Assembly (NCBI RefSeq): GCF_007992435.1
Contig: NZ_BKAG01000023.1
Span: forward strand, 1 to 64,000
From: Prosthecobacter gellanilyticus
GTDB lineage: Bacteria; Verrucomicrobiota; Verrucomicrobiia; Verrucomicrobiales; Verrucomicrobiaceae
DNA: 64,000 nt
Reading direction: 5' to 3'
Shown here: piece by piece, positions 1-64,000 of the stretch
How positions within the stretch are numbered: position 1 is the stretch's first letter
How the letters are laid out: each line of letters begins with the position of its first letter
Made by a program: the position numbers and the translations under genes
Notes under the pieces: generated by a model
Seen by the model: only the letters and a program-made list of their open reading frames with translations
Told to the model about the DNA's origin: nothing
Databases searched by the model: none

Positions 1-37
1 TTCGCGAGCATCGGTGCTTATGGCGTAACCGTAAGTG

Positions 38-979
38 CTACAAAGGTGCGGGCTTGCTGCCGGTGGCGCTGAAGATGAGCGCGCGGTGCTCGGTGCAGAG
101 CTCGAGTCCGTATTCGAGGCCGAGCTCGAAGATGATTTTCTTCAAGTCCCGGAAGGTGGTGAAGGAGTCTGGATACACGTAGATGGTCAGGTAGCGATCC
201 TTGCCGAGGAGATGCGGCAGGAGCTCGCGCAGGCGGCGGGCATCTTTGGCGGGGTTCAGACCCTGGCCCTGCTGGACCATGGCGGTGAAGGTGCCGTCCG
301 CCGCCGTCGCCTGCTTCACGTAGGGGGAGGGGCTGCCGTCTGGATTGTAGAGCGGGAAGACCTGACCGTAGCGCAGGATGACCGGGGCCGGAGGCTTGTT
401 GACCTCACGCTCACGCGGGAAGCGCAGCTTCTCAACCTTCAGGTCGTTCACGCTTTCGAGCTCCAGCTGGAGATCTGCGAGCTCCTTTTCCAGCGCGGCG
501 TGGCGCTGGCGCGCGGCCTCGGTGTCCTTGTTCATGATGCCGAGTTTTCTTTCCAACTCCTGATCCTGCTCTCGCAGACGGGCGATCTCACTGCCGGAAT
601 CCCGCAATTTTTGTTCGGCCATCTTTCCTGCCAGCTCGTCCTGCCGCGCGCGCTCCTGGCGCTTCACCTCGGCGGTCTTTCTGAGCGCGAGCAGCTCTGT
701 GATCAAGGGGCGCGTGGATGGATCGTCCTCGCTCTGAAGCTGGGCGCGCAGCTTCTGCAGACCGTCCAGCTCCGCGCGTGCGTGCTCGAGACGCTTCTCT
801 TCCAGGATGCCGGCCTCGGGCTCGACCGGGCCGGTGCTTTTCTTGACATCGCCCTCGCCATCTTCCTGCATGGTGACGACCAGCAGGCAGGCGATGAGCA
901 CCAGGGTGCCCAGGAGGTCACACAGGGTATCCAGAAGGAGATCCATGTTATCGGAGGACAGCTGCTGGAACTTCCTCAT
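38..979 (-). CDS. TolR/MotB-like single-span coiled-coil protein, ion-channel partner
   Basis: 313 residues, last gene of the seven-gene minus-strand operon; its ATG overlaps the upstream stop by 4 bp (ATGA). One N-terminal membrane span lies at about residues 14-36, with acidic residues D13, D17 and D21 at its start, as in TolR/ExbD/MotB, where a membrane Asp relays protons. A long Lys/Glu/Arg-rich coiled coil follows (about 55-185), then a C-terminal globular part (about 190-313) ending in a YLTIYVYPDSFTTF-type strand and a LEYGLEL motif. That C-terminal part resembles the product of the gene just upstream, so the two look like diverged duplicates. Family knowledge plus the adjacent ExbB/MotA-type gene suggests it is the plug or stator partner of that channel. 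There is no classical OmpA peptidoglycan-binding motif that I can recognise. Confidence 0.75.
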   Translation of the reverse strand: MRKFQQLSSDNMDLLLDTLCDLLGTLVLIACLLVVTMQEDGEGDVKKSTGPVEPEAGILEEKRLEHARAELDGLQKLRAQLQSEDDPSTRPLITELLALRKTAEVKRQERARQDELAGKMAEQKLRDSGSEIARLREQDQELERKLGIMNKDTEAARQRHAALEKELADLQLELESVNDLKVEKLRFPREREVNKPPAPVILRYGQVFPLYNPDGSPSPYVKQATAADGTFTAMVQQGQGLNPAKDARRLRELLPHLLGKDRYLTIYVYPDSFTTFRDLKKIIFELGLEYGLELCTEHRALIFSATGSKPAPL

Positions 980-1830
980 GGCTTTTTGATGACAGGTGGA
1001 AGGTTGCTGAACTCGATGTCGGCGTCCTCAGGGACGACATCATAACCGATCTGAAAGCCCTCTGTGCGGGCGCGCTTGGTGAGCATCTCAAAGTGCGTCG
1101 TGCCGGAGGGTTTGAAGTAGAGCACGACGTAGTGCGTAGCCGGTGAGACCGCGCGGATGTATTTCACGAAGTCATTGATGGACCCTGAGGCTGCCGGCGC
1201 GCCATCTGAACGCTGCATGCGGATGAGGGAGCCCTGGACGAGCACGAGCACGGGCTCCTTGCCGCTGCCGTCTTTCTCAGGGATCAGTGAGATGACGTTC
1301 CTGCGGTTGTTCTGACGCTGCAGTGAACTCTGCGCGTCCACCAGCTTCTTCTCCATGTCCAGGATGTCCTTGTTGATGCCGGAGGAGAGTTTTTCGCCGT
1401 TGTGCATGGAGGCGCTCATTTTCTCCAGGCGTGAGAGCAGCTTGTTCTTTTCCGCGCGCAGCTCGCGGTCGCGGCCGGTCGCGTCCGCATCACGGTCCAG
1501 TCCTGGCAGAGGCTTCGCATCAAGCTCGGCGATGGTGCTGGTGAGCTGGCCGATCATGCGGCGCAGGGTGGCCTCGTCATCCGAGGGACGGCTTTGATAG
1601 TCCGCCACTTCGTTTTTGAGAGATTCGATGGTGGACAGCATCGATTTCAAATCACCATCGCGCTTCGGATTCGGTTGCGGTGAGGTGGCCTCTTTCGGAA
1701 TGATGTCCTTCACACACAGCGCCAGGAACAGCGTGAGCACGATGATGAAGCCCACGGTGCCCGTGATCACGGACTGGAAGCCGAAGAAGCTCACGCCTCC
1801 CGTTCCGTGGTTGCCGAATCGCTCTCTCAT
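976..1830 (-). CDS. TolR/MotB-like paralogue without a membrane Asp
   Basis: 284 residues. One span at about residues 18-41 (starts FGFQSVITGTVGF), then a coiled coil at about 55-185 and a C-terminal alpha/beta-like part with the strand HYVVLYFKPSGTTHF and the motif IGYDV. The same layout and C-terminal pattern occur in the next gene (38-979). Unlike that protein, no acidic residue falls inside the span; the first Asp (D42) comes after it. It starts 8 bp after the ExbB/MotA-type gene, and its stop overlaps the next start. Inference: it forms a mixed plug with the paralogue, perhaps as the non-conducting subunit. Membership of the TolR/MotB superfamily is argued from topology and context, not from a clear motif. 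Confidence 0.65.
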   Translation of the reverse strand: MRERFGNHGTGGVSFFGFQSVITGTVGFIIVLTLFLALCVKDIIPKEATSPQPNPKRDGDLKSMLSTIESLKNEVADYQSRPSDDEATLRRMIGQLTSTIAELDAKPLPGLDRDADATGRDRELRAEKNKLLSRLEKMSASMHNGEKLSSGINKDILDMEKKLVDAQSSLQRQNNRRNVISLIPEKDGSGKEPVLVLVQGSLIRMQRSDGAPAASGSINDFVKYIRAVSPATHYVVLYFKPSGTTHFEMLTKRARTEGFQIGYDVVPEDADIEFSNLPPVIKKP

Positions 1831-1838
1831 GAAACGTG

Positions 1839-2717
1839 TTAGTGGGCGGCGAGGCGCAGTTTGCCAGCCACGTTCTTATGGCAGATTTCGTTGCAGGCAT
1901 CGAGGAACTCCGACTCGCGTGTCTGCAGCCAGCTGATGATGAGCTGCAGGACGAGGGCGCAGAGGAGGGCCACAAGCGTGGTTTCAAAGGAGGTGGCGAG
2001 ACCGGCGGTGACGGACTCAAGAGATTTGCGCAGCGCCACCATGTCACCTCCGGCACGCAGCGTGGCACCGAAGGCGCCGATGGCCTGGCCGAGACCAAGC
2101 ACGGTGCCGATGAAGCCGAGCACCGGGATGGCCCAGAGGAAGCCCTGAGTGAGCGCGTAGCTGGAGGAGATCTGCGCCTCGTCATTCTCCGCCTGGATCT
2201 TCAGGATGGCGGCGACATCCGCCGTGTGGCCGATGTTGTGGAGATTGGCGAGCGCGAGGTCGATGCGGTTCAGCAGGATGAAGTGGTTCGGATTGTCCAC
2301 GATGCCGCTCATGCGCTCACGCAGAGCGCGGGCGGTGGCCGGAGTGAGCTCGAAGTCCGGCTGCTGAGGCATCAGTGGAAGCGCCAGGGCCTGCTGCTGG
2401 ACGGCGAGCTTCCGCCATTTGAAGAACATCATGGAGAGCGCCCAGAAGAAGAAAAACATGGTGGGGTAGGGGCAGGGGCCGCGCTTGGTGAACATGTCCA
2501 GCAGCCACTGCAGGTCCGCGGAAATGGTGACCGACAGGTAGAGCCCCGCGTAAAAGACCACCGTGGCCACCACGCCGATGATCATGGAGAGAAGTTTGTT
2601 AGGTGCGGTGAAGCGCCCTGGGGAAAAGCCGATCCGGCGCTCCGGGTCCTGGCGTGACCAGTTCAGGAGCAGCATGGGGGATGAGGCAAAGGGGTTGGCG
2701 GACGGCATTTCAGGCAT
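1839..2717 (-). CDS. MotA/TolQ/ExbB proton-channel family protein
   Basis: 292 residues with hydrophobic spans at about 42-63, 83-101, 189-217 and 238-264. The last two carry the family signature: IPVLGFIGTVLGLGQAIGAF near 197-216 and ATSFETTLVALLCALVLQ near 241-258, the paired helices that line the ion path in ExbB, TolQ and MotA. The cytoplasmic loop between spans 2 and 3 is about 85 residues. It lies 30 bp after the GYF gene and 8 bp before the first TolR/MotB-like gene, so channel and plug genes are in the usual order. By family knowledge the protein turns proton or sodium flow into mechanical work. No TonB, Tol-Pal or flagellar genes are nearby, so the load is probably the other operon products. 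Confidence 0.88.
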   Translation of the reverse strand: MPEMPSANPFASSPMLLLNWSRQDPERRIGFSPGRFTAPNKLLSMIIGVVATVVFYAGLYLSVTISADLQWLLDMFTKRGPCPYPTMFFFFWALSMMFFKWRKLAVQQQALALPLMPQQPDFELTPATARALRERMSGIVDNPNHFILLNRIDLALANLHNIGHTADVAAILKIQAENDEAQISSSYALTQGFLWAIPVLGFIGTVLGLGQAIGAFGATLRAGGDMVALRKSLESVTAGLATSFETTLVALLCALVLQLIISWLQTRESEFLDACNEICHKNVAGKLRLAAH

Positions 2718-2747
2718 GTTGCGGCGGAGGAAAAAGGGTGGCCCAGA

Positions 2748-3398
2748 CTAGGAGTCTCCGATGGGGAAGACACGATAAAAAAGCGCGGGGGCAAAAAGCG
2801 AGCTGAAGGCGGCCAGGGCGATCAGGGCATAACCAATGATCAGGGCACCGATGGCCAGGCCCCGGCCTTCCAGCGAAGGCTGACGCCGGATCTGCCGCAG
2901 CGCGAGGTGGCCCAGGATGATGCTGGGCAGCCAGCTCACCAGGTTCAGATAGGGGACGAAGCTGGCGCAGCTGATGACAAAGGCCACGACGGCGAGCCAG
3001 CAGGTGAGCGGTGTGTTTTCGGCCGGCAGGTCAGCGCTGAGCTCCACGCGGCCTGGGGTGGCGCCTTTGACGAAGACGGGCGGCGGCCTGCCGAAGAGGT
3101 TCGGCTTCTGCACCTGGATCTCGAAACCGAGCGTGCGCTTCTGCGCCAGGGGCACGAACTCGGCAGGCTTCTGCGCTTCCTTCTGGCGCAGGCTGGTGCC
3201 GAGCTCCGCCGCGCGGCGTGCCAGGTCCGCAGCATCCACTTCCTCCAGGTAGTCGCGCAGAGACATCCACTCACCCTCCACGCAGATGCGGTAGAGGGAG
3301 TGAATGGTTCCGGCCTCGAGCGCCTCGCGGATCTGTGCGAGAGACCACGGGCCGACTGCGCGTCCCCGCCATTGAAGCTGATGCTGGGTTTCGCTCAT
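2748..3398 (-). CDS. GYF-domain plus DUF4190-like membrane protein
   Basis: 216 residues. Residues about 8-52 look like a bacterial GYF_2 domain (VGPWSLAQIREALEAGTI), a small fold that usually binds proline-rich peptides. A linker at about 55-120 follows, then a hydrophobic C-terminal part with two or three spans at about 125-205 (CWLAVVAFVISCASF; ILGHLALRQIRRQPS; GRGLAIGALIIGYALIAL), the pattern of DUF4190. The start codon overlaps the stop of the 1000-residue gene by 4 bp. A second GYF-like segment occurs in the GTPase at the head of the operon. The neighbouring GAP1-type protein has proline/alanine-rich linkers that could be GYF ligands; that last point is inference. Confidence 0.75.
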   Translation of the reverse strand: MSETQHQLQWRGRAVGPWSLAQIREALEAGTIHSLYRICVEGEWMSLRDYLEEVDAADLARRAAELGTSLRQKEAQKPAEFVPLAQKRTLGFEIQVQKPNLFGRPPPVFVKGATPGRVELSADLPAENTPLTCWLAVVAFVISCASFVPYLNLVSWLPSIILGHLALRQIRRQPSLEGRGLAIGALIIGYALIALAAFSSLFAPALFYRVFPIGDS

Positions 3399-6397
3399 GG
3401 CTTCATGAAGGGGGCCTCGATGACTGCGGATGGAGCCTGGGCTGGAGCGGTGGCGGTGCTGGAGAGTGTGCTGTGGTAGGTGCTCAGGAGCTGCTCGCGG
3501 TCCAGGGGCAAATACAGCACCGGGCTGAGGGGCAGGGCCTCGGCTGGCGCTGTCTTGGTGGCGGCGGGAACGAGCACCGGACCGGCCTTCCCCAGCAGCC
3601 AGAACTCTTTCGCGCTGCGTGAGTTCGTATTCAGCGTGAGGGTGCGGTCCACCTCCACGTAACCGCCGAATCTCACGCCTCCGGCCACCACCTGGGAGAT
3701 CAGCACACGGCGTGCCTGCGCCTCTTTTTCATAGGTCCGGTCGTGACGTGACTGGAAGAAGGCCTCCAGGCTTGCACCCAGCGAGCCGCGAACTTTGGGG
3801 ATCATCCAGTCCTCGCCGCGCAGGGGATAGGCGCCTACCAAACGATGCAGCTCCATGAGGTCGGCGCGCAAGGTCGGCGCGAGGTGCATGCCCCAGGCGA
3901 ACGGGCGGTCCCGGGTGAGACGCTCCAGCTCGAGCATGACATAAGCCTTGGCCAGCGCGGGGGAGGTGGTGTCCGCCATCAAGCGGTCAAACACGGAGAG
4001 GATGTTGCGCTCGAAGCGCTCGCCATTCGCGTCCGTCATGCGGTCGATCTGCAGGTTCTGGATGAGCGTGCTCACGGCAGCGGGTTTGGAGGAGACAACA
4101 CTCTGGCCCTGCGCGCTGCCACCGCCGATCACGAGGCGCTTGTATTCACCACTCACGAAGGCGGCTCCCGTGTCCTGCGGATGAGCATCATAGACCTTGC
4201 CGTTCCAGCGGTGCTGCGTGTCACCCACGCGGCTTTCACTGAGCTGCCCGATGGACCAGACGCTGCGCCTGCCACGGCCGGTCGAGTGATCCTGCACGAT
4301 GTGTTCCCACACGTTATTGAAGCTGCGGTCATCCCGCAGGCTGAGCAGGACCTTCAGATCGTTCTCCTCAGGTGTGTCAGGGTGGAGCCGGGCTCCGGCC
4401 ACGTCTTCCACGCCTGCCTTCCAGGTGGCAAGATCACCGCCGGTGAGCAGGTTCGCCAGGAACTGCTCCTCGGTCGGCAGCGCGGTGTGCGTGCTGGCCG
4501 CAGGTGCTGCCTCGACAAAGCGGATGGACTGCCATTTGCCGAGTTCACGGCCGAAGTCTGCCAGCGTGGCGGAAGCCAGGGTGGCCTCACGGAGGCTGGC
4601 AAAGTTGCTGACCTCTGCCTTGAAGTCATCCACCCGCTGACGTGCGGACTTGAGCTGGGCCAGGAGGTCCGCAGGAAGCCGTGTAGTGGTCTCCGTGGCG
4701 GCCTGGGATTCCAGCTCGGCGATCTGGGTGTCCAGTGTCTGAACGGCTGTGGCGACCTCGGCCGAGGGGCGCTCATAGCTGAGTTCTTTCTTGGACATGG
4801 TGGCGATGGTTTCGAGCTTGCGGCGCGCATCCGTGCTGCGTGTCTCACCCAGATTCACGACCATCAGCTCAGCCTTCGTCTTCAGCGTGGTGAGTCTCTG
4901 GCTGGCGGTGACGGCGAGATCTCCGGGAAGCTGGCCGATGAGCTCACGTGCGGCTTCGAGACGCTTCAGCACCTCTGCGGGCTGGAGGCCGGAAAAGTTC
5001 TGCGCGGCAGCCTTTTCCAGTTCGGAGATGGTTTGATCGGCATGGGAGGCCACGCCCTGGGACTGCCCGACCCAGGCTTCCGTTTCCTCGATCTGGGTCT
5101 TGAGATAAGGCCAGTGCAGAAGCGTGGGATGATCCTGCTTCAGGCTGGTGGAGAGCTTGGCCGCAGGCCCGGCCAGCTGGCGCACACGGTAGCTGATCAG
5201 GTCCAGCGCATAGGCGCGGGCCTGCCAGCCATGCCATGCCAGGGCTCCGATGCCTAACAAGAAGGTGAGTAATGCGGCGGTGGAGAGCAGGGTGCGGTTC
5301 CGGCGGCCTTTCTGGGCGCGCTCCAGAGAGGTGCGGATGCCCTGGCCTGTCTGGCGCAGCTTGGTGAGAACATCATCAGAGACCGGCAGCGCATAGCTCT
5401 CCAGCTCACGCCAGCGGCGGATGAAGTTCTCATCCAGCTTCGAGGCTTCTCCGAGTCCAGGCTGTGTGCCGGTCATGAGGCGTGTGCCGGCCTCCTGGGC
5501 AAAGCTGACAAAGCTGTTCAGCGTGCGGTTGAAGGCGCGCTGGCGCTCGGCGGCGGCGCTTTCACGGCGCGCATAGGCGGCGGCGGTCTCCATCTCGGTC
5601 TTCTGGCCGGTGGTGAGCTCCAGTCCGTGGGCCTCGATGAGCTCCTGCAGTCTCTCGCAGGTTTCCTTGGTGGCCTGCCAGTCACTCGCCTGCCGATGCT
5701 GCTCTACCTCTTCGAGCAAGGCTGGCACCTTCTCCCCGGCCTGACGTTTGCGCAGGGCGCGGCGGATGCCTTCTGCCTGCGCGATCTCGGAAGAGACGGT
5801 GTGTTTCTCCGGCGGGAAGGTGGCGGTGATTTTCTCTGCCAGCGTGGCGATGCGTTCCTCATCATCCGTCTTCAAGGCGGAGCGCAGCAGTTCCAGCGTG
5901 TCCTGCCAGTTTTTGTTCTCCAGACGCTGCAGCTCGGAGCGCGCATTTTCGTCACCGGGATTGAGCCTGAGAATGGTGCGGATGATGCGCAGGGCCTTGT
6001 CATCCTCACGGGAAAGCACGGCGGCGCGGAAGTCCTTGTAAAGGGGATGGTTGGCCGTGACTCCCTGGGCATAAAGGCGGTCCAGGGCCTGCACTGTTTT
6101 GGAGTCCAGCTTCGGAGCGATGGGGAGCTGATGCGCCTGGCAGAAATCCATCCACGCCTTTTCGCTGCCAAAGCTGAGCACGGCGATGAGGTCCAGCAGG
6201 GGCGGTTCCTCCTCGGCAGCCTGGATGGCCTGATAGTCACTGCCTTTCTCCAGCATGGCAGAGATGCGGTGGAGGCGGGTGGAGGCCTCTGTGCAGAGAC
6301 GCGCATAGGCTCCGGCAGCATTTTCCACAGCGCTGGAGACGATGCCCGTCTGCAGGGTGGAACGCAGAATGTCGATGATGTCAGAGGGAAGCTTCAC
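3395..6397 (-). CDS. Large single-span protein of the GTPase/channel operon
   Basis: 1000 residues from a GTG start; the next usable ATG would remove conserved-looking sequence. The N-terminal 365 residues are almost entirely helical and charged, as in helical-repeat scaffolds. A single span lies at about 370-390 (LSTAALLTFLLGIGALAW) preceded by the basic run KGRRNR, so the N-terminus is probably cytoplasmic and the 600-residue C-terminal part periplasmic. The periplasmic part begins with more predicted coiled coil (about 400-640) and ends in a mixed, possibly beta-rich region. I do not recognise a family. It starts 50 bp after the GAP1-type gene and overlaps the GYF gene. The likely role is a scaffold spanning the inner membrane. 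A TssM-like role was considered, but no other type VI genes are present. Confidence 0.7.
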   Translation of the reverse strand: MKLPSDIIDILRSTLQTGIVSSAVENAAGAYARLCTEASTRLHRISAMLEKGSDYQAIQAAEEEPPLLDLIAVLSFGSEKAWMDFCQAHQLPIAPKLDSKTVQALDRLYAQGVTANHPLYKDFRAAVLSREDDKALRIIRTILRLNPGDENARSELQRLENKNWQDTLELLRSALKTDDEERIATLAEKITATFPPEKHTVSSEIAQAEGIRRALRKRQAGEKVPALLEEVEQHRQASDWQATKETCERLQELIEAHGLELTTGQKTEMETAAAYARRESAAAERQRAFNRTLNSFVSFAQEAGTRLMTGTQPGLGEASKLDENFIRRWRELESYALPVSDDVLTKLRQTGQGIRTSLERAQKGRRNRTLLSTAALLTFLLGIGALAWHGWQARAYALDLISYRVRQLAGPAAKLSTSLKQDHPTLLHWPYLKTQIEETEAWVGQSQGVASHADQTISELEKAAAQNFSGLQPAEVLKRLEAARELIGQLPGDLAVTASQRLTTLKTKAELMVVNLGETRSTDARRKLETIATMSKKELSYERPSAEVATAVQTLDTQIAELESQAATETTTRLPADLLAQLKSARQRVDDFKAEVSNFASLREATLASATLADFGRELGKWQSIRFVEAAPAASTHTALPTEEQFLANLLTGGDLATWKAGVEDVAGARLHPDTPEENDLKVLLSLRDDRSFNNVWEHIVQDHSTGRGRRSVWSIGQLSESRVGDTQHRWNGKVYDAHPQDTGAAFVSGEYKRLVIGGGSAQGQSVVSSKPAAVSTLIQNLQIDRMTDANGERFERNILSVFDRLMADTTSPALAKAYVMLELERLTRDRPFAWGMHLAPTLRADLMELHRLVGAYPLRGEDWMIPKVRGSLGASLEAFFQSRHDRTYEKEAQARRVLISQVVAGGVRFGGYVEVDRTLTLNTNSRSAKEFWLLGKAGPVLVPAATKTAPAEALPLSPVLYLPLDREQLLSTYHSTLSSTATAPAQAPSAVIEAPFMKP

Positions 6398-6447
6398 GGC
6401 TGGTAGGGGGAAGAAAAGGGGGCTGGACCATCATGGCGGGGCTGGTG

Positions 6448-9075
6448 CTAGGGGCCGGAGAGGATCTTGATCTCACAGAGGCGGCGCCTGCCCACGGAGA
6501 GGGAGTAGATGCCCGCAGGCACACCCAGGAATGAGGTGTCCTCAGGCGCGGCGGCCTTGCGGTCTTCCTCCAGCTGGAGGAGGCGCTGCTGGCGCGCGGT
6601 GAGGGAGTCATCGAGACGGCGGAGAGAGTCTTCCTTCTGCTGTTTGGCGAGGTTGCCTGAGTCGATCATGGCGCGGCGCTGATCATCAATGCGGATGCCC
6701 TGGCGGAGGGACTCGATCTCCCTGTCCAGCTCAACCAACTTTGTGTTTACGGCGCCGTTTGGCGCGGTCGCGGCCTCGGATTCGACGGCCACGTTCCGGC
6801 CGTCATCCCTCAGCTGGAAGCGGCGGGTGGGATCCTCCACATGCTGGATGCGCAGGGGCGCGCCGCCCGCGATGATGATGCGCTGCAGCCAGCGGGAGGA
6901 GGCCTCATCCAGCAAGGTGCGGGTGCCTTCACGGCGGTCACGGAAGGTGAGCTCGGGTGAGGAAGGCCAGGCATCCACCAGTGGTGAGGCCATGGGGAAG
7001 GCGATGACCTCGAAGAGCACCCTGACACCGCGGCCGTCCCTGGCGATGAAGCGCGTGGCGGTGGTTTCATCCGGCAGCTTGCTGAGGCGGAACTGCCGGA
7101 ACTCCAGGGTGCTGGAGTCATTGAAGCTCTTCCGGAAGACTCCAGGAGCTCCCAGCTGCTTCCAGCGAACGAGCTCTGACTCGGCGCTGCCTGCCGGGCC
7201 GATGTGAATCTGCATGTCTGGCAGGATGGGCAGCGTGGGCAGGGCATCCAGCGCCTTGGCCAGAGGCATGGAAGGGGTCTCGATCACGATGTAGCGGATG
7301 TGGGTGGAGGCCAGGCCATCCGCAGGCTGCGCGGGTTCCTCTGGTTTCGCCGGCGCGGGTTCGGCGGCGGGCATGACAGGCGCGGGTGCAGGGGCCTTGG
7401 CAGCCGCCAGCGCGGCATCCAGCTGCTTCTGCGTGAGCTGGCGGAACCACACGGGTGCATCTGCGGACTTGGTGGCACGTTCGAGAAGGTCGCGGTCACT
7501 TTGGACCAGGGCGGCGGGCAGCTTGGAAACGGCGCGCCAATGTTCGACCCAGGCGGCGTTCTCACCCGTGCGGGTGAAGTCGATCAGCTCCAGCCAGTCA
7601 TGGGCCTCACCTTCAGGCGCAGCGGGATGGGCCAGGGTCCTCAGCACCTGCTCATGGATTTCCCGACGCAGCACGTCAGGCTGCTCCGGTCTCATGGCGA
7701 AGGCGGGGGTGAGCTTTTGCCAGTGCTGGTCCAGTGCGACGGATGCAGCCTGAGCCGCATGGAGGATCTCAAGCGGCTGCCTGCCTGACCAGGCGCTGTC
7801 ACGCACGGCGCGCTGGAGCTCACGCTGCCAGGAGGTGAAATTCTGGAGCATGTCCATGAACTCGTCCTGGGTGTTTTCAGGGCGGGGAATGTCCAGCATG
7901 CGCAGCGGCTCGCGGATGGCGATGGTGAGCTGCTGGAGAGCCTTGGTATGGGAATCCAGCAAGGCGGCACTGCCCTCGGCCTTCAGCCAGTTCCGGGTGA
8001 CGGAGAGGTTGAGCCTGTGCTTCTGCCAAAGCTCATCCACGGATCGGGCGACGCTGACGGCGTCTCCCCCCTGGGCGCCGGAAGGCGATGAGCTCAGCGA
8101 GGGCAGCTGCGGCACCAGAATAAAGGCGGCGATGCCTGCCGCGGCGATGAGCACTGCCGTGACCACGAACGGCCACGGCGAGCGTGATGGACGTGCTTTT
8201 GGTTCGGCAAAGATGGGCGGCAGGGGACTGGCGGGAGCCGCGGTGGCGGACGCAGGGGCGGCGGCTGATGCCATGACTGGCCGCAAGGTGCTCGCGGCGG
8301 AAAAAGCGGTGCTGGCCCTGGCCTCGGAGAGCTTCGGCGCGGGCAGGCTCTGCGGGTCCGTGAGATCAAAGGTGGTGCGCACTGCCCCCTCCGCCTGCTG
8401 CCTCAGAGGCGAGGCCGAGCTCAAGGCCACCCAGCGCAGTTCCGCGAGGTCATCCGTGGGTTCGAGATGGGTGGTGAAGGTGACGAGCCAGGCGGCGGTG
8501 CCGCCGATGGTGGCGAGGGATTCCTGGTAGAGGTCCAGCGCGCCATCCTCACCGGGAAGCAGCAGGCAGCAGCGCTGGGCCTGCGCGGGGAGGAGAGCGT
8601 TGGAAGCATCCTTGGTTAGGTTTTGCCAGGCTCCGGTGGCAGGGCTGCGGCGGAAGCTGGTGAGGGGGACCTCCTCATCGGGCTCGAAAAAGCGCGGTGC
8701 GTCACTCCAGGCGGTGCGCCAGCGCATCTGGCGCAGGATGTCTACCGGTGTGAGGCCTGCCTCTGCGGCGGCGCGGGCCTCACGCGCATCGGCGATGAGG
8801 TGATGCGCCAGATGATTCGTCCGCCCGGTGTAGTCAGAGCCCGCATCCCGGATGCAGCTGAAGACATGATAAGAAGCTGCGCCGGCATTGATGATGCGAT
8901 GACTCAGCACCACACGGCGGGCGCTCAGGCCGGAAAGCCGCGCAAACTGCGAGACACGCTCCACCGCCGCCATCAGCAGGCCGCTCACCGCGCGATGCCG
9001 CGCCACCGTGCCGAAGCCGGTGCGGCCAGCCTCGATCAAACGAGGCGCGCTGGTGTAGATGAGCTGGGAGGCCAT
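6448..9075 (-). CDS. Membrane-anchored GAP1-N2-type GTPase-associated protein
   Basis: 875 residues. The N-terminal region (about 1-230) matches the pattern I associate with GAP1-N2, the type 2 N-terminal domain of GTPase-associated protein 1: YTSAPRLIEAGRTGFGTVAR near 7-26, then VVLSHRIINAG and IRDAGSDYTGRTNHLAHHL near 75-93. A Pro/Ala/Ser-rich linker (about 245-300) leads to one membrane span at about 301-321. The remaining 550 residues are probably periplasmic: mostly helical, then a beta-rich stretch from about 600 and a short coiled coil near 790-850. GAP1 proteins are described as partners of TRAFAC-type GTPases in predicted conflict systems; the GTPase gene is directly upstream. The ATG follows a C/T-rich leader without a Shine-Dalgarno box and sits at the edge of the 10-bp repeat array. 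Confidence 0.78.
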   Translation of the reverse strand: MASQLIYTSAPRLIEAGRTGFGTVARHRAVSGLLMAAVERVSQFARLSGLSARRVVLSHRIINAGAASYHVFSCIRDAGSDYTGRTNHLAHHLIADAREARAAAEAGLTPVDILRQMRWRTAWSDAPRFFEPDEEVPLTSFRRSPATGAWQNLTKDASNALLPAQAQRCCLLLPGEDGALDLYQESLATIGGTAAWLVTFTTHLEPTDDLAELRWVALSSASPLRQQAEGAVRTTFDLTDPQSLPAPKLSEARASTAFSAASTLRPVMASAAAPASATAAPASPLPPIFAEPKARPSRSPWPFVVTAVLIAAAGIAAFILVPQLPSLSSSPSGAQGGDAVSVARSVDELWQKHRLNLSVTRNWLKAEGSAALLDSHTKALQQLTIAIREPLRMLDIPRPENTQDEFMDMLQNFTSWQRELQRAVRDSAWSGRQPLEILHAAQAASVALDQHWQKLTPAFAMRPEQPDVLRREIHEQVLRTLAHPAAPEGEAHDWLELIDFTRTGENAAWVEHWRAVSKLPAALVQSDRDLLERATKSADAPVWFRQLTQKQLDAALAAAKAPAPAPVMPAAEPAPAKPEEPAQPADGLASTHIRYIVIETPSMPLAKALDALPTLPILPDMQIHIGPAGSAESELVRWKQLGAPGVFRKSFNDSSTLEFRQFRLSKLPDETTATRFIARDGRGVRVLFEVIAFPMASPLVDAWPSSPELTFRDRREGTRTLLDEASSRWLQRIIIAGGAPLRIQHVEDPTRRFQLRDDGRNVAVESEAATAPNGAVNTKLVELDREIESLRQGIRIDDQRRAMIDSGNLAKQQKEDSLRRLDDSLTARQQRLLQLEEDRKAAAPEDTSFLGVPAGIYSLSVGRRRLCEIKILSGP

Positions 9076-9081
9076 GGGGAA

Positions 9082-9224
9082 GTTAACGGTGGTTTACAGT
9101 GGTTGACGATTGTTTACGGTTGTTGGCAGAGGCTGAGAAAGGTCGTGGTGGTGATTTTGGTTAGGCTTCAGGGGCTTGGAAAACTACTGTCAACCATCGT
9201 CAACAACCGTAAACCATTGTAAAC
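9082..9224. repeat. Inverted pair of 10-bp tandem arrays
   Basis: Five 10-bp units beginning GTT run on the plus strand from 9082 to 9131 (GTTAACGGTG, GTTTACAGTG, GTTGACGATT, GTTTACGGTT, GTTGGCAGAG). Five matching units run on the minus strand from 9224 down to 9175 (GTTTACAATG, GTTTACGGTT, GTTGACGATG, GTTGACAGTA, GTTTTCCAAG). The consensus is GTTKACRRTK, with the innermost unit of each arm degenerate. The arms can pair into a long imperfect hairpin with a 43-bp loop. The element fills the gap between the GTPase stop and the GAP1-type start, so it may act in the mRNA as a processing or translation signal, or it may be a passenger repeat. Confidence 0.9.
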
Positions 9225-9228
9225 TTCT

Positions 9229-11016
9229 CTACTTCTTGGTCACCACCTCAGGCGCGAGCTGGGAGAGGACCCAGAGGGAGGGGACCTCGACCTGCTTCGG
9301 CTGGATGGAGCTGGGATCTGGGCCGATGCGGACGTGGCCTTCACTGTCCGTGAACTGAACGGGGGAGCAGCCGAGCGGACTCACCGCGAAGTAGGCGACG
9401 TTTGATGAAATGGCCTCGGCATTCGCGACGATGGCCGGGCAGAGGTCTAACAAAAGATCACGCAGACGGTTGGAGTTCTGCTGGACGTTTTCAAGCAGCA
9501 GGGCGCCTTTTTCCACGGAGGGCAGGAGGGGGGCTTCACCGAGCAGGTGCTCCCAGGTGTCGCTCTTGCCGATCATGACCGCGAAGGGAGTGTCGATGGT
9601 CTGGCGCGAGTCGAGGCCTAACACGTTTTTGATGCGCACTTCCGTCTCGGCAAGGATGACGTCCTGCTGGTCGAGCCGGCGGCTCTGGATCTGCGGGTCA
9701 CGGATGCCGCGCAAGCGCTGGCGGAACTCGGTGTTATGCAGCGGATCAAAGAGGAAGAAGATGCCCGATGCCACGGCGATGTGCTGCGCGCCGGGGGAGT
9801 CGGCGCTGTTGCGCGTGGGCTCGAAGTGCTCACCGGCATTGTCATAGAAGACGAGGGCGAAATCCGTGTCGTGAGCGCGGCTGCGGGTCAGCTTGAAGAC
9901 GAAGGGTTTCGGCAAACGAACTTTGCGTCCCTGGCGCGGCAGTGTCTCATAGAGCATGCCTTCCAGTTCGGTCTTGGCCAGGAAGGCATCTTCCGGCGTG
10001 GAGGCGGAGAAGAGCTGCGTCCGCATCTGGGTGAGGATGACATTTTCGGAAGGGTCCGCATCCCGGAAGGTCACGCCGAAGTTCTGGTAAAGGCTGGTCT
10101 GCAGGGTGCGGGTGAGCACGCTGAGGTAGTAGCTTTTGCCCGAGGAAGGTGCGCCGACGATGGAGAAGATGTGGTGCGGCGTGTCCATGAAACCGGGAGG
10201 CAGCTTCCGGCGGCAGTGAGGGCAGGCGAGATCGGGGGCGGAGAGGCCCATGGCATCCAGAGCCTGTCCTCGGTCATTGAAACGGGTGGCATGGAAGCGC
10301 TGCATCGCATCCTCTCCCAACAGCGGATCTCCGCGCAGGGTGGCATGCACGGCGATGTTCATGGCGTCTCCACGGTCGAATTTGAACCAGCAGACAGGGC
10401 AGGTGAACTCACCATACTCCATGTTCACTGGCTCGGAGTGCACGGCCTGCACGAGTTCCTCCTGCTGGACGGGGGCGCTGTTTGCCGGGAAGACGTGGCG
10501 GATGTCCTTGACGAAGAAACCCACGTCATGGAGGCCGCCAGGCATGGCGATGTTGTCCTCCGCCTGCTCATCGGACTGGCGGCGGATGTGCTGGCCCATC
10601 TGGTCATGATCAAAGGGGCCATACCACTGGCGCGCCTGAGAATCGTAAAAATGCCAGAAGGGGTCGATCCCGAGATCACTCCACTCCGAGGCATCTGCAA
10701 GCGCCTTGAAGGCCAGGGCCTCACCGCAGGAGAGGAGGGTGTGCTCCTCCCCGAGGTGAAGGGTGAACTGGGTTCCGGGAGCACCATCCACCAGGGAGGT
10801 GCCTGCCGAGTCGGCATGGAGGGTGATCTCAAAGATGTCTCCACGCTGCTGCACGGTGCCGAGCACGGGAGGGCAGGCCGGGGCGTGGGTGCGGAAGTCT
10901 GCGGCGGCACTGGCCCCGAGAATGAAAGGCGTGGTGGCGACGACCGTCCGCTCCCCCGTGGCGCAGTTAAGAATCCCAACACGGGGCGTGAGCGAGCGTG
11001 GACGAAGGCTGGTCAT
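9229..11016 (-). CDS. Zinc-ribbon GTPase with FHA-like and GYF-like N-terminus (DO-GTPase2-like)
   Basis: 595 residues, first gene of the operon. Order of parts: an FHA-like beta-sandwich pattern (about 22-105), a GYF-like segment (about 121-145, WYGPFDHDQM), a split zinc ribbon (CPVC 206-209 and CPHC 265-268), then a P-loop NTPase. The Walker A motif is GAPSSGKS (288-295). The likely switch motif is DNAGE (392-396, DxxG type) after a hydrophobic strand, and GKSD (483-486) stands where NKxD specifies guanine. This fits a TRAFAC-type GTPase; the closest group I can name is the double-GTPase-2 (DO-GTPase2) set known to pair with GAP1 proteins. The FHA and GYF calls are by pattern only. It is probably cytosolic. 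Its leader is pyrimidine-rich, and 153 bp with an inverted repeat array separate it from the GAP1 gene. Confidence 0.75.
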   Translation of the reverse strand: MTSLRPRSLTPRVGILNCATGERTVVATTPFILGASAAADFRTHAPACPPVLGTVQQRGDIFEITLHADSAGTSLVDGAPGTQFTLHLGEEHTLLSCGEALAFKALADASEWSDLGIDPFWHFYDSQARQWYGPFDHDQMGQHIRRQSDEQAEDNIAMPGGLHDVGFFVKDIRHVFPANSAPVQQEELVQAVHSEPVNMEYGEFTCPVCWFKFDRGDAMNIAVHATLRGDPLLGEDAMQRFHATRFNDRGQALDAMGLSAPDLACPHCRRKLPPGFMDTPHHIFSIVGAPSSGKSYYLSVLTRTLQTSLYQNFGVTFRDADPSENVILTQMRTQLFSASTPEDAFLAKTELEGMLYETLPRQGRKVRLPKPFVFKLTRSRAHDTDFALVFYDNAGEHFEPTRNSADSPGAQHIAVASGIFFLFDPLHNTEFRQRLRGIRDPQIQSRRLDQQDVILAETEVRIKNVLGLDSRQTIDTPFAVMIGKSDTWEHLLGEAPLLPSVEKGALLLENVQQNSNRLRDLLLDLCPAIVANAEAISSNVAYFAVSPLGCSPVQFTDSEGHVRIGPDPSSIQPKQVEVPSLWVLSQLAPEVVTKK

Positions 11017-11096
11017 GACTTGGGGGAAAGGTTGTCAGGAGGGAAGCCTGAGAGGGGCTCAAACTCACCGAATTTATTCACATCCTATTTTCGCCG

Positions 11097-11118
11097 AGGG
11101 CAGCCGGTTGTCTGCCCT
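11097..11118. other. Hairpin in the divergent region 11017-11279
   Basis: AGGGCAG (11097-11103) and CTGCCCT (11112-11118) form a 7-bp stem with an 8-nt loop. It lies between the GTPase operon and the outer-membrane protein gene. No T-run follows, so it is more likely a protein site or a leader structure than a terminator. Nothing else in this 263-bp gap is recognisable apart from the promoter candidate listed next. Confidence 0.35.
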
Positions 11119-11211
11119 GGAAGTGTTAAGGGAAGGTAAAGGTTGGCTTACAAAAGTGGCGCGGAGCGCTACCTGGGAGGCTTTTGAATAGCTAGAACGA
11201 GTGAAAAAGAC

Positions 11212-11240
11212 TTGAAGAAGGACCTGTTTCAGGGAATTAT
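11212..11240 (+). promoter_or_regulatory. Candidate sigma-70-like promoter for the 11280 gene
   Basis: TTGAAG (11212-11217) and AATTAT (11235-11240) are 17 bp apart and each match the consensus at 4 of 6 positions. The stretch from 11230 is the most AT-rich in the gap. The implied leader is about 30 nt. Confidence 0.4.
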
Positions 11241-11279
11241 TTAACTTATCTGAATTATTAACATCAGGCTAGAATCCCC

Positions 11280-12146
11280 ATGAAAATCACTTCGCTGCTC
11301 GTCTTCCTGGCTCTCGGTATCACCACCGCGACCTCCTTTGGGCAGTGGGGTGCACCTGCGGCGGGCTCCGGTCTGAGCGGTGCGCCGACGATGCCTGCGC
11401 CCCCCACGCCGCCGACTCCGCCTCCAGGCATGGATGGCGGTGCTTATGGTGGCATGTCTCCCACGCTTTCCGCTCCCACCATGGGCTCCCCCTATGCCGG
11501 GCCGACCATGGCTGACCCGTATGCGAACTACAATGGCTACCAGCAGCCGGCCCAGACAAACAGCTGGGGCAGCACGGTGCAGCAGAGCATGGGTGGCAAT
11601 GGTTCCTCGATCCTGAACTACCAGTATGCTGAGGCCTTCTACCGCTATGTGTCTCCGAAGGAAGACAAATACAACGGTAGCCATGGTCTGGGTGTGGCTC
11701 TCGTGATGCCGCTGCCGACCATCTTCTTCCTCAAGGGCACCTTTGCCTGGACCAGCGGCAGTGGCGAAAAAACGGCCAAGGCTGCAGCGAACGCCGACTA
11801 TGAACTGTCAACGATCACCATCGGTGGTGGTGCCTACATGCCGATCACGCAGAAGCTGCACTTCGTGGGTGAAGTGGGTCTCGTGTATGCCAACTTCCAG
11901 GCTGATGGCGTGAACGCGAGTTACACCGACGGCGGCATCTATGTGCGCCCGAGCATTCGCTACCAGGTGGTGGACTGGATGGAGTTGCAGGCCGGTGTGA
12001 CGGTCTCGAGCACGGATGACTATGACTCGAAGGTCTTTGATGTGCTGGGTTACTTCCGTGTCTTCCCCATGCTGGACCTGAACATCGGCGCTGACTTTGG
12101 CGATGTCACCCGAGGCTTCCGTGCCGGTGCCCGTCTCCGCTGGTAA
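11280..12146 (+). CDS. Outer-membrane beta-barrel protein with Pro-rich N-terminal linker
   Basis: 288 residues with a signal peptide (residues 1 to about 20, cleavage near SFG/Q). A low-complexity Pro/Gly/Met/Ala segment follows (about 25-85: PAPPTPPTPPPG and several PTM/PYA motifs). From about 108 the sequence alternates polar and hydrophobic residues in strand-sized blocks (LGVALVMPLPTIFFL, TITIGGGAYMPI, LHFVGEVGLVYANF, MELQAGVTVSS) and ends in AGARLRW, a C-terminal aromatic typical of barrels handled by BamA. I infer an 8-10 strand outer-membrane barrel with an exposed or periplasmic proline-rich arm. It has its own promoter candidate and a strong terminator, so it looks monocistronic. 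A role with the adjacent divergent operon is possible but unproven. Confidence 0.75.
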   Translation: MKITSLLVFLALGITTATSFGQWGAPAAGSGLSGAPTMPAPPTPPTPPPGMDGGAYGGMSPTLSAPTMGSPYAGPTMADPYANYNGYQQPAQTNSWGSTVQQSMGGNGSSILNYQYAEAFYRYVSPKEDKYNGSHGLGVALVMPLPTIFFLKGTFAWTSGSGEKTAKAAANADYELSTITIGGGAYMPITQKLHFVGEVGLVYANFQADGVNASYTDGGIYVRPSIRYQVVDWMELQAGVTVSSTDDYDSKVFDVLGYFRVFPMLDLNIGADFGDVTRGFRAGARLRW

Positions 12147-12197
12147 ACAAACTTTCCGTTCTGAGTTTTCTCCCGACTCACCTCAAGAACAAAGTGG

Positions 12198-12229
12198 CCC
12201 GCCTGGTGCATCCCAGGCGGGTTTTTTGT
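12198..12229 (+). terminator. Rho-independent terminator of the 11280 gene
   Basis: A 9-bp perfect stem CCCGCCTGG / CCAGGCGGG (12198-12206 and 12213-12221) with a 6-nt loop is followed directly by six T residues. It lies 52 bp after the stop codon. Confidence 0.92.
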
Positions 12230-12300
12230 TGGGGTGTTGGTTAGGGATGGAGCGAGTTACGCCATACGCCTCTTACCGCGCCACTGCCTGCATCCGCTTG

Positions 12301-12651
12301 TCAGGCGTTTCGTTTGTGGATGCCAATTCTATTGCCATCTGGATCGAGAATGAAGGCTCCGCGACAGATAGGACTCTGAAACGGCTCTCCTAGAAAGGTG
12401 ACATGGTGCTGTTTCAGATGAGCGATGGCCTCGTCAAAATCCGCTACTTCCAAGGCGAGTGCGGGGCCGTCACTCGACGGCTTTAGCATGGGTCCGCAGC
12501 CGAGAAGGAGCGTGTGTGGGCCGACTTCAAACTCGCATGACATCTGACGCTGCGTTACACATGTGAGTCCCAGAACTCCCTCATAGAAAGCTCGGGCTCG
12601 GTTCATATCCGTGACGGGGTATCCGATGAAGGCAAATTCTGTGATCTTCAT
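12301..12651 (-). CDS. VOC/glyoxalase-fold protein
   Basis: 116 residues from the ATG at 12651 (MKITEFAFIGYPVTDMNRA). An upstream in-frame ATG would add 23 residues that do not fit the family, so the shorter form is preferred. Signature parts of a single-module VOC domain are present: the first beta strand and helix (PVTDMNRARAFYEGVLGL), the middle strand with LALEVADFDEAIAHL, and the end strand FILDPDGNRIGIH. Such proteins bind a divalent metal and act on small substrates or antibiotics; the substrate here cannot be inferred. Base composition appears lower in GC than the neighbours. No operon partner is apparent. Confidence 0.8.
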   Translation of the reverse strand: MKITEFAFIGYPVTDMNRARAFYEGVLGLTCVTQRQMSCEFEVGPHTLLLGCGPMLKPSSDGPALALEVADFDEAIAHLKQHHVTFLGEPFQSPICRGAFILDPDGNRIGIHKRNA

Positions 12652-12831
12652 AATGGTGCATGGTTTAAAACGACTGCTGTTTATACGACCAGCGAGGCTT
12701 CTCGGCTGTGGGTCCAGCATGAGGCCACCAAGTCACTGCTGCATTCCTTGCCCAACGTTCCAATCACCCCAGACCTCGGCAGTCTGACGACATGCCGCTA
12801 CCTCACCAGTTTCGTGGGTTGATAGTGACTG

Positions 12832-13326
12832 TCATGGCGTAGATGAATTTACGGGTAGCTCAATTTCCGGAAGTTTGTCAGAAAGCTTTCGACGAACATT
12901 GGGCAACAGTGTGGCAAGTGAGTATTGAGCGATTACCTCGGTGTCACGAATAATAGCAATATGGCCGCTAATGCCGTAGTGCCCTCGTTTGACGAATAGA
13001 CTTTTATGACCTCCAGCAGGAAACATTCCTCTTAAAACAACACGACCTTCATGATCCGTAATCGCAGAGAGACGGTCGGTTTCTGCAGATTCGAGCAACA
13101 CCCTCCGACTGTTATTGTCCTGTGCCAGGAAACTCTCGAAGTTGTTGTTCATCATCAACATCACGCGCACGCCTGACTTGGCGGATCCGCCTGGGAAGGT
13201 CACAACACGAATTGGAACATCCTTCCAAATCGCTCCATCCCAAATTAGGACAGTTCCGAAAGAACCAAGCCACACTAGGAAGGCCAGGCTTAGTAGGCAA
13301 AGAATTGTGCTGATGGGGTGTTTCAT
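12832..13326 (-). CDS. Hypothetical exported or membrane-anchored protein
   Basis: 164 residues. The N-terminus is a hydrophobic signal or anchor (about residues 5-27: STILCLLSLAFLVWLGSFG). The rest contains alternating strands and the segment ITDHEGRVVLRGMFPAGGH, reminiscent of small carboxypeptidase-regulatory-like or Ig-like beta domains, but this is not certain. The coding sequence has noticeably lower GC than most of the window, like the VOC gene beside it, which could reflect recent acquisition or weak selection. I do not recognise the family. Confidence 0.6.
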   Translation of the reverse strand: MKHPISTILCLLSLAFLVWLGSFGTVLIWDGAIWKDVPIRVVTFPGGSAKSGVRVMLMMNNNFESFLAQDNNSRRVLLESAETDRLSAITDHEGRVVLRGMFPAGGHKSLFVKRGHYGISGHIAIIRDTEVIAQYSLATLLPNVRRKLSDKLPEIELPVNSSTP

Positions 13327-13348
13327 GGAGCGTCATGTGATGACACGC

Positions 13349-14680
13349 TCACGTCGTTAGTTTCGCCCCACCAATCGTCTTCGGAGCGAGCCGAGCTCGC
13401 CAGATGTAACGTTGGAAGAGGACCTTCACGCTGGCGGTCATGGGGACGGCGAGGATGGCGCCTAACAAACCACCTAACAACAGGCCCCAGACGAGGACGC
13501 TGGCGATGACGGTCATGGGGTGCAGGCCCACGGCCTCACCGACGATGCGCGGGGTGATGAAAAAGCCATCAATCTGCTGCACGACGATGAAAATGACGGT
13601 CACCGCGAGCGGGAGTGCCCACCAGGGATCTCCGGGGATGAGGGCGCTGCCGCCCTGCACGGCGCCGATGATGACAGCGGGGATCCAGCAGATGGCGATG
13701 CCGAGATAGGGGATGATACCGAGAACACACAAGGCCAGGCCGATGAGCAGGCCAAAGTCGAGCCCGATGACCATGAGTCCCAGGCCGGTGGCGATGCCAT
13801 TGATCACACTGACAAAGAGCTGCCCGCGGAAGAAGGCGATGAGGTAGCGATTGATCTCCGTGAGACAGGCCACGACCTCGTCTTTAAAAGCACTGGCCCG
13901 CAGTGGCAGGTAGTCCGACCACTGGCGCTTGATCTTCGCGCTCTCGATCAGGAAGTAATAAAGATAAAGCGGCACGATGATGAAACCGAGCATGAAGCCG
14001 AAGATGCCGAGGAAACCACCCACGCTGCTGCTGACAAAGCGCCAAATATTTCGAAGCACGGTGGGCAGGGTGGTCTTCACCCACTCGCCGGTGAGCAGCG
14101 TTTTGAAGTCGATGTCAAACCCCGCGATGGCACTGTCTTCGGGGGTGGATGCAGGCTCGGCTGGTGATGCCGTGGCGGCAGCAGCGAGGGTGGCTTCAGG
14201 AACTGTCGGCGTCGTGGTCGATGCCGGAACGATGGGCGGCGGAGTGGTCGTGTCCGTGGAGATGTGTGGAAGCTCGATGCCATACTCCTTCTCGAGTTTG
14301 GTGGCGAAGCTCAGCGCTGCCTCACGCGCCTTGACCGTGTAAGCCGGAATCTTTTTGGCGAGATTCGAGGTCTGCTCGCCGATCTTCGGCAGGATCCACA
14401 GTCCCAGGCCCACGATGGCCGAGGTGAATAGGATGAAGACCAGCAGCACAGCATTGTGACGCTTCACGCGCTTCCGTTCCAGCCAGGCCACTCCGGGCTC
14501 CAGCAGATAGGCCAGCACACCGGCCACGGCGAAGGGCACAAGGATGGGCTGAAGAAAGGCCAGCACCTGGGTGCTGAGGTAGATGAAACCGATCGCGAGT
14601 GCGCCGATGATGGCGATGGAGAGGGCCGTGACGGCCGTCCAGAGCATGTTTCTTTGAAAAGCCGTCGGGATATTTTTCAT
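13349..14680 (-). CDS. AI-2E family transporter (UPF0118-type permease)
   Basis: 443 residues. Hydrophobic spans occur at about 15-60 (two), 75-98, 215-245, 290-345 (several), 358-385 and 395-425, the layout of the AI-2E/PerM family. Family-typical segments include QPILVPFAVAGVLAYLLEP near the N-terminus, LGIIPYLGIAICWIPAV, and the C-terminal PRIVGEAVGLHPMTVIASVLVWG. A Thr/Pro/Ala-rich insertion of about 55 residues (about 135-190) in the soluble region between spans 3 and 4 is unusual. Known members export autoinducer-2 or act as ion/proton antiporters, so the name is a family label. Divergent from the HAD gene. Confidence 0.9.
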   Translation of the reverse strand: MKNIPTAFQRNMLWTAVTALSIAIIGALAIGFIYLSTQVLAFLQPILVPFAVAGVLAYLLEPGVAWLERKRVKRHNAVLLVFILFTSAIVGLGLWILPKIGEQTSNLAKKIPAYTVKAREAALSFATKLEKEYGIELPHISTDTTTPPPIVPASTTTPTVPEATLAAAATASPAEPASTPEDSAIAGFDIDFKTLLTGEWVKTTLPTVLRNIWRFVSSSVGGFLGIFGFMLGFIIVPLYLYYFLIESAKIKRQWSDYLPLRASAFKDEVVACLTEINRYLIAFFRGQLFVSVINGIATGLGLMVIGLDFGLLIGLALCVLGIIPYLGIAICWIPAVIIGAVQGGSALIPGDPWWALPLAVTVIFIVVQQIDGFFITPRIVGEAVGLHPMTVIASVLVWGLLLGGLLGAILAVPMTASVKVLFQRYIWRARLAPKTIGGAKLTT

Positions 14681-14800
14681 GCGGGGAGAGTGCGCTGCAA
14701 ATAACGTGCCCGTTCTACGTGACCAGTGGGCGGAGGCCCATTACAATTTCAAGCTCTTCTTGCACCCGACTCATCCCCGGGTCACGTCTCATCACCCTCC

Positions 14801-15394
14801 ATGCTTCAAGTTCCTGACCAACCCTTCAGCGGCCTCATCTTCGACTGTGACGGCACTCTCGTGGACTCCATGCCCTTGCACTACAAGGCCTGGGTGGCCT
14901 CGCTGGATCATCATGGCGCCACCTTTCCATTCACGGAGGACTACTTCTACTCGAAGGCCGGCATGCGTGAGCAGGATGTGGTGACGCTGCTGAATGCGGA
15001 GCATGGCACGAATGTGGATGCCGAGGCCGTGGCGAACCATAAGGCCAGGCTGTTTGAAGAAATCATCCCGCAGGTGGAGGCCATCCGCCCCGTGGCTGAG
15101 TTTGCCCGCTACATGCATGGCAAAGTGCCGATGTCCGTGGCCTCTGGCAGTGAGGAGCACATCGTGCGCGGCTGCCTGAAGGCGAACGACCTGCTGCATC
15201 TCTTTGATGAGATCATCATCACCCCGCGCCTCGTCGCAAAGGGCAAGCCAGCACCGGACATGTTCCTGCTCGCCGCCGAGCGCATGGGCGTGCCTGCGAA
15301 AGACTGCCTCGTGATTGAAGACGGCCAGTCTGGCATCGACGCCGCGAAGGCCGCCGGGATGAAGTGGGTGTTCGTGCCGCGGACGCTGAGGTGA
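14801..15394 (+). CDS. HAD-superfamily hydrolase, beta-phosphoglucomutase-like
   Basis: 197 residues from the ATG at 14801 (MLQVPDQPFSG). A longer frame starting at 14726 would add non-homologous residues. HAD motif I is FDCDGTLVDS with nucleophile D15 and acid D17. Motif II is SVASGS, motif III the Lys in AKGKPAPDMF, and motif IV IEDGQSGIDAA. The helical cap between motif I and II is the small C1 type seen in beta-phosphoglucomutase and 2-deoxyglucose-6-phosphatase-like enzymes. Probably dephosphorylates or isomerises a sugar phosphate in the cytosol; substrate unknown. The leader is C-rich without a Shine-Dalgarno box. Confidence 0.88.
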   Translation: MLQVPDQPFSGLIFDCDGTLVDSMPLHYKAWVASLDHHGATFPFTEDYFYSKAGMREQDVVTLLNAEHGTNVDAEAVANHKARLFEEIIPQVEAIRPVAEFARYMHGKVPMSVASGSEEHIVRGCLKANDLLHLFDEIIITPRLVAKGKPAPDMFLLAAERMGVPAKDCLVIEDGQSGIDAAKAAGMKWVFVPRTLR

Positions 15395-15455
15395 AGGTGG
15401 GGCAACCATCCTGGTTGCCGGCTTGTCTCTGCCAGCTGGAAGCTTGCACCACCTT
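15394..15455. repeat. REP-like nested palindrome
   Basis: The outer arms AAGGTGGGGCAA and TTGCACCACCTT (15394-15405, 15444-15455) pair at 11 of 12 positions. Inside lie an 8-bp hairpin GGCAACCA/TGGTTGCC (15401-15408, 15412-15419) with a 3-nt loop and the self-complementary CCAGCTGG (15432-15439). The layout is that of a REP/BIME element. It starts at the last base of the HAD gene and may also end its transcript. Confidence 0.7.
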
Positions 15456-15474
15456 CTGAAAAGGCTTTACCTCG

Positions 15475-16320
15475 GTGGTTCGACTGTTCTTTAAGTCTTC
15501 AGTGCTTTCGTTCGCCCTCATCAATCCACTCGCGCATGTCAATCCGCTGGGCGTGCTGGCTGTTATCACGAGCTGTGTCGTCTTCGTGGTTCTCTACCGA
15601 AAGGTGAGGCATCTTCCCGAGAAGGTGCGCATGCTCTGGCTGGCGGTGCTGGCACCGCTTTCGCTGCCAGCGATCAGCTTTGCTGTGTATTACAGTCACA
15701 AGCTGCCTGAGTGGGAGTGGTTCTACACTCTGCGCTCGTATCCCGGCACGGAATTGCTCGCGGTCTTTCTCGGAGGTGCTGCCGGTGTTGTTGCAACGTT
15801 GGTTGGGCGACGGTTGCGTCTCGTATTCCTGCCGTTGCTTCTCATTGTTACCGCCGTGCCTTACATCAAGCCGCTGATCGGCCCCATTCCGGAAGCCATG
15901 TTTCAGGAGCGTTCGTTGAAGGGCGCTGCACTTCAAAGCACACCTTCCACCTGTGGTCCGACCAGTGTGGTGAACATCTTGAACCGTCTCGATATGGCCG
16001 CCAGCGAGCGTGATATCGCCCGCGCAGCCTTCAGCTACATGGGCGGGACAGAGGCGTGGTATCTCGCCCGTTATGTAAGGCAGCGTGGACTGACACCACG
16101 CTTTGTGTTTGAGCCAACGTTCACTTTGGAAGCTGGGTTGCCGGCCATGATGGGTGTCCGCTTCCCGGGAGGAGCGGGGCATTTCATTGCGGTCCTAGAT
16201 CTTGAGAATGATCACATCACTTATGTGGATCCGCTGAATGGTGAAGCCAGACTGCCGTTGGAAGAATTCCTGCGCAGCTATGAGTTCACCGGGTTTCACA
16301 TGGTGGTGAGACGTGAGTGA
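15475..16320 (+). CDS. Membrane-anchored C39-like cysteine peptidase
   Basis: 281 residues from a GTG start. The N-terminal half holds four predicted membrane spans (about 26-41, 55-74, 93-111, 115-135). The C-terminal half is a papain-like fold of the C39 type: catalytic Cys in STCGPTS (C160), His in GAGHFIAV (H236) and Asp in TYVDP (D252). C39 peptidases usually cut double-glycine leaders of bacteriocins as part of an ABC exporter; here there is no ABC domain and no leader-peptide gene in view. The protein may therefore be a stand-alone membrane protease. It follows a REP-like palindrome and converges on the Fic gene. Confidence 0.78.
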   Translation: MVRLFFKSSVLSFALINPLAHVNPLGVLAVITSCVVFVVLYRKVRHLPEKVRMLWLAVLAPLSLPAISFAVYYSHKLPEWEWFYTLRSYPGTELLAVFLGGAAGVVATLVGRRLRLVFLPLLLIVTAVPYIKPLIGPIPEAMFQERSLKGAALQSTPSTCGPTSVVNILNRLDMAASERDIARAAFSYMGGTEAWYLARYVRQRGLTPRFVFEPTFTLEAGLPAMMGVRFPGGAGHFIAVLDLENDHITYVDPLNGEARLPLEEFLRSYEFTGFHMVVRRE

Positions 16321-16340
16321 GCAGAGCGGGCTCGTCCTTT

Positions 16341-17333
16341 TCAGGGATGCCTGACGAGTCGATATTTCTGCTGCGGACTGTTAGGCTTGTCCGGCAGCGT
16401 GGGCTCGACGAGCCTGGCCGCGATCGCGGGTTGCAGATAGTTTTGGCGGAAAGTGGGACGATGAGAAAGCTCCAGATGCTTCATGCATTGCTGGGTTGTC
16501 ATCGGACCCTTGGCCAGGCATTTGAGCAGTGCCTTGACTTGATCGGTAACTTGATCGGTAACTTGGTCGGTTGAGGTAAGTTCTTCGAGGGCCTGAAGCA
16601 GCGCGGACAGCAGGAACTCGATGAAGATGGTGGAATTGCCTGTCTTGTCCGAAGCCGCAAGAGCCGCATAATAAGCGGATTGACGTTCCCGGATGACTGT
16701 CTCGACTGGAAGCCAGGCGAGCAGAGGCTTCCATCGGCTCAGGATCAGAGTCTGCCAAAGACGGCCCATGCGGCCATTGCCGTCTTCAAAGGGGTGGATA
16801 AACTCGAGTTCGTAGTGAAAAACGCAACTGGCGATCAGCGGATGCTCGTCCGTTTGCTTTAGCCAAGAAAGCAGATCATTCATCAGTCCGCGCACTCGAT
16901 CAGCCGGTGGAGCCATGTGAACCAATTGGTCCCCCTGGGCGATAGCCACACCTTTCCGCCGGTAGGCTCCTGGATGGTCCACCAAACCGCGGGTCAGCAA
17001 ACCATGCGCGGCCAGCAGGTCCTTTGAGGACCATGGCTTCCAGGTTTCCATCGCTTCGTAGGTGGTGAAGGCGTTGCGCACCTCCTGGATGTCTTTTGGA
17101 GGACCCAGCACCCTTTTACCAGCCAGGACGGACGTTACCTGATCAAGAGTGAGCGAGTTATTTTCGATGGCCAGCGAGGCATGGATCGTCTTGAGGCGAT
17201 TTGCCCGTCGAAGAGCAGGTGGCACAGGCTGCCCATGCCGCTCGGCCAGTTGCCCCATTTTCTCGCCGATCTCAGCCACCAGCGCCAGCACGCGTGTATT
17301 CAGGGTGTAGGGAGGCTGGTATGTCTGGCTCAT
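16341..17333 (-). CDS. Fic family protein with built-in inhibitory helix and winged-helix C-terminus
   Basis: 330 residues. The Fic core HPFEDGNGR is complete, with catalytic H181. The N-terminal segment SLAIENN (S53 to N58) matches the (S/T)xxxE(G/N) inhibitory motif, so this is a class II Fic with intramolecular autoinhibition. Such enzymes normally transfer AMP from ATP to target hydroxyls. The C-terminal 70 residues look like a winged helix (MTTQQCMKHLELSHRPTFRQNYL). Between the two lies a TDQV repeat encoded by a 12-bp triplicate. No antitoxin gene is adjacent, consistent with class II. Many chromosomal Fic-wHTH proteins of this layout have unknown targets. Confidence 0.92.
   Translation of the reverse strand: MSQTYQPPYTLNTRVLALVAEIGEKMGQLAERHGQPVPPALRRANRLKTIHASLAIENNSLTLDQVTSVLAGKRVLGPPKDIQEVRNAFTTYEAMETWKPWSSKDLLAAHGLLTRGLVDHPGAYRRKGVAIAQGDQLVHMAPPADRVRGLMNDLLSWLKQTDEHPLIASCVFHYELEFIHPFEDGNGRMGRLWQTLILSRWKPLLAWLPVETVIRERQSAYYAALAASDKTGNSTIFIEFLLSALLQALEELTSTDQVTDQVTDQVKALLKCLAKGPMTTQQCMKHLELSHRPTFRQNYLQPAIAARLVEPTLPDKPNSPQQKYRLVRHP
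16537..16572 (-). repeat. 12-bp in-frame triplicate inside the Fic gene
   Basis: Three direct copies of ACTTGATCGGTA (the third has two changes) read on the minus strand as repeated T-D-Q-V. Being a multiple of three, copy-number change would lengthen or shorten the hinge between the Fic core and the winged helix without a frameshift. Confidence 0.85.
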
Positions 17334-17416
17334 TCAGTCAGAAGAAATGTTGGGCACACGTTGGTCTTTGCAAGCTCACCACACAGACGGTCTTTGGACA
17401 CACGAACTGTGGCAGC

Positions 17417-18238
17417 TCAAACACATCCATACAATTCGTTATACGAATCCTTGATCATGCCCAGCCACTCGCCCTGGTCCATGGACCAGTAGCGGTTGGA
17501 GAAGATCTCCACCTCGCGGTGACCGGTGAAGCCGGTGGCGTCCACCCAGTCAGAGATCTGGCGGATGGGGATGCAGCCTTCACCCATGAGACCGCGATCA
17601 TTGAGGAGATCGGTGGTCGGGGTCTTCCAGTCACAGATGTGGAAGGCGAAGAGACGGTCGTTTGCGGCGGTGAACTGAATCTGGTGCTGAAGCTCCGGGT
17701 CCCACCAGATGTGATACACATCCGCGGCGATGCCCACCTGGGCAGGGGAGCCGAGCGCATCACAGATGTCATTCGCCTGGCGCATGGTGTTCACGGCGCT
17801 GCGGTCGTCCGCATACATGGGGTGCAGGGGTTCGATGCCCAGTTTCACCCCTGCAGCCTCAGCGTCTGGCAGCACGGCGGCGAGACCGTCCGTGATCTGT
17901 TTACGCGATTCCTCCAGCGACTGTCCGGGCACGGCGCCGCAGACTAGCACGATGAGCGGAGCGCCGAGCTTATGCGCCTGTTCGATGCAGCGGCGGTTGT
18001 CATCGATGGCTTCCTGGCGGGAGGCGGCGGTTTTGGCCGGGAAAAAGCCTCCGCGACAAAGGCTCACGATGTCCAGCCCTGCATCCTTGGCCTGCTTGCC
18101 CACGGCAGCGGGATCGCGACCGTCCAGATTGTAACGCCAGAAAGTGATGCCTCCGGCTCCAGCTTCGGCATAACGACGAATGCAATCCTCCGTGCTCCAG
18201 GGTTTGGTCGTGATGGTGTGGATGCAGAGGCGCTTCAT
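17417..18238 (-). CDS. Sugar phosphate isomerase/epimerase-like TIM barrel
   Basis: 273 residues of the xylose-isomerase-like/AP-endonuclease-2 TIM-barrel family. Strand ends carry typical metal and substrate residues: LGIEPLHP (Glu), GIAADVYHIWWDP (Asp, His), FAFHICDW (His, Asp) and HREVEIFS (Glu), which together form the usual divalent-metal site. Members isomerise or epimerise sugars, inosose or hydroxypyruvate, or act as dehydratases; context does not pick one. No signal peptide, so cytosolic. The leader is pyrimidine-rich (CTCTTTCTCCC). The small 66-residue gene lies upstream on the same strand, separated by an inverted heptamer array. Confidence 0.85.
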   Translation of the reverse strand: MKRLCIHTITTKPWSTEDCIRRYAEAGAGGITFWRYNLDGRDPAAVGKQAKDAGLDIVSLCRGGFFPAKTAASRQEAIDDNRRCIEQAHKLGAPLIVLVCGAVPGQSLEESRKQITDGLAAVLPDAEAAGVKLGIEPLHPMYADDRSAVNTMRQANDICDALGSPAQVGIAADVYHIWWDPELQHQIQFTAANDRLFAFHICDWKTPTTDLLNDRGLMGEGCIPIRQISDWVDATGFTGHREVEIFSNRYWSMDQGEWLGMIKDSYNELYGCV

Positions 18239-18290
18239 GGGAGAAAGAGGTTGGGGGAAGGGAACCGAAGCGTCGGCGGGACGGGGTGGA

Positions 18291-18390
18291 GTTTAAAGTT
18301 TAAAGTTACAGGTTCCAAGTTTTGCCGGGAGTCATGCCGCATGAGCGGCTCCCTCCGGGAACTTGAAACTTTCAACCTGAAGCTTGTAAC
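18291..18390. repeat. Inverted pair of 7-bp tandem arrays
   Basis: The plus-strand arm has five heptamers (18291-18325): GTTTAAA, GTTTAAA, GTTACAG, GTTCCAA, GTTTTGC. The minus-strand arm, read from 18390 to 18356, has GTTACAA, GCTTCAG, GTTGAAA, GTTTCAA, GTTCCCG. The 30-bp centre is itself self-complementary (GGGAG/CTCCC around CATGC/GCATG). The unit sequence and period differ from the 9082 element but the architecture is the same. Heptamer arrays recall the short tandemly repeated repetitive sequences known in cyanobacteria; that is recollection, not a match. Confidence 0.88.
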
Positions 18391-18398
18391 CCCCCGTC

Positions 18399-18599
18399 CT
18401 ATTTACCCACCGGGTTCTGACTTCTTCCCCGGCGCCAGCCTTGGCGATGTTTGCCCACCCACTCGGTGAGAGCGCGCTCGAAGCCGATGTCCTGTCCTTC
18501 CTTCTCACTCACCAGCCACTTGTGGCGGTGGATCTCGGCCAGTTCGGCCTGAAATTCAGAGTAGGGGGAGGATTCTCGGTTCGCGTTCGAGTGGGGCAT
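18399..18599 (-). CDS. Small protein resembling the C-terminal motif of DUF4032
   Basis: 66 residues from the ATG at 18599 (MPHSNANRES). The core is EIHRHKWLVSEKEGQDIGF followed by ERALTEWVGKHRQGWR. The pattern HKW-x-SE-x-x-G-x-D-x-G followed by A-x-x-W is one I associate with the end of DUF4032 proteins and with many short uncharacterised proteins of Planctomycetes and Verrucomicrobia. A longer upstream frame runs antisense through the tRNA-Thr gene and is not credible. Function unknown; size and charge suggest a cytosolic binding protein. Its stop lies just beyond the heptamer array. Confidence 0.65.
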   Translation of the reverse strand: MPHSNANRESSPYSEFQAELAEIHRHKWLVSEKEGQDIGFERALTEWVGKHRQGWRRGRSQNPVGK

Positions 18600-18703
18600 G
18601 AGGGCTGGGGGGCTTAACAAGAAAACGTCTGGTCGGCGAAAGTCATGCGCAAGTTTCCTCATCCGCCCCGCCAAAAATTCTCCCCTTCCTGGAGAGAAAG
18701 AAA

Positions 18704-18731
18704 ATGACAAGCCTCTGCGTGCCGCTATATC
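18704..18731 (+). promoter_or_regulatory. Candidate promoter of tRNA-Thr
   Basis: ATGACA (18704-18709, 5 of 6 to TTGACA) and TATATC (18726-18731, 4 of 6 to TATAAT) are 16 bp apart. The implied start is about 20 nt before the mature tRNA. Confidence 0.45.
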
Positions 18732-18757
18732 GTTTGGCTCGTGTTCCCCTCGCACGG

Positions 18758-18832
18758 GCCGAAGTAGCTCAGCGGTAGAGCAGCGCATTCGTAATGCGCG
18801 GGTCGCGGGTTCGATTCCCGCCTTCGGCTCCA
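18758..18832 (+). tRNA. tRNA-Thr (anticodon CGT)
   Basis: 75 nt with encoded CCA. The acceptor stem is GCCGAAG/CTTCGGC, the D arm GCTCAGCGGTAGAGC, the anticodon arm GCGCA-TTCGTAA-TGCGC (anticodon CGU, reads ACG), and the T arm GCGGGTTCGATTCCCGC. A protein gene starts 17 bp downstream. Confidence 0.97.
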
Positions 18833-18849
18833 TTTTCGAGAAGAGAGCC

Positions 18850-19908
18850 ATGTCCGACCGTCCAGCACCGTCCCGATCCAGCCGCCTGCGGCAGAGAGAG
18901 GCTTTGCTCAACGGCATCGCCAAATTGATCGGTTGCGTGGCTCTGGTGGTCACAGTGGCTGTGGTTTTTTATGTGACGGTTACCCAGTTGGACCGGCAAA
19001 GCCCGAAGATTGATCCGGCCTATCTGGATCAGACCGATCCCGTGACGGAGCATTCCTGGTCAGGGACAGGGCAGCCGCCGTCGGCTCAACAGAGCAGCCT
19101 GTCCCGCCCGGTGCTTTCCAGTCCTGAGCCCCTCTCCGTGGGGAGGTCGGCGGAGCCTTCGGGCATGGCCGTTCCAGCCCCGGTGCGCGGGCCGAGTCTG
19201 ACGGATGCTCTCCCAGGTCCGCAGGCCAGCCCGTCCCCGGCGGGGCTGATGGACATTGAGAAGAAGCGTTCCAAGATCGAGGCGGCCACCCATCGCTTTT
19301 TCGCCGCCACCACGGTGACGGAGAAGGCGGCAAGCTCCCGTGACACCGCCCGTGTGGCACCCTTGATGGAGGTCTACTACCAGAAGCATATCCTCAGCGT
19401 GGGCAAATGGCAGAGCCTAGGCTGGGTGACTCCCATGGATGAGCCCGGTCACCGCCTGGCCTATGCCCAGACCCTCTTTACAGACACGGAACCTGTCTGT
19501 GTCATCATTGAGGAAACGGAGGACGGCACGGTGCTGGTCGACTGGGAAAGCAGCGTGCGCTACGGTGAACTGGAGTGGAAGGACTTCCTCTCCAAGAAGC
19601 CCGGGCAGCCCACCCTTTTCCGCGTCATCGCCTCCAGGCCCGCTCCCAATTCTGAGGCCCAGCCACAGGGCAAAGAGGAGGTCATCGAGCTGAAGCACCC
19701 GGCCGGGCAGGGCACCGTGGATGCGTATTTTAACCGCGACGACCCGCAATTTCATTCACTTCTGGAGCAATTGAGGCTTGGCAACTGGACGAACGTCCCG
19801 CTAACCTTGCGACTTTGTTACCCAGGACCGACTTCCAGCGCGAGGGCCGTCCGGATTGCAAGCATCGAAGGAAAAGGCTGGTTGATACTTCAAAACAGAA
19901 GGAGCTAA
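18850..19908 (+). CDS. Single-span membrane protein of unknown function
   Basis: 352 residues from the ATG at 18850, 17 bp after tRNA-Thr; a purine-rich GAAGAGAG lies before it. The in-frame extension upstream would run through the tRNA and is rejected. After a short basic cytoplasmic tail there is one span at about 24-44 (VALVVTVAVVFYVTV). A Ser/Pro-rich periplasmic linker follows (about 60-135), then a folded C-terminal domain (about 140-352) with alternating strands (EPVCVIIEETEDGTVLVDWESSVRYGELEWKDFL). The family is not recognised. Its stop overlaps the region of the next start (GTG at 19910), so it is probably co-transcribed with the PHP phosphatase. Confidence 0.75.
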   Translation: MSDRPAPSRSSRLRQREALLNGIAKLIGCVALVVTVAVVFYVTVTQLDRQSPKIDPAYLDQTDPVTEHSWSGTGQPPSAQQSSLSRPVLSSPEPLSVGRSAEPSGMAVPAPVRGPSLTDALPGPQASPSPAGLMDIEKKRSKIEAATHRFFAATTVTEKAASSRDTARVAPLMEVYYQKHILSVGKWQSLGWVTPMDEPGHRLAYAQTLFTDTEPVCVIIEETEDGTVLVDWESSVRYGELEWKDFLSKKPGQPTLFRVIASRPAPNSEAQPQGKEEVIELKHPAGQGTVDAYFNRDDPQFHSLLEQLRLGNWTNVPLTLRLCYPGPTSSARAVRIASIEGKGWLILQNRRS

Positions 19909-19909
19909 T

Positions 19910-21373
19910 GTGAGCAAGACACCACTCAAAAAGTCGTCCAAGGCCGCCAAGCCGGCCCCAAAGAAGCCATCGTCCAAAGCTCCCCCCGCCAAATCTGCCG
20001 TCAAAAAGCCCGCGCCGAAAAAGCCTGCACCCAAGAAACCTGTCCAAGTGGCTAAAAAACCGCAGCCAGCTCCGAAAAAGCCGGTGAAAAAGGCCGTGCC
20101 GGCCCCGGCGAAGAAGAAGCCCGCGCCAGCCCCTGTGGCTAAAAAGGCCCCCAAGGCTGCTGCCCCGGCCAAAAAGCCAGCCCCGGCTCCCGCCAAGGCC
20201 CCGCCAGCTCCGGTGAAAAAGGCCGCACCTTCCGCACCCGCTGCAAAGGCTCCCGTCAAAGCCGCTGCTCCAGCCCCGGCACCCGCTGCCGCCCCTAAAG
20301 CGGCCGCTGCTGCGCCTGCTCCCGCTGCGAAGGTAGTCGCCACTCCGGCCCTGGCCCCTGCCGTGTCAGTGGCCGCTCCAGCCCCCAAGCCAGCACCAGC
20401 GCCAGCTCCCAAGCCCGCCACTTCGCCTGCGAAGAAGGGGGCGACGGCCAAAGGCGCTGTTCCTGCGATTCCGAGCGAGCCCATCGCTCCGCCGAAACCA
20501 CCCGTGATTTCGTCTGAGAAGCCCGTGGCCACCAAATCGGGCGCTCTTTACTATGACTCCCACATGCACACCCCGCTGTGCAAGCATGCCTGGGGTGAGC
20601 CTGAAGAATACTGCGCCCAGGGCGTGAAGGCGGGCCTCAAGGGTATCATCTTCACCTGCCACTGCCCGATGCCGGATGGCTTCTGGCCCACGGTGCGCAT
20701 GAGCGAGAGCGAGTTCGACGTCTATCTCGGCCTCGTCCAGCGCGCCAAGGACGCCTACAAAAACAAGCTGGATGTCTGTCTGGGCATCGAGAGCGAATAC
20801 TTTCCCGGTTACGAGAAATATATCGAGAACCTGCATCAGCGTGCGCCTTTCGACTACTGCCTGGGTGGCCTTCACTGGCAGTCCAAGGAGTATCTGAACA
20901 AGTTTGAGCAGGGCACCATCGAGGGCTTCCGCCGCACCTACTTTGAGCATCTCGCCGTCAGTGCTGAGACCGGCCTCTATGACTGCGTGGCGCACCCGGA
21001 TCTGGTGAAGAACTACCACCCGGATTCCTGGTGCTTCGCCATCATCAAGAACACCGTCTCCAATGTGCTGGACCGCATCGCCAAAACCGGTGTGGCCATG
21101 GAACTGAACACCTCCGGCCTGAACAAGAGCTACTCCGAGATGAACCCCGGGAACGAGATGCTGCGCATGATGGCGGAGCGGAAGATCCCCATCGTCGTCG
21201 GCAGTGATGCGCATCGCGCCCCGCGCGTGGGCGAGCACTTTGTCACCGCCCTGAACAACCTCGCTGAGGCTGGTTTTGAAGAAGTCAGCTACTTCAAGAA
21301 GCGCGAGCGCCACGACATGAAGATCAGTGACGTGATCTCCAGCATCAAAAAGGCGGCGGACGCGAATTCGTGA
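19910..21373 (+). CDS. PHP-domain histidinol-phosphatase-like protein with histone-H1-like N-terminal tail
   Basis: 487 residues from GTG at 19910, with AAGGAG 6 bp upstream, one of the clear Shine-Dalgarno boxes of the window. Residues 2 to about 210 consist almost wholly of Lys, Pro and Ala (repeated KKPAPKKP, APAPA), like the C-terminal tail of histone H1 or bacterial Hc1-type proteins. The C-terminal 275 residues are a PHP phosphoesterase: SHMHTPLCKHA (about 217-227), FTCHC, GIESEYFP, GGLHW, CVAHPDL, ELNTSGL and VVGSDAHR, the metal ligands of the HisJ histidinol-phosphatase subfamily. The reaction would be histidinol phosphate to histidinol, the penultimate step of histidine synthesis. 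No other his genes are nearby. The tail suggests binding to DNA, RNA or another polyanion. Confidence 0.88.
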   Translation: MSKTPLKKSSKAAKPAPKKPSSKAPPAKSAVKKPAPKKPAPKKPVQVAKKPQPAPKKPVKKAVPAPAKKKPAPAPVAKKAPKAAAPAKKPAPAPAKAPPAPVKKAAPSAPAAKAPVKAAAPAPAPAAAPKAAAAAPAPAAKVVATPALAPAVSVAAPAPKPAPAPAPKPATSPAKKGATAKGAVPAIPSEPIAPPKPPVISSEKPVATKSGALYYDSHMHTPLCKHAWGEPEEYCAQGVKAGLKGIIFTCHCPMPDGFWPTVRMSESEFDVYLGLVQRAKDAYKNKLDVCLGIESEYFPGYEKYIENLHQRAPFDYCLGGLHWQSKEYLNKFEQGTIEGFRRTYFEHLAVSAETGLYDCVAHPDLVKNYHPDSWCFAIIKNTVSNVLDRIAKTGVAMELNTSGLNKSYSEMNPGNEMLRMMAERKIPIVVGSDAHRAPRVGEHFVTALNNLAEAGFEEVSYFKKRERHDMKISDVISSIKKAADANS

Positions 21374-21397
21374 TCGGGCGGGAAGGGGAAGTATCCC

Positions 21398-22036
21398 ATG
21401 ACCGTCCGCACTCATTCCGAAGCCGGGAGCAAGGTTCAGAACGAAGACTTCGTTCTGGCGAAGTGGCATCCTGGAGATCCATCGATCATGATTTGTGCCC
21501 TCGCGGATGGCCAGGGTGGTCGCTCCCATGGGGCCGAAGCTGCGAGAGCGGCTTGTGAGGCTGTGTGGGAAGCCGCCGCAAACTTGCCAGCCCAGCAACT
21601 CTTCATGGATCGCACGTGGATACGCATCATCCAGGAGGCGGATCGGAAAGCTGCAGCGACGGGTGGTTTCACCACGCTGATCGCTCTCGCTATCAGCGAT
21701 GACTTTGCCGCAGGTGCCTCCTGTGGAGATTCTAAAGCGTTCTTCCGTCTCGCTGGGCACACGGAACTGGCCGAGTGGACTGTTCATCAGCGGAAGAACC
21801 CTCCTGTCGGCAGTGAGTGTGCGGATCCTGAACCCTTCATGTGTCATGCCATCGGTGGCAGCAGGCTGCTGATCGTGTCAGATGGAGTTTGGAAATTCTG
21901 TGGCTACGAGGCGCTGAAGACAGCTTTCGAGATTCCGCCGGATCAGGTGGCGGAGCACTTGAAGAGCGCGGTGTTGAGCAGGGCAGGCTCCTCACTTCCC
22001 GATGACTTCAGCTTGATCACTGTGGATTTAGCCTGA
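21398..22036 (+). CDS. PP2C-type serine/threonine phosphatase
   Basis: 212 residues, about the minimal length for the family. Metal-binding motifs in order: NED (15-17), ALADGQGG (35-41, with D38 and G39), GGFTTLIAL, SCGDSKAF, LIVSDGVW and the final PDDFSLITV. Probably removes phosphate from Ser/Thr of proteins in the cytosol. It begins 24 bp after the PHP gene with an upstream AAGGGGAA and is followed 12 bp later by a membrane protein gene, so three or four genes form one transcript. No Ser/Thr kinase gene is visible nearby. Confidence 0.85.
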   Translation: MTVRTHSEAGSKVQNEDFVLAKWHPGDPSIMICALADGQGGRSHGAEAARAACEAVWEAAANLPAQQLFMDRTWIRIIQEADRKAAATGGFTTLIALAISDDFAAGASCGDSKAFFRLAGHTELAEWTVHQRKNPPVGSECADPEPFMCHAIGGSRLLIVSDGVWKFCGYEALKTAFEIPPDQVAEHLKSAVLSRAGSSLPDDFSLITVDLA

Positions 22037-22048
22037 TTTGAGGCCGGG

Positions 22049-22552
22049 ATGCACGATTCCGAAACTGACACGACTTCGAGGCAAGAAGACGCAGGTGATG
22101 CCACCCGTTCAGAAACCTTGAGCGATGGTGATTTGCCGCTGCATATGCGTCCCCTGCCGCAATGGGCATGGATGCTGTCTGTGCTGGTCTTTCCGGCATC
22201 GGTGTTCCTCGCGTTCGGGGCGGCGCGCCTGTTGTCATGGAGCCGGGCGCTGGTGCTGGCGGTGGTGTCCGGCGTTAGCAGCATCGGTTTCGTGCAGCTC
22301 ATGGTGTATCTGGAAAGTCACGATGTGAGCTGGTGGATTACCGGACTGACCAATCTGGCGGGTTTCGTGATGTATTTGGGCTGGGGTTTCCTGATCTATC
22401 GGATCGGTCTTCGACATGGATTGTGGACACCTACAGCCCGGAAACTATGGCGTGCAATCGGGTGGGGCATGGTGGGCATGATCATGCTGAGTGCGTTTCT
22501 GCATTTGATCCTCGCTGTGCTCACGCTGGTGCGGGCTTGGAGAGGGGAGTGA
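22049..22552 (+). CDS. Small four-span membrane protein
   Basis: 167 residues. An acidic, polar N-terminus (about 1-35) precedes four hydrophobic spans at about 38-60, 67-88, 97-120 and 135-160. A GAGG box precedes the ATG, 12 bp after the phosphatase stop. I do not recognise the family. Context suggests it shares regulation with the PP2C and PHP genes. Confidence 0.65.
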   Translation: MHDSETDTTSRQEDAGDATRSETLSDGDLPLHMRPLPQWAWMLSVLVFPASVFLAFGAARLLSWSRALVLAVVSGVSSIGFVQLMVYLESHDVSWWITGLTNLAGFVMYLGWGFLIYRIGLRHGLWTPTARKLWRAIGWGMVGMIMLSAFLHLILAVLTLVRAWRGE

Positions 22553-22673
22553 GAGGTGGATCTGGGGCTAAGATAGAGAATCTACGAGGGCGCCCCGATC
22601 CCTTGACTTCTCACCCCTATGAAAGTCCTGATTTGTTCACAGCGTAGGTGTGGCACCCCCTTTTTTCGAAATC

Positions 22674-25600
22674 ATGCCCACCCGCTTCGTTTTTGCTTCG
22701 ATCACCGGCTTTTGCCTCGCCTCTTCCGCCAGCCTCTTCGCGCAGGACGCGGAAAAGATCACCTACGAGGACCACATCAAGCCGCTGCTGGAGAACAAGT
22801 GCTTCTCCTGCCACAATCCTGATAAAAAGAAGGGCGATCTGGACCTGACCAGCTTTGGCGCGCTCATGACCGGTGGCGGTGGTGGAGCCATTGTGGACGC
22901 GGGGAATCCAGATGGCAGCCGTCTGTGGACGACCTGCGCGAAGAAGGAAGAACCCTTTATGCCGCCGGAAGGCGCGCCTCTGAATGCCAAGGAACTCGAG
23001 ATCCTGGCCAAGTGGGTGACCGGTGGTGTGCTGGAGACGAAGTCCAGCGTGGCCAAGAAATCCAGCAAGCCGAAGGTGGATATGGCCGTGGCCGTTACCA
23101 GTGGCCGCCCTGAGGGACCGATCGCCAAGCCGGAGCACGTGCTTTTGGAGCCGGTGATCGTCACTCCGCGCACCACGGCCGTCACGGCCATGGCTGCGAG
23201 TCCCTGGACCTCCCTGGTGGCCATCGCCGCACCGAAGCAGATCCTGCTTTATGACACCGACACCCGCCAGCTCGCGGGTATTTTCCCCTACACGGAAGGT
23301 TATGCACGCACCCTGCAGTTCAGCCGCAATGGCAGCCTGTTGGTGATGGGCGGCGGTCGGGGGGGCAAGTTTGGCCACGCGGTGGTTTGGGACGTGAAGA
23401 CCGGCAAGCGCATGATCGAGGTCGGCAAGGAGTTTGACCAGGCCATGAGCGCGGACATCAGCCCGGACCACAAAATGGTCGTCGTGGGCTGCACCTCGAA
23501 AAAGGTGAAGTGCTATGACAGCGCCACGGGCGAGGAGCTCTACACCATCGCCAAGCACACGGAGTGGATCCTGGGCACGAAATTCAGCCCGGACGGCGTG
23601 CTGCTGGCCACCTCTGACCGCAACGGCAACGTCATGGTTTGGGAAGCTGCGAACGGCGGTGAGTTCTACATCCTCGGCCAGCACAAGGGACCCTGCACGG
23701 ATCTCGCCTGGCGTGCAGACTCGAACCTTCTGGCCTCCTGCTCCAAGGACGGCACCATCTCTGTCTGGGAGATGAACGAGGGCAAGCAGATCAAGAACTG
23801 GGCCGCGCATGGCGGTGGTGTGCAGTCCGTGAGCTTTACGCCGGATGGCAGCATCGTTTCCTCCGGTGACGACGGCCTGGTGCGTGTCTGGGACGTCAAT
23901 GGCAACAAGAAATCCGAATCGGTGAACCAGGGCGATATCGTCGCCAAAGTGGTCGCTCTCGCTGACTCGAAGTCCTGCGTGACCTCCAACTGGCGTGGTG
24001 AGGTGAAGGTGCTGACGCTTCAGGACAAGATGCCTGAGATCGGTCAACTGAGCAGCAACCCGCCGCTTATCGCCCAGCGCATTGTCGAGGCCGAGAAGCG
24101 CGCTACTGAACTCGTGGCAAAGCTGCCTTCGCTTCAGGAAGCGGTGAAGAAGGCTGAGGAAGATGCGAAGAATCGTCAGGCCAACCTGCCCAAGGTTCAG
24201 GCCGAGGTGGCGGAGAATGATCGTCGTTCCAAAGCCTATCCAGCGGAGATCGCAGCGGCTGAAAAGGCCCTCGGTGAGGCTAAGGCTGCTCTGACCAAAG
24301 CGCAGGCAGATCAAAAGGCCCGTGGAGAAGCCATCAAGGCTCACGCGGACAAGGCCGCCAAGGTGGCCCAACTGGAAAAAGATCTCGCGGCAGCGAATGC
24401 CGAAGCTCCGAAAGTCGCCGCAGCTGACAAGGCCGTGGCTGATGCCAATGGTGCCCTGGAAGGCGCGAAGAAGGAACTCGCCGCGAAGGCTGGCGATGCG
24501 GCTCTCACAGCGAAGGTGAAGGATCTGGAAGGCAAAGTTGGTTCGGCAAAAGCTGAGCAGGAGAAGCTGGCGGCGAGCAAGACCAAGATCGACCAGGCCA
24601 CCGCTGCGGTGACCAAGGCCAAGGCTGAGCTCGGTGCTGCCCCAGGCCCTGTGGCCGAAGTCGACAAGGTGATCGCGGACACCAACGCCAAGATCAAAGA
24701 ACTCACGGACACCATCGCTGCGAAGAAGGCAGAGCTGCCGAAGCTGCCAGCGCTGGTCAAAGCCGGTCCAGATCGCATCAAGGGCGCGGAGTCTGATGTG
24801 GCCACGGGCAACTCAAACCTCGCTGCGGCGCAGATGAATGCCAAGCTGGCTGCGGATGAGATCAATGTGCTGCAGAAGCTGCCCACGGTGCTCAAGGCTG
24901 CGCAGTTCAATGTCGGCGTGCTCGCGGAGAAAGAGACGCTGGCAAAGCTGGAAGGCAGCTTCAACGACTACACCGCCGCGAAGAAAGAGAACGAAGAGGC
25001 CAAAGTTTCCAATGCTTCGAAGATCGAGTCTTCGAAGAAGGCTATCGCTGAAGCGGTGAACCTGCTTCCACAGAATGAAGCCACGCTGGCCAAGCTCAAG
25101 GCTGAGCTCGGCGGTCTGGAAGAAGCGGTGAAGCCCACCAGGACCACGGACGGCGCTGCCTCTGCCAAGCTGGAAGAAGCGAAGAAGACTCTCACGACAC
25201 GTGAGGCCGAACTCGCTGCACTGGTGAAGGCTCGTGACGAAGGCACCGCCGCAGCGAAGAAGAGCGCGGATGACATCGCCAAGGCCATCGAAGGCTTGAA
25301 GAAGAAGCTGGGTGAAGTCGCCACGAAGCTGAAGAACCCTGACGAGCAGGTGAAGAGCAAGCAGGCCGATGTGACCCAGCGTGAAGGCAAGCTCGCTGAG
25401 GCGAAGAAGAGCGTCGCTGATCTTACCGCGGCACTTCCTGGTCAGGAAAAAGCGGCCAAAGACGCTGAGGCAGCACTCGCCAAAGCTGCGGCTGATTTGC
25501 AGGCCGCCGAGAAGGCTCTCAATGAAACGCAACGCGCGAACGGCGAGGCTGAACGTGGAGTGAAGGTTGCTCGTCAGGCTGTGACGAGTGCTGAGAAAGC

Positions 25601-26360
25601 TGTGAACGATGCCAAGGCCAAGAATGCCGTCACTCCTGAACTGGAGAAGGCTCTCGCCGAGGCCCAGGGGAAGCTGGCCGCTGCTGAGAAAGCTGGCGCT
25701 GATGCTACCGCGAAGGTCACCGCAGCGAAGACTGCCAGCGACAGCCTTCGCGAGGCCCGCAATGCCGCTGAGAAGGCACAGGGTGCTGCACGTCAGGTTG
25801 CTGGCAAGAGCAAGAACGACCTGAACAACGCCAGCAACAGCGCCAAGCAGCTTGAGACCGCGCTCGCCAAATCCAAGGGCGAGCTGGACGCTGCGAACAA
25901 GGTCGCGGCTCCTCTGCGTGGTCAGCATGACAGCATCTCCAAAGAGATCGCCGCTCAGGACAAGGCCCGCGCGGACAAGCTCGCCGTGCCTGCGGCTCTT
26001 GAAGCTGATTTTGCCGCCAAGTCGAAGCCTGTGAATGAGCAGATCGCCGCCATGAAGGCCGCTCTTCCCGAAGTGGAGAAGGCTTTCGCCGAGGCTCGCG
26101 CCAAGCTGGAAGGTGAGATCAAGATCGTCGATGCCAAGAAGGCGGAAGTCGCCAAGGCCACAGAAGAGCTCGAAGGCACGAAAGCCAAGAAGGCCGGTGC
26201 TGAAGCCGCTATTGCCGCTGCTGAGAAGGACACTCCTGTGCGTGACAAGAACCTCGCTGAGATCAATGCGGAGCTGACGAAGCTTACGCCTCAGCTTGAC
26301 CCTGCCCGCGCCAAAGTGAAGGATCTCGAAGCGAAGTATCTGACCATGCTGCCGAAGTAA
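22674..26360 (+). CDS. Exported cytochrome c / WD40 protein with very long coiled coil
   Basis: 1228 residues from the ATG at 22674 (MPTRFVFASITGF), which gives a clean signal peptide ending LFAQ. Residues about 28-110 are a planctomycete-type cytochrome c domain with one haem site CFSCH (C43, C46, H47) and the usual MPPEGAPL segment. About 140-435 form WD40-like blades (FSRNGSLLVMGGG, DISPDHKMVVVGC, KFSPDGVLLATSD, SFTPDGSIVSSGDDGLVRVWD). From about 455 to 1225 the sequence is Ala/Lys/Glu-rich heptad coiled coil with little else. Cytochrome plus WD40 is a known combination in this phylum; the 770-residue coil is the odd part. Probably periplasmic. It stands alone, with no DUF1549/1553 or DUF1501 gene next to it. 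Confidence 0.88.
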   Translation: MPTRFVFASITGFCLASSASLFAQDAEKITYEDHIKPLLENKCFSCHNPDKKKGDLDLTSFGALMTGGGGGAIVDAGNPDGSRLWTTCAKKEEPFMPPEGAPLNAKELEILAKWVTGGVLETKSSVAKKSSKPKVDMAVAVTSGRPEGPIAKPEHVLLEPVIVTPRTTAVTAMAASPWTSLVAIAAPKQILLYDTDTRQLAGIFPYTEGYARTLQFSRNGSLLVMGGGRGGKFGHAVVWDVKTGKRMIEVGKEFDQAMSADISPDHKMVVVGCTSKKVKCYDSATGEELYTIAKHTEWILGTKFSPDGVLLATSDRNGNVMVWEAANGGEFYILGQHKGPCTDLAWRADSNLLASCSKDGTISVWEMNEGKQIKNWAAHGGGVQSVSFTPDGSIVSSGDDGLVRVWDVNGNKKSESVNQGDIVAKVVALADSKSCVTSNWRGEVKVLTLQDKMPEIGQLSSNPPLIAQRIVEAEKRATELVAKLPSLQEAVKKAEEDAKNRQANLPKVQAEVAENDRRSKAYPAEIAAAEKALGEAKAALTKAQADQKARGEAIKAHADKAAKVAQLEKDLAAANAEAPKVAAADKAVADANGALEGAKKELAAKAGDAALTAKVKDLEGKVGSAKAEQEKLAASKTKIDQATAAVTKAKAELGAAPGPVAEVDKVIADTNAKIKELTDTIAAKKAELPKLPALVKAGPDRIKGAESDVATGNSNLAAAQMNAKLAADEINVLQKLPTVLKAAQFNVGVLAEKETLAKLEGSFNDYTAAKKENEEAKVSNASKIESSKKAIAEAVNLLPQNEATLAKLKAELGGLEEAVKPTRTTDGAASAKLEEAKKTLTTREAELAALVKARDEGTAAAKKSADDIAKAIEGLKKKLGEVATKLKNPDEQVKSKQADVTQREGKLAEAKKSVADLTAALPGQEKAAKDAEAALAKAAADLQAAEKALNETQRANGEAERGVKVARQAVTSAEKAVNDAKAKNAVTPELEKALAEAQGKLAAAEKAGADATAKVTAAKTASDSLREARNAAEKAQGAARQVAGKSKNDLNNASNSAKQLETALAKSKGELDAANKVAAPLRGQHDSISKEIAAQDKARADKLAVPAALEADFAAKSKPVNEQIAAMKAALPEVEKAFAEARAKLEGEIKIVDAKKAEVAKATEELEGTKAKKAGAEAAIAAAEKDTPVRDKNLAEINAELTKLTPQLDPARAKVKDLEAKYLTMLPK

Positions 26361-26481
26361 TGCTTGTTAGGTGCGGCGTGTGGTAGTCGCGCCAGCGTCC
26401 TGGATTGCGCCGGTCCTCCGGCGCTCTGAATGACAAGCGAGGATATTTGCGCAAGCTGTCAGCGAAGGTCGAATGAGGTTG

Positions 26482-26541
26482 GATCATCTTCCGACGGAAG
26501 ATGATCACTCGCTTCGTCGGAAAGCTCCAGGGGGCTGGAGC
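26482..26541. repeat. Two hairpins in the 26361-26606 gap
   Basis: GATCATCTTCC/GGAAGATGATC (26482-26492, 26496-26506) is a perfect 11-bp stem with a 3-nt loop. GCTCCAG/CTGGAGC (26524-26530, 26535-26541) follows. Neither has a T-run. They lie between convergent genes and could still help end transcription, or be decayed REP-type repeats. The rest of the 246-bp gap shows no gene. Confidence 0.6.
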
Positions 26542-26606
26542 ACTCCAAGACGCTCCGCGACTTCGGCGCCACATCTGGAACGAAGCGCCGATAGGGTCGA
26601 CATGGA

Positions 26607-27617
26607 TCAAACCTTGATCACGATCTTCCCAAAGTGCTGGCCGCTGCCGATGCGCTCGAAGGCGGCGGGGGCATCTTCAAACTCAAAGGTGCTGTCGATC
26701 ACGGGATGCATCTTCTGCGCGGTGATGTGCTCCAGCATGCCGGCGAACATGGTCTTGGAGCCGACATAGATGCCATCAAGGCGGATGCTCTTGCGCAGGA
26801 TGCCCACAGTCTGCACATCGCCTGAGGTGCCGGTGAGCACGCCGATAAGAGCGATGTGGCCGCCGAAGCGCGTGGCCTTGATGGACCGGTTCAGCGTTTC
26901 AGGCCCGCCGATCTCGATCACGCGATCAACACCCAGCTTGCCGGTTTGCGCCAGCGCCCAGTCATCCCACGCAGGATCAGTCTTGTAGTTGTGCACGGCA
27001 TCCGCACCGAGTTCGCTCAGGCGCGCTGCTTTGGCATTACTGCTGGTGGTCGCGAGCACCTTGGCCCCCACGCTTTTGGCAAACTGCAGCGCAAAGATGG
27101 ACACACCACCGGTGCCGAGCACGAGCACCGTTTCACCGGCCTTCAGATCACCGCGCACGAAGAGCGCATCCCAGGCCGTGACAGCGGCGCAGGGCAGGGT
27201 GGCTGCCTCTTCCATGCTGAGATGATCTGGCACACTGAGCAGGCATGTCGCAGGCAGGCAGGCGAGTTCACGCAGCAGACCATCCTCAGCACCACCGAGA
27301 GCCTTGCTGGCGTGCTGCTGGGTGTAGCCGCCATCGATCCATGTGGGCATGAAGGGGATCACGACCTTCTGGCCCACGCTCCATCCACTCACCCCTTCAC
27401 CCAGGGCCACGATCTCTCCCGCGCCGTCAGAGCATGGGACTCGCGGGATGGGGCCGGTCACACCTTTGATGCCCATCACATTCATGTAGTCGCGGTAGTT
27501 CAGGCAGCAGGCACGGATGCGCACGAGCACCTCTCCAGCCTTGGGCTCTGGATCAGGCAGTGTGACTTGCTTCAGGGAGGGCAGACCTTCCGTGCCGGTG
27601 ATTTGGTAGGCTTTCAT
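26607..27617 (-). CDS. MDR-family NAD(P)-dependent alcohol dehydrogenase/quinone reductase-like
   Basis: 336 residues from the ATG at 27617 (MKAYQITGTEG); the longer frame adds 14 unlikely residues. It has the GroES-like N-terminal domain (VLVRIRACCLNYRDYMNVMG) and a Rossmann domain with VLVLGTGGVSIFALQFAKSVGAKVLATTSS. The catalytic zinc ligands of classical alcohol dehydrogenases are replaced (NYRDY in place of Cys-His), and the four-Cys structural zinc loop is absent, so it belongs to the zinc-free NAD(P)H:quinone oxidoreductase-like branch. Cytosolic; substrate unknown. Confidence 0.88.
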   Translation of the reverse strand: MKAYQITGTEGLPSLKQVTLPDPEPKAGEVLVRIRACCLNYRDYMNVMGIKGVTGPIPRVPCSDGAGEIVALGEGVSGWSVGQKVVIPFMPTWIDGGYTQQHASKALGGAEDGLLRELACLPATCLLSVPDHLSMEEAATLPCAAVTAWDALFVRGDLKAGETVLVLGTGGVSIFALQFAKSVGAKVLATTSSNAKAARLSELGADAVHNYKTDPAWDDWALAQTGKLGVDRVIEIGGPETLNRSIKATRFGGHIALIGVLTGTSGDVQTVGILRKSIRLDGIYVGSKTMFAGMLEHITAQKMHPVIDSTFEFEDAPAAFERIGSGQHFGKIVIKV

Positions 27618-27706
27618 GGGTGTGTGATATCTACTCTCGAAGAGACCGACAAGACTCAAGTGGGGCCGTGTTTTGGCATGAAAACTTCACAAAAATCAAA
27701 ACTCCA

Positions 27707-27734
27707 TTTGCATCCATCAGCACCCCGATATACT
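27707..27734 (+). promoter_or_regulatory. Candidate promoter of tRNA-Leu
   Basis: TTTGCA (27707-27712) and TATACT (27729-27734) are 16 bp apart; the -10 matches 5 of 6. The position, 25 bp before the mature tRNA, fits a tRNA promoter. Confidence 0.5.
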
Positions 27735-27759
27735 TCCCGCCCTGCAAAAACGCAGCCCT

Positions 27760-27844
27760 GCTCGGGTGGCGGAATTGGTATACGCGCAAGACTAAGGATC
27801 TTGTGCCGAAAGGCTTAAGGGTTCGAGTCCCTTCCCGAGCACCA
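27760..27844 (+). tRNA. tRNA-Leu (anticodon AAG)
   Basis: 85 nt including CCA, with the long variable arm of a class II tRNA. The acceptor stem is GCTCGGG/CCCGAGC with discriminator A. The anticodon arm is CAAGA-CTAAGGA-TCTTG, which places AAG at positions 34-36 (reads CTT, and CTC if A34 is deaminated to inosine). The T arm is GGGTTCGAGTCCC. Confidence 0.95.
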
Positions 27845-27868
27845 TCTCTCTCAAAAGAGATGGCTTAT

Positions 27869-27894
27869 GCCCTCGAAAAACGAGGGCTTTGTTG
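27869..27894 (+). terminator. Terminator after tRNA-Leu
   Basis: GCCCTCG (27869-27875) and CGAGGGC (27881-27887) form a 7-bp stem with an AAAAA loop, followed by TTTGTTG. It lies 24 bp after the tRNA. Confidence 0.8.
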
Positions 27895-28038
27895 CTCTGA
27901 CGAACAGAAGCACACCTGGGCCTCAAACGCGGTGTATTCCATCGACCACCGGAGCAGTTCACCGTTCGCGCCCGGCCCCAGCCATCCATGGACGATCGTG
28001 ATCAACAGCCCAAAGTTCAGGAGCTTTGATGAAAACAT

Positions 28039-28087
28039 TTTGCCCGGCCTCTCTCAGCTCAAATCAGAGCGAGCGGGGCCGGGCAAA
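28039..28087 (-). terminator. Terminator of the giant repeat-protein gene
   Basis: Perfect 11-bp arms TTTGCCCGGCC (28039-28049) and GGCCGGGCAAA (28077-28087) with a 27-nt loop lie just beyond the minus-strand stop at 28109. On the minus strand AATGTTTTC follows, so the U-tract is short. Confidence 0.65.
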
Positions 28088-28108
28088 TCGTTTGATCAGC
28101 GACGGACG

Positions 28109-31100
28109 TTACTGAGCCGAGACAACGGGCTCGAGGATCACCTGTCCAGAGAGGATCGGTGTGGTGGTGCTGACGGGTGCGGTCTCGCCTGGCAGCTGCG
28201 GCAGCAGGAAGTAGCCATAGGCGCGTGTCACATTACCCTCTGGAATGGCGATGCCTTCGAAGGTGACCGTGCGCTTGATCAGCGCAGGCTTGCCATTGGG
28301 CACCGGATTGGCGTCCTCAAGATTGAACGAACCTTTGATTAGGCCAGATTTGTCCGTGAGGGTCAGTGCAGGCTTGCGCGGGTTCACCGTGGCATTGGCG
28401 GGAAGCACTGCCTTGCTCTTCGCGGCGATCGTGAGGGAGATCTCCGGTGTGGGAACCGGCACCTCGATGCCACCATCCGCAAAGACCAGCCTGGCTGCCG
28501 AGCCTGCATCCACGTTCAGGAAGACCTTTCCGGTGGTGAGACCATAGCGGCCGCCTTTGGCAGTGAGATCCACGACCTGCGGGAAGCCATTGCGATAGGT
28601 GCGATTGCTCGCAGCAAGATTGGCCGGACGCCACCAGGTCAGCGAGCCTGCAAGCGTTTGTGCATCGAGGTCAAAGGCGCCTGCCACGGAGCCTTTCAGT
28701 GCGGTGGTGTAGTGGATCTTGAAGTAGGCGAGCTGGCCGTCAGGACCCAAAAGGCTGCTGCCTGTGATGAGCTCACCATCCGCAAGCTTGCCCGCATAGG
28801 TCGCCTTGCCATCGGCCGTGAGGGTGATGGAGCCGAAGCCATTGCCTTTCGGCACGCCAGCGGTGTTTTTCAGCGCCTCTGGAATGTCCAGCGTGAAGGT
28901 GTGATAGGCGGTGTAGGTCGTGATCGCTGAATCGGTCTTGCTCCACTTGTTGCGCCAGCCGGTGAAGGTGATGGGGGCTGTGCCATCCGTGATCTGCGCG
29001 GTCGAGACACGGTTGGTGGCTGCATCCAGCGTGAAGGTGAGCACCAGCGCAGTCAGCGGAGCCTTGCGCGGGAACTCCTGGCGTCCCTGCACCAGCAGGC
29101 TGCCGGCAGTGGCATCCAGCACACCTTTGAGCGGATAGAGGGTGGTGCCCAGCGTGAGCTTGCCGGTGAAAGTGCCGGTGATGGTCGTGGTGAGCTCGAA
29201 CAAGCCACCGAGATCCGCATTCACCGCCCCACGGCTGACCGGGGCCACGAAGCTGCCGATGGCATTGGCAGGGAAGGCGGAGACAATCAGACGACCACTC
29301 ACCTCAGACTTGCTCTTGGGACCATTGGAAGCGGTGAGCTTCACCAGATAGCCGAGCGGATCTTTGGAGACGGCGGTAGGTTTGCCGGTGATCAGACCTG
29401 TCTTGGTATCGAGCTTCAGACCTGGAGGCAGGCCGGTGGCTGCATAGGCAGTCGGAGTCTTCTTCGAATCAGGATTCACAGGAATCTGATAGGTGAAGGT
29501 GCCGCTGACGATGGCAGGATCAAACTCGGGCGGGTTCTCCAGGATCTGGGGAGCCTCGCTGAAAACGGTGAGCTTGTGCACACCACTGGTTAGGCTGCCG
29601 CCTGGGCCCGTGATGACCAGGGTGTAGTCACCAGTGTCCTCGGCCTTGAGCGGCTTGATCTCCAGGATCTTCTTGTTGTCCAGGCCCTTGATGCGTGTGC
29701 CGTCGGCAGCGACTGGTTCGTTGTTGTTGTTCCAGACATAGGTCAGGGAAGCCCCCTCAGCTTTCACTTCGATCTTCGCGGCCGTGCCTGCGCCCAGGAG
29801 CTGGCTGGTGGCATTGCGCTGCACCACGGCGAGCTCCGTGTTGCCGCTGGTCACGGTCGTGGCCGCGGTCACTTCGACCTTGTAAGTGCCAGCATGCGTG
29901 AGGGCCACGTTGTTGATGTTCAGGACGGCGGCAGTGGCTCCGTTGATCTTCGCGTTGTTCCGATACCATTGATACTTCAGTGTGCCCTCGCCAAAGGCCA
30001 GCACGCTCAGGCTGACGTTGGTTGTGGTGGCCACGATCTGGGAGGCGCTGAGTGTGGCGACGACTGGCGTTCCATTCGCCACGACCAGGCGTGCCTCATT
30101 GCTGGTGGCACTGCTGAATGAATTGCTGACGATCACGGAATAGAGTCCGGCATCTTCGAGCTGGAGGCTGTTCAGCGTGAGGCTCGGGCTGTTGGAAGCC
30201 GGGATGTTCTGGACACCCTTGCGCCATTGATAGGTGAAGGGGCCGGTGCCGCCAGGCGTGACCGTGAAGGTGGCGGAGCCATTCTGCAAACCACCCTGAA
30301 GCTGCGGATGCTGGGCGATGGAGGCCGCATCATTCACGATGAGCTGCGCAGCAGTGCTGGTGACCGGGCCGACGATATTGGTCACGACCACGTCGTAAGC
30401 AGCTTGGTCGGCTTCGGTGATGTTGGTTAGGCTGAACTCGATGCCGGTGGCACCTTCGATGGGCTCACCGCCTTTGCGCCACTGATAGGAAAGGACACCT
30501 GTGCCTGTGGCCGCGACGCTGAAGGAGACGTTGGTGCCCGGGTTCTGGGTGCGGTTCTGTGGATGTGCGGTGATCTGTACCTGATTGTTCACGTTCACCA
30601 CGGCTGAAGTGCTGGTGGTGGGACCTGCGGGGTTCGTCACGGTGACCGTGTAGGTGCCTTGATGGGCCTCGGCGGCGGTGAAAACATAGGTCGGCTGGGT
30701 CGCGCCCACGATGGGGAAGCCATCGAGCTTCCACTGATAGGAGTAGGGCTCCAGTCCTGTGACTTCCGTGCTGAGCGTGACTTCCACGCCAGGGTTCACG
30801 GTATCGCCCGGGGTGACCAGGATGGCTCCGACGACGGGCGGTTCAGGGCTGATGAAGAGCAGGCCGTGGCTGGCGAACAAACTGCGGTTCCAGAAGAGGC
30901 CCACAGGCAGCTCAGGCAGCTCGAGATTCACCGCCAGAGCGGGATCAAAGGGAGTGCCATCGGCCGTGGCATCGAGGTTCAGGGTGGTGAAGTCGAGGAT
31001 GTTGAAGACATCGCCATTCGCGGGGACGTAGCCGCCCACGAGATCAATGCGGATCGTGCTGCCTGCGTCCAGGGCGAGAGTGCCGCCGATGAGGAGCGAG

Positions 31101-34100
31101 TCATGCTCAGCGGAAACCGTGCTGCCGAAGGCTTCGACAGTGGCTGTATCAAGCGGGTTTTCGACGGTGGCGGTGGGGCCTGCAAGGCCGAGAATCAGAC
31201 GCGGGACACCTGGCTGGGCTGCTGCCGCGAGGGTGAGATTACCACCGAAGGTCAGGCGGCCCACGCCATCTCCCACAGGGAAGACATTGGTATGAACACC
31301 GCTGTCACCGGGGCTGATGATGCCGGCGCTGTTGATGATGAAATTGCCATTCAAGGTGCCGCGACCGCTGATGACGCGGGCATCGGTGATGTTGCCGCCG
31401 AGCGTGAATCCTGCGGTGAGTGCCTGCACATCAAAGGTGGCACCTTCGTCCACTTCGATCCAGCGGGTGGCATTGAAGCGACCGGTCGCCCCCAGGACAA
31501 TGGAGCCGCCGCTGATCTTCACCTTGCCCTGAAGGGCGTTGACGGTGTTGATGGTCAGAGTGCCGGTTCCGGTTTTGGTTAGGCCGGCGTAGCCGCCGAT
31601 GCCACCGCTGCCGCTGAAGGTGTAGTTCTGGCTGGAGTTCACGGTCACGGCGGAGGGCAGGAGAGTTCCAGCCAGGGTGACGGTGGTGTTGGCAGAGCTG
31701 TCGTCAAAGGTGACGGCGTCCGTTTGGAAGAAGGTCTCCACGCCAGTGTTCCAGGAAGCAGGTGTGGTGTTGTCCCACACATTGGTCGTGCCATTGCCAG
31801 ACCAGGTGAGGTTTGCCAGGCTGCCGCCGACCACGAGATTCACCTGACCAGGGGTGGTGGTATCAAGTGAGAGAGCATAGCGTGTGGGATTTGTGAAGCT
31901 GAGCGTGCCCAGGTCACCGACGAGCGCGCCGGTGTAGTTGAAGAGACGATAGCTGCCCGTGAGCGGATGACCGGTCGGCGTGACATCGATGATTGAAGGT
32001 GCGCTGACGGTGAGGTCACCGCCGACATTGATGACGTCGTCCACTTCCGCCGTGGTGGTGGTGGGTGAGTTGAAGTTCACCTGCACGCGGCCGCCTGCAA
32101 GCGTGAGGTTGTTCGTGAAGTTAAACGTGCTGGCCACTGCGGCAGTGCCGGGGGCAAAGGTCGAGCCAGTAGGAAGCGTGGTGGCTCCCTGGACGGTGCC
32201 GTAACCACGCAGGGTCTGACTGGCGGCGAGAGAAAAGCCGCCGGTGACGTCACTGACATCAAGTGTGGCAGGAGCCAGCACATCAATGGTCGGGGTCTTG
32301 GCGATGGAGGCGAGCGGGCCGAGCTTGAGCTTGCCTGCATTGAGGGTGGTGGCTCCGGTGTAGGTGTTCACACCATTCAGGGTCCAGGTGCCGGTGCCGT
32401 CTTTGATCAGCGGGAGCACACGTGTGTCGTCCAGCAGCTCAGGGCCACGGATGACACCATTGATGGTGCCACCGACATCGCCATCCAGCTGTAGCTGGCG
32501 GTTGCCCGTGGTGGCGGCATGATCCGCCACCGGAATGAGGCGGATGTCACCATTCAATGTTAGGCTGCCGGCATCACCACGGATGCGTCCGTGACCGCCG
32601 TTTTGATTGAAGAGATTGATCTGTCCCTGGATGACATTGTCACCGGCGATGTTCTGGATGCCGCCCTGGGGGCCATCACTGCTGAGGCGGAAGGTCAGGT
32701 CACTGCTGAGGGTGAGATTGCCCAGGCTGCCGTCCAGGATCAGTGTGGGGCGACCGCCCTGGATGTTGACCAGCTTGGCCCCTTGTCCCAGCGCATGAGA
32801 GTGGGTGATGCGCAGCGTGCCCCGCGCATGGGTGACAGCACCGGTGAATGTGTTGTCTGCTGTCAGCGTGACCTGCTGGGGAACGGTGTAGGCCACGTTG
32901 CTGATCTGGAAGCCGCCAGCACCGGAGAGGGTCTGGTTCAGGGTCAGCTCACCCCAGCGACGAACGATCAGATTGCCTGCGCTGATGATGATGTTACCCG
33001 CTGGCACGGAACCTGTGGGGCCGTCATTGCCGATCCACAGGGGGCCGGCGCTGATGGTGGTGGTGCCCTGGTAGTCGTTCTGGTCGTGGGTGAGCTTTAG
33101 AGTTCCACCCGTGGTTTTGGTTAGGCTGCCAGGTCCGCTGATCTTGCCGCTGAGCACGATCTCTGTGGATGCTGCCACATTCACGCTGCTGTCTGTCTGC
33201 AGGGTGATGGGGCTGGCCACCACGTTTGTGATGCCAGCCAGCGCATTGATCTGGCCGCCATTAAGGATGATGGGCTTGGTGTTGTTCACCGTGTTGTTTT
33301 CAAAGCCGAGCTGGCCACCGAAACCCACGGTGATGCTGCCGGGCTGGTTCCCCAGTGTGGTGTCGCCTTCAAAGGTGAGACGGCTGCTGGTGCCGGTGAT
33401 GGAGAGACTGCCGATGCCTGTCTCGCCCAGGTTTGCGAGGGCGATGGTATTGCTGCCCACTTTGGCGAGCTCATGACCATGCACTTCCAGACCGCCTGGA
33501 ACATCGCGGATGTCCCAGCGTCCGGTGCCGCCGATGGAGCTCGGACCGGTGAGGATGAGCTTCTTCAGGCCCACATTCGCGCTTCCAGATCCGGTGTTGA
33601 GGATCACGCCGCTGCCATCGATGCCATGGCCTGAGGCGGAGACGACCTCACCTTCAGAAACCAGCTGGCTGCCGAGATCCAGAGCCGCGCCTTCAGCCAC
33701 GGTCGTGCCTGCTTCAATGCCACCCAGAGCACGTCCATTACCGAGACGGAGGGTGCCTTCATTGATGTTCACGAGTCCGGTGAAGCTGTTGTTTCCGGAG
33801 ATCGTCGTTGTGCCGGCGGTGAGCTTGGTGAGGCTTCCGGTGCCGCTGATGTCTCCCACCAGGGTGTAGCTGTCAGGACGATTCAACACGATCGATCCGT
33901 TATTGATCACAGGGCCGGTGCCGAGGCTGCCTGAAAGCGCCTGGATGCCATCACCGAGGCGGACAACGCCTGCCTCAATGGTGGTGGTGCCGGTGTAGGT
34001 GTGGTTCGTGCCATTGACGATGTGGAGCGTTCCTGTGCCACGTTTGGTCAGGCCGCCAGTGCCTGTGAGATTGCCAGTGCCGGTAAAGGTGTAATCCTTG

Positions 34101-35860
34101 ACGCTGTTATCCACGACCACCTGGGATGGGGTGAGAGCGGCTGTCAGATTGACGAGAGTGGGGCCCGACGCGGAGTCATCAAACAGGACTGAGTCACTGC
34201 CCGTGAGTGTCTGCAGGTAGCGTGTGAGGCTGCCGCTGGCGACTTCACGCCAGTTCAGTGTGCCAATGCCGGTGCCATCATTTGCATCCCAGTCACCATT
34301 CACCTCCCCGGTCCAGCGCGGACGGTCGATCGCGCTCACATTCAGCACCACGCGTGTGTTCACTGTGTCGTCGACGAGATTCGCCACCACACGGGCGGGC
34401 AGCTCGGACAGGATCAGACCCGCAAAGCCAGCACCACCCAGGGTGCCTGTGTAGTCGATCAAAGGGATCTGACCGGTGGTGATGCCGCTGCCTTTGACGG
34501 CGATGCCGGCCGTGCCGGTGATGCTGACGTTCTGAGACGAGATTACCGGGGCTGTGGGATTGCCAAAGGAACCGACATCCAGATCAAGCGCCGTGTTTGA
34601 GGTTCCCTCGACGGTGAGACTGGTGGTGTTGAGCGACTGCCCTGCCGCAGCCACGTGCACACTGACGGAAGCATTGTTCGCAATGGCAAGGGAGCTCAAG
34701 GTGGAGCTGCCTGTCTTCAGATTGAGACGACCTGCCTGGACCGTGACGCCGCCGGTGAAGGCATTCTGGCCTTCCAGGCTCCAGGTGCCCGTGCCCGCCT
34801 TGATGATGCTGATCGCATTACCCCCGACACCGATGGCTCCGTGAACGGTGCCAGAACCCTCGCCACGAAGTGTGAGATTCGTGGATCCCGACGCTGTGGT
34901 GTAGCCGATGGCTCCATCGAGGTTCAGGGTTCCTGCCGTGCTTTCAATAACGTAGTCCGTGCCGCCTGTGCCGAGACCGATCGTGCCAGCGATGGTGTTG
35001 CTGCCACTGACGTTCGCGATAGAGGCGGATGTGGCATCTGCACGCGCGCCGAGCTGCAGGGCCTCGTTCACCACGATGTTAGCGGCCAGCTCCAGCTTAC
35101 CGGTGGCGGTGCCGCCTGCGACGGAAGTGTCTGCAAGGACGGAGCCGAGAGAGGCTGGCTTGTTGATGCGCAGCGCGCCGTTATTGATGAAGATTCGGCC
35201 TTCCCAGGCCGGGCTGGCGCCATTCAGGAAGAGAGTGCCCGAACCATCTTTGATGAGATGACCACCTGCAGTCGCCTGGGTGCCGGCTCCTTGAATGAGG
35301 GTCTCAAAGGTTGTGTTGGCAGGCCCGGTCACCAAGAGGTTGCGGTTCGCTGTTGCCAGGCCGCCGCCGATGTTCACGAAGCTGTCAGAGCTCACGTAAA
35401 AGGGTGAGACTGCCGCATTCAAGGAACCGAAGTTAAAGAACAGGCCGCCGCTGGTGGTGAAGGTCACCGTGGCCTCGGAATTGTTTGTGATGGTGCCCGT
35501 GTTTGGCTGGACGGTGCCTGTGAAGTTGTCTCCGAGACGCAGGGCGAAAGCTCCACGGAAGTCATAACTGGTGTTCTGACCCAGGATCACAATCTTTTGC
35601 GGACCGCTGACGGTGATGCTCTTGGCGGTGGCATCCACATTCACGTTCACCGGGCCTGCACCCGCTCCTGCATACACCAGCGCATCCGTGCTTTGATCCG
35701 CAGGGAAGGTGGGCCGGGTGTTGTTGTTCCAGTTGCCCACGGCATTGAGGGCATTGCTGGCGGTGCCGGTCCATGTCTTGATGACATCGGTGGCGAGGAC
35801 GGGCGTGGCGCTCAGCAACAGAAGCGCGCGCAGCAGAGAGTGACGGAGAGGGGATTTCAT
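28109..35860 (-). CDS. Giant secreted autotransporter-repeat protein with Ig-like domains
   Basis: 2583 residues, the largest gene here. A signal peptide (1 to about 23, ending PVLA/TD) is followed by about 1600 residues of Gly/Thr/Asn-rich beta-helix sequence. It contains many autotransporter-associated beta-strand repeats of the type LTKTGTGTLTINTVNALQGKVKI or GTGTWTLNGVNTYTGATTL, each ending in G-x-L-x-LG. From about 1675 to 2100 come five or six Ig-like domains (SYQWRKGGEPIEGATG, YQWYRNNAKINGAT). A putative He_PIG-type Ig domain (GLPPGLKLDTKTGLITG) and a 400-residue C-terminal region with duplicated parts follow. No translocator barrel or sorting motif is recognised at the C-terminus, so how it is held at the surface is unclear. 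Probable role: adhesion or polysaccharide binding. Confidence 0.88.
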   Translation of the reverse strand: MKSPLRHSLLRALLLLSATPVLATDVIKTWTGTASNALNAVGNWNNNTRPTFPADQSTDALVYAGAGAGPVNVNVDATAKSITVSGPQKIVILGQNTSYDFRGAFALRLGDNFTGTVQPNTGTITNNSEATVTFTTSGGLFFNFGSLNAAVSPFYVSSDSFVNIGGGLATANRNLLVTGPANTTFETLIQGAGTQATAGGHLIKDGSGTLFLNGASPAWEGRIFINNGALRINKPASLGSVLADTSVAGGTATGKLELAANIVVNEALQLGARADATSASIANVSGSNTIAGTIGLGTGGTDYVIESTAGTLNLDGAIGYTTASGSTNLTLRGEGSGTVHGAIGVGGNAISIIKAGTGTWSLEGQNAFTGGVTVQAGRLNLKTGSSTLSSLAIANNASVSVHVAAAGQSLNTTSLTVEGTSNTALDLDVGSFGNPTAPVISSQNVSITGTAGIAVKGSGITTGQIPLIDYTGTLGGAGFAGLILSELPARVVANLVDDTVNTRVVLNVSAIDRPRWTGEVNGDWDANDGTGIGTLNWREVASGSLTRYLQTLTGSDSVLFDDSASGPTLVNLTAALTPSQVVVDNSVKDYTFTGTGNLTGTGGLTKRGTGTLHIVNGTNHTYTGTTTIEAGVVRLGDGIQALSGSLGTGPVINNGSIVLNRPDSYTLVGDISGTGSLTKLTAGTTTISGNNSFTGLVNINEGTLRLGNGRALGGIEAGTTVAEGAALDLGSQLVSEGEVVSASGHGIDGSGVILNTGSGSANVGLKKLILTGPSSIGGTGRWDIRDVPGGLEVHGHELAKVGSNTIALANLGETGIGSLSITGTSSRLTFEGDTTLGNQPGSITVGFGGQLGFENNTVNNTKPIILNGGQINALAGITNVVASPITLQTDSSVNVAASTEIVLSGKISGPGSLTKTTGGTLKLTHDQNDYQGTTTISAGPLWIGNDGPTGSVPAGNIIISAGNLIVRRWGELTLNQTLSGAGGFQISNVAYTVPQQVTLTADNTFTGAVTHARGTLRITHSHALGQGAKLVNIQGGRPTLILDGSLGNLTLSSDLTFRLSSDGPQGGIQNIAGDNVIQGQINLFNQNGGHGRIRGDAGSLTLNGDIRLIPVADHAATTGNRQLQLDGDVGGTINGVIRGPELLDDTRVLPLIKDGTGTWTLNGVNTYTGATTLNAGKLKLGPLASIAKTPTIDVLAPATLDVSDVTGGFSLAASQTLRGYGTVQGATTLPTGSTFAPGTAAVASTFNFTNNLTLAGGRVQVNFNSPTTTTAEVDDVINVGGDLTVSAPSIIDVTPTGHPLTGSYRLFNYTGALVGDLGTLSFTNPTRYALSLDTTTPGQVNLVVGGSLANLTWSGNGTTNVWDNTTPASWNTGVETFFQTDAVTFDDSSANTTVTLAGTLLPSAVTVNSSQNYTFSGSGGIGGYAGLTKTGTGTLTINTVNALQGKVKISGGSIVLGATGRFNATRWIEVDEGATFDVQALTAGFTLGGNITDARVISGRGTLNGNFIINSAGIISPGDSGVHTNVFPVGDGVGRLTFGGNLTLAAAAQPGVPRLILGLAGPTATVENPLDTATVEAFGSTVSAEHDSLLIGGTLALDAGSTIRIDLVGGYVPANGDVFNILDFTTLNLDATADGTPFDPALAVNLELPELPVGLFWNRSLFASHGLLFISPEPPVVGAILVTPGDTVNPGVEVTLSTEVTGLEPYSYQWKLDGFPIVGATQPTYVFTAAEAHQGTYTVTVTNPAGPTTSTSAVVNVNNQVQITAHPQNRTQNPGTNVSFSVAATGTGVLSYQWRKGGEPIEGATGIEFSLTNITEADQAAYDVVVTNIVGPVTSTAAQLIVNDAASIAQHPQLQGGLQNGSATFTVTPGGTGPFTYQWRKGVQNIPASNSPSLTLNSLQLEDAGLYSVIVSNSFSSATSNEARLVVANGTPVVATLSASQIVATTTNVSLSVLAFGEGTLKYQWYRNNAKINGATAAVLNINNVALTHAGTYKVEVTAATTVTSGNTELAVVQRNATSQLLGAGTAAKIEVKAEGASLTYVWNNNNEPVAADGTRIKGLDNKKILEIKPLKAEDTGDYTLVITGPGGSLTSGVHKLTVFSEAPQILENPPEFDPAIVSGTFTYQIPVNPDSKKTPTAYAATGLPPGLKLDTKTGLITGKPTAVSKDPLGYLVKLTASNGPKSKSEVSGRLIVSAFPANAIGSFVAPVSRGAVNADLGGLFELTTTITGTFTGKLTLGTTLYPLKGVLDATAGSLLVQGRQEFPRKAPLTALVLTFTLDAATNRVSTAQITDGTAPITFTGWRNKWSKTDSAITTYTAYHTFTLDIPEALKNTAGVPKGNGFGSITLTADGKATYAGKLADGELITGSSLLGPDGQLAYFKIHYTTALKGSVAGAFDLDAQTLAGSLTWWRPANLAASNRTYRNGFPQVVDLTAKGGRYGLTTGKVFLNVDAGSAARLVFADGGIEVPVPTPEISLTIAAKSKAVLPANATVNPRKPALTLTDKSGLIKGSFNLEDANPVPNGKPALIKRTVTFEGIAIPEGNVTRAYGYFLLPQLPGETAPVSTTTPILSGQVILEPVVSAQ

Positions 35861-36011
35861 GACAAAGAGACGAAGCGGCCTTGTCGCTTTTTGGAGAGCG
35901 TGAAGGCCTGGGGGGCAGGGGATGGCTGGCCTTCCAGGGATGGTTGGATCGGCCTCTTGTGCGCTGGCCTCGTAGCCTCACCACACTTAACTCATACTGA
36001 TTGAGTGTGGT

Positions 36012-36040
36012 TTTATTCGTCTCTAATTCCTACTTGGCAA
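36012..36040 (-). promoter_or_regulatory. Candidate promoter of the giant repeat-protein gene
   Basis: On the minus strand TTGCCA (36040-36035, 5 of 6) and AATAAA (36017-36012, 4 of 6) are exactly 17 bp apart. The leader would be about 145 nt. An AGAATT/AATTCT palindrome (36044-36059) abuts the -35 and an imperfect CCACACT/AGTGTGG hairpin (35981-36010) lies in the leader; either could be a control site. The rest of 35861-36114 holds no gene. Confidence 0.5.
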
Positions 36041-36114
36041 GAAAGAATTGAATAATTCTGAGCACAGCCTGTCTCTCCGGGCTGATTCAGGAGCACGAAT
36101 GGATGTCTGATGGG

Positions 36115-37170
36115 CTATTTCAAGGCCCAGCGCAGCTTGGCGGGAGATGAGCGTGGATTCGCACGCTGCTCGTCCATGGAAGCGCGAATGACCTCGTCTG
36201 ACACCTCGCGGTAGATGCCTGAACGCAGGCCTTCCTGAAAGGCCTTCTTCACGCGACGATCCTCGCCTGAGTGAAAGGTGAGAAAGGCGACGCGGCCGCC
36301 GGGTTTAAGGGCTGCGGGGATGGAACGCAGCAGACTGTCCAGGGCATTGAACTCTTCATTCACCGCAATGCGCACCGCCTGGAAGACACGGCGCACCGCA
36401 TCATCTGCCTCTTCAGCGCTGGTGCGTGGAGGCAGGGCGCTTTTGACGGCTTCGGCGAGCTGCCGTGTGGATTGTGGCACGCTGGTTTTCAGCCTGGCCG
36501 CGATGGGGGCGGCGTGCGGTTCGTCCGAATTCTCTTCGAGCGCTGTCACAAGCTTTGCCTCGCTGATGCTGGTGAGCCACTGAGCAGCCGACACGCCGCG
36601 TTCAGGATTCATGCGCATGTCCAGCGGGCCGTCTTGTTTGAAGGTGAAGCCACGCGATGGATTATCGATCTGCATCGAAGAAAGGCCGAGGTCTGCGAAA
36701 ATCACATCGACTCCGTCATGCCAGCCTTGCTCCGCGAGAGCTTTGGTGAGTCCTGCAAAATTGCAGCGGCGTGCGGTGAAGCTCTCCTCATTCATGCCAA
36801 AGGCACGCAGGCGTGCTTCTGTGCGCGCGAGCTCGATGGGGTCGGCATCCAGGCTCATGAGATGTCCGCTGGGCTGTACGGTCTGCCAGAGGGCCCGGCT
36901 GTGACCGCCATAACCAAGAGTGCAATCAACCACACGGTCTCCGGGCTGCGGCTGCAGGCACTCGATGACCTCTGTGACCATGATGGGCACGTGCTGGCCT
37001 GCGGGGGTTTTTCCAGAGGCGCGCACCTTGGCGATCACATCCGGATGGCTGTCGGGATTCAGCTCCTTGTATTTGTCCTCAAAGCGGCGCGGGTTCTTGC
37101 CACGATAGCGAGGGCGGCGCTTGTGCACGGGCGGGACCGATGCGGGATCAGACTCAGGCTCCGAGCTCAT
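36115..37170 (-). CDS. rsmH: 16S rRNA (cytosine-1402-N4)-methyltransferase RsmH
   Basis: 351 residues. The family signature is clear: HVPIMVTEVIECL, the SAM-binding loop VVDCTLGYGGHS, ADLGLSSMQIDNPSRGF with DGPLDMRM, and the end motif FLTFHSGEDRRVKKAFQ. RsmH methylates C1402 in the decoding centre of 16S rRNA. Compared with typical members (about 310 residues) it carries an N-terminal extension of about 55 residues rich in Arg/Lys/Pro (KRRPRYRGKNPRRF). Some motif residues vary (TLGYGG where T-x-GxGG is usual). It is not in a dcw cluster; the partner here is a MazG-like gene whose stop overlaps its start by 17 bp. A diverged paralogue is possible, so the symbol is slightly uncertain. Confidence 0.85.
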   Translation of the reverse strand: MSSEPESDPASVPPVHKRRPRYRGKNPRRFEDKYKELNPDSHPDVIAKVRASGKTPAGQHVPIMVTEVIECLQPQPGDRVVDCTLGYGGHSRALWQTVQPSGHLMSLDADPIELARTEARLRAFGMNEESFTARRCNFAGLTKALAEQGWHDGVDVIFADLGLSSMQIDNPSRGFTFKQDGPLDMRMNPERGVSAAQWLTSISEAKLVTALEENSDEPHAAPIAARLKTSVPQSTRQLAEAVKSALPPRTSAEEADDAVRRVFQAVRIAVNEEFNALDSLLRSIPAALKPGGRVAFLTFHSGEDRRVKKAFQEGLRSGIYREVSDEVIRASMDEQRANPRSSPAKLRWALK

Positions 37171-37504
37171 TGTATTTCAGATTGTTTCCGCGTGCCTTGT
37201 CCACGGGGTAGCGCTTCTCATTGCGGTCCAGCTTGGCCTGCATGGCCTCGGTGAGCGGGATGTCGAGGTTATGCGCCAGCTCAAAGAGCAGGATGGCCAC
37301 ATCGGCGATCTCATCTGTCAGTTCAGCGCGCTTGACCTGGATGACCTCAGGGATCTGGTCGGGCTGTTTCCAGACGAAGTGCTGCATCAGTTCCCCGGCT
37401 TCCGCCGCAATGGCCACGGCCATGTCCTTGGGATTGTGAAACTGCATCCAGTTCCGCGCATCGCGGAAGGCGCAGATGCGCGCGGTGATTTCTTCGATGG
37501 TCAT
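37154..37504 (-). CDS. MazG-like nucleotide pyrophosphohydrolase
   Basis: 116 residues, an all-helical NTP-PPase of the MazG/dCTP-pyrophosphatase type. The metal-binding pattern EAGELMQHF, then ELTDEIADVAILLFELA (E-x-x-x-D motif) is complete, and the tail KLDRNEKRYPVDKARG is typical. Members hydrolyse non-canonical or excess (d)NTPs to NMP and pyrophosphate, keeping the pool clean. AAGGA precedes the ATG, one of the few good Shine-Dalgarno boxes. Its 3' end overlaps the rsmH start, so the two are translationally coupled. Confidence 0.92.
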   Translation of the reverse strand: MTIEEITARICAFRDARNWMQFHNPKDMAVAIAAEAGELMQHFVWKQPDQIPEVIQVKRAELTDEIADVAILLFELAHNLDIPLTEAMQAKLDRNEKRYPVDKARGNNLKYNELGA

Positions 37505-37566
37505 GATCCTTCATGAATGCCGCCTGAGCCTCCTTTTGGCAAGACGAGACGGCACTGCTTGTCAGA

Positions 37567-38322
37567 TCAGAACCAGTGCCAGTAACCCAGGGCCTTTAGC
37601 AGCGTGCGTGCGCTCATGAAGATGACCAGGATGCCCACGGTGATCATCATGGGGCGATGGGGCAGTCTCTTCGTCAAAAAGGCACCGAAGGGAGCGGCGA
37701 TCACACCGCCAGCGGCGAGACCGGCGATGACCTGCCAGTGATCCAGGCCCAGGGTGAAGAAGAAAGTGATCGAGGCGGACATGGTCACGAAAAACTCCAC
37801 CGCATTCACACTGCCCACGGTTTCACGGACGGAATTGCCACGCACGATGAGGTTCGTCGCCACGATCGGGCCCCAGCCACCACCGCCGACGGCATCCATA
37901 AAAGCACCGAAGAGAGCCAGCGGGGTCAGTTTCGTGGTCACTTCACGGGGAGGGAAGCGCTTGAAGGCCTTGATGATAATGACCACACCCATGAGCAGCA
38001 GGTAACCGGCGATGTAGGGCTTGATGACCTCACCATCGAAGGAGCTAAGCACATACGCGCCGATGGCCGCACCGATGATGCCGGGGATCAGCAGTCGGCG
38101 GAAAAGATCACGGCTGATGTTTCCGAAGGCATGGTGGGAGATGGCGGAGGCACCCGTGGTGAAGCACTCTGCGGCATGCACGGTGCTGCTGACCACGGCT
38201 GGAGGCACACCAAAGCCCATGAGCAGGCTGGATGCAGAGACGCCATACGCCATACCGAGCGCTCCATCGATGATCTGCGCGATGAAACCTGCGATGATGT
38301 AGATGATGATATCGTGATCCAT
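37567..38322 (-). CDS. TauE/SafE-family sulfite/anion exporter
   Basis: 251 residues with eight or so hydrophobic spans. Family motifs include the first span with IDGALGMAYGVSASSLLMGFGVPPA and the second-half repeat GAFMDAVGGGGWGPIVATNLIVRG. TauE/SafE proteins export sulfite, sulfoacetate or other organosulfonates or anions across the inner membrane. The gene is divergent from a sulfatase (38462), and the 139-bp region between them holds a 12-bp palindrome, so a shared link to sulfur handling is plausible but inferred. Confidence 0.9.
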   Translation of the reverse strand: MDHDIIIYIIAGFIAQIIDGALGMAYGVSASSLLMGFGVPPAVVSSTVHAAECFTTGASAISHHAFGNISRDLFRRLLIPGIIGAAIGAYVLSSFDGEVIKPYIAGYLLLMGVVIIIKAFKRFPPREVTTKLTPLALFGAFMDAVGGGGWGPIVATNLIVRGNSVRETVGSVNAVEFFVTMSASITFFFTLGLDHWQVIAGLAAGGVIAAPFGAFLTKRLPHRPMMITVGILVIFMSARTLLKALGYWHWF

Positions 38323-38387
38323 GAAAACGGCGCCAAGGTGGTGGGCTGGCGCGCTCTTTCTCGGGAGAATGAAAAGGATGTCAAGTT

Positions 38388-38399
38388 AAAGTATACTTT
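38388..38399. promoter_or_regulatory. 12-bp perfect palindrome between exporter and sulfatase genes
   Basis: AAAGTATACTTT lies in the divergent region between 38322 and 38462. It is AT-rich in otherwise GC-rich DNA and could be a dimeric repressor site or a bidirectional -10 region. A TTGACA (minus strand, 38384-38379) is adjacent. Confidence 0.4.
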
Positions 38400-38461
38400 G
38401 CCGGTGGGATAATGAGGCTTTGCCTTGATTGTTCAGGCCTTTCCAGGCAGTTTCCGCAGCC

Positions 38462-39886
38462 ATGCTGCGCCGCTTCTTTCTAACCCTCTCGCTTCTCTCG
38501 TTCGCCTCGTTGTCCGGAGCCCAGGAAACGGCGCCGCCAAACATCGTCTTCATGCTCATTGATGACATGGGCTGGACGGATCTGAGCTGCTACGGGAGCA
38601 AGTATTACGACACTCCGAACATCGACAAGCTCGCGAAGGACGGGATGCGTTTCACGAATGCCTACTCTGCTTGCACCGTGTGCTCGCCCTCGCGTGCGGC
38701 GGTGCTCACGGGGAAGTCACCCGCCCGACTGCACATCACGGACTGGATCGCCGGTCATGAGCGGCCGAATGCACGGCTGAAGATTCCGGATTGGACGAAG
38801 TTCCTGCCTTTGGAGGAAGAGACGCTGGCTGAGCGGCTCAAGACTCGTGGTTATGCCACGGCCAGCATTGGCAAATGGCACCTGGGTGGTCCTGAGTATT
38901 TTCCGGAGAAGCAGGGGTTCGACACCAACATCGGCGGAAGCGAGCGCGGGCAGCCCCCCAGCTACTTCTCACCCTACGGGATCGACACGCTGAAAGACGG
39001 CCCGAAGGATGAGTTTCTCACGGATCGCCTAACCAATGAAGCGATCGGGTTCATCGAGCGCAACAAGGCCAACCCCTTCTTTATTTATCTGCCGCACTTT
39101 GCCGTGCACACGCCCATCATGGGCAAGCCGGAAGTCATCGAGAAGTATCAAAAGAAACGCCCTGCCGGAGGTCATGCGAATCCGGTGTATGCGGCTCTTG
39201 TGGAGAGCGTGGATGACAGTGTGGGTCGCATCCGTGCCGCGCTCGAAAAGGAAGGGCTTTGGGAAAACACGATCTTTGTCTTCACCAGTGACAATGGAGG
39301 TCTCAGCCAGCTCGTGAGTGCCAAGGGATGGGCGCGTGGTCCCACGGACAACAGCCCCGCACGTCTTGGCAAGGGCAGCGCCTACGATGGGGGCGTGCAC
39401 ATTCCGCTGATCATGACCTGGCCTGGGAAGATCAATCCGGGCAGCGAGTCCGATGTGCCGGTGATCAGCTATGATCATGTGCCGACGCTGCTCGAAGCCA
39501 CGGGCACGAAGCTCAAGGGGAAGCAGGTCGTCGACGGTGAGTCACTCATGCCGCTGCTGACGGAAAAGGGACACCTCACGCGTGATGCGATCTACTGGCA
39601 CTACCCGCATTATCATCCTGGCAGCGCCACGCCCTACAGCGCGATCAAAGAGGGTGACTGGAAGCTTATCGAGTTTCTCGAAACGGGCCGCGTGGAGCTC
39701 TACAATCACCGCCGTGATCCCGGTGAGATGCAGGACATGGCGGATATCGACGCGGACATCGCCCAGCGTCTGACCGAGAAGCTGCATGCGTGGAAGAAAG
39801 CGGTCGGTGCGCAGGACCCCACGCAGAATCCGGACTATGATCCAGAGACCGCCTGGCAAGGCGCGGCGAAGAAGAACAAGGAGTAA
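38462..39886 (+). CDS. Exported arylsulfatase-type sulfatase (S1 family)
   Basis: 474 residues from the ATG at 38462, which begins a good signal peptide (MLRRFFLTLSLLSFASLSGAQ). The catalytic motif CSPSRAAVLTGK (C74) is the Cys-type site converted to formylglycine. Metal ligands are at D34-D35 (LIDDMGWTD) and TSDNGG, and GKWHLG is intact. S1 sulfatases remove sulfate esters from polysaccharides or small molecules in the periplasm; verrucomicrobia use many against marine or host glycans. The maturation enzyme is not in view. Its stop nearly abuts the convergent GRDP-like gene. Confidence 0.93.
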   Translation: MLRRFFLTLSLLSFASLSGAQETAPPNIVFMLIDDMGWTDLSCYGSKYYDTPNIDKLAKDGMRFTNAYSACTVCSPSRAAVLTGKSPARLHITDWIAGHERPNARLKIPDWTKFLPLEEETLAERLKTRGYATASIGKWHLGGPEYFPEKQGFDTNIGGSERGQPPSYFSPYGIDTLKDGPKDEFLTDRLTNEAIGFIERNKANPFFIYLPHFAVHTPIMGKPEVIEKYQKKRPAGGHANPVYAALVESVDDSVGRIRAALEKEGLWENTIFVFTSDNGGLSQLVSAKGWARGPTDNSPARLGKGSAYDGGVHIPLIMTWPGKINPGSESDVPVISYDHVPTLLEATGTKLKGKQVVDGESLMPLLTEKGHLTRDAIYWHYPHYHPGSATPYSAIKEGDWKLIEFLETGRVELYNHRRDPGEMQDMADIDADIAQRLTEKLHAWKKAVGAQDPTQNPDYDPETAWQGAAKKNKE

Positions 39887-39889
39887 CCT

Positions 39890-40825
39890 TCAATCACCGC
39901 CGCCGCAGCCTCCGCCGCATCCTGAGGAACTGCATCCGGAGTCTCCTCCGCCACCGGAGTCGCTGCTGCCACCGCCGCTGTCTCCATCGTGAGAGGAGGA
40001 GTGGCTGTCGTTGTCATGTGAGTGATTGTGGTCATGACCATGATGATGGCTGTGACCGTGGTCATGGTCGCGATCATGGGAATGATGCGTAGGGCTGCTG
40101 GATGAGCAGCCTGAGCCCAAGCCAACGCCACTACAGCCTGAGGTGCCGCTGGTGTCGTTGTTGGATTGTCTGTTAGACTGAGGTTTGCGGTTGGCGAAGT
40201 AGGAGTAAAGTCCGGTGATGCCGAGCACGCCGATCAATAACCATCCGCCAATGCCAACGCCATCAGATCCGCCTGAACAGGCCGCCAGCACGCCGCCGAA
40301 GATCACACCGCCGGCAGCCATGGAGGCAAGCCTGCGGGTCTTGTTTTTCGGCACCAGCCAGTGGGCTGCCGTGTTGACCCGTTGCCAGCGGATCTTGCGA
40401 GAGAAGCGCTGTGCAGAATCGGGCCAGATGTCCGTTGGAGCCTCGCGGCCAAACACGCGTGCATAGCTCTCCAGGGTCTTCGCATACCAGTCGTGATACT
40501 TGGCATCCTCCGCACGGCCTCCGCGCGTGGGGCCGTGATGCAGAGGACGCTGGAGCACCTGGGTGCAGAGCTCGTCCCAATACGAATGGGTGTAGATGAG
40601 GTGCAGGTGCCAGGCCTGGTCCACCTCGTCTGAAGGCGTCACGGGATGCCCGGCACGTATGGCGAGGTAGATGAAGCGCCGGTATTCCTCCGCGACCCGT
40701 CTGGCAAAGTCGTGAGTCCAGTCATTCTCACGGGCCAGCCGTCGGGTGAAGGTGAGGGCATCACCGGTAACATCAAGCTCGAAAGCCTGCAGCCTCGACC
40801 AGAGCGGATCGTCTGTGAGTTTCAT
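39890..40825 (-). CDS. GRDP/DUF1399-like protein with His/Asp/Ser and Gly/Cys-rich tail
   Basis: 311 residues. The N-terminal 150 residues match the glycine-rich-domain-containing-protein pattern: EYRRFIYLAI, DEVDQAWHLHLIYTHSYWDELC, then HHGPTRGG and TLESYARVFGREAP with IWP. One or two membrane spans occur at about 168-208 (ASMAAGGVIFGGVLAAC; GGWLLIGVLGITGLYSYF). The tail from about 215 is low-complexity: a His/Asp/Ser stretch (HDRDHDHGHSHHHGHDH type) followed by Gly/Ser/Cys repeats ending GCGGGD. The His-rich run suggests zinc, nickel or copper binding; that is inference. Overall function is unknown. Confidence 0.8.
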   Translation of the reverse strand: MKLTDDPLWSRLQAFELDVTGDALTFTRRLARENDWTHDFARRVAEEYRRFIYLAIRAGHPVTPSDEVDQAWHLHLIYTHSYWDELCTQVLQRPLHHGPTRGGRAEDAKYHDWYAKTLESYARVFGREAPTDIWPDSAQRFSRKIRWQRVNTAAHWLVPKNKTRRLASMAAGGVIFGGVLAACSGGSDGVGIGGWLLIGVLGITGLYSYFANRKPQSNRQSNNDTSGTSGCSGVGLGSGCSSSSPTHHSHDRDHDHGHSHHHGHDHNHSHDNDSHSSSHDGDSGGGSSDSGGGGDSGCSSSGCGGGCGGGD

Positions 40826-40875
40826 GATGGGCGGATTGGATCACAAACCGTTTTCGATGACAAGCCTCCTGATGC

Positions 40876-42243
40876 TCAAATCAGGATGGGCTTCAAAACA
40901 TCTCCATACACGTCTGTGAGCCGGAAGTCCCGGCCAGCGTAGCGGTAGGTCAGCTCCTCGTGATTGATGCCTAACAAATGAAGAATCGTGGCATGCAAGT
41001 CATGCACGCTGACGGGATTTTCCTGAGCGGCGAAGCCGAACTCATCCGTGCTGCCGTAGACGGTGCCGCCCTTGATGCCGCCGCCAGCCATCCACACGCT
41101 GAATCCGTAGTGGTTGTGATCGCGACCGAGCTTGGACTTGCCGCCACTGAGCTCCACGGTCGGTGTGCGGCCAAACTCACCGCCCCAGATGACGAGAGTG
41201 TCCTCCAGCATGCCGCGCTGCCTGAGATCCGCGAGCAGGGCTGCGATGGGCTGGTCAATTTGTCCCGCGAGCTTGCGATGGTTCGTCTCGATGTTGTCGT
41301 GATTGTCCCAGGGCTGCCCGGCGCCATGCCAGAGCTGCACCATGCGCACACCACGCTCCAGGAGACGTCGGGCAATGAGTGTCTGCCGCGCATGCACGCC
41401 ATCGCCATACAGATCGCGGATGTGCTGTGGCTCCTTCGATACATCAAAGGCGTCCGCGGCTTCCATCTGCATGCGGAAGGCCAGCTCGAAGGACTGGATG
41501 CGTGCTTCCAATCGCGGATCACTGCGCTGCTGGCGGTGCGCTTCGTTGATCCGGCGCATGAGCTCGAACTGACGAAGCTGCACTTTTGTATCTGCATGCG
41601 GACTGCGGATGTTTTCGATCAAGCGATCCACGGCTTGATGCTGCGAGTCCACATAAGTGCCCTGGAAGGCACCGGGGAGAAAAGCAGACTGCCAGTTCTC
41701 CGCGCTCTTGATTGGCATGCCGCCAGGGCACATGGCGATGAAGCCGGGCAGGTTCTCATTGCTGCTGCCCAAACCATACGTGAGCCATGAACCGAGGCTG
41801 GGGCGTGGCTGGATGGAGTCGCCACAGTTCATGAGCATGAGCGAAGGCTCATGGTTAGGCACCTGGGCCTGCATGGAGCGGATGACGGCGATGTCATCAA
41901 TGTGCGCGGCGGTTTTCTCAAAAAGCTCGCTCACCTCGATGCCGCTCTGACCATAGCGCTGGAACTTGAAAGGGGAGGGGAAGGCGGCTCCGGTCTTCCG
42001 CTCCGTGAGGCGATGACTCGGGATGGGCTTGCCGTCGTATTTGGCCAAAGCGGGCTTGGGGTCAAAGGTGTCCACATGAGAGGGACCGCCATTGAGGAAG
42101 AAGTGGATGACCCGCTTTGCCTTCGGGGCGAAGTGCGGTTTGCTGGCCAGACTCTCGGCCGCCTGGAGGTCGGTGAGCCCCAGCATGGCCATGCCCATGC
42201 CTGAACGGCGCAGAAAATCCCGGCGCGTGAGAGGTGGGTGCAT
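40876..42243 (-). CDS. Tat-exported DUF1501 (sulfatase-like fold) protein
   Basis: 455 residues. The N-terminus has a twin-arginine motif, RRDFLRR (7-13), before a hydrophobic segment. Family features include FFLNGGPSHVDTFDPKP, VIRSMQAQVPNHEPSLMLMNCG, VQLWHGAGQPWDNHDNIETNH, VIWGGEFGRTPTVELSGGKSKLGRDHNHYGFSVWMAGGGIKGGTVYGSTDEFG and HATILHLLGI, a metal-binding layout related to alkaline phosphatase/sulfatase folds. DUF1501 genes in this phylum usually follow a DUF1549/DUF1553 cytochrome gene; here the neighbour is different, and the only such gene in view is 13 kb away. Function unproven. Confidence 0.92.
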   Translation of the reverse strand: MHPPLTRRDFLRRSGMGMAMLGLTDLQAAESLASKPHFAPKAKRVIHFFLNGGPSHVDTFDPKPALAKYDGKPIPSHRLTERKTGAAFPSPFKFQRYGQSGIEVSELFEKTAAHIDDIAVIRSMQAQVPNHEPSLMLMNCGDSIQPRPSLGSWLTYGLGSSNENLPGFIAMCPGGMPIKSAENWQSAFLPGAFQGTYVDSQHQAVDRLIENIRSPHADTKVQLRQFELMRRINEAHRQQRSDPRLEARIQSFELAFRMQMEAADAFDVSKEPQHIRDLYGDGVHARQTLIARRLLERGVRMVQLWHGAGQPWDNHDNIETNHRKLAGQIDQPIAALLADLRQRGMLEDTLVIWGGEFGRTPTVELSGGKSKLGRDHNHYGFSVWMAGGGIKGGTVYGSTDEFGFAAQENPVSVHDLHATILHLLGINHEELTYRYAGRDFRLTDVYGDVLKPILI

Positions 42244-42395
42244 GGTCTGGAGGATACGCTCCTGGTTGGAGGTGACTTGCTGCCGGCTGAGAAAGCGTAG
42301 GAATTTTTAGCGCAGATTCGGGTTTCCAGAACGGGCATCATCGCTAGATCAATGGATTCCCTGGCTCCGGCCGGACAACCCATTTCCCGTTTTCT

Positions 42396-43508
42396 GTGAA
42401 AAAGAACAATTCCAAGTCCATCCACGTCCTGATCGCCTGCGGCGGCACGGGGGGACACCTGTTTCCCGGCATTGCCGTGGCCGAGGTGCTGAGCGCACGC
42501 GGCCATGATGTGACCCTGCTGATCAGCGAGAAGAAGATCGACTCCATCGCCGCCTCCGGTCACAAGGACCTGCGGTTTGAAAAAATGCCCTTCCTGGCCA
42601 TGCCGAAGCCGTGGTCACCCAAGATGATCGGTTTCCTTTCCGGGCTTTGGAAAGGCATGAAGCAGTGTCGCAAGATCATCAAGGACCACGAGGTTGATGT
42701 CGTGCTCGGCATGGGCGGCTTCACTTCCTTTGCGCCACTCTATGCGGGCCGCAAGGAAGGCTGCCGCACGATGATTCATGAGAGCAATGCCATCCCCGGC
42801 AAGGCGAACAAACTGAACGCCAAGTATTCGGACATCGTGCTCTGCGGTTTGGAAGCGTGCAAAGAGCACTTCTCGAAGCACGGCGATGTGCGCGTGGTCG
42901 GCACGCCGATCCGCAGCAACATGCGGCAGAATTCGAAGGAGGATGCGCATGCCTTCTTCAAGCTGGATCCGAAGAAGAAGACGCTGCTCATCATGGGCGG
43001 CAGCCAGGGCGCGCGTGGTGTGAACCGTGTGGTCGGCATGACGCTGGAGCAGTTTGAGAGGATGGGCATCCAGGTGCTGCACATCGCCGGTCCGACTGAC
43101 TATGAAGAAGTGCGTGACGTGTATGCGAAGCACCCGCTGCTGCCGCAGCATGTGGCTGCTTTCTGTCACCGCATGGATCTCGCGTATCGTGCGGCGGATC
43201 TCGCCATCGCGCGCAGTGGTGCTTCTTCGATGTCCGAGCTGGCTTACTTCGGTGTGCCGAGCCTGCTGGTGCCGTATCCCTTTGCCGCGGAAGATCATCA
43301 GACTCGCAATGCGGAGATCTTTGATAAAGCAGGTGCTGCGAAGCTTCTGGTCGAGAAGGATCTCAATGCGGACATCCTCGCGGACACCGTGCGCAGCATC
43401 CTGACGAACAACAAGAACGCTGAAGCGATGAAGCGCGCCGCGAACAAAGTGGCTGCTCGCAATGCGGCGGAAAAAATTGCGGATTTGGTTGTGAAGGAAG
43501 GGAAGTAG
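42396..43508 (+). CDS. murG: MurG, lipid II synthase
   Basis: 370 residues from a GTG start (MKKNNSKSIHVLI). MurG transfers GlcNAc from UDP-GlcNAc to lipid I on the inner face of the membrane, making lipid II for peptidoglycan. GGTGGH (16-21) is the N-terminal glycine-rich loop. GMGGFTSFAPLYAGR, HESNAIPGKANK, GGSQGARGVNRV and the donor-site RSGASSMSELAYFGVPSLLVPYPFAAEDHQTRNA are all present. The gene is usually in the dcw cluster; here it stands alone, divergent from the DUF1501 gene. Confidence 0.96.
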   Translation: MKKNNSKSIHVLIACGGTGGHLFPGIAVAEVLSARGHDVTLLISEKKIDSIAASGHKDLRFEKMPFLAMPKPWSPKMIGFLSGLWKGMKQCRKIIKDHEVDVVLGMGGFTSFAPLYAGRKEGCRTMIHESNAIPGKANKLNAKYSDIVLCGLEACKEHFSKHGDVRVVGTPIRSNMRQNSKEDAHAFFKLDPKKKTLLIMGGSQGARGVNRVVGMTLEQFERMGIQVLHIAGPTDYEEVRDVYAKHPLLPQHVAAFCHRMDLAYRAADLAIARSGASSMSELAYFGVPSLLVPYPFAAEDHQTRNAEIFDKAGAAKLLVEKDLNADILADTVRSILTNNKNAEAMKRAANKVAARNAAEKIADLVVKEGK

Positions 43509-43520
43509 CCGCCTGCGGCG

Positions 43521-43670
43521 GAATGACGAAATCCGAATGAGGAATGATGAAGGTGGTGGAGGGGAGTGCGGACACTCTTGTCCGCCTCTGTCATGCTTTC
43601 TTCGGAGTAGCGTTCTGTTAGCTGAGTCAGGAGAGAGTGGTAATGCAGCGGACATGAGTGTCCGCGCTCC
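43521..43670. repeat. Heptamer run and paired REP-like palindromes in a 321-bp gene-free stretch
   Basis: Between murG and gpmI (43509-43829) there is no credible gene. Five heptamers with GAA starts run at 43521-43555 (GAATGAC, GAAATCC, GAATGAG, GAATGAT, GAAGGTG). Two 23-bp copies, 43563-43585 and inverted at 43648-43670, match at 21 of 23 positions, and each contains its own hairpin (GCGGACA/TGTCCGC). The nested palindromes fit a REP/BIME element. No inverted partner of the heptamer run was found close by. Confidence 0.75.
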
Positions 43671-43774
43671 TCTCATGACAGTGACGCTGCTTGTGTGCAT
43701 AGCGGTGTCGCGCCTTAGCGCTTCCCACCGCACTCCACGACGCTGCCGCGACTTCCACGTCGGCGCGAGAAACG

Positions 43775-43812
43775 AAAAGCGCAGAACATGGGGTGCCACA
43801 TTCTGCGCTTTT
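43775..43812. terminator. Bidirectional terminator between murG and gpmI
   Basis: AAAAGCGCAGAA (43775-43786) and TTCTGCGCTTTT (43801-43812) form a perfect 12-bp stem with a 14-nt loop. The A and T ends give a U-tract in both directions. It lies 18 bp beyond the gpmI stop. Confidence 0.85.
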
Positions 43813-43829
43813 GAGTGATGGAGGTTGGA

Positions 43830-45380
43830 TTATTTTCTAACCAACAATGATTTGCCGGTCATCTCCGCAGGCTGCGGGACGCCGAGCATGTCGAGCAGGG
43901 TCGGGGCGATGTCGGCGAGGATGCCGTTGCGGACGGTGTAGTCAGCGGAATTACCAGCGACGTAGATGCCGTGGACGAGGTTCGTGGTGTGAGCAGTGTG
44001 CGGGGAGCCGTCAGCGTTGCGCATTTGCTCGCAGTTGCCGTGGTCGGCGGTGATAAAGAGCTTGCCACCGAGCTCGAGCACTTTTTCGACGATCAGCTTC
44101 ACGCCAAAGTCGATGGTTTCACACGCATGCACGCCGGCCTCCACGACGCCAGTGTGACCGACCATGTCGGGGTTGGCGTAGTTCATGATGACGGCATCAT
44201 AGCTCTCCAGGCGACGCAGCACTTCGAAGGTGAGGTCGGGAGCGCTCATCTGCGGCTTCTTGTCGTAGGTGGGCACTTCCTTCGGCGAGATGGCGAGGTA
44301 GCGATCTTCACCGCGGTTAGGCTCTTCAATGCCGCTGTTGAAGAAGAAGGTGACGTGAGGGTATTTTTCTGTCTCAGCGGCTCGAAGCTGCGTGAGGCCT
44401 GCATCCGCAATGACTTGGCCGAGGTTGTTGCTCAGGCTCTCGGAGCCGAAGATGACGTTTGCACCGAGGTCGGCGTAAGTGGCATCGTATTCGGTCAGTG
44501 TGTAGTAGCTGGTCTTCGGGGTGACTTCGCGATCAAAGCCTGCGAAATCAGCCTTCAAGAAAGCCTCGCTCAACTGACGGGCGCGGTCAGCACGGAAGTT
44601 AAACCACAGGATGACGTCACCATCGCGAATGCGCTGCTCATCGGCATGGGAGAAGATCATGGGCTGCATGAACTCGTCACCGCGTGGATCACCTGGATAG
44701 GCGGCCTGGACGGCAGCGCTCGGCAGATCCGTGCGGACTTCACCACGACCGAGAACGATGGCATCCCAGGCGAGCTTGTTGCGCTCCCAGCGCTTGTCAC
44801 GATCCATGGCGTAGTAACGGCCGATGACGGTGGCAATCTTGGCACCGCTGTCTTTGAGATCTTCTTCGAGCTTGGCCATGTAGGCGGCACCGCCCGTGGG
44901 GGAGGTATCGCGACCATCGGTGATGGCATGGACCATGATGTCCTCGACTCCGGAAGCACGCGCGGAGTTGCAGAGAGCGGCGAGGTGGCTCTGATGCGAA
45001 TGCACGCCGCCATCACTGATGAGGCCGAGGAAGTGCAGACGTTTGCCTTTGGCTTTGTGAAAGGCTTCCACGAGCACGGGCATCTTGGCGAGCTCGCCAT
45101 CGCGGATGCTCTTGTTGATACGGGTGAGGTCCTGATAGACCACGCGGCCGGCGCCGAGATTGAGGTGACCGACTTCGCTGTTGCCCATCTGGCCTTCCGG
45201 AAGGCCCACGTCCTCGCCGCTGGCGCTCACGGTGCCGCGGGGGTAGGTGGCGTAAAGGTGATCATGGAACGGAGTGCGGGCCAGCAGGGTGGCATCGCCA
45301 TTGGCTGCAGCTTGGGCTTTGCCGCCGGGGTTGATGCCCCAGCCGTCGCGAATGATGAGAACAACGGGTTTTTTGGTCAT
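43830..45380 (-). CDS. gpmI: 2,3-bisphosphoglycerate-independent phosphoglycerate mutase
   Basis: 516 residues, standard for the family. It interconverts 3- and 2-phosphoglycerate in glycolysis and gluconeogenesis using two Mn ions. The N-terminal metal motif is LIIRDGWG (D12). The phospho-Ser site is GQMGNSEVGHLNLGAG (S68). VHAITDGRDTSPTG, NFRADRARQLS, NYANPDMVGHTGVVEA and ITADHGNCEQM complete the active site. The transcript is alone, ending at the strong hairpin at 43775-43812. The leader is pyrimidine-rich (CCGCCTTCC before ATG). Confidence 0.97.
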   Translation of the reverse strand: MTKKPVVLIIRDGWGINPGGKAQAAANGDATLLARTPFHDHLYATYPRGTVSASGEDVGLPEGQMGNSEVGHLNLGAGRVVYQDLTRINKSIRDGELAKMPVLVEAFHKAKGKRLHFLGLISDGGVHSHQSHLAALCNSARASGVEDIMVHAITDGRDTSPTGGAAYMAKLEEDLKDSGAKIATVIGRYYAMDRDKRWERNKLAWDAIVLGRGEVRTDLPSAAVQAAYPGDPRGDEFMQPMIFSHADEQRIRDGDVILWFNFRADRARQLSEAFLKADFAGFDREVTPKTSYYTLTEYDATYADLGANVIFGSESLSNNLGQVIADAGLTQLRAAETEKYPHVTFFFNSGIEEPNRGEDRYLAISPKEVPTYDKKPQMSAPDLTFEVLRRLESYDAVIMNYANPDMVGHTGVVEAGVHACETIDFGVKLIVEKVLELGGKLFITADHGNCEQMRNADGSPHTAHTTNLVHGIYVAGNSADYTVRNGILADIAPTLLDMLGVPQPAEMTGKSLLVRK

Positions 45381-45454
45381 GGAAGGCGGGTCAATGCGTC
45401 ATGTGGAGGGGGACGTCAAGGAGTGCTCAAGCTTGGAACCTGCCAAGTCCCGCT

Positions 45455-45620
45455 AGTCCGGAGTTCAGAAGGCGGAGTCCGGAGTTAGGAAGAGGGTGCC
45501 CCGTTGGGCATGACGAGGTTTTCAGGCTCTTCGTGGATCCGATATCGAAATCCTGGTGGGGAGCTTCCGGCCACCGGGCAGAATTTCTGACTTCGAACTC
45601 CGGCCTTGGCACTCCGAACT
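45455..45620. repeat. Second inverted pair of 7-bp tandem arrays
   Basis: The plus arm has six heptamers at 45455-45496: AGTCCGG, AGTTCAG, AAGGCGG, AGTCCGG, AGTTAGG, AAGAGGG. The minus arm, read from 45620 down to 45579, has AGTTCGG, AGTGCCA, AGGCCGG, AGTTCGA, AGTCAGA, AATTCTG. The spacer is 82 bp. The unit (AGTYCGG) is unrelated to the GTTTCAA type at 18291. The element fills the gap between gpmI and the CNNM/CBS gene, which argues against the longer coding frame there. Confidence 0.85.
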
Positions 45621-45667
45621 GCCTTGCCCTCTTGACTCCTTGCCTTCCCCCGCACAGCCTGCGGGCT

Positions 45668-46954
45668 GTGTCCCTCCTTGTTTCCGGGTTCATCTATCTC
45701 ATCCTGCTTGTGCTGCTAGGCGTCATCTCTGCCACGGAGACGGCCATCCACTCGGCGCGCGGGCTTGAGGAGAGGCTGGAAAGGGCAGGAGAGGGGAGCG
45801 TGGCACGGAAGTTGCGAAGCATCACGGCGAATCCCTTCGCTCAATTGCACCGCACCCTTTTGCTTTCCGCCACGCTGAACCTGGCTCTTGCCGCCCTCGG
45901 ACTGCATCTGGTGTCAGGCCCCTTTCTGGCGCTGGGCTGGCAGCCCTGGGTGACGGCACCTCTGCTCTTTGCTGGCACGGTATTGATCGGAGATGTGATG
46001 CCAAAGTTTCTGGCGGCTTATTCCCCCTCGGCAGTGCTTTTGGGAAGTCTGCGCATTTTAGATCCGTTTCGCTCCATCCTGGATCCGCTGACAAGGCTGG
46101 CTGACCGGGCCACGGATGCCCTGATCTCCAAGCTGGTGCCGAGCCGCGTGAAGGTGCGGGCGCGCATGACGCGGGATGAGTTTGAGACCCTGGTGGAGAT
46201 GCGTGAGGAGCAGGGCCTGCTGGATGCCGCTGAGGCGGAGATCATCCGCGAGGCGCTGGACATCGAAAGACTTACGGTGCGTGACTGCATGGTGCCGCGT
46301 GTGGACCTGGCGCTGCTCAGTGCTGAGGATGCCACGGCTCGCTCGGCCACGGTGCTGGACCAATCCGCCGGGCGTTTTGTGGTGGTGTATGGAGAGACTC
46401 CGGATGCGGTGGTGGGTATCATTGATTCACTGGCCTGGAAGCTGGCTGGACGTCCGGCCTGGCAGAAGATGATCATGCATGTTCCCTTCGTGCCGGAGAC
46501 CATGCTGGTGCTGGATGCGCTGGAAAAGCACCTGCAACACTCCGCGCTGCCGGTGCTCATCGTGGATGAATACGGTGGTCTGGAGGGCATGGTGAGCCAG
46601 GAGGAGGTGGGTGACTGGCTGCTCTATGAGGCGGCTCCCTGGCAGGGGGAGGCGGGTGAGATCCGAGATCTGGGTGGCGGACGCTATCTGGTGGATGGCG
46701 GCGCGCGTGTGGAAGATGTGGCGCATGAGCTAGGCCTGGATCTGCCTGCTGGCAGCATCGACTCCATCGGCGGGTATGTTTTCAATCAACTCGGCCATGT
46801 GCCGAAGCCGGGTGAGCGCATCAATGTGCCGGGGGCCGACCTCAAGGTGCGACGGGCGGTGCGTGCGCGCATTCAGCAGGTGGAACTGAGACTGCACGTG
46901 AAGAAAACAGAAAAATCCGAGGAAGCGGCCGAAGCTGCTGATCCTGGTATATAA
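45668..46954 (+). CDS. CNNM/CorC-HlyC family membrane protein with CBS pair
   Basis: 428 residues from the GTG at 45668 (VSLLVSGFIYLILLV). An open frame continues upstream to 45401 but crosses the heptamer array, so the internal start is chosen. The N-terminal part has three or four spans of the CNNM type (about 1-30, 65-85, 95-125), a linker MTRDEFETLVEMREEQGLLDAAEAEIIREAL, a CBS pair (about 190-310, starting VRDCMVPRVDLALL and including VPETMLVLDALEKHLQHSALPVLIVDEYGGLEGMVSQEE), and a CorC_HlyC domain near the end (GYVFNQLGHVPKPGERI). Family members handle magnesium or cobalt efflux; haemolysin is a historic label. Confidence 0.88.
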   Translation: MSLLVSGFIYLILLVLLGVISATETAIHSARGLEERLERAGEGSVARKLRSITANPFAQLHRTLLLSATLNLALAALGLHLVSGPFLALGWQPWVTAPLLFAGTVLIGDVMPKFLAAYSPSAVLLGSLRILDPFRSILDPLTRLADRATDALISKLVPSRVKVRARMTRDEFETLVEMREEQGLLDAAEAEIIREALDIERLTVRDCMVPRVDLALLSAEDATARSATVLDQSAGRFVVVYGETPDAVVGIIDSLAWKLAGRPAWQKMIMHVPFVPETMLVLDALEKHLQHSALPVLIVDEYGGLEGMVSQEEVGDWLLYEAAPWQGEAGEIRDLGGGRYLVDGGARVEDVAHELGLDLPAGSIDSIGGYVFNQLGHVPKPGERINVPGADLKVRRAVRARIQQVELRLHVKKTEKSEEAAEAADPGI

Positions 46955-47089
46955 TAAGGGGATCTGGCGGCTAAACCCCCACCTTGCTTTCGGCGTCGCG
47001 AGAGACGGCGGACGTCGAAAAGTTTGACAGAGGGGCGGAAAGCATGCCCTAGATGGCCCCCTTTCCCGCCCCTCGTTCGTTCCTTTATC

Positions 47090-49717
47090 ATGTCCAAGAC
47101 TCTCATCATTGCCGAAAAGCCCAGTGTCGCAGCCGATCTAGCCCGCGCTTTGGCCAAGGCTCCCGGCATGAAGGCTTTCACGAAGGAGAAGGACTATTAT
47201 GAGAACGAGACCCATGTGATTTCCAGCGCTGTCGGTCACCTGATCGAGCTGGCGATGCCTGAGGTGAATGGCAAGAAGATCGGCTGGGGCTGGACGCATC
47301 TGCCCATCATGCCGGACGAGTTTGAACTGCGTCCCATTGAGGACAGCGCGGACCGCTTCAAGGTGCTGAAAAAGCTCATCAACCGCAAGGATGTGACCGC
47401 ACTCGTGAATGCTTGCGATGCTGGCCGCGAGGGTGAGTTGATCTTCCGTTACATCGTGGAGGCCATCGGCGCGAAGAAGCCCATCCAGCGACTCTGGATG
47501 CAGTCCATGACTCAGGGCGCGATCCTGGATGCCTATAAAAAGCTGCGCACGGATGCCGAGATGCGTCCCCTGGCTGATGCGGCGAAGTGCCGCAGTGAGT
47601 CTGACTGGCTGGTGGGCATCAATGCCACTCGTGCGCTGACTGCGCTGAACTCCCGTCACGGTGGTTTCCGCCTGACCCCCGCAGGCCGTGTGCAGACACC
47701 GACGCTGACGATCCTGGCGAAGCGTGAGCGTGAGATCCAAGTCTTCGTTCCGCGCACCTATTTTGAAGTCCATGCACTGTTTGAGGTCGATGCAGGCCGC
47801 TATGAAGGTCGCTGGCTAAACGAAAAATTCGTCAAAGACGAGCAGGACGAGCATAAGAAGCCCGAGCGCCTTTGGAACCGCCAGCAGGCGGAGGAGATCG
47901 TGGCCCGCTGCCGAGGCAAGCAGGGCAAGATTGAGCAGACGACCAAGCCTGTGAAGCAGGTGGTGCCGCTGCTTTATGATCTCACCAGCCTTCAGCGTGA
48001 GGCGAGCAACCGCTTTGGTTTCTCCGCACGCCGAACGCTACAGATCGCCCAGGCGCTGTATGAAAAGTTCAAGGTGCTCACCTATCCGCGAACCGATTCA
48101 CGCTACCTGCCGGAAGACTACCTCGGCACCGTGTTTGGCACCTTGCAGACCTTTGCCTCGCACGATGATCGCAAGATCGACGCACTGCCTGCGGATCTCG
48201 GCAAGCATGCGGCGACTGCTCTGGACAACAAGTGGGTGCGGCCGACGAAGCGTGTGTTCGACACGAGCAAGGTGAGTGATCACTTTGCCATCATCCCCAC
48301 TGGCCTGATCCCACCGAAGGAACTGCCTGAGGCTGAGCAAAAGCTTTTTGACATGGTGGCACGCCGCTTTGTGGCGGTGTTCTTCCCACCGGCTGAGTTT
48401 GAGGAAACCGTCCGCATCACGCGAGTGGCGCAGGATGCCTTCCGCAGCGTGGGCAAGGTGCTCGTGGAGCCCGGCTGGCTGGCCGTGTATGGCAAGAAAG
48501 CCGCTGAAGAAGCCGCGAGCGAAGGTCAGGAACAGCAGGCTAAACTGCTCGTGCTGGCCAAGGATGGCGACACCGCTGACACGAAAGATGCGAAGGTGGA
48601 GGAACTGATGACCAAGCCACCGGCGCGCTTCAATGAAGCCACGCTGCTCCGCACGATGGAGACGGCAGGCAAGCTCGTGGAAGATGAAGAGCTTGCGGAA
48701 GCCATGAGTGATCGCGGCCTGGGCACACCTGCCACACGCGCGGCTATCATCGAAGGCCTGATCAGTGACAAATACATCGAGCGCGTGGAGCGTAACATCG
48801 CCGTGACCACGAAGGGCCTGGCCTTGATTGATCAGATCAGCGAGATCGGTATCGAAGCACTCAGTTCTCCAGAACTCACCGGCCAGTGGGAACATAAGCT
48901 GCGTCAAATGGAGCAGCACAAGCTGGAGCGTAACAGCTTCATGCGCGAGATCCGCAGTCTAACGACTGATGTGGTGGAGAAGACACGTGCCTTCCAGAAA
49001 GCTGCGAAAGAGCGCGTCTATCCGGATTTTGAGGCTGTGTGCGGCACCTGCGGACATCGCGGCTTCAAGCAGACGGAGGACTACTACGCCTGCAAAAACG
49101 ACAACTGCAACGTGCGTGTCTTCAAGACTATTGCTGGCATGGAGCTCAGCGACGCTCAGATCCGTGAACTGGTGGAGAAGAAGTTCCTGCCACCGATGGA
49201 AGGCTTCCGCAGCCGTCTGGGCAAGGATTTCACCGCAGGTCTCGAGATCAAGGACACCGGCAAGGTCTCCTTTGTCTTCCCGACTGGCAGTGATGATCCC
49301 GATGCCCCGCCGCCGTTTGATTTCAGCACGGCCACGCCGATCTGTGACTGCCCTGTCTGCGCGAAGAAGAAGCGCAACGGCAAGATCTACGAGACTTCGG
49401 TGAACTACATCTGTGATGTGGCCGCGAAGGACTCCAAGGCCTGCAACGCCAAACTGCCGCGAGTGCTCTGCAAAAAGGAAATCTCCACGGAGAACGCCAT
49501 CAAGTTCTTCACCGAGGGCAAGTCTGGCCTCATTGAGAACATGATCTCGAAGAGAGGCCGCCCGTTCAGTTCCTTCCTGCTGTGCAAGGCCGGTGAGAAG
49601 CGTCTGCTCGGCTGGGAGTTCCCGCCGCGCGAACCTCGTCCGAAAGCAGCTCCGAAGCCGAAGGGCAAGTTTGCCAAGAAGGCGGAGGAAGAAGCTCCGG
49701 AAGAACCGGGGGAATAA
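47090..49717 (+). CDS. topB: DNA topoisomerase III (type IA)
   Basis: 875 residues from the ATG at 47090 (MSKTLIIAEKPSVA); 22 upstream in-frame residues are unlikely. The Toprim domain has IIAEKPSVA (E9) and CDAGREGELI. The catalytic Tyr is in LTYPRTDSRYLP (Y332), and GLGTPATRAAIIEGL is the conserved domain III segment. The C-terminal third has a zinc ribbon (CGTCGHRGF...YYACKNDNC) and topoisomerase C-terminal repeat motifs (GREFSSFL-like GRPFSSFLLC). It relaxes and decatenates DNA through single-strand passage. A TTGACA at 47024-47029 could be its -35. A strong terminator follows. Confidence 0.95.
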   Translation: MSKTLIIAEKPSVAADLARALAKAPGMKAFTKEKDYYENETHVISSAVGHLIELAMPEVNGKKIGWGWTHLPIMPDEFELRPIEDSADRFKVLKKLINRKDVTALVNACDAGREGELIFRYIVEAIGAKKPIQRLWMQSMTQGAILDAYKKLRTDAEMRPLADAAKCRSESDWLVGINATRALTALNSRHGGFRLTPAGRVQTPTLTILAKREREIQVFVPRTYFEVHALFEVDAGRYEGRWLNEKFVKDEQDEHKKPERLWNRQQAEEIVARCRGKQGKIEQTTKPVKQVVPLLYDLTSLQREASNRFGFSARRTLQIAQALYEKFKVLTYPRTDSRYLPEDYLGTVFGTLQTFASHDDRKIDALPADLGKHAATALDNKWVRPTKRVFDTSKVSDHFAIIPTGLIPPKELPEAEQKLFDMVARRFVAVFFPPAEFEETVRITRVAQDAFRSVGKVLVEPGWLAVYGKKAAEEAASEGQEQQAKLLVLAKDGDTADTKDAKVEELMTKPPARFNEATLLRTMETAGKLVEDEELAEAMSDRGLGTPATRAAIIEGLISDKYIERVERNIAVTTKGLALIDQISEIGIEALSSPELTGQWEHKLRQMEQHKLERNSFMREIRSLTTDVVEKTRAFQKAAKERVYPDFEAVCGTCGHRGFKQTEDYYACKNDNCNVRVFKTIAGMELSDAQIRELVEKKFLPPMEGFRSRLGKDFTAGLEIKDTGKVSFVFPTGSDDPDAPPPFDFSTATPICDCPVCAKKKRNGKIYETSVNYICDVAAKDSKACNAKLPRVLCKKEISTENAIKFFTEGKSGLIENMISKRGRPFSSFLLCKAGEKRLLGWEFPPREPRPKAAPKPKGKFAKKAEEEAPEEPGE

Positions 49718-49726
49718 TTCAAATGA

Positions 49727-49761
49727 ACGAGGCGAGCTAGATGCTCGCCTCGTCTGTTTTT
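49727..49761 (+). terminator. Terminator of topB
   Basis: ACGAGGCGAGC (49727-49737) and GCTCGCCTCGT (49743-49753) form an 11-bp stem with a TAGAT loop, followed by CTGTTTTTG, 10 bp after the stop codon. Confidence 0.92.
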
Positions 49762-49778
49762 GATGGATGTCGTTGAGG

Positions 49779-51077
49779 TCACTTCTCGAAGTGGCGCTTC
49801 ACGAACTTCAGATACTGCTCCCAGTCGTAGCTGGTGACGTCGTGCTTTCCGGTGCGGACGTGATAGGCGATGGTATCGCCGACAGGAGTGTCGATGGCGG
49901 GCTGCTCGCGGACGCCATAACCTTTTTTGCCGAAGAGAGCGAAGACAGGCTCGGCATTCAGGCCGGAGAGGAACTCGCCCTTTGGGTCGGCCCATTCGTC
50001 CTCCACGGCGCTGGCGATGTAGATGGCGCGTGGTGCGGCGAGGGCGATGAGCATGTGCTTGTCGATCGGGCAGGAAGCTTCGTTGTTGCTGTAGCTGGTG
50101 TAGGTTTTAGTGAACCAGTGCGGGAAGGCCTTGGTGATCACGGCGGTGGTCTCGCCGAAGTTCCGGCGCATGATCGCGGCTCCGCCTTCACCGGAGTTGT
50201 TGGAGATGACGACGCCGAAGCGCTGATCCTGCGCACCGGTCCAGAGGGAGGTTTTGCCCAGACGTGAGTGACCGATGACAGCGAGCTGCTTGGCATTCAC
50301 ATCGGAGTCGGTTTCCAGATAGTCGGCGATGCGCTGCAGGCCCCAGGACCAGGCACCGATGGCACCCCAGTCGCCATCCTTCCATTCGGTGGCGGCGCCG
50401 TCCTTGCTCAGGGCGGCACGCAGACCTTCCTTCCAGCCATCGGCATGGTCGGGTTCGATGTCGCCATAGTAGTAAGTCGCCACGGCGCAGCCCTGGGCGA
50501 TGATCATCTCCAGTGGCCAGCGGCTGCTTTCATTGCCACGGCTCTCTTCGGTGGCCTTGTTATCGATGATGTTCTTCTCTTTGTTAGGTCGCATCCAGCG
50601 GGTGGAAAGCGGCACATCCTTCTCCGTGCTCACGGCATGATTGCCACCGAAGCTGGGGCCGACAAAGCAAGGGGCGGGCTTGCCAAGGCCGTTCGGTGTG
50701 TAGAGCATGACCTCCATGCCTTTCCAGGCGGGATGCTCAGGCAGGGAGATGTGGATGAATTTGCGCGTGGCCTTGCCGCCGAGCGCGTCCTTCTTCACCT
50801 CAGTGACTTTGAAGTCCACCTTGCCCCAGGTCGATGGAGCGGGTGTCTTGCCATACACATGCTGCTCGAAGAGGGCGAGGATCTCCGGACGCCGGAGCTG
50901 GGTCCAGTCTTCTGCTGTGCTCACATGCTTGCCGGTGGCTGTCTGAAGCAGATCGGGCAGCGTGTAAGGGGCGATCTGGGACTCGTCGTAGTTGGCTTTC
51001 TTTTGCTGGGCTTCGGCAAAGTCTTCACCAAGAAGAAGGGCGGTGGTCATCAGGGCGGGGATGAGAAGTCGTGACAT
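49779..51077 (-). CDS. Exported CE15-type glucuronoyl esterase
   Basis: 432 residues with a signal peptide (about 1-23, ending FAEA). An alpha/beta-hydrolase fold with nucleophile Ser in GHSRLGKTSLW (S271), followed by DQRFGVVISNNSGEGGAAIMRRNFGET, is the bacterial CE15 pattern. HAxxxx-type His near the C-terminus is within the expected region. CE15 enzymes cut the ester between 4-O-methyl-glucuronic acid of xylan and lignin. This is consistent with plant-polymer use in an exported pathway, though no xylanase is nearby. It is followed on the same strand by FKBP upstream (53 bp), so the two could be co-transcribed. Confidence 0.85.
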   Translation of the reverse strand: MSRLLIPALMTTALLLGEDFAEAQQKKANYDESQIAPYTLPDLLQTATGKHVSTAEDWTQLRRPEILALFEQHVYGKTPAPSTWGKVDFKVTEVKKDALGGKATRKFIHISLPEHPAWKGMEVMLYTPNGLGKPAPCFVGPSFGGNHAVSTEKDVPLSTRWMRPNKEKNIIDNKATEESRGNESSRWPLEMIIAQGCAVATYYYGDIEPDHADGWKEGLRAALSKDGAATEWKDGDWGAIGAWSWGLQRIADYLETDSDVNAKQLAVIGHSRLGKTSLWTGAQDQRFGVVISNNSGEGGAAIMRRNFGETTAVITKAFPHWFTKTYTSYSNNEASCPIDKHMLIALAAPRAIYIASAVEDEWADPKGEFLSGLNAEPVFALFGKKGYGVREQPAIDTPVGDTIAYHVRTGKHDVTSYDWEQYLKFVKRHFEK

Positions 51078-51129
51078 GGCTGGAAAGAGATGAACGTGCT
51101 GAAGCGAGCGGTTCCATCGCGAAGAGGGA

Positions 51130-51534
51130 TCAGTCCTCCCAGACTTTCAGCAGCTCGACCTCGAAGATCAGAGCTTCATCGGCGCCGATATCCAGCCCAG
51201 CGCCACGTTTGCCGTAGGCGAGTTCTGAGGGGATGAAGAACTTGAACTTCGCACCTTCCTTCATGAGCTGCAGGCCTTCGATCCAGCCTTTGATCACCCG
51301 TTTCACCGGGAACTCCGCAGGCTCGCGGCCGGCGAGGTAGCTGCTGTCAAACTCCACGCCATTGAGCAGGGTGCCGCGGTAGTTCACCACGACCGTGTCC
51401 TTCTTCGTCGGGCTTTTGCCTTCGCCTTCACGGAGGACGAGGTATTGCAGGCCGCTTTTGGTGGTGATGACGCCGGGCTTGGTGGCGTTGTCTGCGAGAA
51501 AGGCTTGTCCGTCGAGAAGGGCTTGGGAGGGCAT
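51130..51534 (-). CDS. FKBP-type peptidyl-prolyl cis-trans isomerase
   Basis: 134 residues from the ATG at 51534 (MPSQALLDGQAFL); an upstream ATG at 51600 would add 22 residues overlapping the divergent promoter zone. The helical start ALLDGQAFLADNATKPGVITTKSGLQYLVL is the FkpA/Mip dimer-type linker, and the FKBP core DTVVVNYRGTLLNGVEFDSS, VIKGWIEGLQLMKEGAKFKFFIPSELAYG is complete. It speeds proline isomerisation in protein folding. No signal peptide with this start, so probably cytosolic. Confidence 0.93.
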   Translation of the reverse strand: MPSQALLDGQAFLADNATKPGVITTKSGLQYLVLREGEGKSPTKKDTVVVNYRGTLLNGVEFDSSYLAGREPAEFPVKRVIKGWIEGLQLMKEGAKFKFFIPSELAYGKRGAGLDIGADEALIFEVELLKVWED

Positions 51535-51655
51535 GGTGATGGCGCGCGATATGGCTGGAGCGATGCTTCGGAGCAAGTGGGAATCCGTGGTGCTGGGCAC
51601 ACTCCACAGGATTTGGCTTTTCAGAGCGAGCCGAAGGATTCAGGCTGAACAGGAT

Positions 51656-52984
51656 ATGAGAAAACCTCTCCTTCTTTTACTGGCAGGGCTGTGTCTGGTG
51701 CACTCGTCTTCCATTGCACGGGTCTGGACAGAGGCAGCCTCGGGCAGAAAGGTCGATGCGGAGTTTGTGTCATCGGCAGACGGCAAGGTGCTGGTGCAGA
51801 TGAAAGGCGGCGGGAAGGTCAGCATTGATCTCGTGCGTCTGGCGCCAGAAGACCGGAGCTATGTCGAGGAAAGGGTGAAGTCTTCGGCCAAGCCCGCCGC
51901 GGCAGCCGCGAGCAAGGTGGAGGACTTTTTTGAAGACACGCCGAAGCTGAAGGCGGAGGAGATTCCCGCGAGTGGAGAGGAGAGGCCGGATCTAGCGACG
52001 GTGGATGCAGCGATCCGAAACTTCATGGTGGAGAAGGGCATTGGTGCGGTGACCTTTGCGCTGAGCAAGAATGGCAAGATTCTGCATGATCGCGCTTTTG
52101 GTTGGGCGGATCCGAAGCTGAAGGAGCCTTTGAAGCCGGGTGTGAAGATGCGTGTGGCCTCGATGACGAAGCCGGTGGTCATGGCGGCGATCAAGACGCT
52201 GATCACGGACGGCAAGCTGAAGGCTGAGGATCTGGTGTTTCCGCTGCTGGAACTGGGACAGTTCCAAGAGTCCAAGGGCTGTGATGAGCGCTGGCAGAAG
52301 GTGACCATTCAAAACTTGCTGGATCACAAGGGCGGATGGGATCGTGATGTGTCCGGCGACTTCACCGGGCTGACGACTCAGATGTGCGAGATGTATGATG
52401 TGAAGCTCAATGAACTGACTCCTGAGCACATGCTGCGCTTTGGTCTGACTCGGAAGCTGGATTTCGCTCCCGGTGAACGTTATGCCTACTGCAACTACGG
52501 CTACATCGTGCTGGTGCGCGTGATCGAGAAAGTGAGCGGGCAGAAGTTCATGGACTATCTGCATGCCACGGTGGCCAAGACCTCAGGCGCGGAGAGTTTT
52601 AGTGCCAGTGCTTCAGATGCGCGTGACCGGCAGGCCGGAGAGGTCTGGTATAGCTACCACCCGGAATACACGAAGCCCGAGGTGCCGCTGAGGTTCCGCA
52701 CAGATGCTCGTGATGGCGCGGGGATCCTGGCCTGCACGGCAGCGGACTACTGCCGGTTTCTGGAGAACTATTCCGTGCTCGGAAATCAAAGGAAGCCGGG
52801 CGCGAAGTATCGCGGCAGTTTTGCCGGGAGTCATCCAGGAGTGACGGCGATTTGCTCGCAGCGAGTGGATGGCATCAACTATGCGATCATCTGCAACCGG
52901 CGTGGTGTCGGGAGCACCGATTGGAACGGGGATCTGCGCAAGGTCGTGGATGCCGAGCTGGAGAAGGTGGCTGCGGGACTCTGA
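51656..52984 (+). CDS. SHD1 plus serine beta-lactamase-family exported protein
   Basis: 442 residues from the ATG at 51656; it gives a signal peptide (MRKPLLLLLAGLCLVHSSSIA). Residues 22-72 form an SHD1-like module (RVWTEAASGRKVDAEFV...VSIDLVRLAPEDRSYV), a small domain common in Planctomycetes and Verrucomicrobia. The rest is a class C beta-lactamase/EstB-like fold: the Ser-x-x-Lys site SMTK (S169, K172), and YCN (Y278, N280). Such proteins act as esterases, D-aminopeptidases or penicillin-binding proteins rather than true beta-lactamases. The substrate is unknown. Confidence 0.88.
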   Translation: MRKPLLLLLAGLCLVHSSSIARVWTEAASGRKVDAEFVSSADGKVLVQMKGGGKVSIDLVRLAPEDRSYVEERVKSSAKPAAAAASKVEDFFEDTPKLKAEEIPASGEERPDLATVDAAIRNFMVEKGIGAVTFALSKNGKILHDRAFGWADPKLKEPLKPGVKMRVASMTKPVVMAAIKTLITDGKLKAEDLVFPLLELGQFQESKGCDERWQKVTIQNLLDHKGGWDRDVSGDFTGLTTQMCEMYDVKLNELTPEHMLRFGLTRKLDFAPGERYAYCNYGYIVLVRVIEKVSGQKFMDYLHATVAKTSGAESFSASASDARDRQAGEVWYSYHPEYTKPEVPLRFRTDARDGAGILACTAADYCRFLENYSVLGNQRKPGAKYRGSFAGSHPGVTAICSQRVDGINYAIICNRRGVGSTDWNGDLRKVVDAELEKVAAGL

Positions 52985-53010
52985 TTCAAACAAGCCGACG
53001 CTTATGTGCA

Positions 53011-53031
53011 CCCACGGCTGAAAGCCGTGGG
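53011..53031. repeat. Perfect 9-bp hairpin between convergent genes
   Basis: CCCACGGCT/AGCCGTGGG (53011-53019, 53023-53031) with a GAA loop lies between the stops of two convergent genes. It is followed by CTATTTCCTTT on the plus strand and could act as a terminator; it also resembles a widespread palindromic repeat. Copies elsewhere in the genome would decide. Confidence 0.6.
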
Positions 53032-53076
53032 CTATTTCCTTTCGCCTCTCCGAGGCTTGTGATCCGAGCCGTGCCT

Positions 53077-54261
53077 TCAGTCCTTCTTGTTACCGAACTT
53101 GATGCCGAATTTGCGCTTGGGTTTTTCAGCGGGGGCTTCGGCTGGAGTGTTGGCGGGCTTCTCGGGGGCTTTGGCGTCTTCCTTTTTGGTCTTGCCCTTT
53201 TTGGGCTCTTCCTTGGGTGCGGGAGGGGCTTCCTCGACCTTGTCCTTGGAGACGGGTTTGAGGAGGGCTGGCTTGACATCTTCCTTCGCGGCTTTTGGAT
53301 CAGGCTTGGTGGAGACGGGTTTGATGTCTTCTTTGTTAGCCGGAGTGTTGGCCTCTGGCTTCACCCAGGGAGCGACCGGAGGTTGTGGCGTCGAAAGGGC
53401 GGCTTCGCGGTTCTGCTGGAGCACGGCCTCGGCTTCGGCGGCCTTCAGCATCTGGTCACGGATGTCGTTAGGCACGGAGGCCTCGCTGAGCGGTGGGAGC
53501 AGGGGATTCGGGCCGCCGGTCCAGGGACCGAGGTCCGGTAGATCGGCGATCATGGTGGTCTGATTGGCCACACGATGGAGGCCGATGACCCGCAGACGCT
53601 GTCCGAGCATGTAGGCCACGGTGGAGTCATCCAGGCCCTCGATGGTGCTGCCGCCGCGCTGGAGGATGGGTTTGCCACGGAGAACGATCTCCCCGGAGCT
53701 GACCAGGGCTTCCTGGCAAAGCACCTTGGCCATGTCATCTCCCTGGCCGTTCTCGAGGTAGACCTTGCCGGTGGCCTTCACGCGTCTCGGGACACCCTTG
53801 CTGTCCTGCTTGACGATCTCAATCTTATCCGCCGCGATGCGCACGCCCATGGGCATTTCGATGCTGTTGGCAGAGATGGCCTTGGCCTCATTGTAGTTCA
53901 TGCTCAGCAGGAAGGAGAGATCGACTCCTGAGCTCTGCGCGGCCTTGGCCAGGTCCCGCTCCATGGCGATGGCGCTCGCATTCATCTGCGCCCTTTTTCG
54001 CATCAGCTCCAAATCCTCTTTGCTGAGCTTGGCACCGTTTCCGACGGGCAGGTCCTCCTTGGGCTTGCCTGGGGTGACGGGCGCCGGGGTTGCGGTGCTG
54101 TTGTTGCTGGCGGCGACGCTGACGATGTCCGTCTTCTGATCGCCCTGCAGTTTCTTCAAAGCGGGGACCTCATAGTCCGCGCAGGCTGAGAGTCCGAGAG
54201 CCACAGCCACGCTGGCTGAAAACACATGGGCGGAACGCGGAAAGGGAACGGAAGACGGCAT
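53077..54261 (-). CDS. Lipoprotein with OstA/LptA-like domain
   Basis: 394 residues. A lipobox LSAC (C27) ends the signal peptide. Residues about 120-245 resemble a beta-jellyroll of the OstA/LptA type (MGVRIAADKIEIVKQDSKG, RVKATGKVYLENG, GEIVLRGKPILQRGGSTIEG), the fold that carries lipopolysaccharide across the periplasm or sits in related structural proteins. The C-terminal 110 residues are Lys/Pro/Glu/Ala-rich and unordered, ending KFGIKFGNKKD. No lpt genes are adjacent, so an LPS role is a guess. The domain call is by pattern only. Confidence 0.65.
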   Translation of the reverse strand: MPSSVPFPRSAHVFSASVAVALGLSACADYEVPALKKLQGDQKTDIVSVAASNNSTATPAPVTPGKPKEDLPVGNGAKLSKEDLELMRKRAQMNASAIAMERDLAKAAQSSGVDLSFLLSMNYNEAKAISANSIEMPMGVRIAADKIEIVKQDSKGVPRRVKATGKVYLENGQGDDMAKVLCQEALVSSGEIVLRGKPILQRGGSTIEGLDDSTVAYMLGQRLRVIGLHRVANQTTMIADLPDLGPWTGGPNPLLPPLSEASVPNDIRDQMLKAAEAEAVLQQNREAALSTPQPPVAPWVKPEANTPANKEDIKPVSTKPDPKAAKEDVKPALLKPVSKDKVEEAPPAPKEEPKKGKTKKEDAKAPEKPANTPAEAPAEKPKRKFGIKFGNKKD

Positions 54262-54395
54262 GGAAAGAGACTAGGCTGTGTTTATGAACTGGCAAGGATG
54301 TCGTGGGTAGGCGGATGCAGGATGGTAGCGGAGCTTTGGACAATCAACGCAGCGGCTCGCCAGACCTCGGGCGGCGTGTGTAGGCTGGTCTTGTC

Positions 54396-55403
54396 ATGTC
54401 CCAGCCATCCATCCTCACCACCACCGTCGGTTCCTATCCTCTGCCAGACTGGCTCGCGGCGCTGCCGAGCGAGCAGGCGGTGATCGATGCCACGCGGGTG
54501 ATCTTTGACACGCAGCGCCAGGCGGGCATCGACCTGCCGACGGATGGTGAGCTGTATCGCTTCGATGTGAATCACCCCGACACGAACGGAATGATCGAAT
54601 ACTTCGTGCATAAACTCGGCGGCTGTGACTCTAAAGTAGGACGCGAAGATGCGGTCCGGTTTCGTGCGAAGCAGGAGATGGGCTTTCGGGCCAAGCCTGC
54701 GGCGGTGGTGCGCTCTGCCATCACGGAAGGTGTGCTGAACCTGCCGGAGGACTGTGCCCGGGCTGCCAAGGTGGCGGGTGGAGCCTTCAAGTTCACGCTG
54801 ACGAGTCCCTACATGCTGGCGCGCACGCTGCTGGATGAGCACTACCATGACTTCGGGGCGCTGACGATGGCCATCGCCGATGCGCTGGCGGCCCAGGCAG
54901 CGGATTTGAAATGTGACTGCGTGCAGGTGGATGAGGCGAACATCCCTGGGAACCCGGCGGATGCGCCTCTGGCTGCCGAATCCATCAACCGGGTGCTGGA
55001 TGCGGTGAAGGGCCAGAAGGCGGTGCATTTCTGCTTCGGCAACTACGGCGGCCAGACGATCCAGAAAGGGGAGTGGTCAGCGCTGATCAAGTTCCTGAAC
55101 AGTCTGCGTGCGGATCATCTGGTCCTTGAACTGGCGCATCGGCCAGCGGCGGATCTGGACGCATTGCGTGAGCTGGATTCGAAGATCGGCGTGGGGCTGG
55201 GGGTGGTGGACATCAAGGTGAACCACGTTGAGACGGCGGATGAGATCGCGCGCCGGATTGAAAGCGCTGAGAAAGTGCTCGGGGCAGGGAGGGTGAAGTT
55301 TATCCATCCCGACTGCGGTTTCTGGATGCTGAAGCGCAGTGTGGCAGATCGGAAGATCGAGGCTCTGGCGACGGGCAGGGACCGGTTTTTGGGAACGGTC
55401 TGA
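54396..55403 (+). CDS. MetE C-terminal-domain-like methyltransferase
   Basis: 335 residues, the length of a stand-alone cobalamin-independent methionine synthase C-terminal barrel. TTTVGSYPLPDWL is the start motif. Zinc ligands are conserved: HFC (H211, C213), E245 in LVLELAH and C307 in HPDCGFW. The DE pair in CVQVDEANIP also fits. Without the N-terminal MetE domain it may use a different methyl donor (MetE-like core enzymes accept various donors, often a corrinoid). Cytosolic. It starts without a Shine-Dalgarno box. Confidence 0.85.
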   Translation: MSQPSILTTTVGSYPLPDWLAALPSEQAVIDATRVIFDTQRQAGIDLPTDGELYRFDVNHPDTNGMIEYFVHKLGGCDSKVGREDAVRFRAKQEMGFRAKPAAVVRSAITEGVLNLPEDCARAAKVAGGAFKFTLTSPYMLARTLLDEHYHDFGALTMAIADALAAQAADLKCDCVQVDEANIPGNPADAPLAAESINRVLDAVKGQKAVHFCFGNYGGQTIQKGEWSALIKFLNSLRADHLVLELAHRPAADLDALRELDSKIGVGLGVVDIKVNHVETADEIARRIESAEKVLGAGRVKFIHPDCGFWMLKRSVADRKIEALATGRDRFLGTV

Positions 55404-55447
55404 GGATTGGGGCGGACGGACTCGTTCGTTGTTCGTGGGCTCTTTTT

Positions 55448-55604
55448 ACAGGATTTACAGGATTCAGGATTAACAGGATTCCAGAGAGATGAGATCGGAA
55501 CCTTCTGTGGGCTGAGTCCTCTTAATCTTGTGAATCGTGTTCATCCTGTGGGAAAAAGGAGCAGAAGGTTTGCTAATTCTTGATCTCAGAATGGTAAATC
55601 CTGT
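55448..55604. repeat. Inverted pair of 8-9 bp tandem arrays (ACAGGATTN)
   Basis: The plus arm at 55448-55480 has four units of ACAGGATT(T/A) at 8-9 bp spacing. The minus arm, read from 55549 to 55523, has three exact 9-mers (ACAGGATGA, ACACGATTC, ACAAGATTA), with a 42-bp spacer. A further AAATCCTGT lies at 55596-55604. This fills most of the 242-bp gap before the DUF1549/1553 gene. I recall similar ACAGGATT strings in other genomes, which may mean a widespread element. Confidence 0.82.
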
Positions 55605-55645
55605 CCAAAAGGGGCGTTGATTCGCCTCATCAGGTTATCACACCC

Positions 55646-58600
55646 ATGTTCCGGACTGTTCCTTCGCGACTCATCACTCTTAGCGCCCTGCTTGCCAGCA
55701 CGGGAGCCAGCATCGCCGCGCCTTCTGCCGAGGGCCTGAAATTCTTTGAGTCGAAGGTGCGCCCAATCCTGGTGGAAAGCTGCCAGGAGTGCCACAGCGA
55801 GAAGAAGCACAAAGGCGATCTGCGCCTGGATAATCTGCCGTACATCCTTCACGGCGGTGAGAAGGGGCCGGCCATCGTGCCGCACAAGCCGGACGCGTCT
55901 CTTTTGATCAAGGCAGTGAGCTACGTTGATCATGAACTGGAGATGCCGCCAGATGGCAAGCTGCCGGACGACAAGATCGCGGTGCTGAAGCAGTGGATCT
56001 CCATGGGGGCGCCCTGGCCGGAGAATGAAGTGGCGGCCGCCAAGCCACCGCGCAAGCCGGGTGAGTTCAGCGCCGAGGATCGTGCCTGGTGGGCCTTCCA
56101 GCCGGTGAAGGATCCGAAAGTTCCGGCGGTGAAGCATGAAGGAAATGTGATCGATGCTTTCATCGAGGCGAAGCGCAAGGAAGCCGGTCTCAAGGCCAGT
56201 CCTGAAGCATCTCCAGAGGAGCTGATCCGTCGTGTGAGTTTTGACCTGACCGGGCTGCCGCCATCGACGGCGGAGGTGCAGCAGTTTGTGCGTGATTGCG
56301 CGAATGGATCAGACAAAGCCAGCCTGGCTTATGAGGCGCTGGTGGACCGCCTGCTGGCATCGCCACGCTTCGGTGAGCGTATGGCGCAACATTGGTTAGA
56401 CCTTGTGCGCTATGCGGAGTCGGAAGGTTATCGCCTGGACGCCTATCGCCCGAACGTGTGGCCGTATCGCGACTACGTGATCGAGGCGTTCAACCAGGAC
56501 AAACCTTACAACCAGTTCGTGCGCGAGCAGATCGCTGGAGATGAGATCGCTCCCGGTGATCCCAAAGCGGATGTGGCCACGGGGTTTCTGCGTCACACGG
56601 TGTATGAATACAACCAGCGTGATGCGGAAGGGCAGTGGAAGACGATCATGAACGAGGTCACGGATGTGACGGCGGATGTCTTCATGGGCGTGAGCGTGCA
56701 GTGCGCGCAGTGCCATGATCATAAGTTTGATCCCATCTTGCAGAAGGACTACTACCGCCTGCAGTCCTTCCTGGGAAACATCACCTGGGCTGAAGACAAG
56801 AAGTATGCGACCGAGGCCGAGCAGGCCGAGCATGCGAAGCTGATGCAGGTGTGGCTGGATGCCACGAAGGAGCCTCGAGCGGTGATCGATGGCATCCTTG
56901 AGCCGCGGATTCAGAAGGCGATGATCAGCGCGATGGAGAAGTTCCCTGAGGAAGTGGTGGCCATGTGGCGCAAGCCGCGTGAGCAGCGCACGCCGTATGA
57001 GGAGCAGGTGGTGCAGCTGGCCTGGAGGCAGGCAGACTATGAGCGCGAGCGCTTCAAGACGGACAAGATCAAGGATCCTGAGGCCACGCAACTGCGCGAG
57101 GCGCAGGCGAAGCTGGCGGAGTTTGATCACCTGAAACCCAAGCCTCTGCTAACCACTTATTCGGTGAGTGAGACCGGACCGAAGGGACGTGATCCCATCT
57201 TCAAGACACGTCGTGAAGGCGAGGTGGCGACGAAGCCAGGCTTCCTGAGCATCCTGGATCCAAAGGACGCGGTGATTCCTGCGGCCAAGGCTGACGCGAA
57301 GACGAGCGGACGCCGCACCGTACTGGCGGACTGGCTGACCAAGACAGACAACCCGCTGACCACACGAGTGATCGTGAACCGCCTGTGGTCCTGGCATTTC
57401 GGCCGTGGCATCGCCGGCACGCCGAGTGATTTTGGCCGCCTCGGTGAAGCTCCCACGCATCCAGAGTTGCTGGACTGGATGACGACGCAGTTCATCAAGG
57501 GCGGCTGGAAGATGAAGCCGGTCCACAAGATGATCGTCATGAGCTCGATGTATCGCCAGAGCGCCATGCTGAATGACAAGACCGCGATGACCACCGATCC
57601 GGAAAACCGTTTGTTCTGGCGCTTCCCACCGCGTCGTTTGGATGCTGAGCAGGCACGTGATGCGGTGCTGGCTGCCAGCGGTGAGCTGGATCTGACGATG
57701 GGTGGCGCAGGTGCCGAAGCCGCGAAGCCTCGTCGCAGCATTTACACCCGCAAGATCCGCAACACGCAGGATGAGTTCCTGCAGAGCCTGGATGCGCCTC
57801 CGGGCTTCTCCAGCCTGCCAACGCGTGATGCCACGACGACTGCGACTCAGAGCCTGCTGATGATCAATGGTGACTGGCCGCTGGAGCGTGCCCGCGGCAT
57901 GGCAGCAAGGCTGGTGAGTGAGAAGCCGGCGAACGATCAGGCTCTGGTGAACCAGGCTTATGCGCTGGCCTTTGGCCGCCAGCCTTCCAAGGACGAGTCC
58001 AAGGATGCGGTAAGCTTCCTCAATGCCCAGCGCTCGCGTTTGAAGAAGGAGATGCCACCCCCGCCGGTGGAGGCTCCTGCCATTGCGGATGCGAAGAAGT
58101 TTTTCGGTGCCCCAGCGCCGACGAAGACGGTCAAGACACTCATGATGCAGCCGGGCAGCAAGAATGAAAAACTGCGCGTGAACACGACGAATGCCATTGA
58201 GGGAGATGACTTCGCCGTGGAGGCCGTGGTGAACCTCAGCAGCCTGTACCCCAATGCCTCTGTGCGCACGATTGCCTCACGCTGGGACAATGCCAAGTCG
58301 ACTCCAGGCTGGGCGCTCGGTGTGACGTGCGAGAAGTCCGCGCACAAGCCTAACAATTTGATTGTTCAACTGGTGGGCGAGGACTTCCAGGGCAGCCTGG
58401 CCTATGAGGTGGTGGCCAGCGGTCTGCGCATTCCGGTGAACAAGCCTTACTATGTGGGCGCGACGCTGCACAGCGAGCCTGCGGAAGGCCAGAAGTTCGG
58501 CGGCACCATCACTTTCTATGCGCGTGATCTGAGTGATCCTGCCGCGCCGATGCAGACGGTGACGGTCCCACATCAAATCTGCGGAGGTTATGTGAGCGCC

Positions 58601-58912
58601 GAGCGTGCGCTGTATATAGGCGGCCGTGAGAAGGACAAAGGCAGCGTGTGGCATGGTGCCATCTCACGCGTGGCTCTGCGCAAAGGCGCGCTGGATGCCG
58701 GCAAGCTCATGACCTGGATCGGCATGAATGATCCGACCTGTCTCGTGGACATCAATGCGGACCAGGCCAGCGAGCAGCTCAAGACCTCATGGAAGTGGGA
58801 GACCAGCGCTCCTGCGGCGACACCGAAAGGTAACACGGATCCAAACCGCGAAGCGATCGCGGATCTGTGCCATGTGCTGCTGAACGCGAACGAGTTCTTC
58901 TATCTGCAGTGA
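55646..58912 (+). CDS. PSD1/planctomycete cytochrome c protein (DUF1549-DUF1553) with LamG-like end
   Basis: 1088 residues. A signal peptide (1 to about 24) is followed by a cytochrome c domain with CQECH (C46, C49, H50) and the LEMPPDGKL segment. About 160-370 is DUF1549 (IDAFIEAKRK, RRVSFDLTGLPPS, ...QCAQCHDHKFDPI, which holds another C-x-x-C-H). About 550-790 is DUF1553 (DNPLTTRVIVNRLWSWHFGRGI, TPSDFGRLGEAPTHPELLDW, SSMYRQSA). About 850-1020 looks like a LamG/concanavalin-like domain. Such proteins are common in this phylum and are thought to act in periplasmic electron transfer during sulfated-glycan or other polymer breakdown; direct proof is lacking. The usual DUF1501 partner is not next door. 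Confidence 0.93.
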   Translation: MFRTVPSRLITLSALLASTGASIAAPSAEGLKFFESKVRPILVESCQECHSEKKHKGDLRLDNLPYILHGGEKGPAIVPHKPDASLLIKAVSYVDHELEMPPDGKLPDDKIAVLKQWISMGAPWPENEVAAAKPPRKPGEFSAEDRAWWAFQPVKDPKVPAVKHEGNVIDAFIEAKRKEAGLKASPEASPEELIRRVSFDLTGLPPSTAEVQQFVRDCANGSDKASLAYEALVDRLLASPRFGERMAQHWLDLVRYAESEGYRLDAYRPNVWPYRDYVIEAFNQDKPYNQFVREQIAGDEIAPGDPKADVATGFLRHTVYEYNQRDAEGQWKTIMNEVTDVTADVFMGVSVQCAQCHDHKFDPILQKDYYRLQSFLGNITWAEDKKYATEAEQAEHAKLMQVWLDATKEPRAVIDGILEPRIQKAMISAMEKFPEEVVAMWRKPREQRTPYEEQVVQLAWRQADYERERFKTDKIKDPEATQLREAQAKLAEFDHLKPKPLLTTYSVSETGPKGRDPIFKTRREGEVATKPGFLSILDPKDAVIPAAKADAKTSGRRTVLADWLTKTDNPLTTRVIVNRLWSWHFGRGIAGTPSDFGRLGEAPTHPELLDWMTTQFIKGGWKMKPVHKMIVMSSMYRQSAMLNDKTAMTTDPENRLFWRFPPRRLDAEQARDAVLAASGELDLTMGGAGAEAAKPRRSIYTRKIRNTQDEFLQSLDAPPGFSSLPTRDATTTATQSLLMINGDWPLERARGMAARLVSEKPANDQALVNQAYALAFGRQPSKDESKDAVSFLNAQRSRLKKEMPPPPVEAPAIADAKKFFGAPAPTKTVKTLMMQPGSKNEKLRVNTTNAIEGDDFAVEAVVNLSSLYPNASVRTIASRWDNAKSTPGWALGVTCEKSAHKPNNLIVQLVGEDFQGSLAYEVVASGLRIPVNKPYYVGATLHSEPAEGQKFGGTITFYARDLSDPAAPMQTVTVPHQICGGYVSAERALYIGGREKDKGSVWHGAISRVALRKGALDAGKLMTWIGMNDPTCLVDINADQASEQLKTSWKWETSAPAATPKGNTDPNREAIADLCHVLLNANEFFYLQ

Positions 58913-58951
58913 GAGACGGTGCGGGATGGTGATGTCTATGCCAGCCCGCCA

Positions 58952-59911
58952 CTAACCAAGGAGGACGACAGCGGGGCCTTCGTTGGGGGTGCCGGTGTTG
59001 AGGCGTTCAGCAAATTTGGCTTTAAAGACCTCCAGGCAGGTATCAAGGTTCGCGTGGAGGTTCTCATCAAGAATGGGGAGGTCGTTTGCTGAAAGCGTCA
59101 TTTCGATGTGAGTGGGTTCATCGTCCCAAGTGAGGTCGGCATTGAAAGTGCAGGCGGGGTGCAGATCCAGGTCGAATTGCAAGGCGAGGCTGCAAGGCGT
59201 GATGGAGCGGGACGCATCCAGAGTGATGACGATGCGGCGGATACCGGTGTAGGCGGTACTGTCGTTCTGAAAGGTGCTGATGCGCCAGGCGGGAAACTGA
59301 GGCTGGAAGATGGAGATCCAATCCTGAATGAGGGCGGTGACGCGCTGGTAAAGAGCTTGGGCCTGGACTGCCTCTGCGGGGGAAAGGGTTTCCTGGGGGA
59401 AAATTTCCGAAGAGTGTTGAACGGCACCAAGCACAGGATCCTTGGATCCGTAGATGGCACGGATGCGATGACTCTGGGGAGCAGGTGAAAATGAATTGGG
59501 TGAGTCGCCGGGCGCACCGAGGTCGAGGAGTTCGGCGAATTGAGCTTTGAAGCTTTTCAGACAGGCGTCGAGGGTTGGAGGAAGGGTTTCGTCGAGGAGA
59601 TGGAGCGGCGTGCCGAGCAGCCCCCAATCGAGGTAGTAGTGATCGTCATCCGCGAAGGGGCTGGCCGCGACAGTGCTGGCAGGATGTAGCTCCAGGCAGA
59701 ACATCAAGGCGTGGGTGTAGGGGCGAACAGAGCGGACGGCAGTGAGGGAAGTGGTGATGCGGCGGATGCCGGTGGTGCCGGTGTAGTCGCTTAAAGTGGT
59801 AGTAAGGCACCAAGCGGGGAACTGTGGCTGAAGGGTCTGCAGACTGTCCTGCATGGCATCGCTGATGCGCTGGCGCAGGGCATGTGTTTGGGCGGATTCG
59901 GCGGGTGACAT
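58952..59911 (-). CDS. Tandemly duplicated protein of unknown function
   Basis: 319 residues made of two copies of a unit of about 140-150 residues. Shared landmarks in each copy: LSPAE or SPAES, a helix ending QPQFPAW, then YTGxxxIRRI, RS(V/I)xP, LALxxxLDLHPA or ALMFCLELHPA, and DENL/DETLP followed by DxCLxxFKAxFAE. The first copy is about 1-140, the second about 178-319. Copies have drifted strongly, so the duplication is old. No family is recognised, and no signal peptide is visible. Single gene. Confidence 0.7.
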   Translation of the reverse strand: MSPAESAQTHALRQRISDAMQDSLQTLQPQFPAWCLTTTLSDYTGTTGIRRITTSLTAVRSVRPYTHALMFCLELHPASTVAASPFADDDHYYLDWGLLGTPLHLLDETLPPTLDACLKSFKAQFAELLDLGAPGDSPNSFSPAPQSHRIRAIYGSKDPVLGAVQHSSEIFPQETLSPAEAVQAQALYQRVTALIQDWISIFQPQFPAWRISTFQNDSTAYTGIRRIVITLDASRSITPCSLALQFDLDLHPACTFNADLTWDDEPTHIEMTLSANDLPILDENLHANLDTCLEVFKAKFAERLNTGTPNEGPAVVLLG

Positions 59912-60159
59912 GAGCGCGGGAAATGGAGTCAGGGAAAGCGGGTGCTGACAAAGTGAATGAAGACCACGGACAAGTGAAGCAAGACGCGGTTCCGCCCTGC
60001 CAGGGATGATGGGTGTGGACGCATTGGAGTAAACCTAGTTAGGTGGGCTGTGCCAGCCAACGATGTCCTGTTCGATCCACTATGATAAACAGGTGCCATG
60101 CCAGTCCCTGGGGAGGTTGCATGCACAATCTTCCTTGAAGAAGATTGCTCGTGGGCAAA
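59912..60159. other. Gene-free stretch with a weak hairpin
   Basis: No gene is seen in this 248-bp gap. CAATCTTC/GAAGATTG (60126-60133, 60140-60147) forms an 8-bp stem 13 bp beyond the YkvA-like stop and may end that transcript, although no T-run follows. Confidence 0.5.
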
Positions 60160-60558
60160 TCACACGTCGATGACTTTACCGTCCTGACCAGTCGCGGGCG
60201 TCGTTTGAGGTGCCGACTGCGCGGCCTGCCACTCGACATAGCGCACGAGTTCGGTGTCGATGAGCTTCAGGCAAAAGGCGATGACGGTGGCATCATCAAG
60301 ATAACCGACGCCTATGATGACATCAGGAAGGATGTCCGCGGGATTCAAGACATAGAGAAGCGCGAGTGCTCCGGCACTGATGGCCCAGTAGGGCACTTCG
60401 CGGTAACGGCCTGCCCAGTAGTCCTTCACCATGGCGAGGATCAACTGCGCCTGTTCCACGAACTTCTTGAGCTTGGGCAGCTTGCCTTCGATGTCCTGGG
60501 CACGCTGGGTGACCTTGGCGATCTCGATATCGTGCTTGGTTTCCGATGGTGTGGACAT
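60160..60558 (-). CDS. YkvA/DUF1232 family membrane protein
   Basis: 132 residues from the ATG at 60558 (MSTPSETK); a TTG seven codons upstream is an alternative. A helical N-terminal half is followed by the DUF1232 core LALLYVLNPADILPDVIIGVGYLDDATVIAFCLKLI with one or two spans. Function of the family is not known. Single gene. Confidence 0.88.
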   Translation of the reverse strand: MSTPSETKHDIEIAKVTQRAQDIEGKLPKLKKFVEQAQLILAMVKDYWAGRYREVPYWAISAGALALLYVLNPADILPDVIIGVGYLDDATVIAFCLKLIDTELVRYVEWQAAQSAPQTTPATGQDGKVIDV

Positions 60559-60721
60559 GGTGATGGGAGAATCAGACAACGAGAGGGGCGTATCTGGCCA
60601 GAATTCTTTTTCGGAATGAGTGAGATGCCAGTGAGAATGTGGTCATGCGTCCACACGTGGATCGGGAACGAACAATGAGTTCGACATCGGTGCGGGCTGA
60701 AGCCAGGCACTACTTTGACAC

Positions 60722-60755
60722 AAAAAACCCGCTCATCTCTGAGCGGGTTATTTTT
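60722..60755 (-). terminator. Terminator of tRNA-Asp
   Basis: AACCCGCTCA/TGAGCGGGTT (60726-60735, 60740-60749) form a 10-bp stem with a TCTC loop. On the minus strand TTTTTTG follows, about 20 nt after the mature tRNA end. Confidence 0.92.
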
Positions 60756-60759
60756 ACTT

Positions 60760-60855
60760 AAAGGACACTGGCGGAACGGACGGGACTTGAACCCGCAACC
60801 TCCAACGTGACAGGCTGGCGCTCTAACCAATTGAGCTACCGCTCCAGTGTCCTTT
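60760..60855. repeat. 12-bp inverted repeat bracketing tRNA-Asp
   Basis: AAAGGACACTGG (60760-60771) and CCAGTGTCCTTT (60844-60855) are exact reverse complements and flank the tRNA-Asp gene, sharing its terminal GG and CCA bases. The precursor RNA can therefore pair its leader and trailer next to the acceptor stem. Confidence 0.9.
60769..60845 (-). tRNA. tRNA-Asp (anticodon GTC)
   Basis: 77 nt with encoded CCA. The acceptor stem is GGAGCGG/CCGTTCC (one G-T pair), the D arm GCTCAATTGGTTAGAGC, the anticodon arm CCAGC-CTGTCAC-GTTGG (anticodon GUC), the T arm GCGGGTTCAAGTCCCGT, and the discriminator G as expected for Asp. Confidence 0.97.
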
Positions 60856-60868
60856 TGGGTGGGCCGAG

Positions 60869-60896
60869 ATCCTAGCGGATGACGGCGAAGAGGCAA
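60869..60896 (-). promoter_or_regulatory. Candidate promoter of tRNA-Asp
   Basis: On the minus strand TTGCCT (60896-60891) and TAGGAT (60874-60869) are 16 bp apart, 24 bp upstream of the mature tRNA. Confidence 0.5.
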
Positions 60897-60926
60897 ATGG
60901 AAATTGCTCTTTTTGCACAAAAAAAT

Positions 60927-61574
60927 TCACGTCGCAGGAGCGGCTTCGATCTTCACGGTGATGTCGTCGAAGTAGATGGGAGTTTGTGAGTAGGGCGTGC
61001 CCCAGACACCGGCCTTGCCCTGGCCCTTCAGACCCTTGGCATCTGCCTTGATCGTGGGCTCTGCAGGCTCGGCCGCATCAGCAGGCCAGGCCTTGCCGGT
61101 GACGAGCCATGCATCTCCTTCACCGCGTTTGACTTCGAGCTTCAGTTTCAGCCAGGCATCATTCGTCCAGGTGAAGGGCACGCTGGCGACCACGGCGTCA
61201 GACTTGAAGATCTCGAGCTGTTTCTTCGCGGCATTCACCAGCAGGCGATGCCCGCTCATGCCATGCACGCTGACACCGAACTTCGGCACGCTGCGCGCGC
61301 GCTTGCTGGCAAAGACACGGGCTTCAATGCTGGACTCACCAGCGGCGGAGGTGCCGACCTGGGCGCAGGCATCGGTGAGCTCGGCGCCTGGATCGATGGA
61401 GATGGCCTTGTTGCCATCTTTCGCGGCGATCTGGATCTTGCCTTCGACGATGAAGACTTCCTTTGGCACTTCGCCCTCAGCCCAGGTATCGGCATTGAAG
61501 GTGAGCGTCTGGAGGTCGGCACCCGTGGCGAGCGAGGTGAAGGCGAGAAGACTGAGAAGCGCAGGAAGTTTCAT
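60927..61574 (-). CDS. Secreted LamG/concanavalin-like protein
   Basis: 215 residues from the ATG at 61574 (MKLPALLSLLAFTSLATGAD), which gives a clean signal peptide. The mature part is beta-rich, with AKKQLEIFKSDAVVASVPFTWTNDAWLKLKLEVKRG, AGVWGTPYSQTPIYFDDITVKI, a pattern seen in the concanavalin-like/DUF1080 sugar-binding or 3-keto-glycoside hydrolase group. Catalytic residues cannot be assigned. Single gene, exported to the periplasm or beyond. Confidence 0.72.
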   Translation of the reverse strand: MKLPALLSLLAFTSLATGADLQTLTFNADTWAEGEVPKEVFIVEGKIQIAAKDGNKAISIDPGAELTDACAQVGTSAAGESSIEARVFASKRARSVPKFGVSVHGMSGHRLLVNAAKKQLEIFKSDAVVASVPFTWTNDAWLKLKLEVKRGEGDAWLVTGKAWPADAAEPAEPTIKADAKGLKGQGKAGVWGTPYSQTPIYFDDITVKIEAAPAT

Positions 61575-61668
61575 GGAGGGGTAACTTTGGAAGGGAGACA
61601 AGAAACGTTCAAGCATGGTTGTTCTTGTCCTGCTTGAAGGAATGTTTTGCCGGCCTAAAAACTAACTT

Positions 61669-62883
61669 ATGAGTCGAAGCTGGGATGTGATCGTAATTGG
61701 AGGTGGCAGTGCAGGCCTGGCGGCCGCGCTGGCGGCGGCGCGTGGCGGTGCGAGAACGCTGCTGGTGGAGCGCCAGACGAAGCTCGGTGGCATGGGGGTG
61801 AATGCGCTGGTCCACACTTTCTGCGGGCTGTTTCATCCGGACGTGTCGAAGCCCTGGTCCTGGCTGAATGCCGGAGTGCCGCAGGAGATCGGTGAGAAGA
61901 TGATGGAGCGCACCCGGCAGTCCGCGCCTGATCTGATGGGGCGTATTTATGTGCTGAGGCAGCACCCGAGTGTATTTGCGCATCTGGCGGATGAATTATG
62001 CGCGGCTGAAAAGAACCTCACTCGCATGAGCGGTGTGGAGTGGTGCGGACTGCAAAGGCTGAACGATGGATGGGAGGTCGATCTCTGCTCCCGTGGTGTT
62101 TTGGAAAGGCATGTCACCCGATCCCTTGTGGACACGACGGGTGATGCCACGGGAGCGCGCTTCCTCGGGAGCGAGTATTGGACACAGGCTGAACCGGAGA
62201 AGCTTTATCGGCCTGCCTATGTGTGTGCCTTGCCGCATGTGACAGGCGTGCATGATGAAACATGGAGGTTTGCGATCGGTGCGCAGATCGTGAGAGCTGT
62301 CAGGAATGGTGTGCTGCCTGAAGCGGCGATGGGCGCGCAGTTTCGTGACTCTCCGTTTTCTGAAGAGATGTTTCTGACCATCGATCTGGAGGCAGGGCAG
62401 GGAAGCTGGGATCCGTTTGATGCTATCAAGAGAGCCGAGGTGGAAGCCACGGGGCGTGATGTCGCGATGTCACTCTGGCGCATGCTGCGCGCCGAGCATG
62501 CGGACTTTCAACACTGTCCGCCTCCTGTGCTGCCGGCGCTGGCGGGCATTCGTGAGACGGCGCGCTATCTTGGAGACAAGGTGCTGTCTGGTGACGAACT
62601 GGCCTCCTCCACGCGCTTCGCCGATGAGGTGGCGCTGGCTGGCTGGCCGATGGAGAAGCGCGAGAATGCGCGAGGTCCCAAGTTCAGATATTTTGACCAG
62701 CCTGAACCTGCTGGCATTCCTGCGGGCTGCCTGATGAGCGCCAAACTGCCGGGTCTGTTTTTTGCAGGGCGTTGTCTTTCAGCCGATCATGAGGCGCTGG
62801 CCTCCGTGAGAGTCATGGGCACCTGCATGGCCACAGGTGAGGCTGCTGCAAAAATGGCACTGGCGCATGTGCCCAAGGCGTGA
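61669..62883 (+). CDS. FAD-dependent oxidoreductase
   Basis: 404 residues. The N-terminal Rossmann motif is [21 protein letters not shown] (GGGSAG at 11-16) with [21 protein letters not shown], typical of the FAD_oxidored (PF12831) group often found with carbohydrate or lipid modification genes. A C-terminal FAD segment [35 protein letters not shown] is complete. No signal peptide. Substrate unknown. It starts 25 bp before the next gene ends its leader, so it may be co-transcribed with the glycosyltransferase. Confidence 0.85.
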
Positions 62884-62907
62884 TTGAGAACAGCCTTCCT
62901 CCCGACC

Positions 62908-64000
62908 ATGCGGTTGCTTTTCATTTCCAACCTCTTTCCCGACACGACGCAACCGTGGCGGGGGCTGGACAATGTGACGCTGCTGCATGCGATGTGTGCC
63001 GAGCGCCGTGATGTGGATGTCCGCGTGCTATGCCTGCGGCCTGGGCATGGTTTCTGGATCGGAGCGGGGTGCCCGCTGAAACCGCGTGATGAGGACAAGA
63101 TCCTGAACCCGCATTTTGCCTGGGCTCCCTACCTGCCAAAGTTCGGCGGTTTGAACGACCAGCTCTTCGCCCTGGCGGTGAGGCGGGCTTTGAAGGCGTT
63201 GCCGCAAGGATGGAAGCCAGACGCACTGCTGGTGCCCTGGTTGTTTCCCGATGCCTGCGGGGTGTATCTGGTGGATGAATTTTGTGACGTGCCGATGCTG
63301 AGCGTGGCGCAGGGATCAGACGTGCATCAATACCTCGACATGCCGATGCGGCGCCGGGCGATCCTGACGCTCGCGCAGCGGTCCAAGATCGTCACCCGCA
63401 GTGAGGATCTCCGGCAGAGACTGCTGGGTGCCGGAGCCGCCGCTGACAGGGTGCACACCGTCTACAACGGTGTCGACACGGCGACTTTTTACCCGGGAGA
63501 TTCAAAGGCTGCGCGTGCGGCCCTGGGATTGCCTGAGGACGGCAAGCTGCTGCTGTTTGTGGGTAATTTCCTGGAGGTGAAGGGGCTTGAGCTGCTCATT
63601 CAGGCCACTGCCAGGGCTGCCCGTGAATGGAATGAGCCCCTCCGTCTGGTGATGATCGGCTCGGGCCCTTTGCAGCAGCCGTTGGCCGCCTTGGCGAAGA
63701 GTGAAGACCTCCCCTCCAGCAGCCTGATCTGGGCTGGCCGCAAGTCCCCTGAGGAGGTGGCACAATATATGCGAGCCGCAGATGCTGTATGCCTCTCCAG
63801 CCACAACGAAGGGGTGCCCAATGTGCTGCTCGAGTCCCTGGCTTCGGGGCGTCCTTTCGTGACCACGGATGTGGGCGGGATCTCAGAGATTCTAGGCCCT
63901 TCACCTCGTGGCGGGAAACTCGTCCCTGGACGGGGTGTTCAAGACTACGCTTCGGCACTGCACTCCGCGCTTTCGGATCCGCCGGACCCCGCAGCGCTGA
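62908..64000 (+). CDS. GT4-type glycosyltransferase, truncated by the window edge
   Basis: Open from the ATG at 62908 to the window end (364 codons, no stop). The N-terminal part starts RLLFISNLFPDTTQPWRGLDN, a typical GT4 opening. Later parts include VLLVPWLFPDACG, SVAQGSDVHQYLD, HTVYNGVDTATFYPGD and LLFVGNFLEVKGLELLI, then PNVLLESLASGRPFVTTDVGG, the donor-nucleotide-sugar site (E-x7-E type). It would add a sugar to lipid or polysaccharide from an activated donor. It begins 24 bp after the FAD gene. Confidence 0.9.
   Translation, partial: MRLLFISNLFPDTTQPWRGLDNVTLLHAMCAERRDVDVRVLCLRPGHGFWIGAGCPLKPRDEDKILNPHFAWAPYLPKFGGLNDQLFALAVRRALKALPQGWKPDALLVPWLFPDACGVYLVDEFCDVPMLSVAQGSDVHQYLDMPMRRRAILTLAQRSKIVTRSEDLRQRLLGAGAAADRVHTVYNGVDTATFYPGDSKAARAALGLPEDGKLLLFVGNFLEVKGLELLIQATARAAREWNEPLRLVMIGSGPLQQPLAALAKSEDLPSSSLIWAGRKSPEEVAQYMRAADAVCLSSHNEGVPNVLLESLASGRPFVTTDVGGISEILGPSPRGGKLVPGRGVQDYASALHSALSDPPDPAAL

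Follow-up and report, generated by a model that had tools for sequence, protein, structure and literature searches.

GAP1-N2/DO-GTPase systems were described from genome comparison by Kaur et al. 2020 (eLife 9:e52696, PMC7159879), who predicted conflict roles for them. Planctomycete GAP1-N2 loci include GYF proteins fused to trypsin or to a TM-rich region (PMC7159879). The available portion of that article yielded neither an experimental test nor a power source for these systems, and its main text contains no occurrence of MotA, TolR, ExbB, TolQ, "proton channel", longin, DENN or TagF. For a DO-GTPase found in gammaproteobacterial psp operons, a role in membrane stress has been predicted (PMC11237479). 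The Myxococcus AglRQS unit consists of AglR, a MotA/TolQ homologue, and of AglQ and AglS, both TolR homologues (PMC4488436). TagF-Fha is a post-translational switch of type VI secretion in which the partner of TagF is an FHA protein (PMC5995506, PMC3325213), and TagF is said to resemble a longin domain. Here, we describe a seven-gene set which combines a GAP1-N2 protein and its GTPase with a MotA-family channel and which appears to be a trans-envelope machine that has not been described before.

The window, a stretch of 64,000 nucleotides from Prosthecobacter gellanilyticus, carries seven open reading frames between positions 38 and 11016, every one of them present and on the minus strand, to which all coordinates below refer. 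Our check of the reading frames reproduced the seven genes, their coordinates and their spacing as given by a first-pass annotation, with overlaps of 4 and 4 bp and gaps of 8, 30, 50 and 153 bp. The contig starts at base 1 of the window, so the sequence analysed includes no left flank beyond gene 7. In five intact loci of the genus (L063, L064, L071, L073 and L081), no further member of the set lies past the second TolR-like gene. Membrane spans were assigned by hydropathy and domains by Pfam profiles with family cut-offs, while defence profiles were taken from PADLOC.

Gene 1 (9229..11016) encodes a 595-aa, DO-GTPase2-type GTPase without a hydropathy-predicted membrane span, whose match to Pfam DO-GTPase2 (E 1.3e-4, 22.1 bits) lies under the 27-bit cut-off. 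Its motifs are CPVC206, CPHC265, GAPSSGKS288, YDNAGE391 and GKSD483. Across 31 sequences, both CxxC knuckles of the zinc ribbon (residues 206-268, 10213..10401; C206, C209, C265 and C268) are invariant, as are G288, G293, K294 and S295 of the P-loop GAPSSGKS (residues 288-295, 10132..10155) and D392, G395 and E396 further downstream. Residues 21-107 (10696..10956) form an FHA-like region with weak E-values of 0.002-0.3 (best 0.0021); most matches here were to what we take to be FHA-domain proteins (GarA, Rv1827, Ki-67, EmbR, Rv1747 and others). A GYF-like motif in the GTPase was noticed by eye. Gene 2 (6448..9075) encodes an 875-aa protein matching Pfam GAP1-N2 well above the cut-off (E 1.6e-19, 70.8 bits; cut-off 24). 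Zinc ribbons, a Walker B glutamate (YDNAGE) and a GTPase gene directly upstream of GAP1, the features used by Kaur et al. 2020, were all found, and the sequence comparison supports placing the set with their GAP1-N2/DO-GTPase systems.

The structural model of the GAP1 protein (mean pLDDT 85.7) predicts an N-terminal module, one span (residues 303-321 by hydropathy, 8113..8169), a helical part, a beta-domain and a coiled coil; the head would lie inside and the coiled coil outside. Residues 1-144 (8644..9075) are modelled as strand-strand-helix-strand-strand-strand-helix-helix, an order that fits longin by the topology rule we assume, and a second alpha/beta part (residues 145-260, 8296..8643) aligned with DENN modules and TagF. 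Most fold matches starting from residue 1 were to longin, DENN or TagF folds, with Z-scores of 5.0-8.2, of which the range 5-8 carries the tool's own warning of common arrangements. Alignments with DENND1A, DENND1B, DENND10 and TagF covered GAP1 residues 1..260 or 1..284 (214-227 residues, rmsd 4.8-5.4). TagF also ranked first in Foldseek at E 1.5e-3, with nothing at E up to 0.001. A sequence link between GAP1 and longin, DENN or TagF was looked for and not found; TagF_N gave no match in 56 relatives, where the controls gave none either. In the models, the GAP1 head resembles, by these weak matches, the longin/DENN GTPase regulators and TagF in fold.

Gene 3 (3395..6397, GTG start) encodes a 1000-aa bitopic protein, K1000, with a single span at residues 369-387 (hydropathy) and no Pfam family above cut-off. 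Its model (mean pLDDT 87.2) comprises a helical solenoid (1-371), helices on to about residue 690 and an alpha/beta part (690-980), and fold searches returned generic helical repeats. The GYF-like protein of gene 4 (2748..3398, 216 aa) has two hydrophobic spans and matches DUF4190 above cut-off (E 1.8e-12) and GYF_2 weakly, below cut-off (0.084).

Genes 5 to 7 form a channel triad. The 292-aa protein of gene 5 (1839..2717) belongs to the MotA/TolQ/ExbB type (Pfam MotA_ExbB, E 3.8e-8, 33.6 bits, cut-off 22.9) and is short, with its last span at residues 246-264 and no long C-terminal tail. T205, T246 and T247, which from ExbB/TolQ we take to be polar pore residues, are invariant in 24 sequences. 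Genes 6 (TolR1; 976..1830, 284 aa, family motif FQDIIT) and 7 (TolR2; 38..979, 313 aa, family motif LLLDTMCNTFGG) had been called TolR/MotB-like by the first-pass annotation. This holds for topology and setting, each protein having one N-terminal span, an Asp position at the start of this span and a channel gene as neighbour; membership in a known family did not bear out, as the window proteins match none of the ExbD, TolR and OmpA families, and OmpA/MotB families at E up to 0.01 match 0/24 TolR1 and 0/23 TolR2 members. The Asp is conserved in 23/24 TolR1 sequences, with Ser only in the window (Ser20, bases 1771-1773), and in 22/23 TolR2 sequences including that of the window (Asp17, bases 929-931), with Gly in L104. 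Both proteins are putative TolR-like plugs, and the conserved Asp of each family is a candidate proton binder.

The seven genes are a recurrent set. Among 20 loci of close relatives (L063-L082), 14 hold all seven genes in one order and 16 have the complete triad (MotA, TolR1, TolR2) beside GTPase and GAP1; two of the four misses are cut by contig ends (L072, L078) and two have no triad (L068, L080). Elsewhere in Verrucomicrobiota, 40 loci were fetched (L083-L122), and 18 of the 35 in which both GTPase and GAP1 were recognised carry the complete triad in rearranged gene order. The triad is retained through changes of order or strand: L071 and L079 have it in divergent and L148 in convergent orientation, in L087 it lies upstream, and in L118 it is split. 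Pairing by chance or confinement to close relatives, the outcomes that would have undone the proposal of one system, were therefore not what we found. GTPase and channel distances correlate with r 0.88 (39 loci), a value that shared vertical descent alone could explain.

We consider it about evenly probable (roughly 0.5) that the operon encodes one GTPase-switched machine of the inner membrane and periplasm, driven by ion-motive force. MotA-like subunits would surround a TolR1/TolR2 pair and, powered by proton flow, would move or pull periplasmic parts, with GAP1 and K1000 as the force-bearing, envelope-reaching components. The FHA/GYF/zinc-ribbon GTPase may set when the complex assembles or engages, and the GAP1 head may be its docking site or regulator; force transmission, like control by the GTPase, is an inference. 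Counted for a single machine were the recurrence of GTPase, GAP1 and triad across the phylum, the grouping of the channels of the system, the parallel divergence of GTPase and channel, the existence of two families of plug-like proteins that both keep an Asp, and the polar residues preserved in the spans of channel and plugs. The likeness of the GAP1 head to GTPase regulators, the parallel with AglR, AglQ and AglS and the predicted role of the psp-operon DO-GTPase were also counted in its favour. The missing Asp in TolR1 of the window, the lack of an ExbD/TolR family match, cores without triad and locus L212, where a related channel falls inside the channels of the system in a genome without a GAP1-N2 match, were counted against it, as was the weakness of the GAP1 fold matches.

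The set could instead be a conflict system of GAP1-N2 type, anti-phage or inter-bacterial, in which the GTPase/GAP1 pair senses attack by way of its periplasmic parts and the channel serves as effector or activator, as in Zorya. The GAP1-N2 and DO-GTPase matches speak for this, given the conflict roles predicted by Kaur et al. (PMC7159879), as does a GYF-trypsin gene adjoining the set in L150, which parallels the planctomycete fusions described there. Further, GAP1 diverges fastest among the large proteins (31% in L063, vs 61% for the GTPase and 62% for MotA), presence in the genus is patchy (18/35 genomes), and ZorA is also a MotA relative, though its matches are weak. Against it, descent looks mostly vertical: presence of the system requires 4 changes on the RpoB tree vs 8.3 when shuffled, and the GTPase tree broadly agrees with that of RpoB. 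The viral contigs and phage collections searched contained no relative and the plasmid search gave one weak match. The flanks are ordinary, including sulfatases, esterases and PSCyt/PSD1 genes, and the 82 flanking ORFs matched three PADLOC profiles 1-2 times each at E up to 1e-10; neither a defence-island setting nor phage carriage was found, and Pfam and PADLOC revealed no nuclease or other toxic effector among the seven proteins. We regard the conflict reading as somewhat unlikely. Mostly vertical descent, ordinary flanks and the lack of phage or viral relatives lean towards an envelope machine, and an envelope or surface task seems to us more likely than anti-phage defence.

It is unlikely that GTPase, GAP1, K1000 and the GYF protein form a regulatory platform while the triad is a separate Tol-like energising unit which shares only regulation or location. 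Many loci do hold the core without the triad, and in 29 such genomes checked the channel type was not found elsewhere above 225 bits; at least part of what the core does can hence dispense with the motor. The genome of the window and G017 also hold MotA/TolR/TolR triads without adjoining GAP1, but their channel belongs to a different subfamily. The channels of the system cluster apart from 13 other MotA sequences (3 changes vs 11.7 shuffled), and linkage outlasts inversions and reorderings. In 56 relatives, the channel type (>370 bits) occurs in 16/19 genomes with GAP1 vs 0/37 others, one of which holds a divergent relative (Fisher 2e-11; 4e-10 with G028, at 266 bits, counted). A chance neighbourhood of unrelated housekeeping genes is very improbable, since the 11 MotA_ExbB matches in the 7.65 Mb of the host, while making a nearby MotA gene alone not very rare, predict one in roughly 3% of 20-kb stretches vs the 16/20 and 18/35 loci observed with both TolR-like partners, and co-occurrence, locus conservation and channel clustering all contradict it.

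For the single envelope machine, candidate outputs are adhesion or movement at surfaces, upkeep of the envelope, secretion and conflict. Its recurrent motor partner offers a direct handle on GAP1/DO-GTPase systems through ion dependence, plug Asp mutants and envelope phenotypes. More tentatively, it is possible that GAP1-N2 represents a longin-DENN type of GTPase regulator in bacteria, sharing the fold by which eukaryotes control Rab, Rag and Arf GTPases, and that it connects across the membrane to a proton motor whose two plugs differ; the machine would be ancient in Verrucomicrobiota and not descended from MglA/AglRQS or Zorya. Ion-powered work across the envelope would then be gated by a GTPase that has a longin/DENN-like regulator of its own. 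If true, this would be a bacterial counterpart of core eukaryotic GTPase control in a tractable operon, making proposals of a prokaryotic origin for longin/DENN control testable.

Compared with known systems, the operon shares with those of Kaur et al. a GAP1-N2 gene that follows the gene of a zinc-ribbon DO-GTPase, parts attached to the membrane and a GYF protein fused with a TM-rich region, as far as described in the available text. Unlike them, its GTPase bears an FHA-like region, and none of its seven proteins matches an FN3 family, a feature of those systems, at E up to 1, although a divergent FN3 could escape this search. As in TagF-Fha, an FHA-like region occurs together with a protein whose top Foldseek match is TagF. 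The GAP1 head fold is, by weak model matches, like that of the eukaryotic longin/DENN regulators (DENND1, FLCN-FNIP2, GATOR1 and C9orf72-SMCR8 complexes). Zorya consists of ZorA and ZorB plus either ZorC and ZorD or ZorE, and the parallel drawn in the first-pass annotation extends to a channel of the MotA family that stands next to a single-span partner and further components. Membership in Zorya is rejected: the channel is short and lacks a ZorA-type tail, PADLOC ZorA profiles (461-1063 positions) match it weakly (best E 2.1e-5), none of the seven proteins matches ZorC, ZorD or ZorE at E up to 1, and there are two plug-like proteins rather than one, with no OmpA-like domain in the plug. In Myxococcus, GltJ has a zinc-ribbon/GYF and contacts MglA. 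The MglA-AglRQS-Glt machinery is similar to the operon in having a GTPase, there Ras-like, in a controlling role and large proteins with periplasmic regions (PMC4488436, PMC13104615, PMC3521125). Its regulator, the roadblock protein MglB, is of a longin-related kind, as the GAP1 head may be. A make-up of one MotA-like and two TolR-like proteins recurs and would match that of AglRQS, the TolR pair here being assigned by topology and Asp rather than by family. Unlike MglA/MglB, the operon has a DO-GTPase2-type GTPase, and its putative regulator is of GAP1-N2 type and fused to a membrane protein. By analogy, its machine logic would be that of MglA-AglRQS-Glt, arrived at without shared descent.

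Seven minus-strand genes fill positions 38-11016, with a spacing that agrees with the first-pass annotation. In order of transcription, they encode a DO-GTPase2-type GTPase of 595 aa (9229-11016), a GAP1-N2 protein of 875 aa (6448-9075), a bitopic protein of 1000 aa termed K1000 (3395-6397), a GYF/DUF4190 protein of 216 aa (2748-3398), a MotA/ExbB protein of 292 aa (1839-2717) and two proteins of TolR topology, TolR1 (976-1830) and TolR2 (38-979). The last three are referred to as the motor triad and the first four as the core. Pfam searches returned GAP1-N2, MotA_ExbB and DUF4190 above cut-off, and DO-GTPase2 (1.3e-4) and GYF_2 (0.084) below it; K1000, TolR1 and TolR2 matched no Pfam family above cut-off, and none of the seven proteins matched NCBIfam above cut-off. 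Because the window opens at the first base of contig C23 of the 7.65 Mb host genome, the left flank of the operon is absent. In five intact genus loci, no further gene of the set follows the TolR2 gene. Elsewhere in the window, an open frame of 2583 aa lies on the minus strand at 28109-35860, and the AT skew of 24001-26000 (0.311) is the top value of 32 stretches profiled, with this peak falling within a 1236-aa plus-strand frame (22650-26360).

The association of GTPase, GAP1 and triad was followed across 56 relatives. This initial search returned 21 places, and long stretches were examined for 18, leaving out G019 (3.6-kb contig), a weak second place in G001 and the window itself. The close-relative loci number 20, 19 from the same genus, with genome G006 contributing two, and one (L080) from another family. 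All seven genes stand in one order in 14 of the 20, some with a longer GYF protein, and GTPase, GAP1 and a complete triad occur together in 16. L073, one of the 14, has one extra gene. L068 and L080 are without a triad, and L072 and L078 stop at contig ends. A phylum-wide search yielded 80 places from 72 genomes, with the window's genome counted, and 42 of these places were fetched. Of 40 further phylum loci, 35 had a recognisable GTPase together with GAP1, and 18 of the 35 also had the triad, spread over families f7, f26, f30, f31, f42, f43, f50 and f67; of the other 17, at least L112 (7 kb) is cut short. The triad runs divergently from the GTPase gene in L071 and L079 and convergently in L148, lies upstream in L087 and is split in L118. 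In a scan of genome contigs, partly covering the same loci, a complete triad was present in 22 of the best 80 of 397 matches and a triad start at the end of the stretch in eight more. Titles of these best 80 of 397 name Verrucomicrobiota groups in 78 cases, 'bacterium' in one and Polynucleobacter in one, the last taken for a naming slip; the phylum label for the relatives is drawn from these titles of the matches listed, among which the closest named ones are MAGs titled Verrucomicrobiaceae and Prosthecobacter. A channel scoring above 370 bits was found in 16 of the 56 relatives, each of which also belongs to the 19 with GAP1; G010, G019 (68% complete) and G055 have GAP1 without it. Genome G028 has a 266-bit channel relative and no GAP1-N2 match. 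Fisher's test for channel and GAP1 over the 56 relatives gave 2e-11, or 4e-10 counting G028, values which are too small because the genomes are related.

Besides the parts and their association, conserved polar residues were observed in the motor triad. In the MotA-like protein, T205, T246 and T247, which we take to correspond to ion-path-lining positions in ExbB/TolQ, are kept in 24 of 24 aligned sequences. In the TolR1 family, whose motif is FQDIIT, 23 of 24 sequences have the Asp, the window's protein being the lone exception (Ser20, bases 1771-1773). The TolR2 motif is LLLDTMCNTFGG; 22 of 23 sequences, the window's among these, have its Asp. By these alignments, the family has two dissimilar proteins of plug type, both with a conserved Asp; in the window's genome, one of the two has lost its Asp. 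No TolR1 or TolR2 member matched the ExbD, TolR or OmpA families at E up to 0.01, and the solved structures recognised among the best 60 of 156 and of 268 profile matches are coiled coils.

Other triads were also encountered. A second MotA-family gene (ca. 200 bits to the system profile, frame of ca. 490 aa) is present in 34 of the 35 genus genomes, in two of them partial. In the window's genome (C79:3001-3813, L210:56-2552) and in G017 (L211:9828-13791), it adjoins two TolR-like genes, with no GAP1. A set in G271 (L214:8917-13469), a few kb from genes resembling ftsA and ftsZ by eye, comprises a MotA-like gene, two TolR-like genes with the motif SLSFLDxICCGFGA and a gene for a 496-aa protein that by eye resembles actin/Hsp70. 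In G028, a divergent MotA/TolR1/TolR2 triad (L212:8077-12377) comes after a 603-aa protein weakly matching the K1000 profile (31 bits), and its TolR1 has Ala at the family Asp position.

The GTPase contains a P-loop, YDNAGE and GKSD motifs and two CxxC pairs, its key residues being invariant across 31 relatives. Residues 21-107 gave weak, consistent matches (best E 0.0021) to a run of PDB chains which we take to be FHA proteins. Since the best-scoring stretch of several distant relatives begins only at about residue 190-210, this FHA part may not be universal in the family. GAP1 and K1000 each have a single span, at 303-321 and 369-387, respectively. AlphaFold2 models of GAP1 (mean pLDDT 85.7, pTM 0.38) and K1000 (mean pLDDT 87.2, pTM 0.50) are locally good and uncertain in overall packing. 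Fold searches with K1000 returned generic helical repeats only, the alpha/beta part at 690-980 being barely covered, and weak GAP1-TolA matches (0.005) were set aside as compositional.

In the GAP1 model, residues 1-144 follow the order strand-strand-helix-three strands-helix-helix, which fits the longin topology. The top Foldseek match of GAP1 against the PDB was TagF (9t0n, E 1.5e-3, probability 0.98), with no match reaching E 0.001. In a further structure comparison (VIA), matches aligned from residue 1 were mostly longin, DENN or TagF structures and in a few cases PAS domains or others. Z values for these head matches, all within the tool's caution range, were 8.2 for an archaeal longin, 7.0-8.2 for GATOR1/SEA and Lst4, 7.4 for DENND1A, 7.3 for DENND1B, 7.0 for DENND10, 7.3 for the FLCN-FNIP2 complex and 7.7 for TagF (215 residues aligned at 4.8 A). 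The top match overall, the BBSome (Z 9.3), aligns with the coiled coil at 769-848 and not with the head. By sequence, a profile of 25 GAP1 heads found no TagF, longin or DENN chain in the PDB, its sole match up to E 10 being a prolyl-tRNA synthetase (1.3). The TagF_N profile gave no match in the 56 relatives, and its controls were silent too, hence this does not demonstrate absence. We treat the resemblance of the modelled head to longin, DENN and TagF as a lead rather than a finding. Two observations in the literature are consistent with it, namely that TagF resembles a longin domain (PMC3325213) and that it represses by binding to the FHA protein Fha (PMC5995506). Zhang et al. (2012) derived longin domains from prokaryotic GAPs of MglA-like GTPases (PMC3521125), and the main text of the GAP1/DO-GTPase paper by Kaur et al. 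(PMC7159879) does not mention longin, DENN or TagF.

The RpoB tree holds 25 genus genomes, those with a recognised RpoB among 29 of 35 queried; the six of lowest completeness were set aside. Because presence of the system requires four changes on this tree (8.3 when shuffled) and the GTPase tree is broadly like it, we infer mostly vertical descent with losses. For the motor, 39 motor-bearing and 29 motorless loci, the latter being cores without a linked triad, were chosen from 140. The motor label changes nine times (22.4 shuffled) on a tree of the GTPases from 69 loci, with motor-bearing loci on both deep sides. The system channels cluster against 13 other MotA sequences (three changes, 11.7 shuffled), kept from 21 loci of which the rest matched too weakly, two pairs each representing one gene; one outside sequence, L212 of G028, falls among the system channels with weak support. 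Over 39 loci, the distances between GTPases follow those between channels, with a correlation of 0.88. Repeated gain of the motor is a possible explanation, the simplest account being an old partnership with repeated motor loss. In the 29 genomes without a linked triad, one of which (G438) is apparently G010 again, no system-type channel above 225 bits was found elsewhere; within the limits of the assemblies, cores lacking a motor do exist. Next to the motorless core of L173 are lpxI and genes encoding an ECF sigma factor, a PTS enzyme I-like protein and an aminotransferase, and further Opitutae loci have homologues of these neighbours next to the core; the channel is present in other Opitutia loci (L167, L168, L171, L175 and L178). 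L152 (18080-19399, Prosthecobacter MAG) and L068 are without the triad and have a gene for a PQQ/BamB-like beta-propeller after their GYF gene.

Given mostly vertical descent and plain flanks, we consider a task at the envelope or cell surface about twice as likely as defence against phages. A defence-island setting was rejected: among 82 flanking ORFs, three PADLOC profiles matched at E up to 1e-10, two being PD-T4-6, which we take to be a kinase, and one TPR. These ORFs stem from 19 loci hand-picked among the best 80 of the contig scan, called by a greedy procedure that may take antisense frames, after removal of 21 of 103 candidates (12 from L131, L139 and L144, loci that duplicate others, plus nine more). 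The flanking genes are ordinary ones, sulfatase, esterase and PSCyt/PSD1 genes among them. Carriage by phages or plasmids was rejected as well, since the GTPase had no relative among 130 pattern matches in viral contigs, zero matches in phages and one weak plasmid match (Rhodococcus, 24.6% over 54%), and the channel had three partial plasmid matches below 60% identity. Membership in Zorya was likewise rejected, from the anatomy of the proteins. In L150, the gene immediately next to the seven-gene set (8413-9918) combines a GYF_2 domain with a trypsin-like protease, and Kaur et al. noted a GYF-trypsin association in planctomycetes (PMC7159879).

The GAP1-N2/DO-GTPase kind is already in print (PMC7159879), and a membrane-stress role has been predicted for the DO-GTPase of gammaproteobacterial psp operons (PMC11237479). 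We found no coupling of this kind to a MotA/TolR motor, either in the main text of Kaur et al. or in the open-access literature searched, main articles only; the word GTPase does not occur in a survey of MotAB homologues (PMC12505986) or in PMC10341847. Within that literature, one paper connects TagF with a longin domain.

In the mechanism we propose, the MotA-like ring would encircle the TolR1/TolR2 pair, turning ion flow into motion, which GAP1 and K1000 would pass to the periplasm. The GTPase may dock on the GAP1 head, be read via FHA and GYF contacts and set the on/off state. In Myxococcus, the AglRQS machine requires the Ras homologue MglA. Its proton channel consists of AglR with AglQ and AglS (PMC4488436, PMC13104615). 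This AglR/AglQ/AglS-MglA machine is the closest working analogue of the seven-gene system, the likeness being one of logic.
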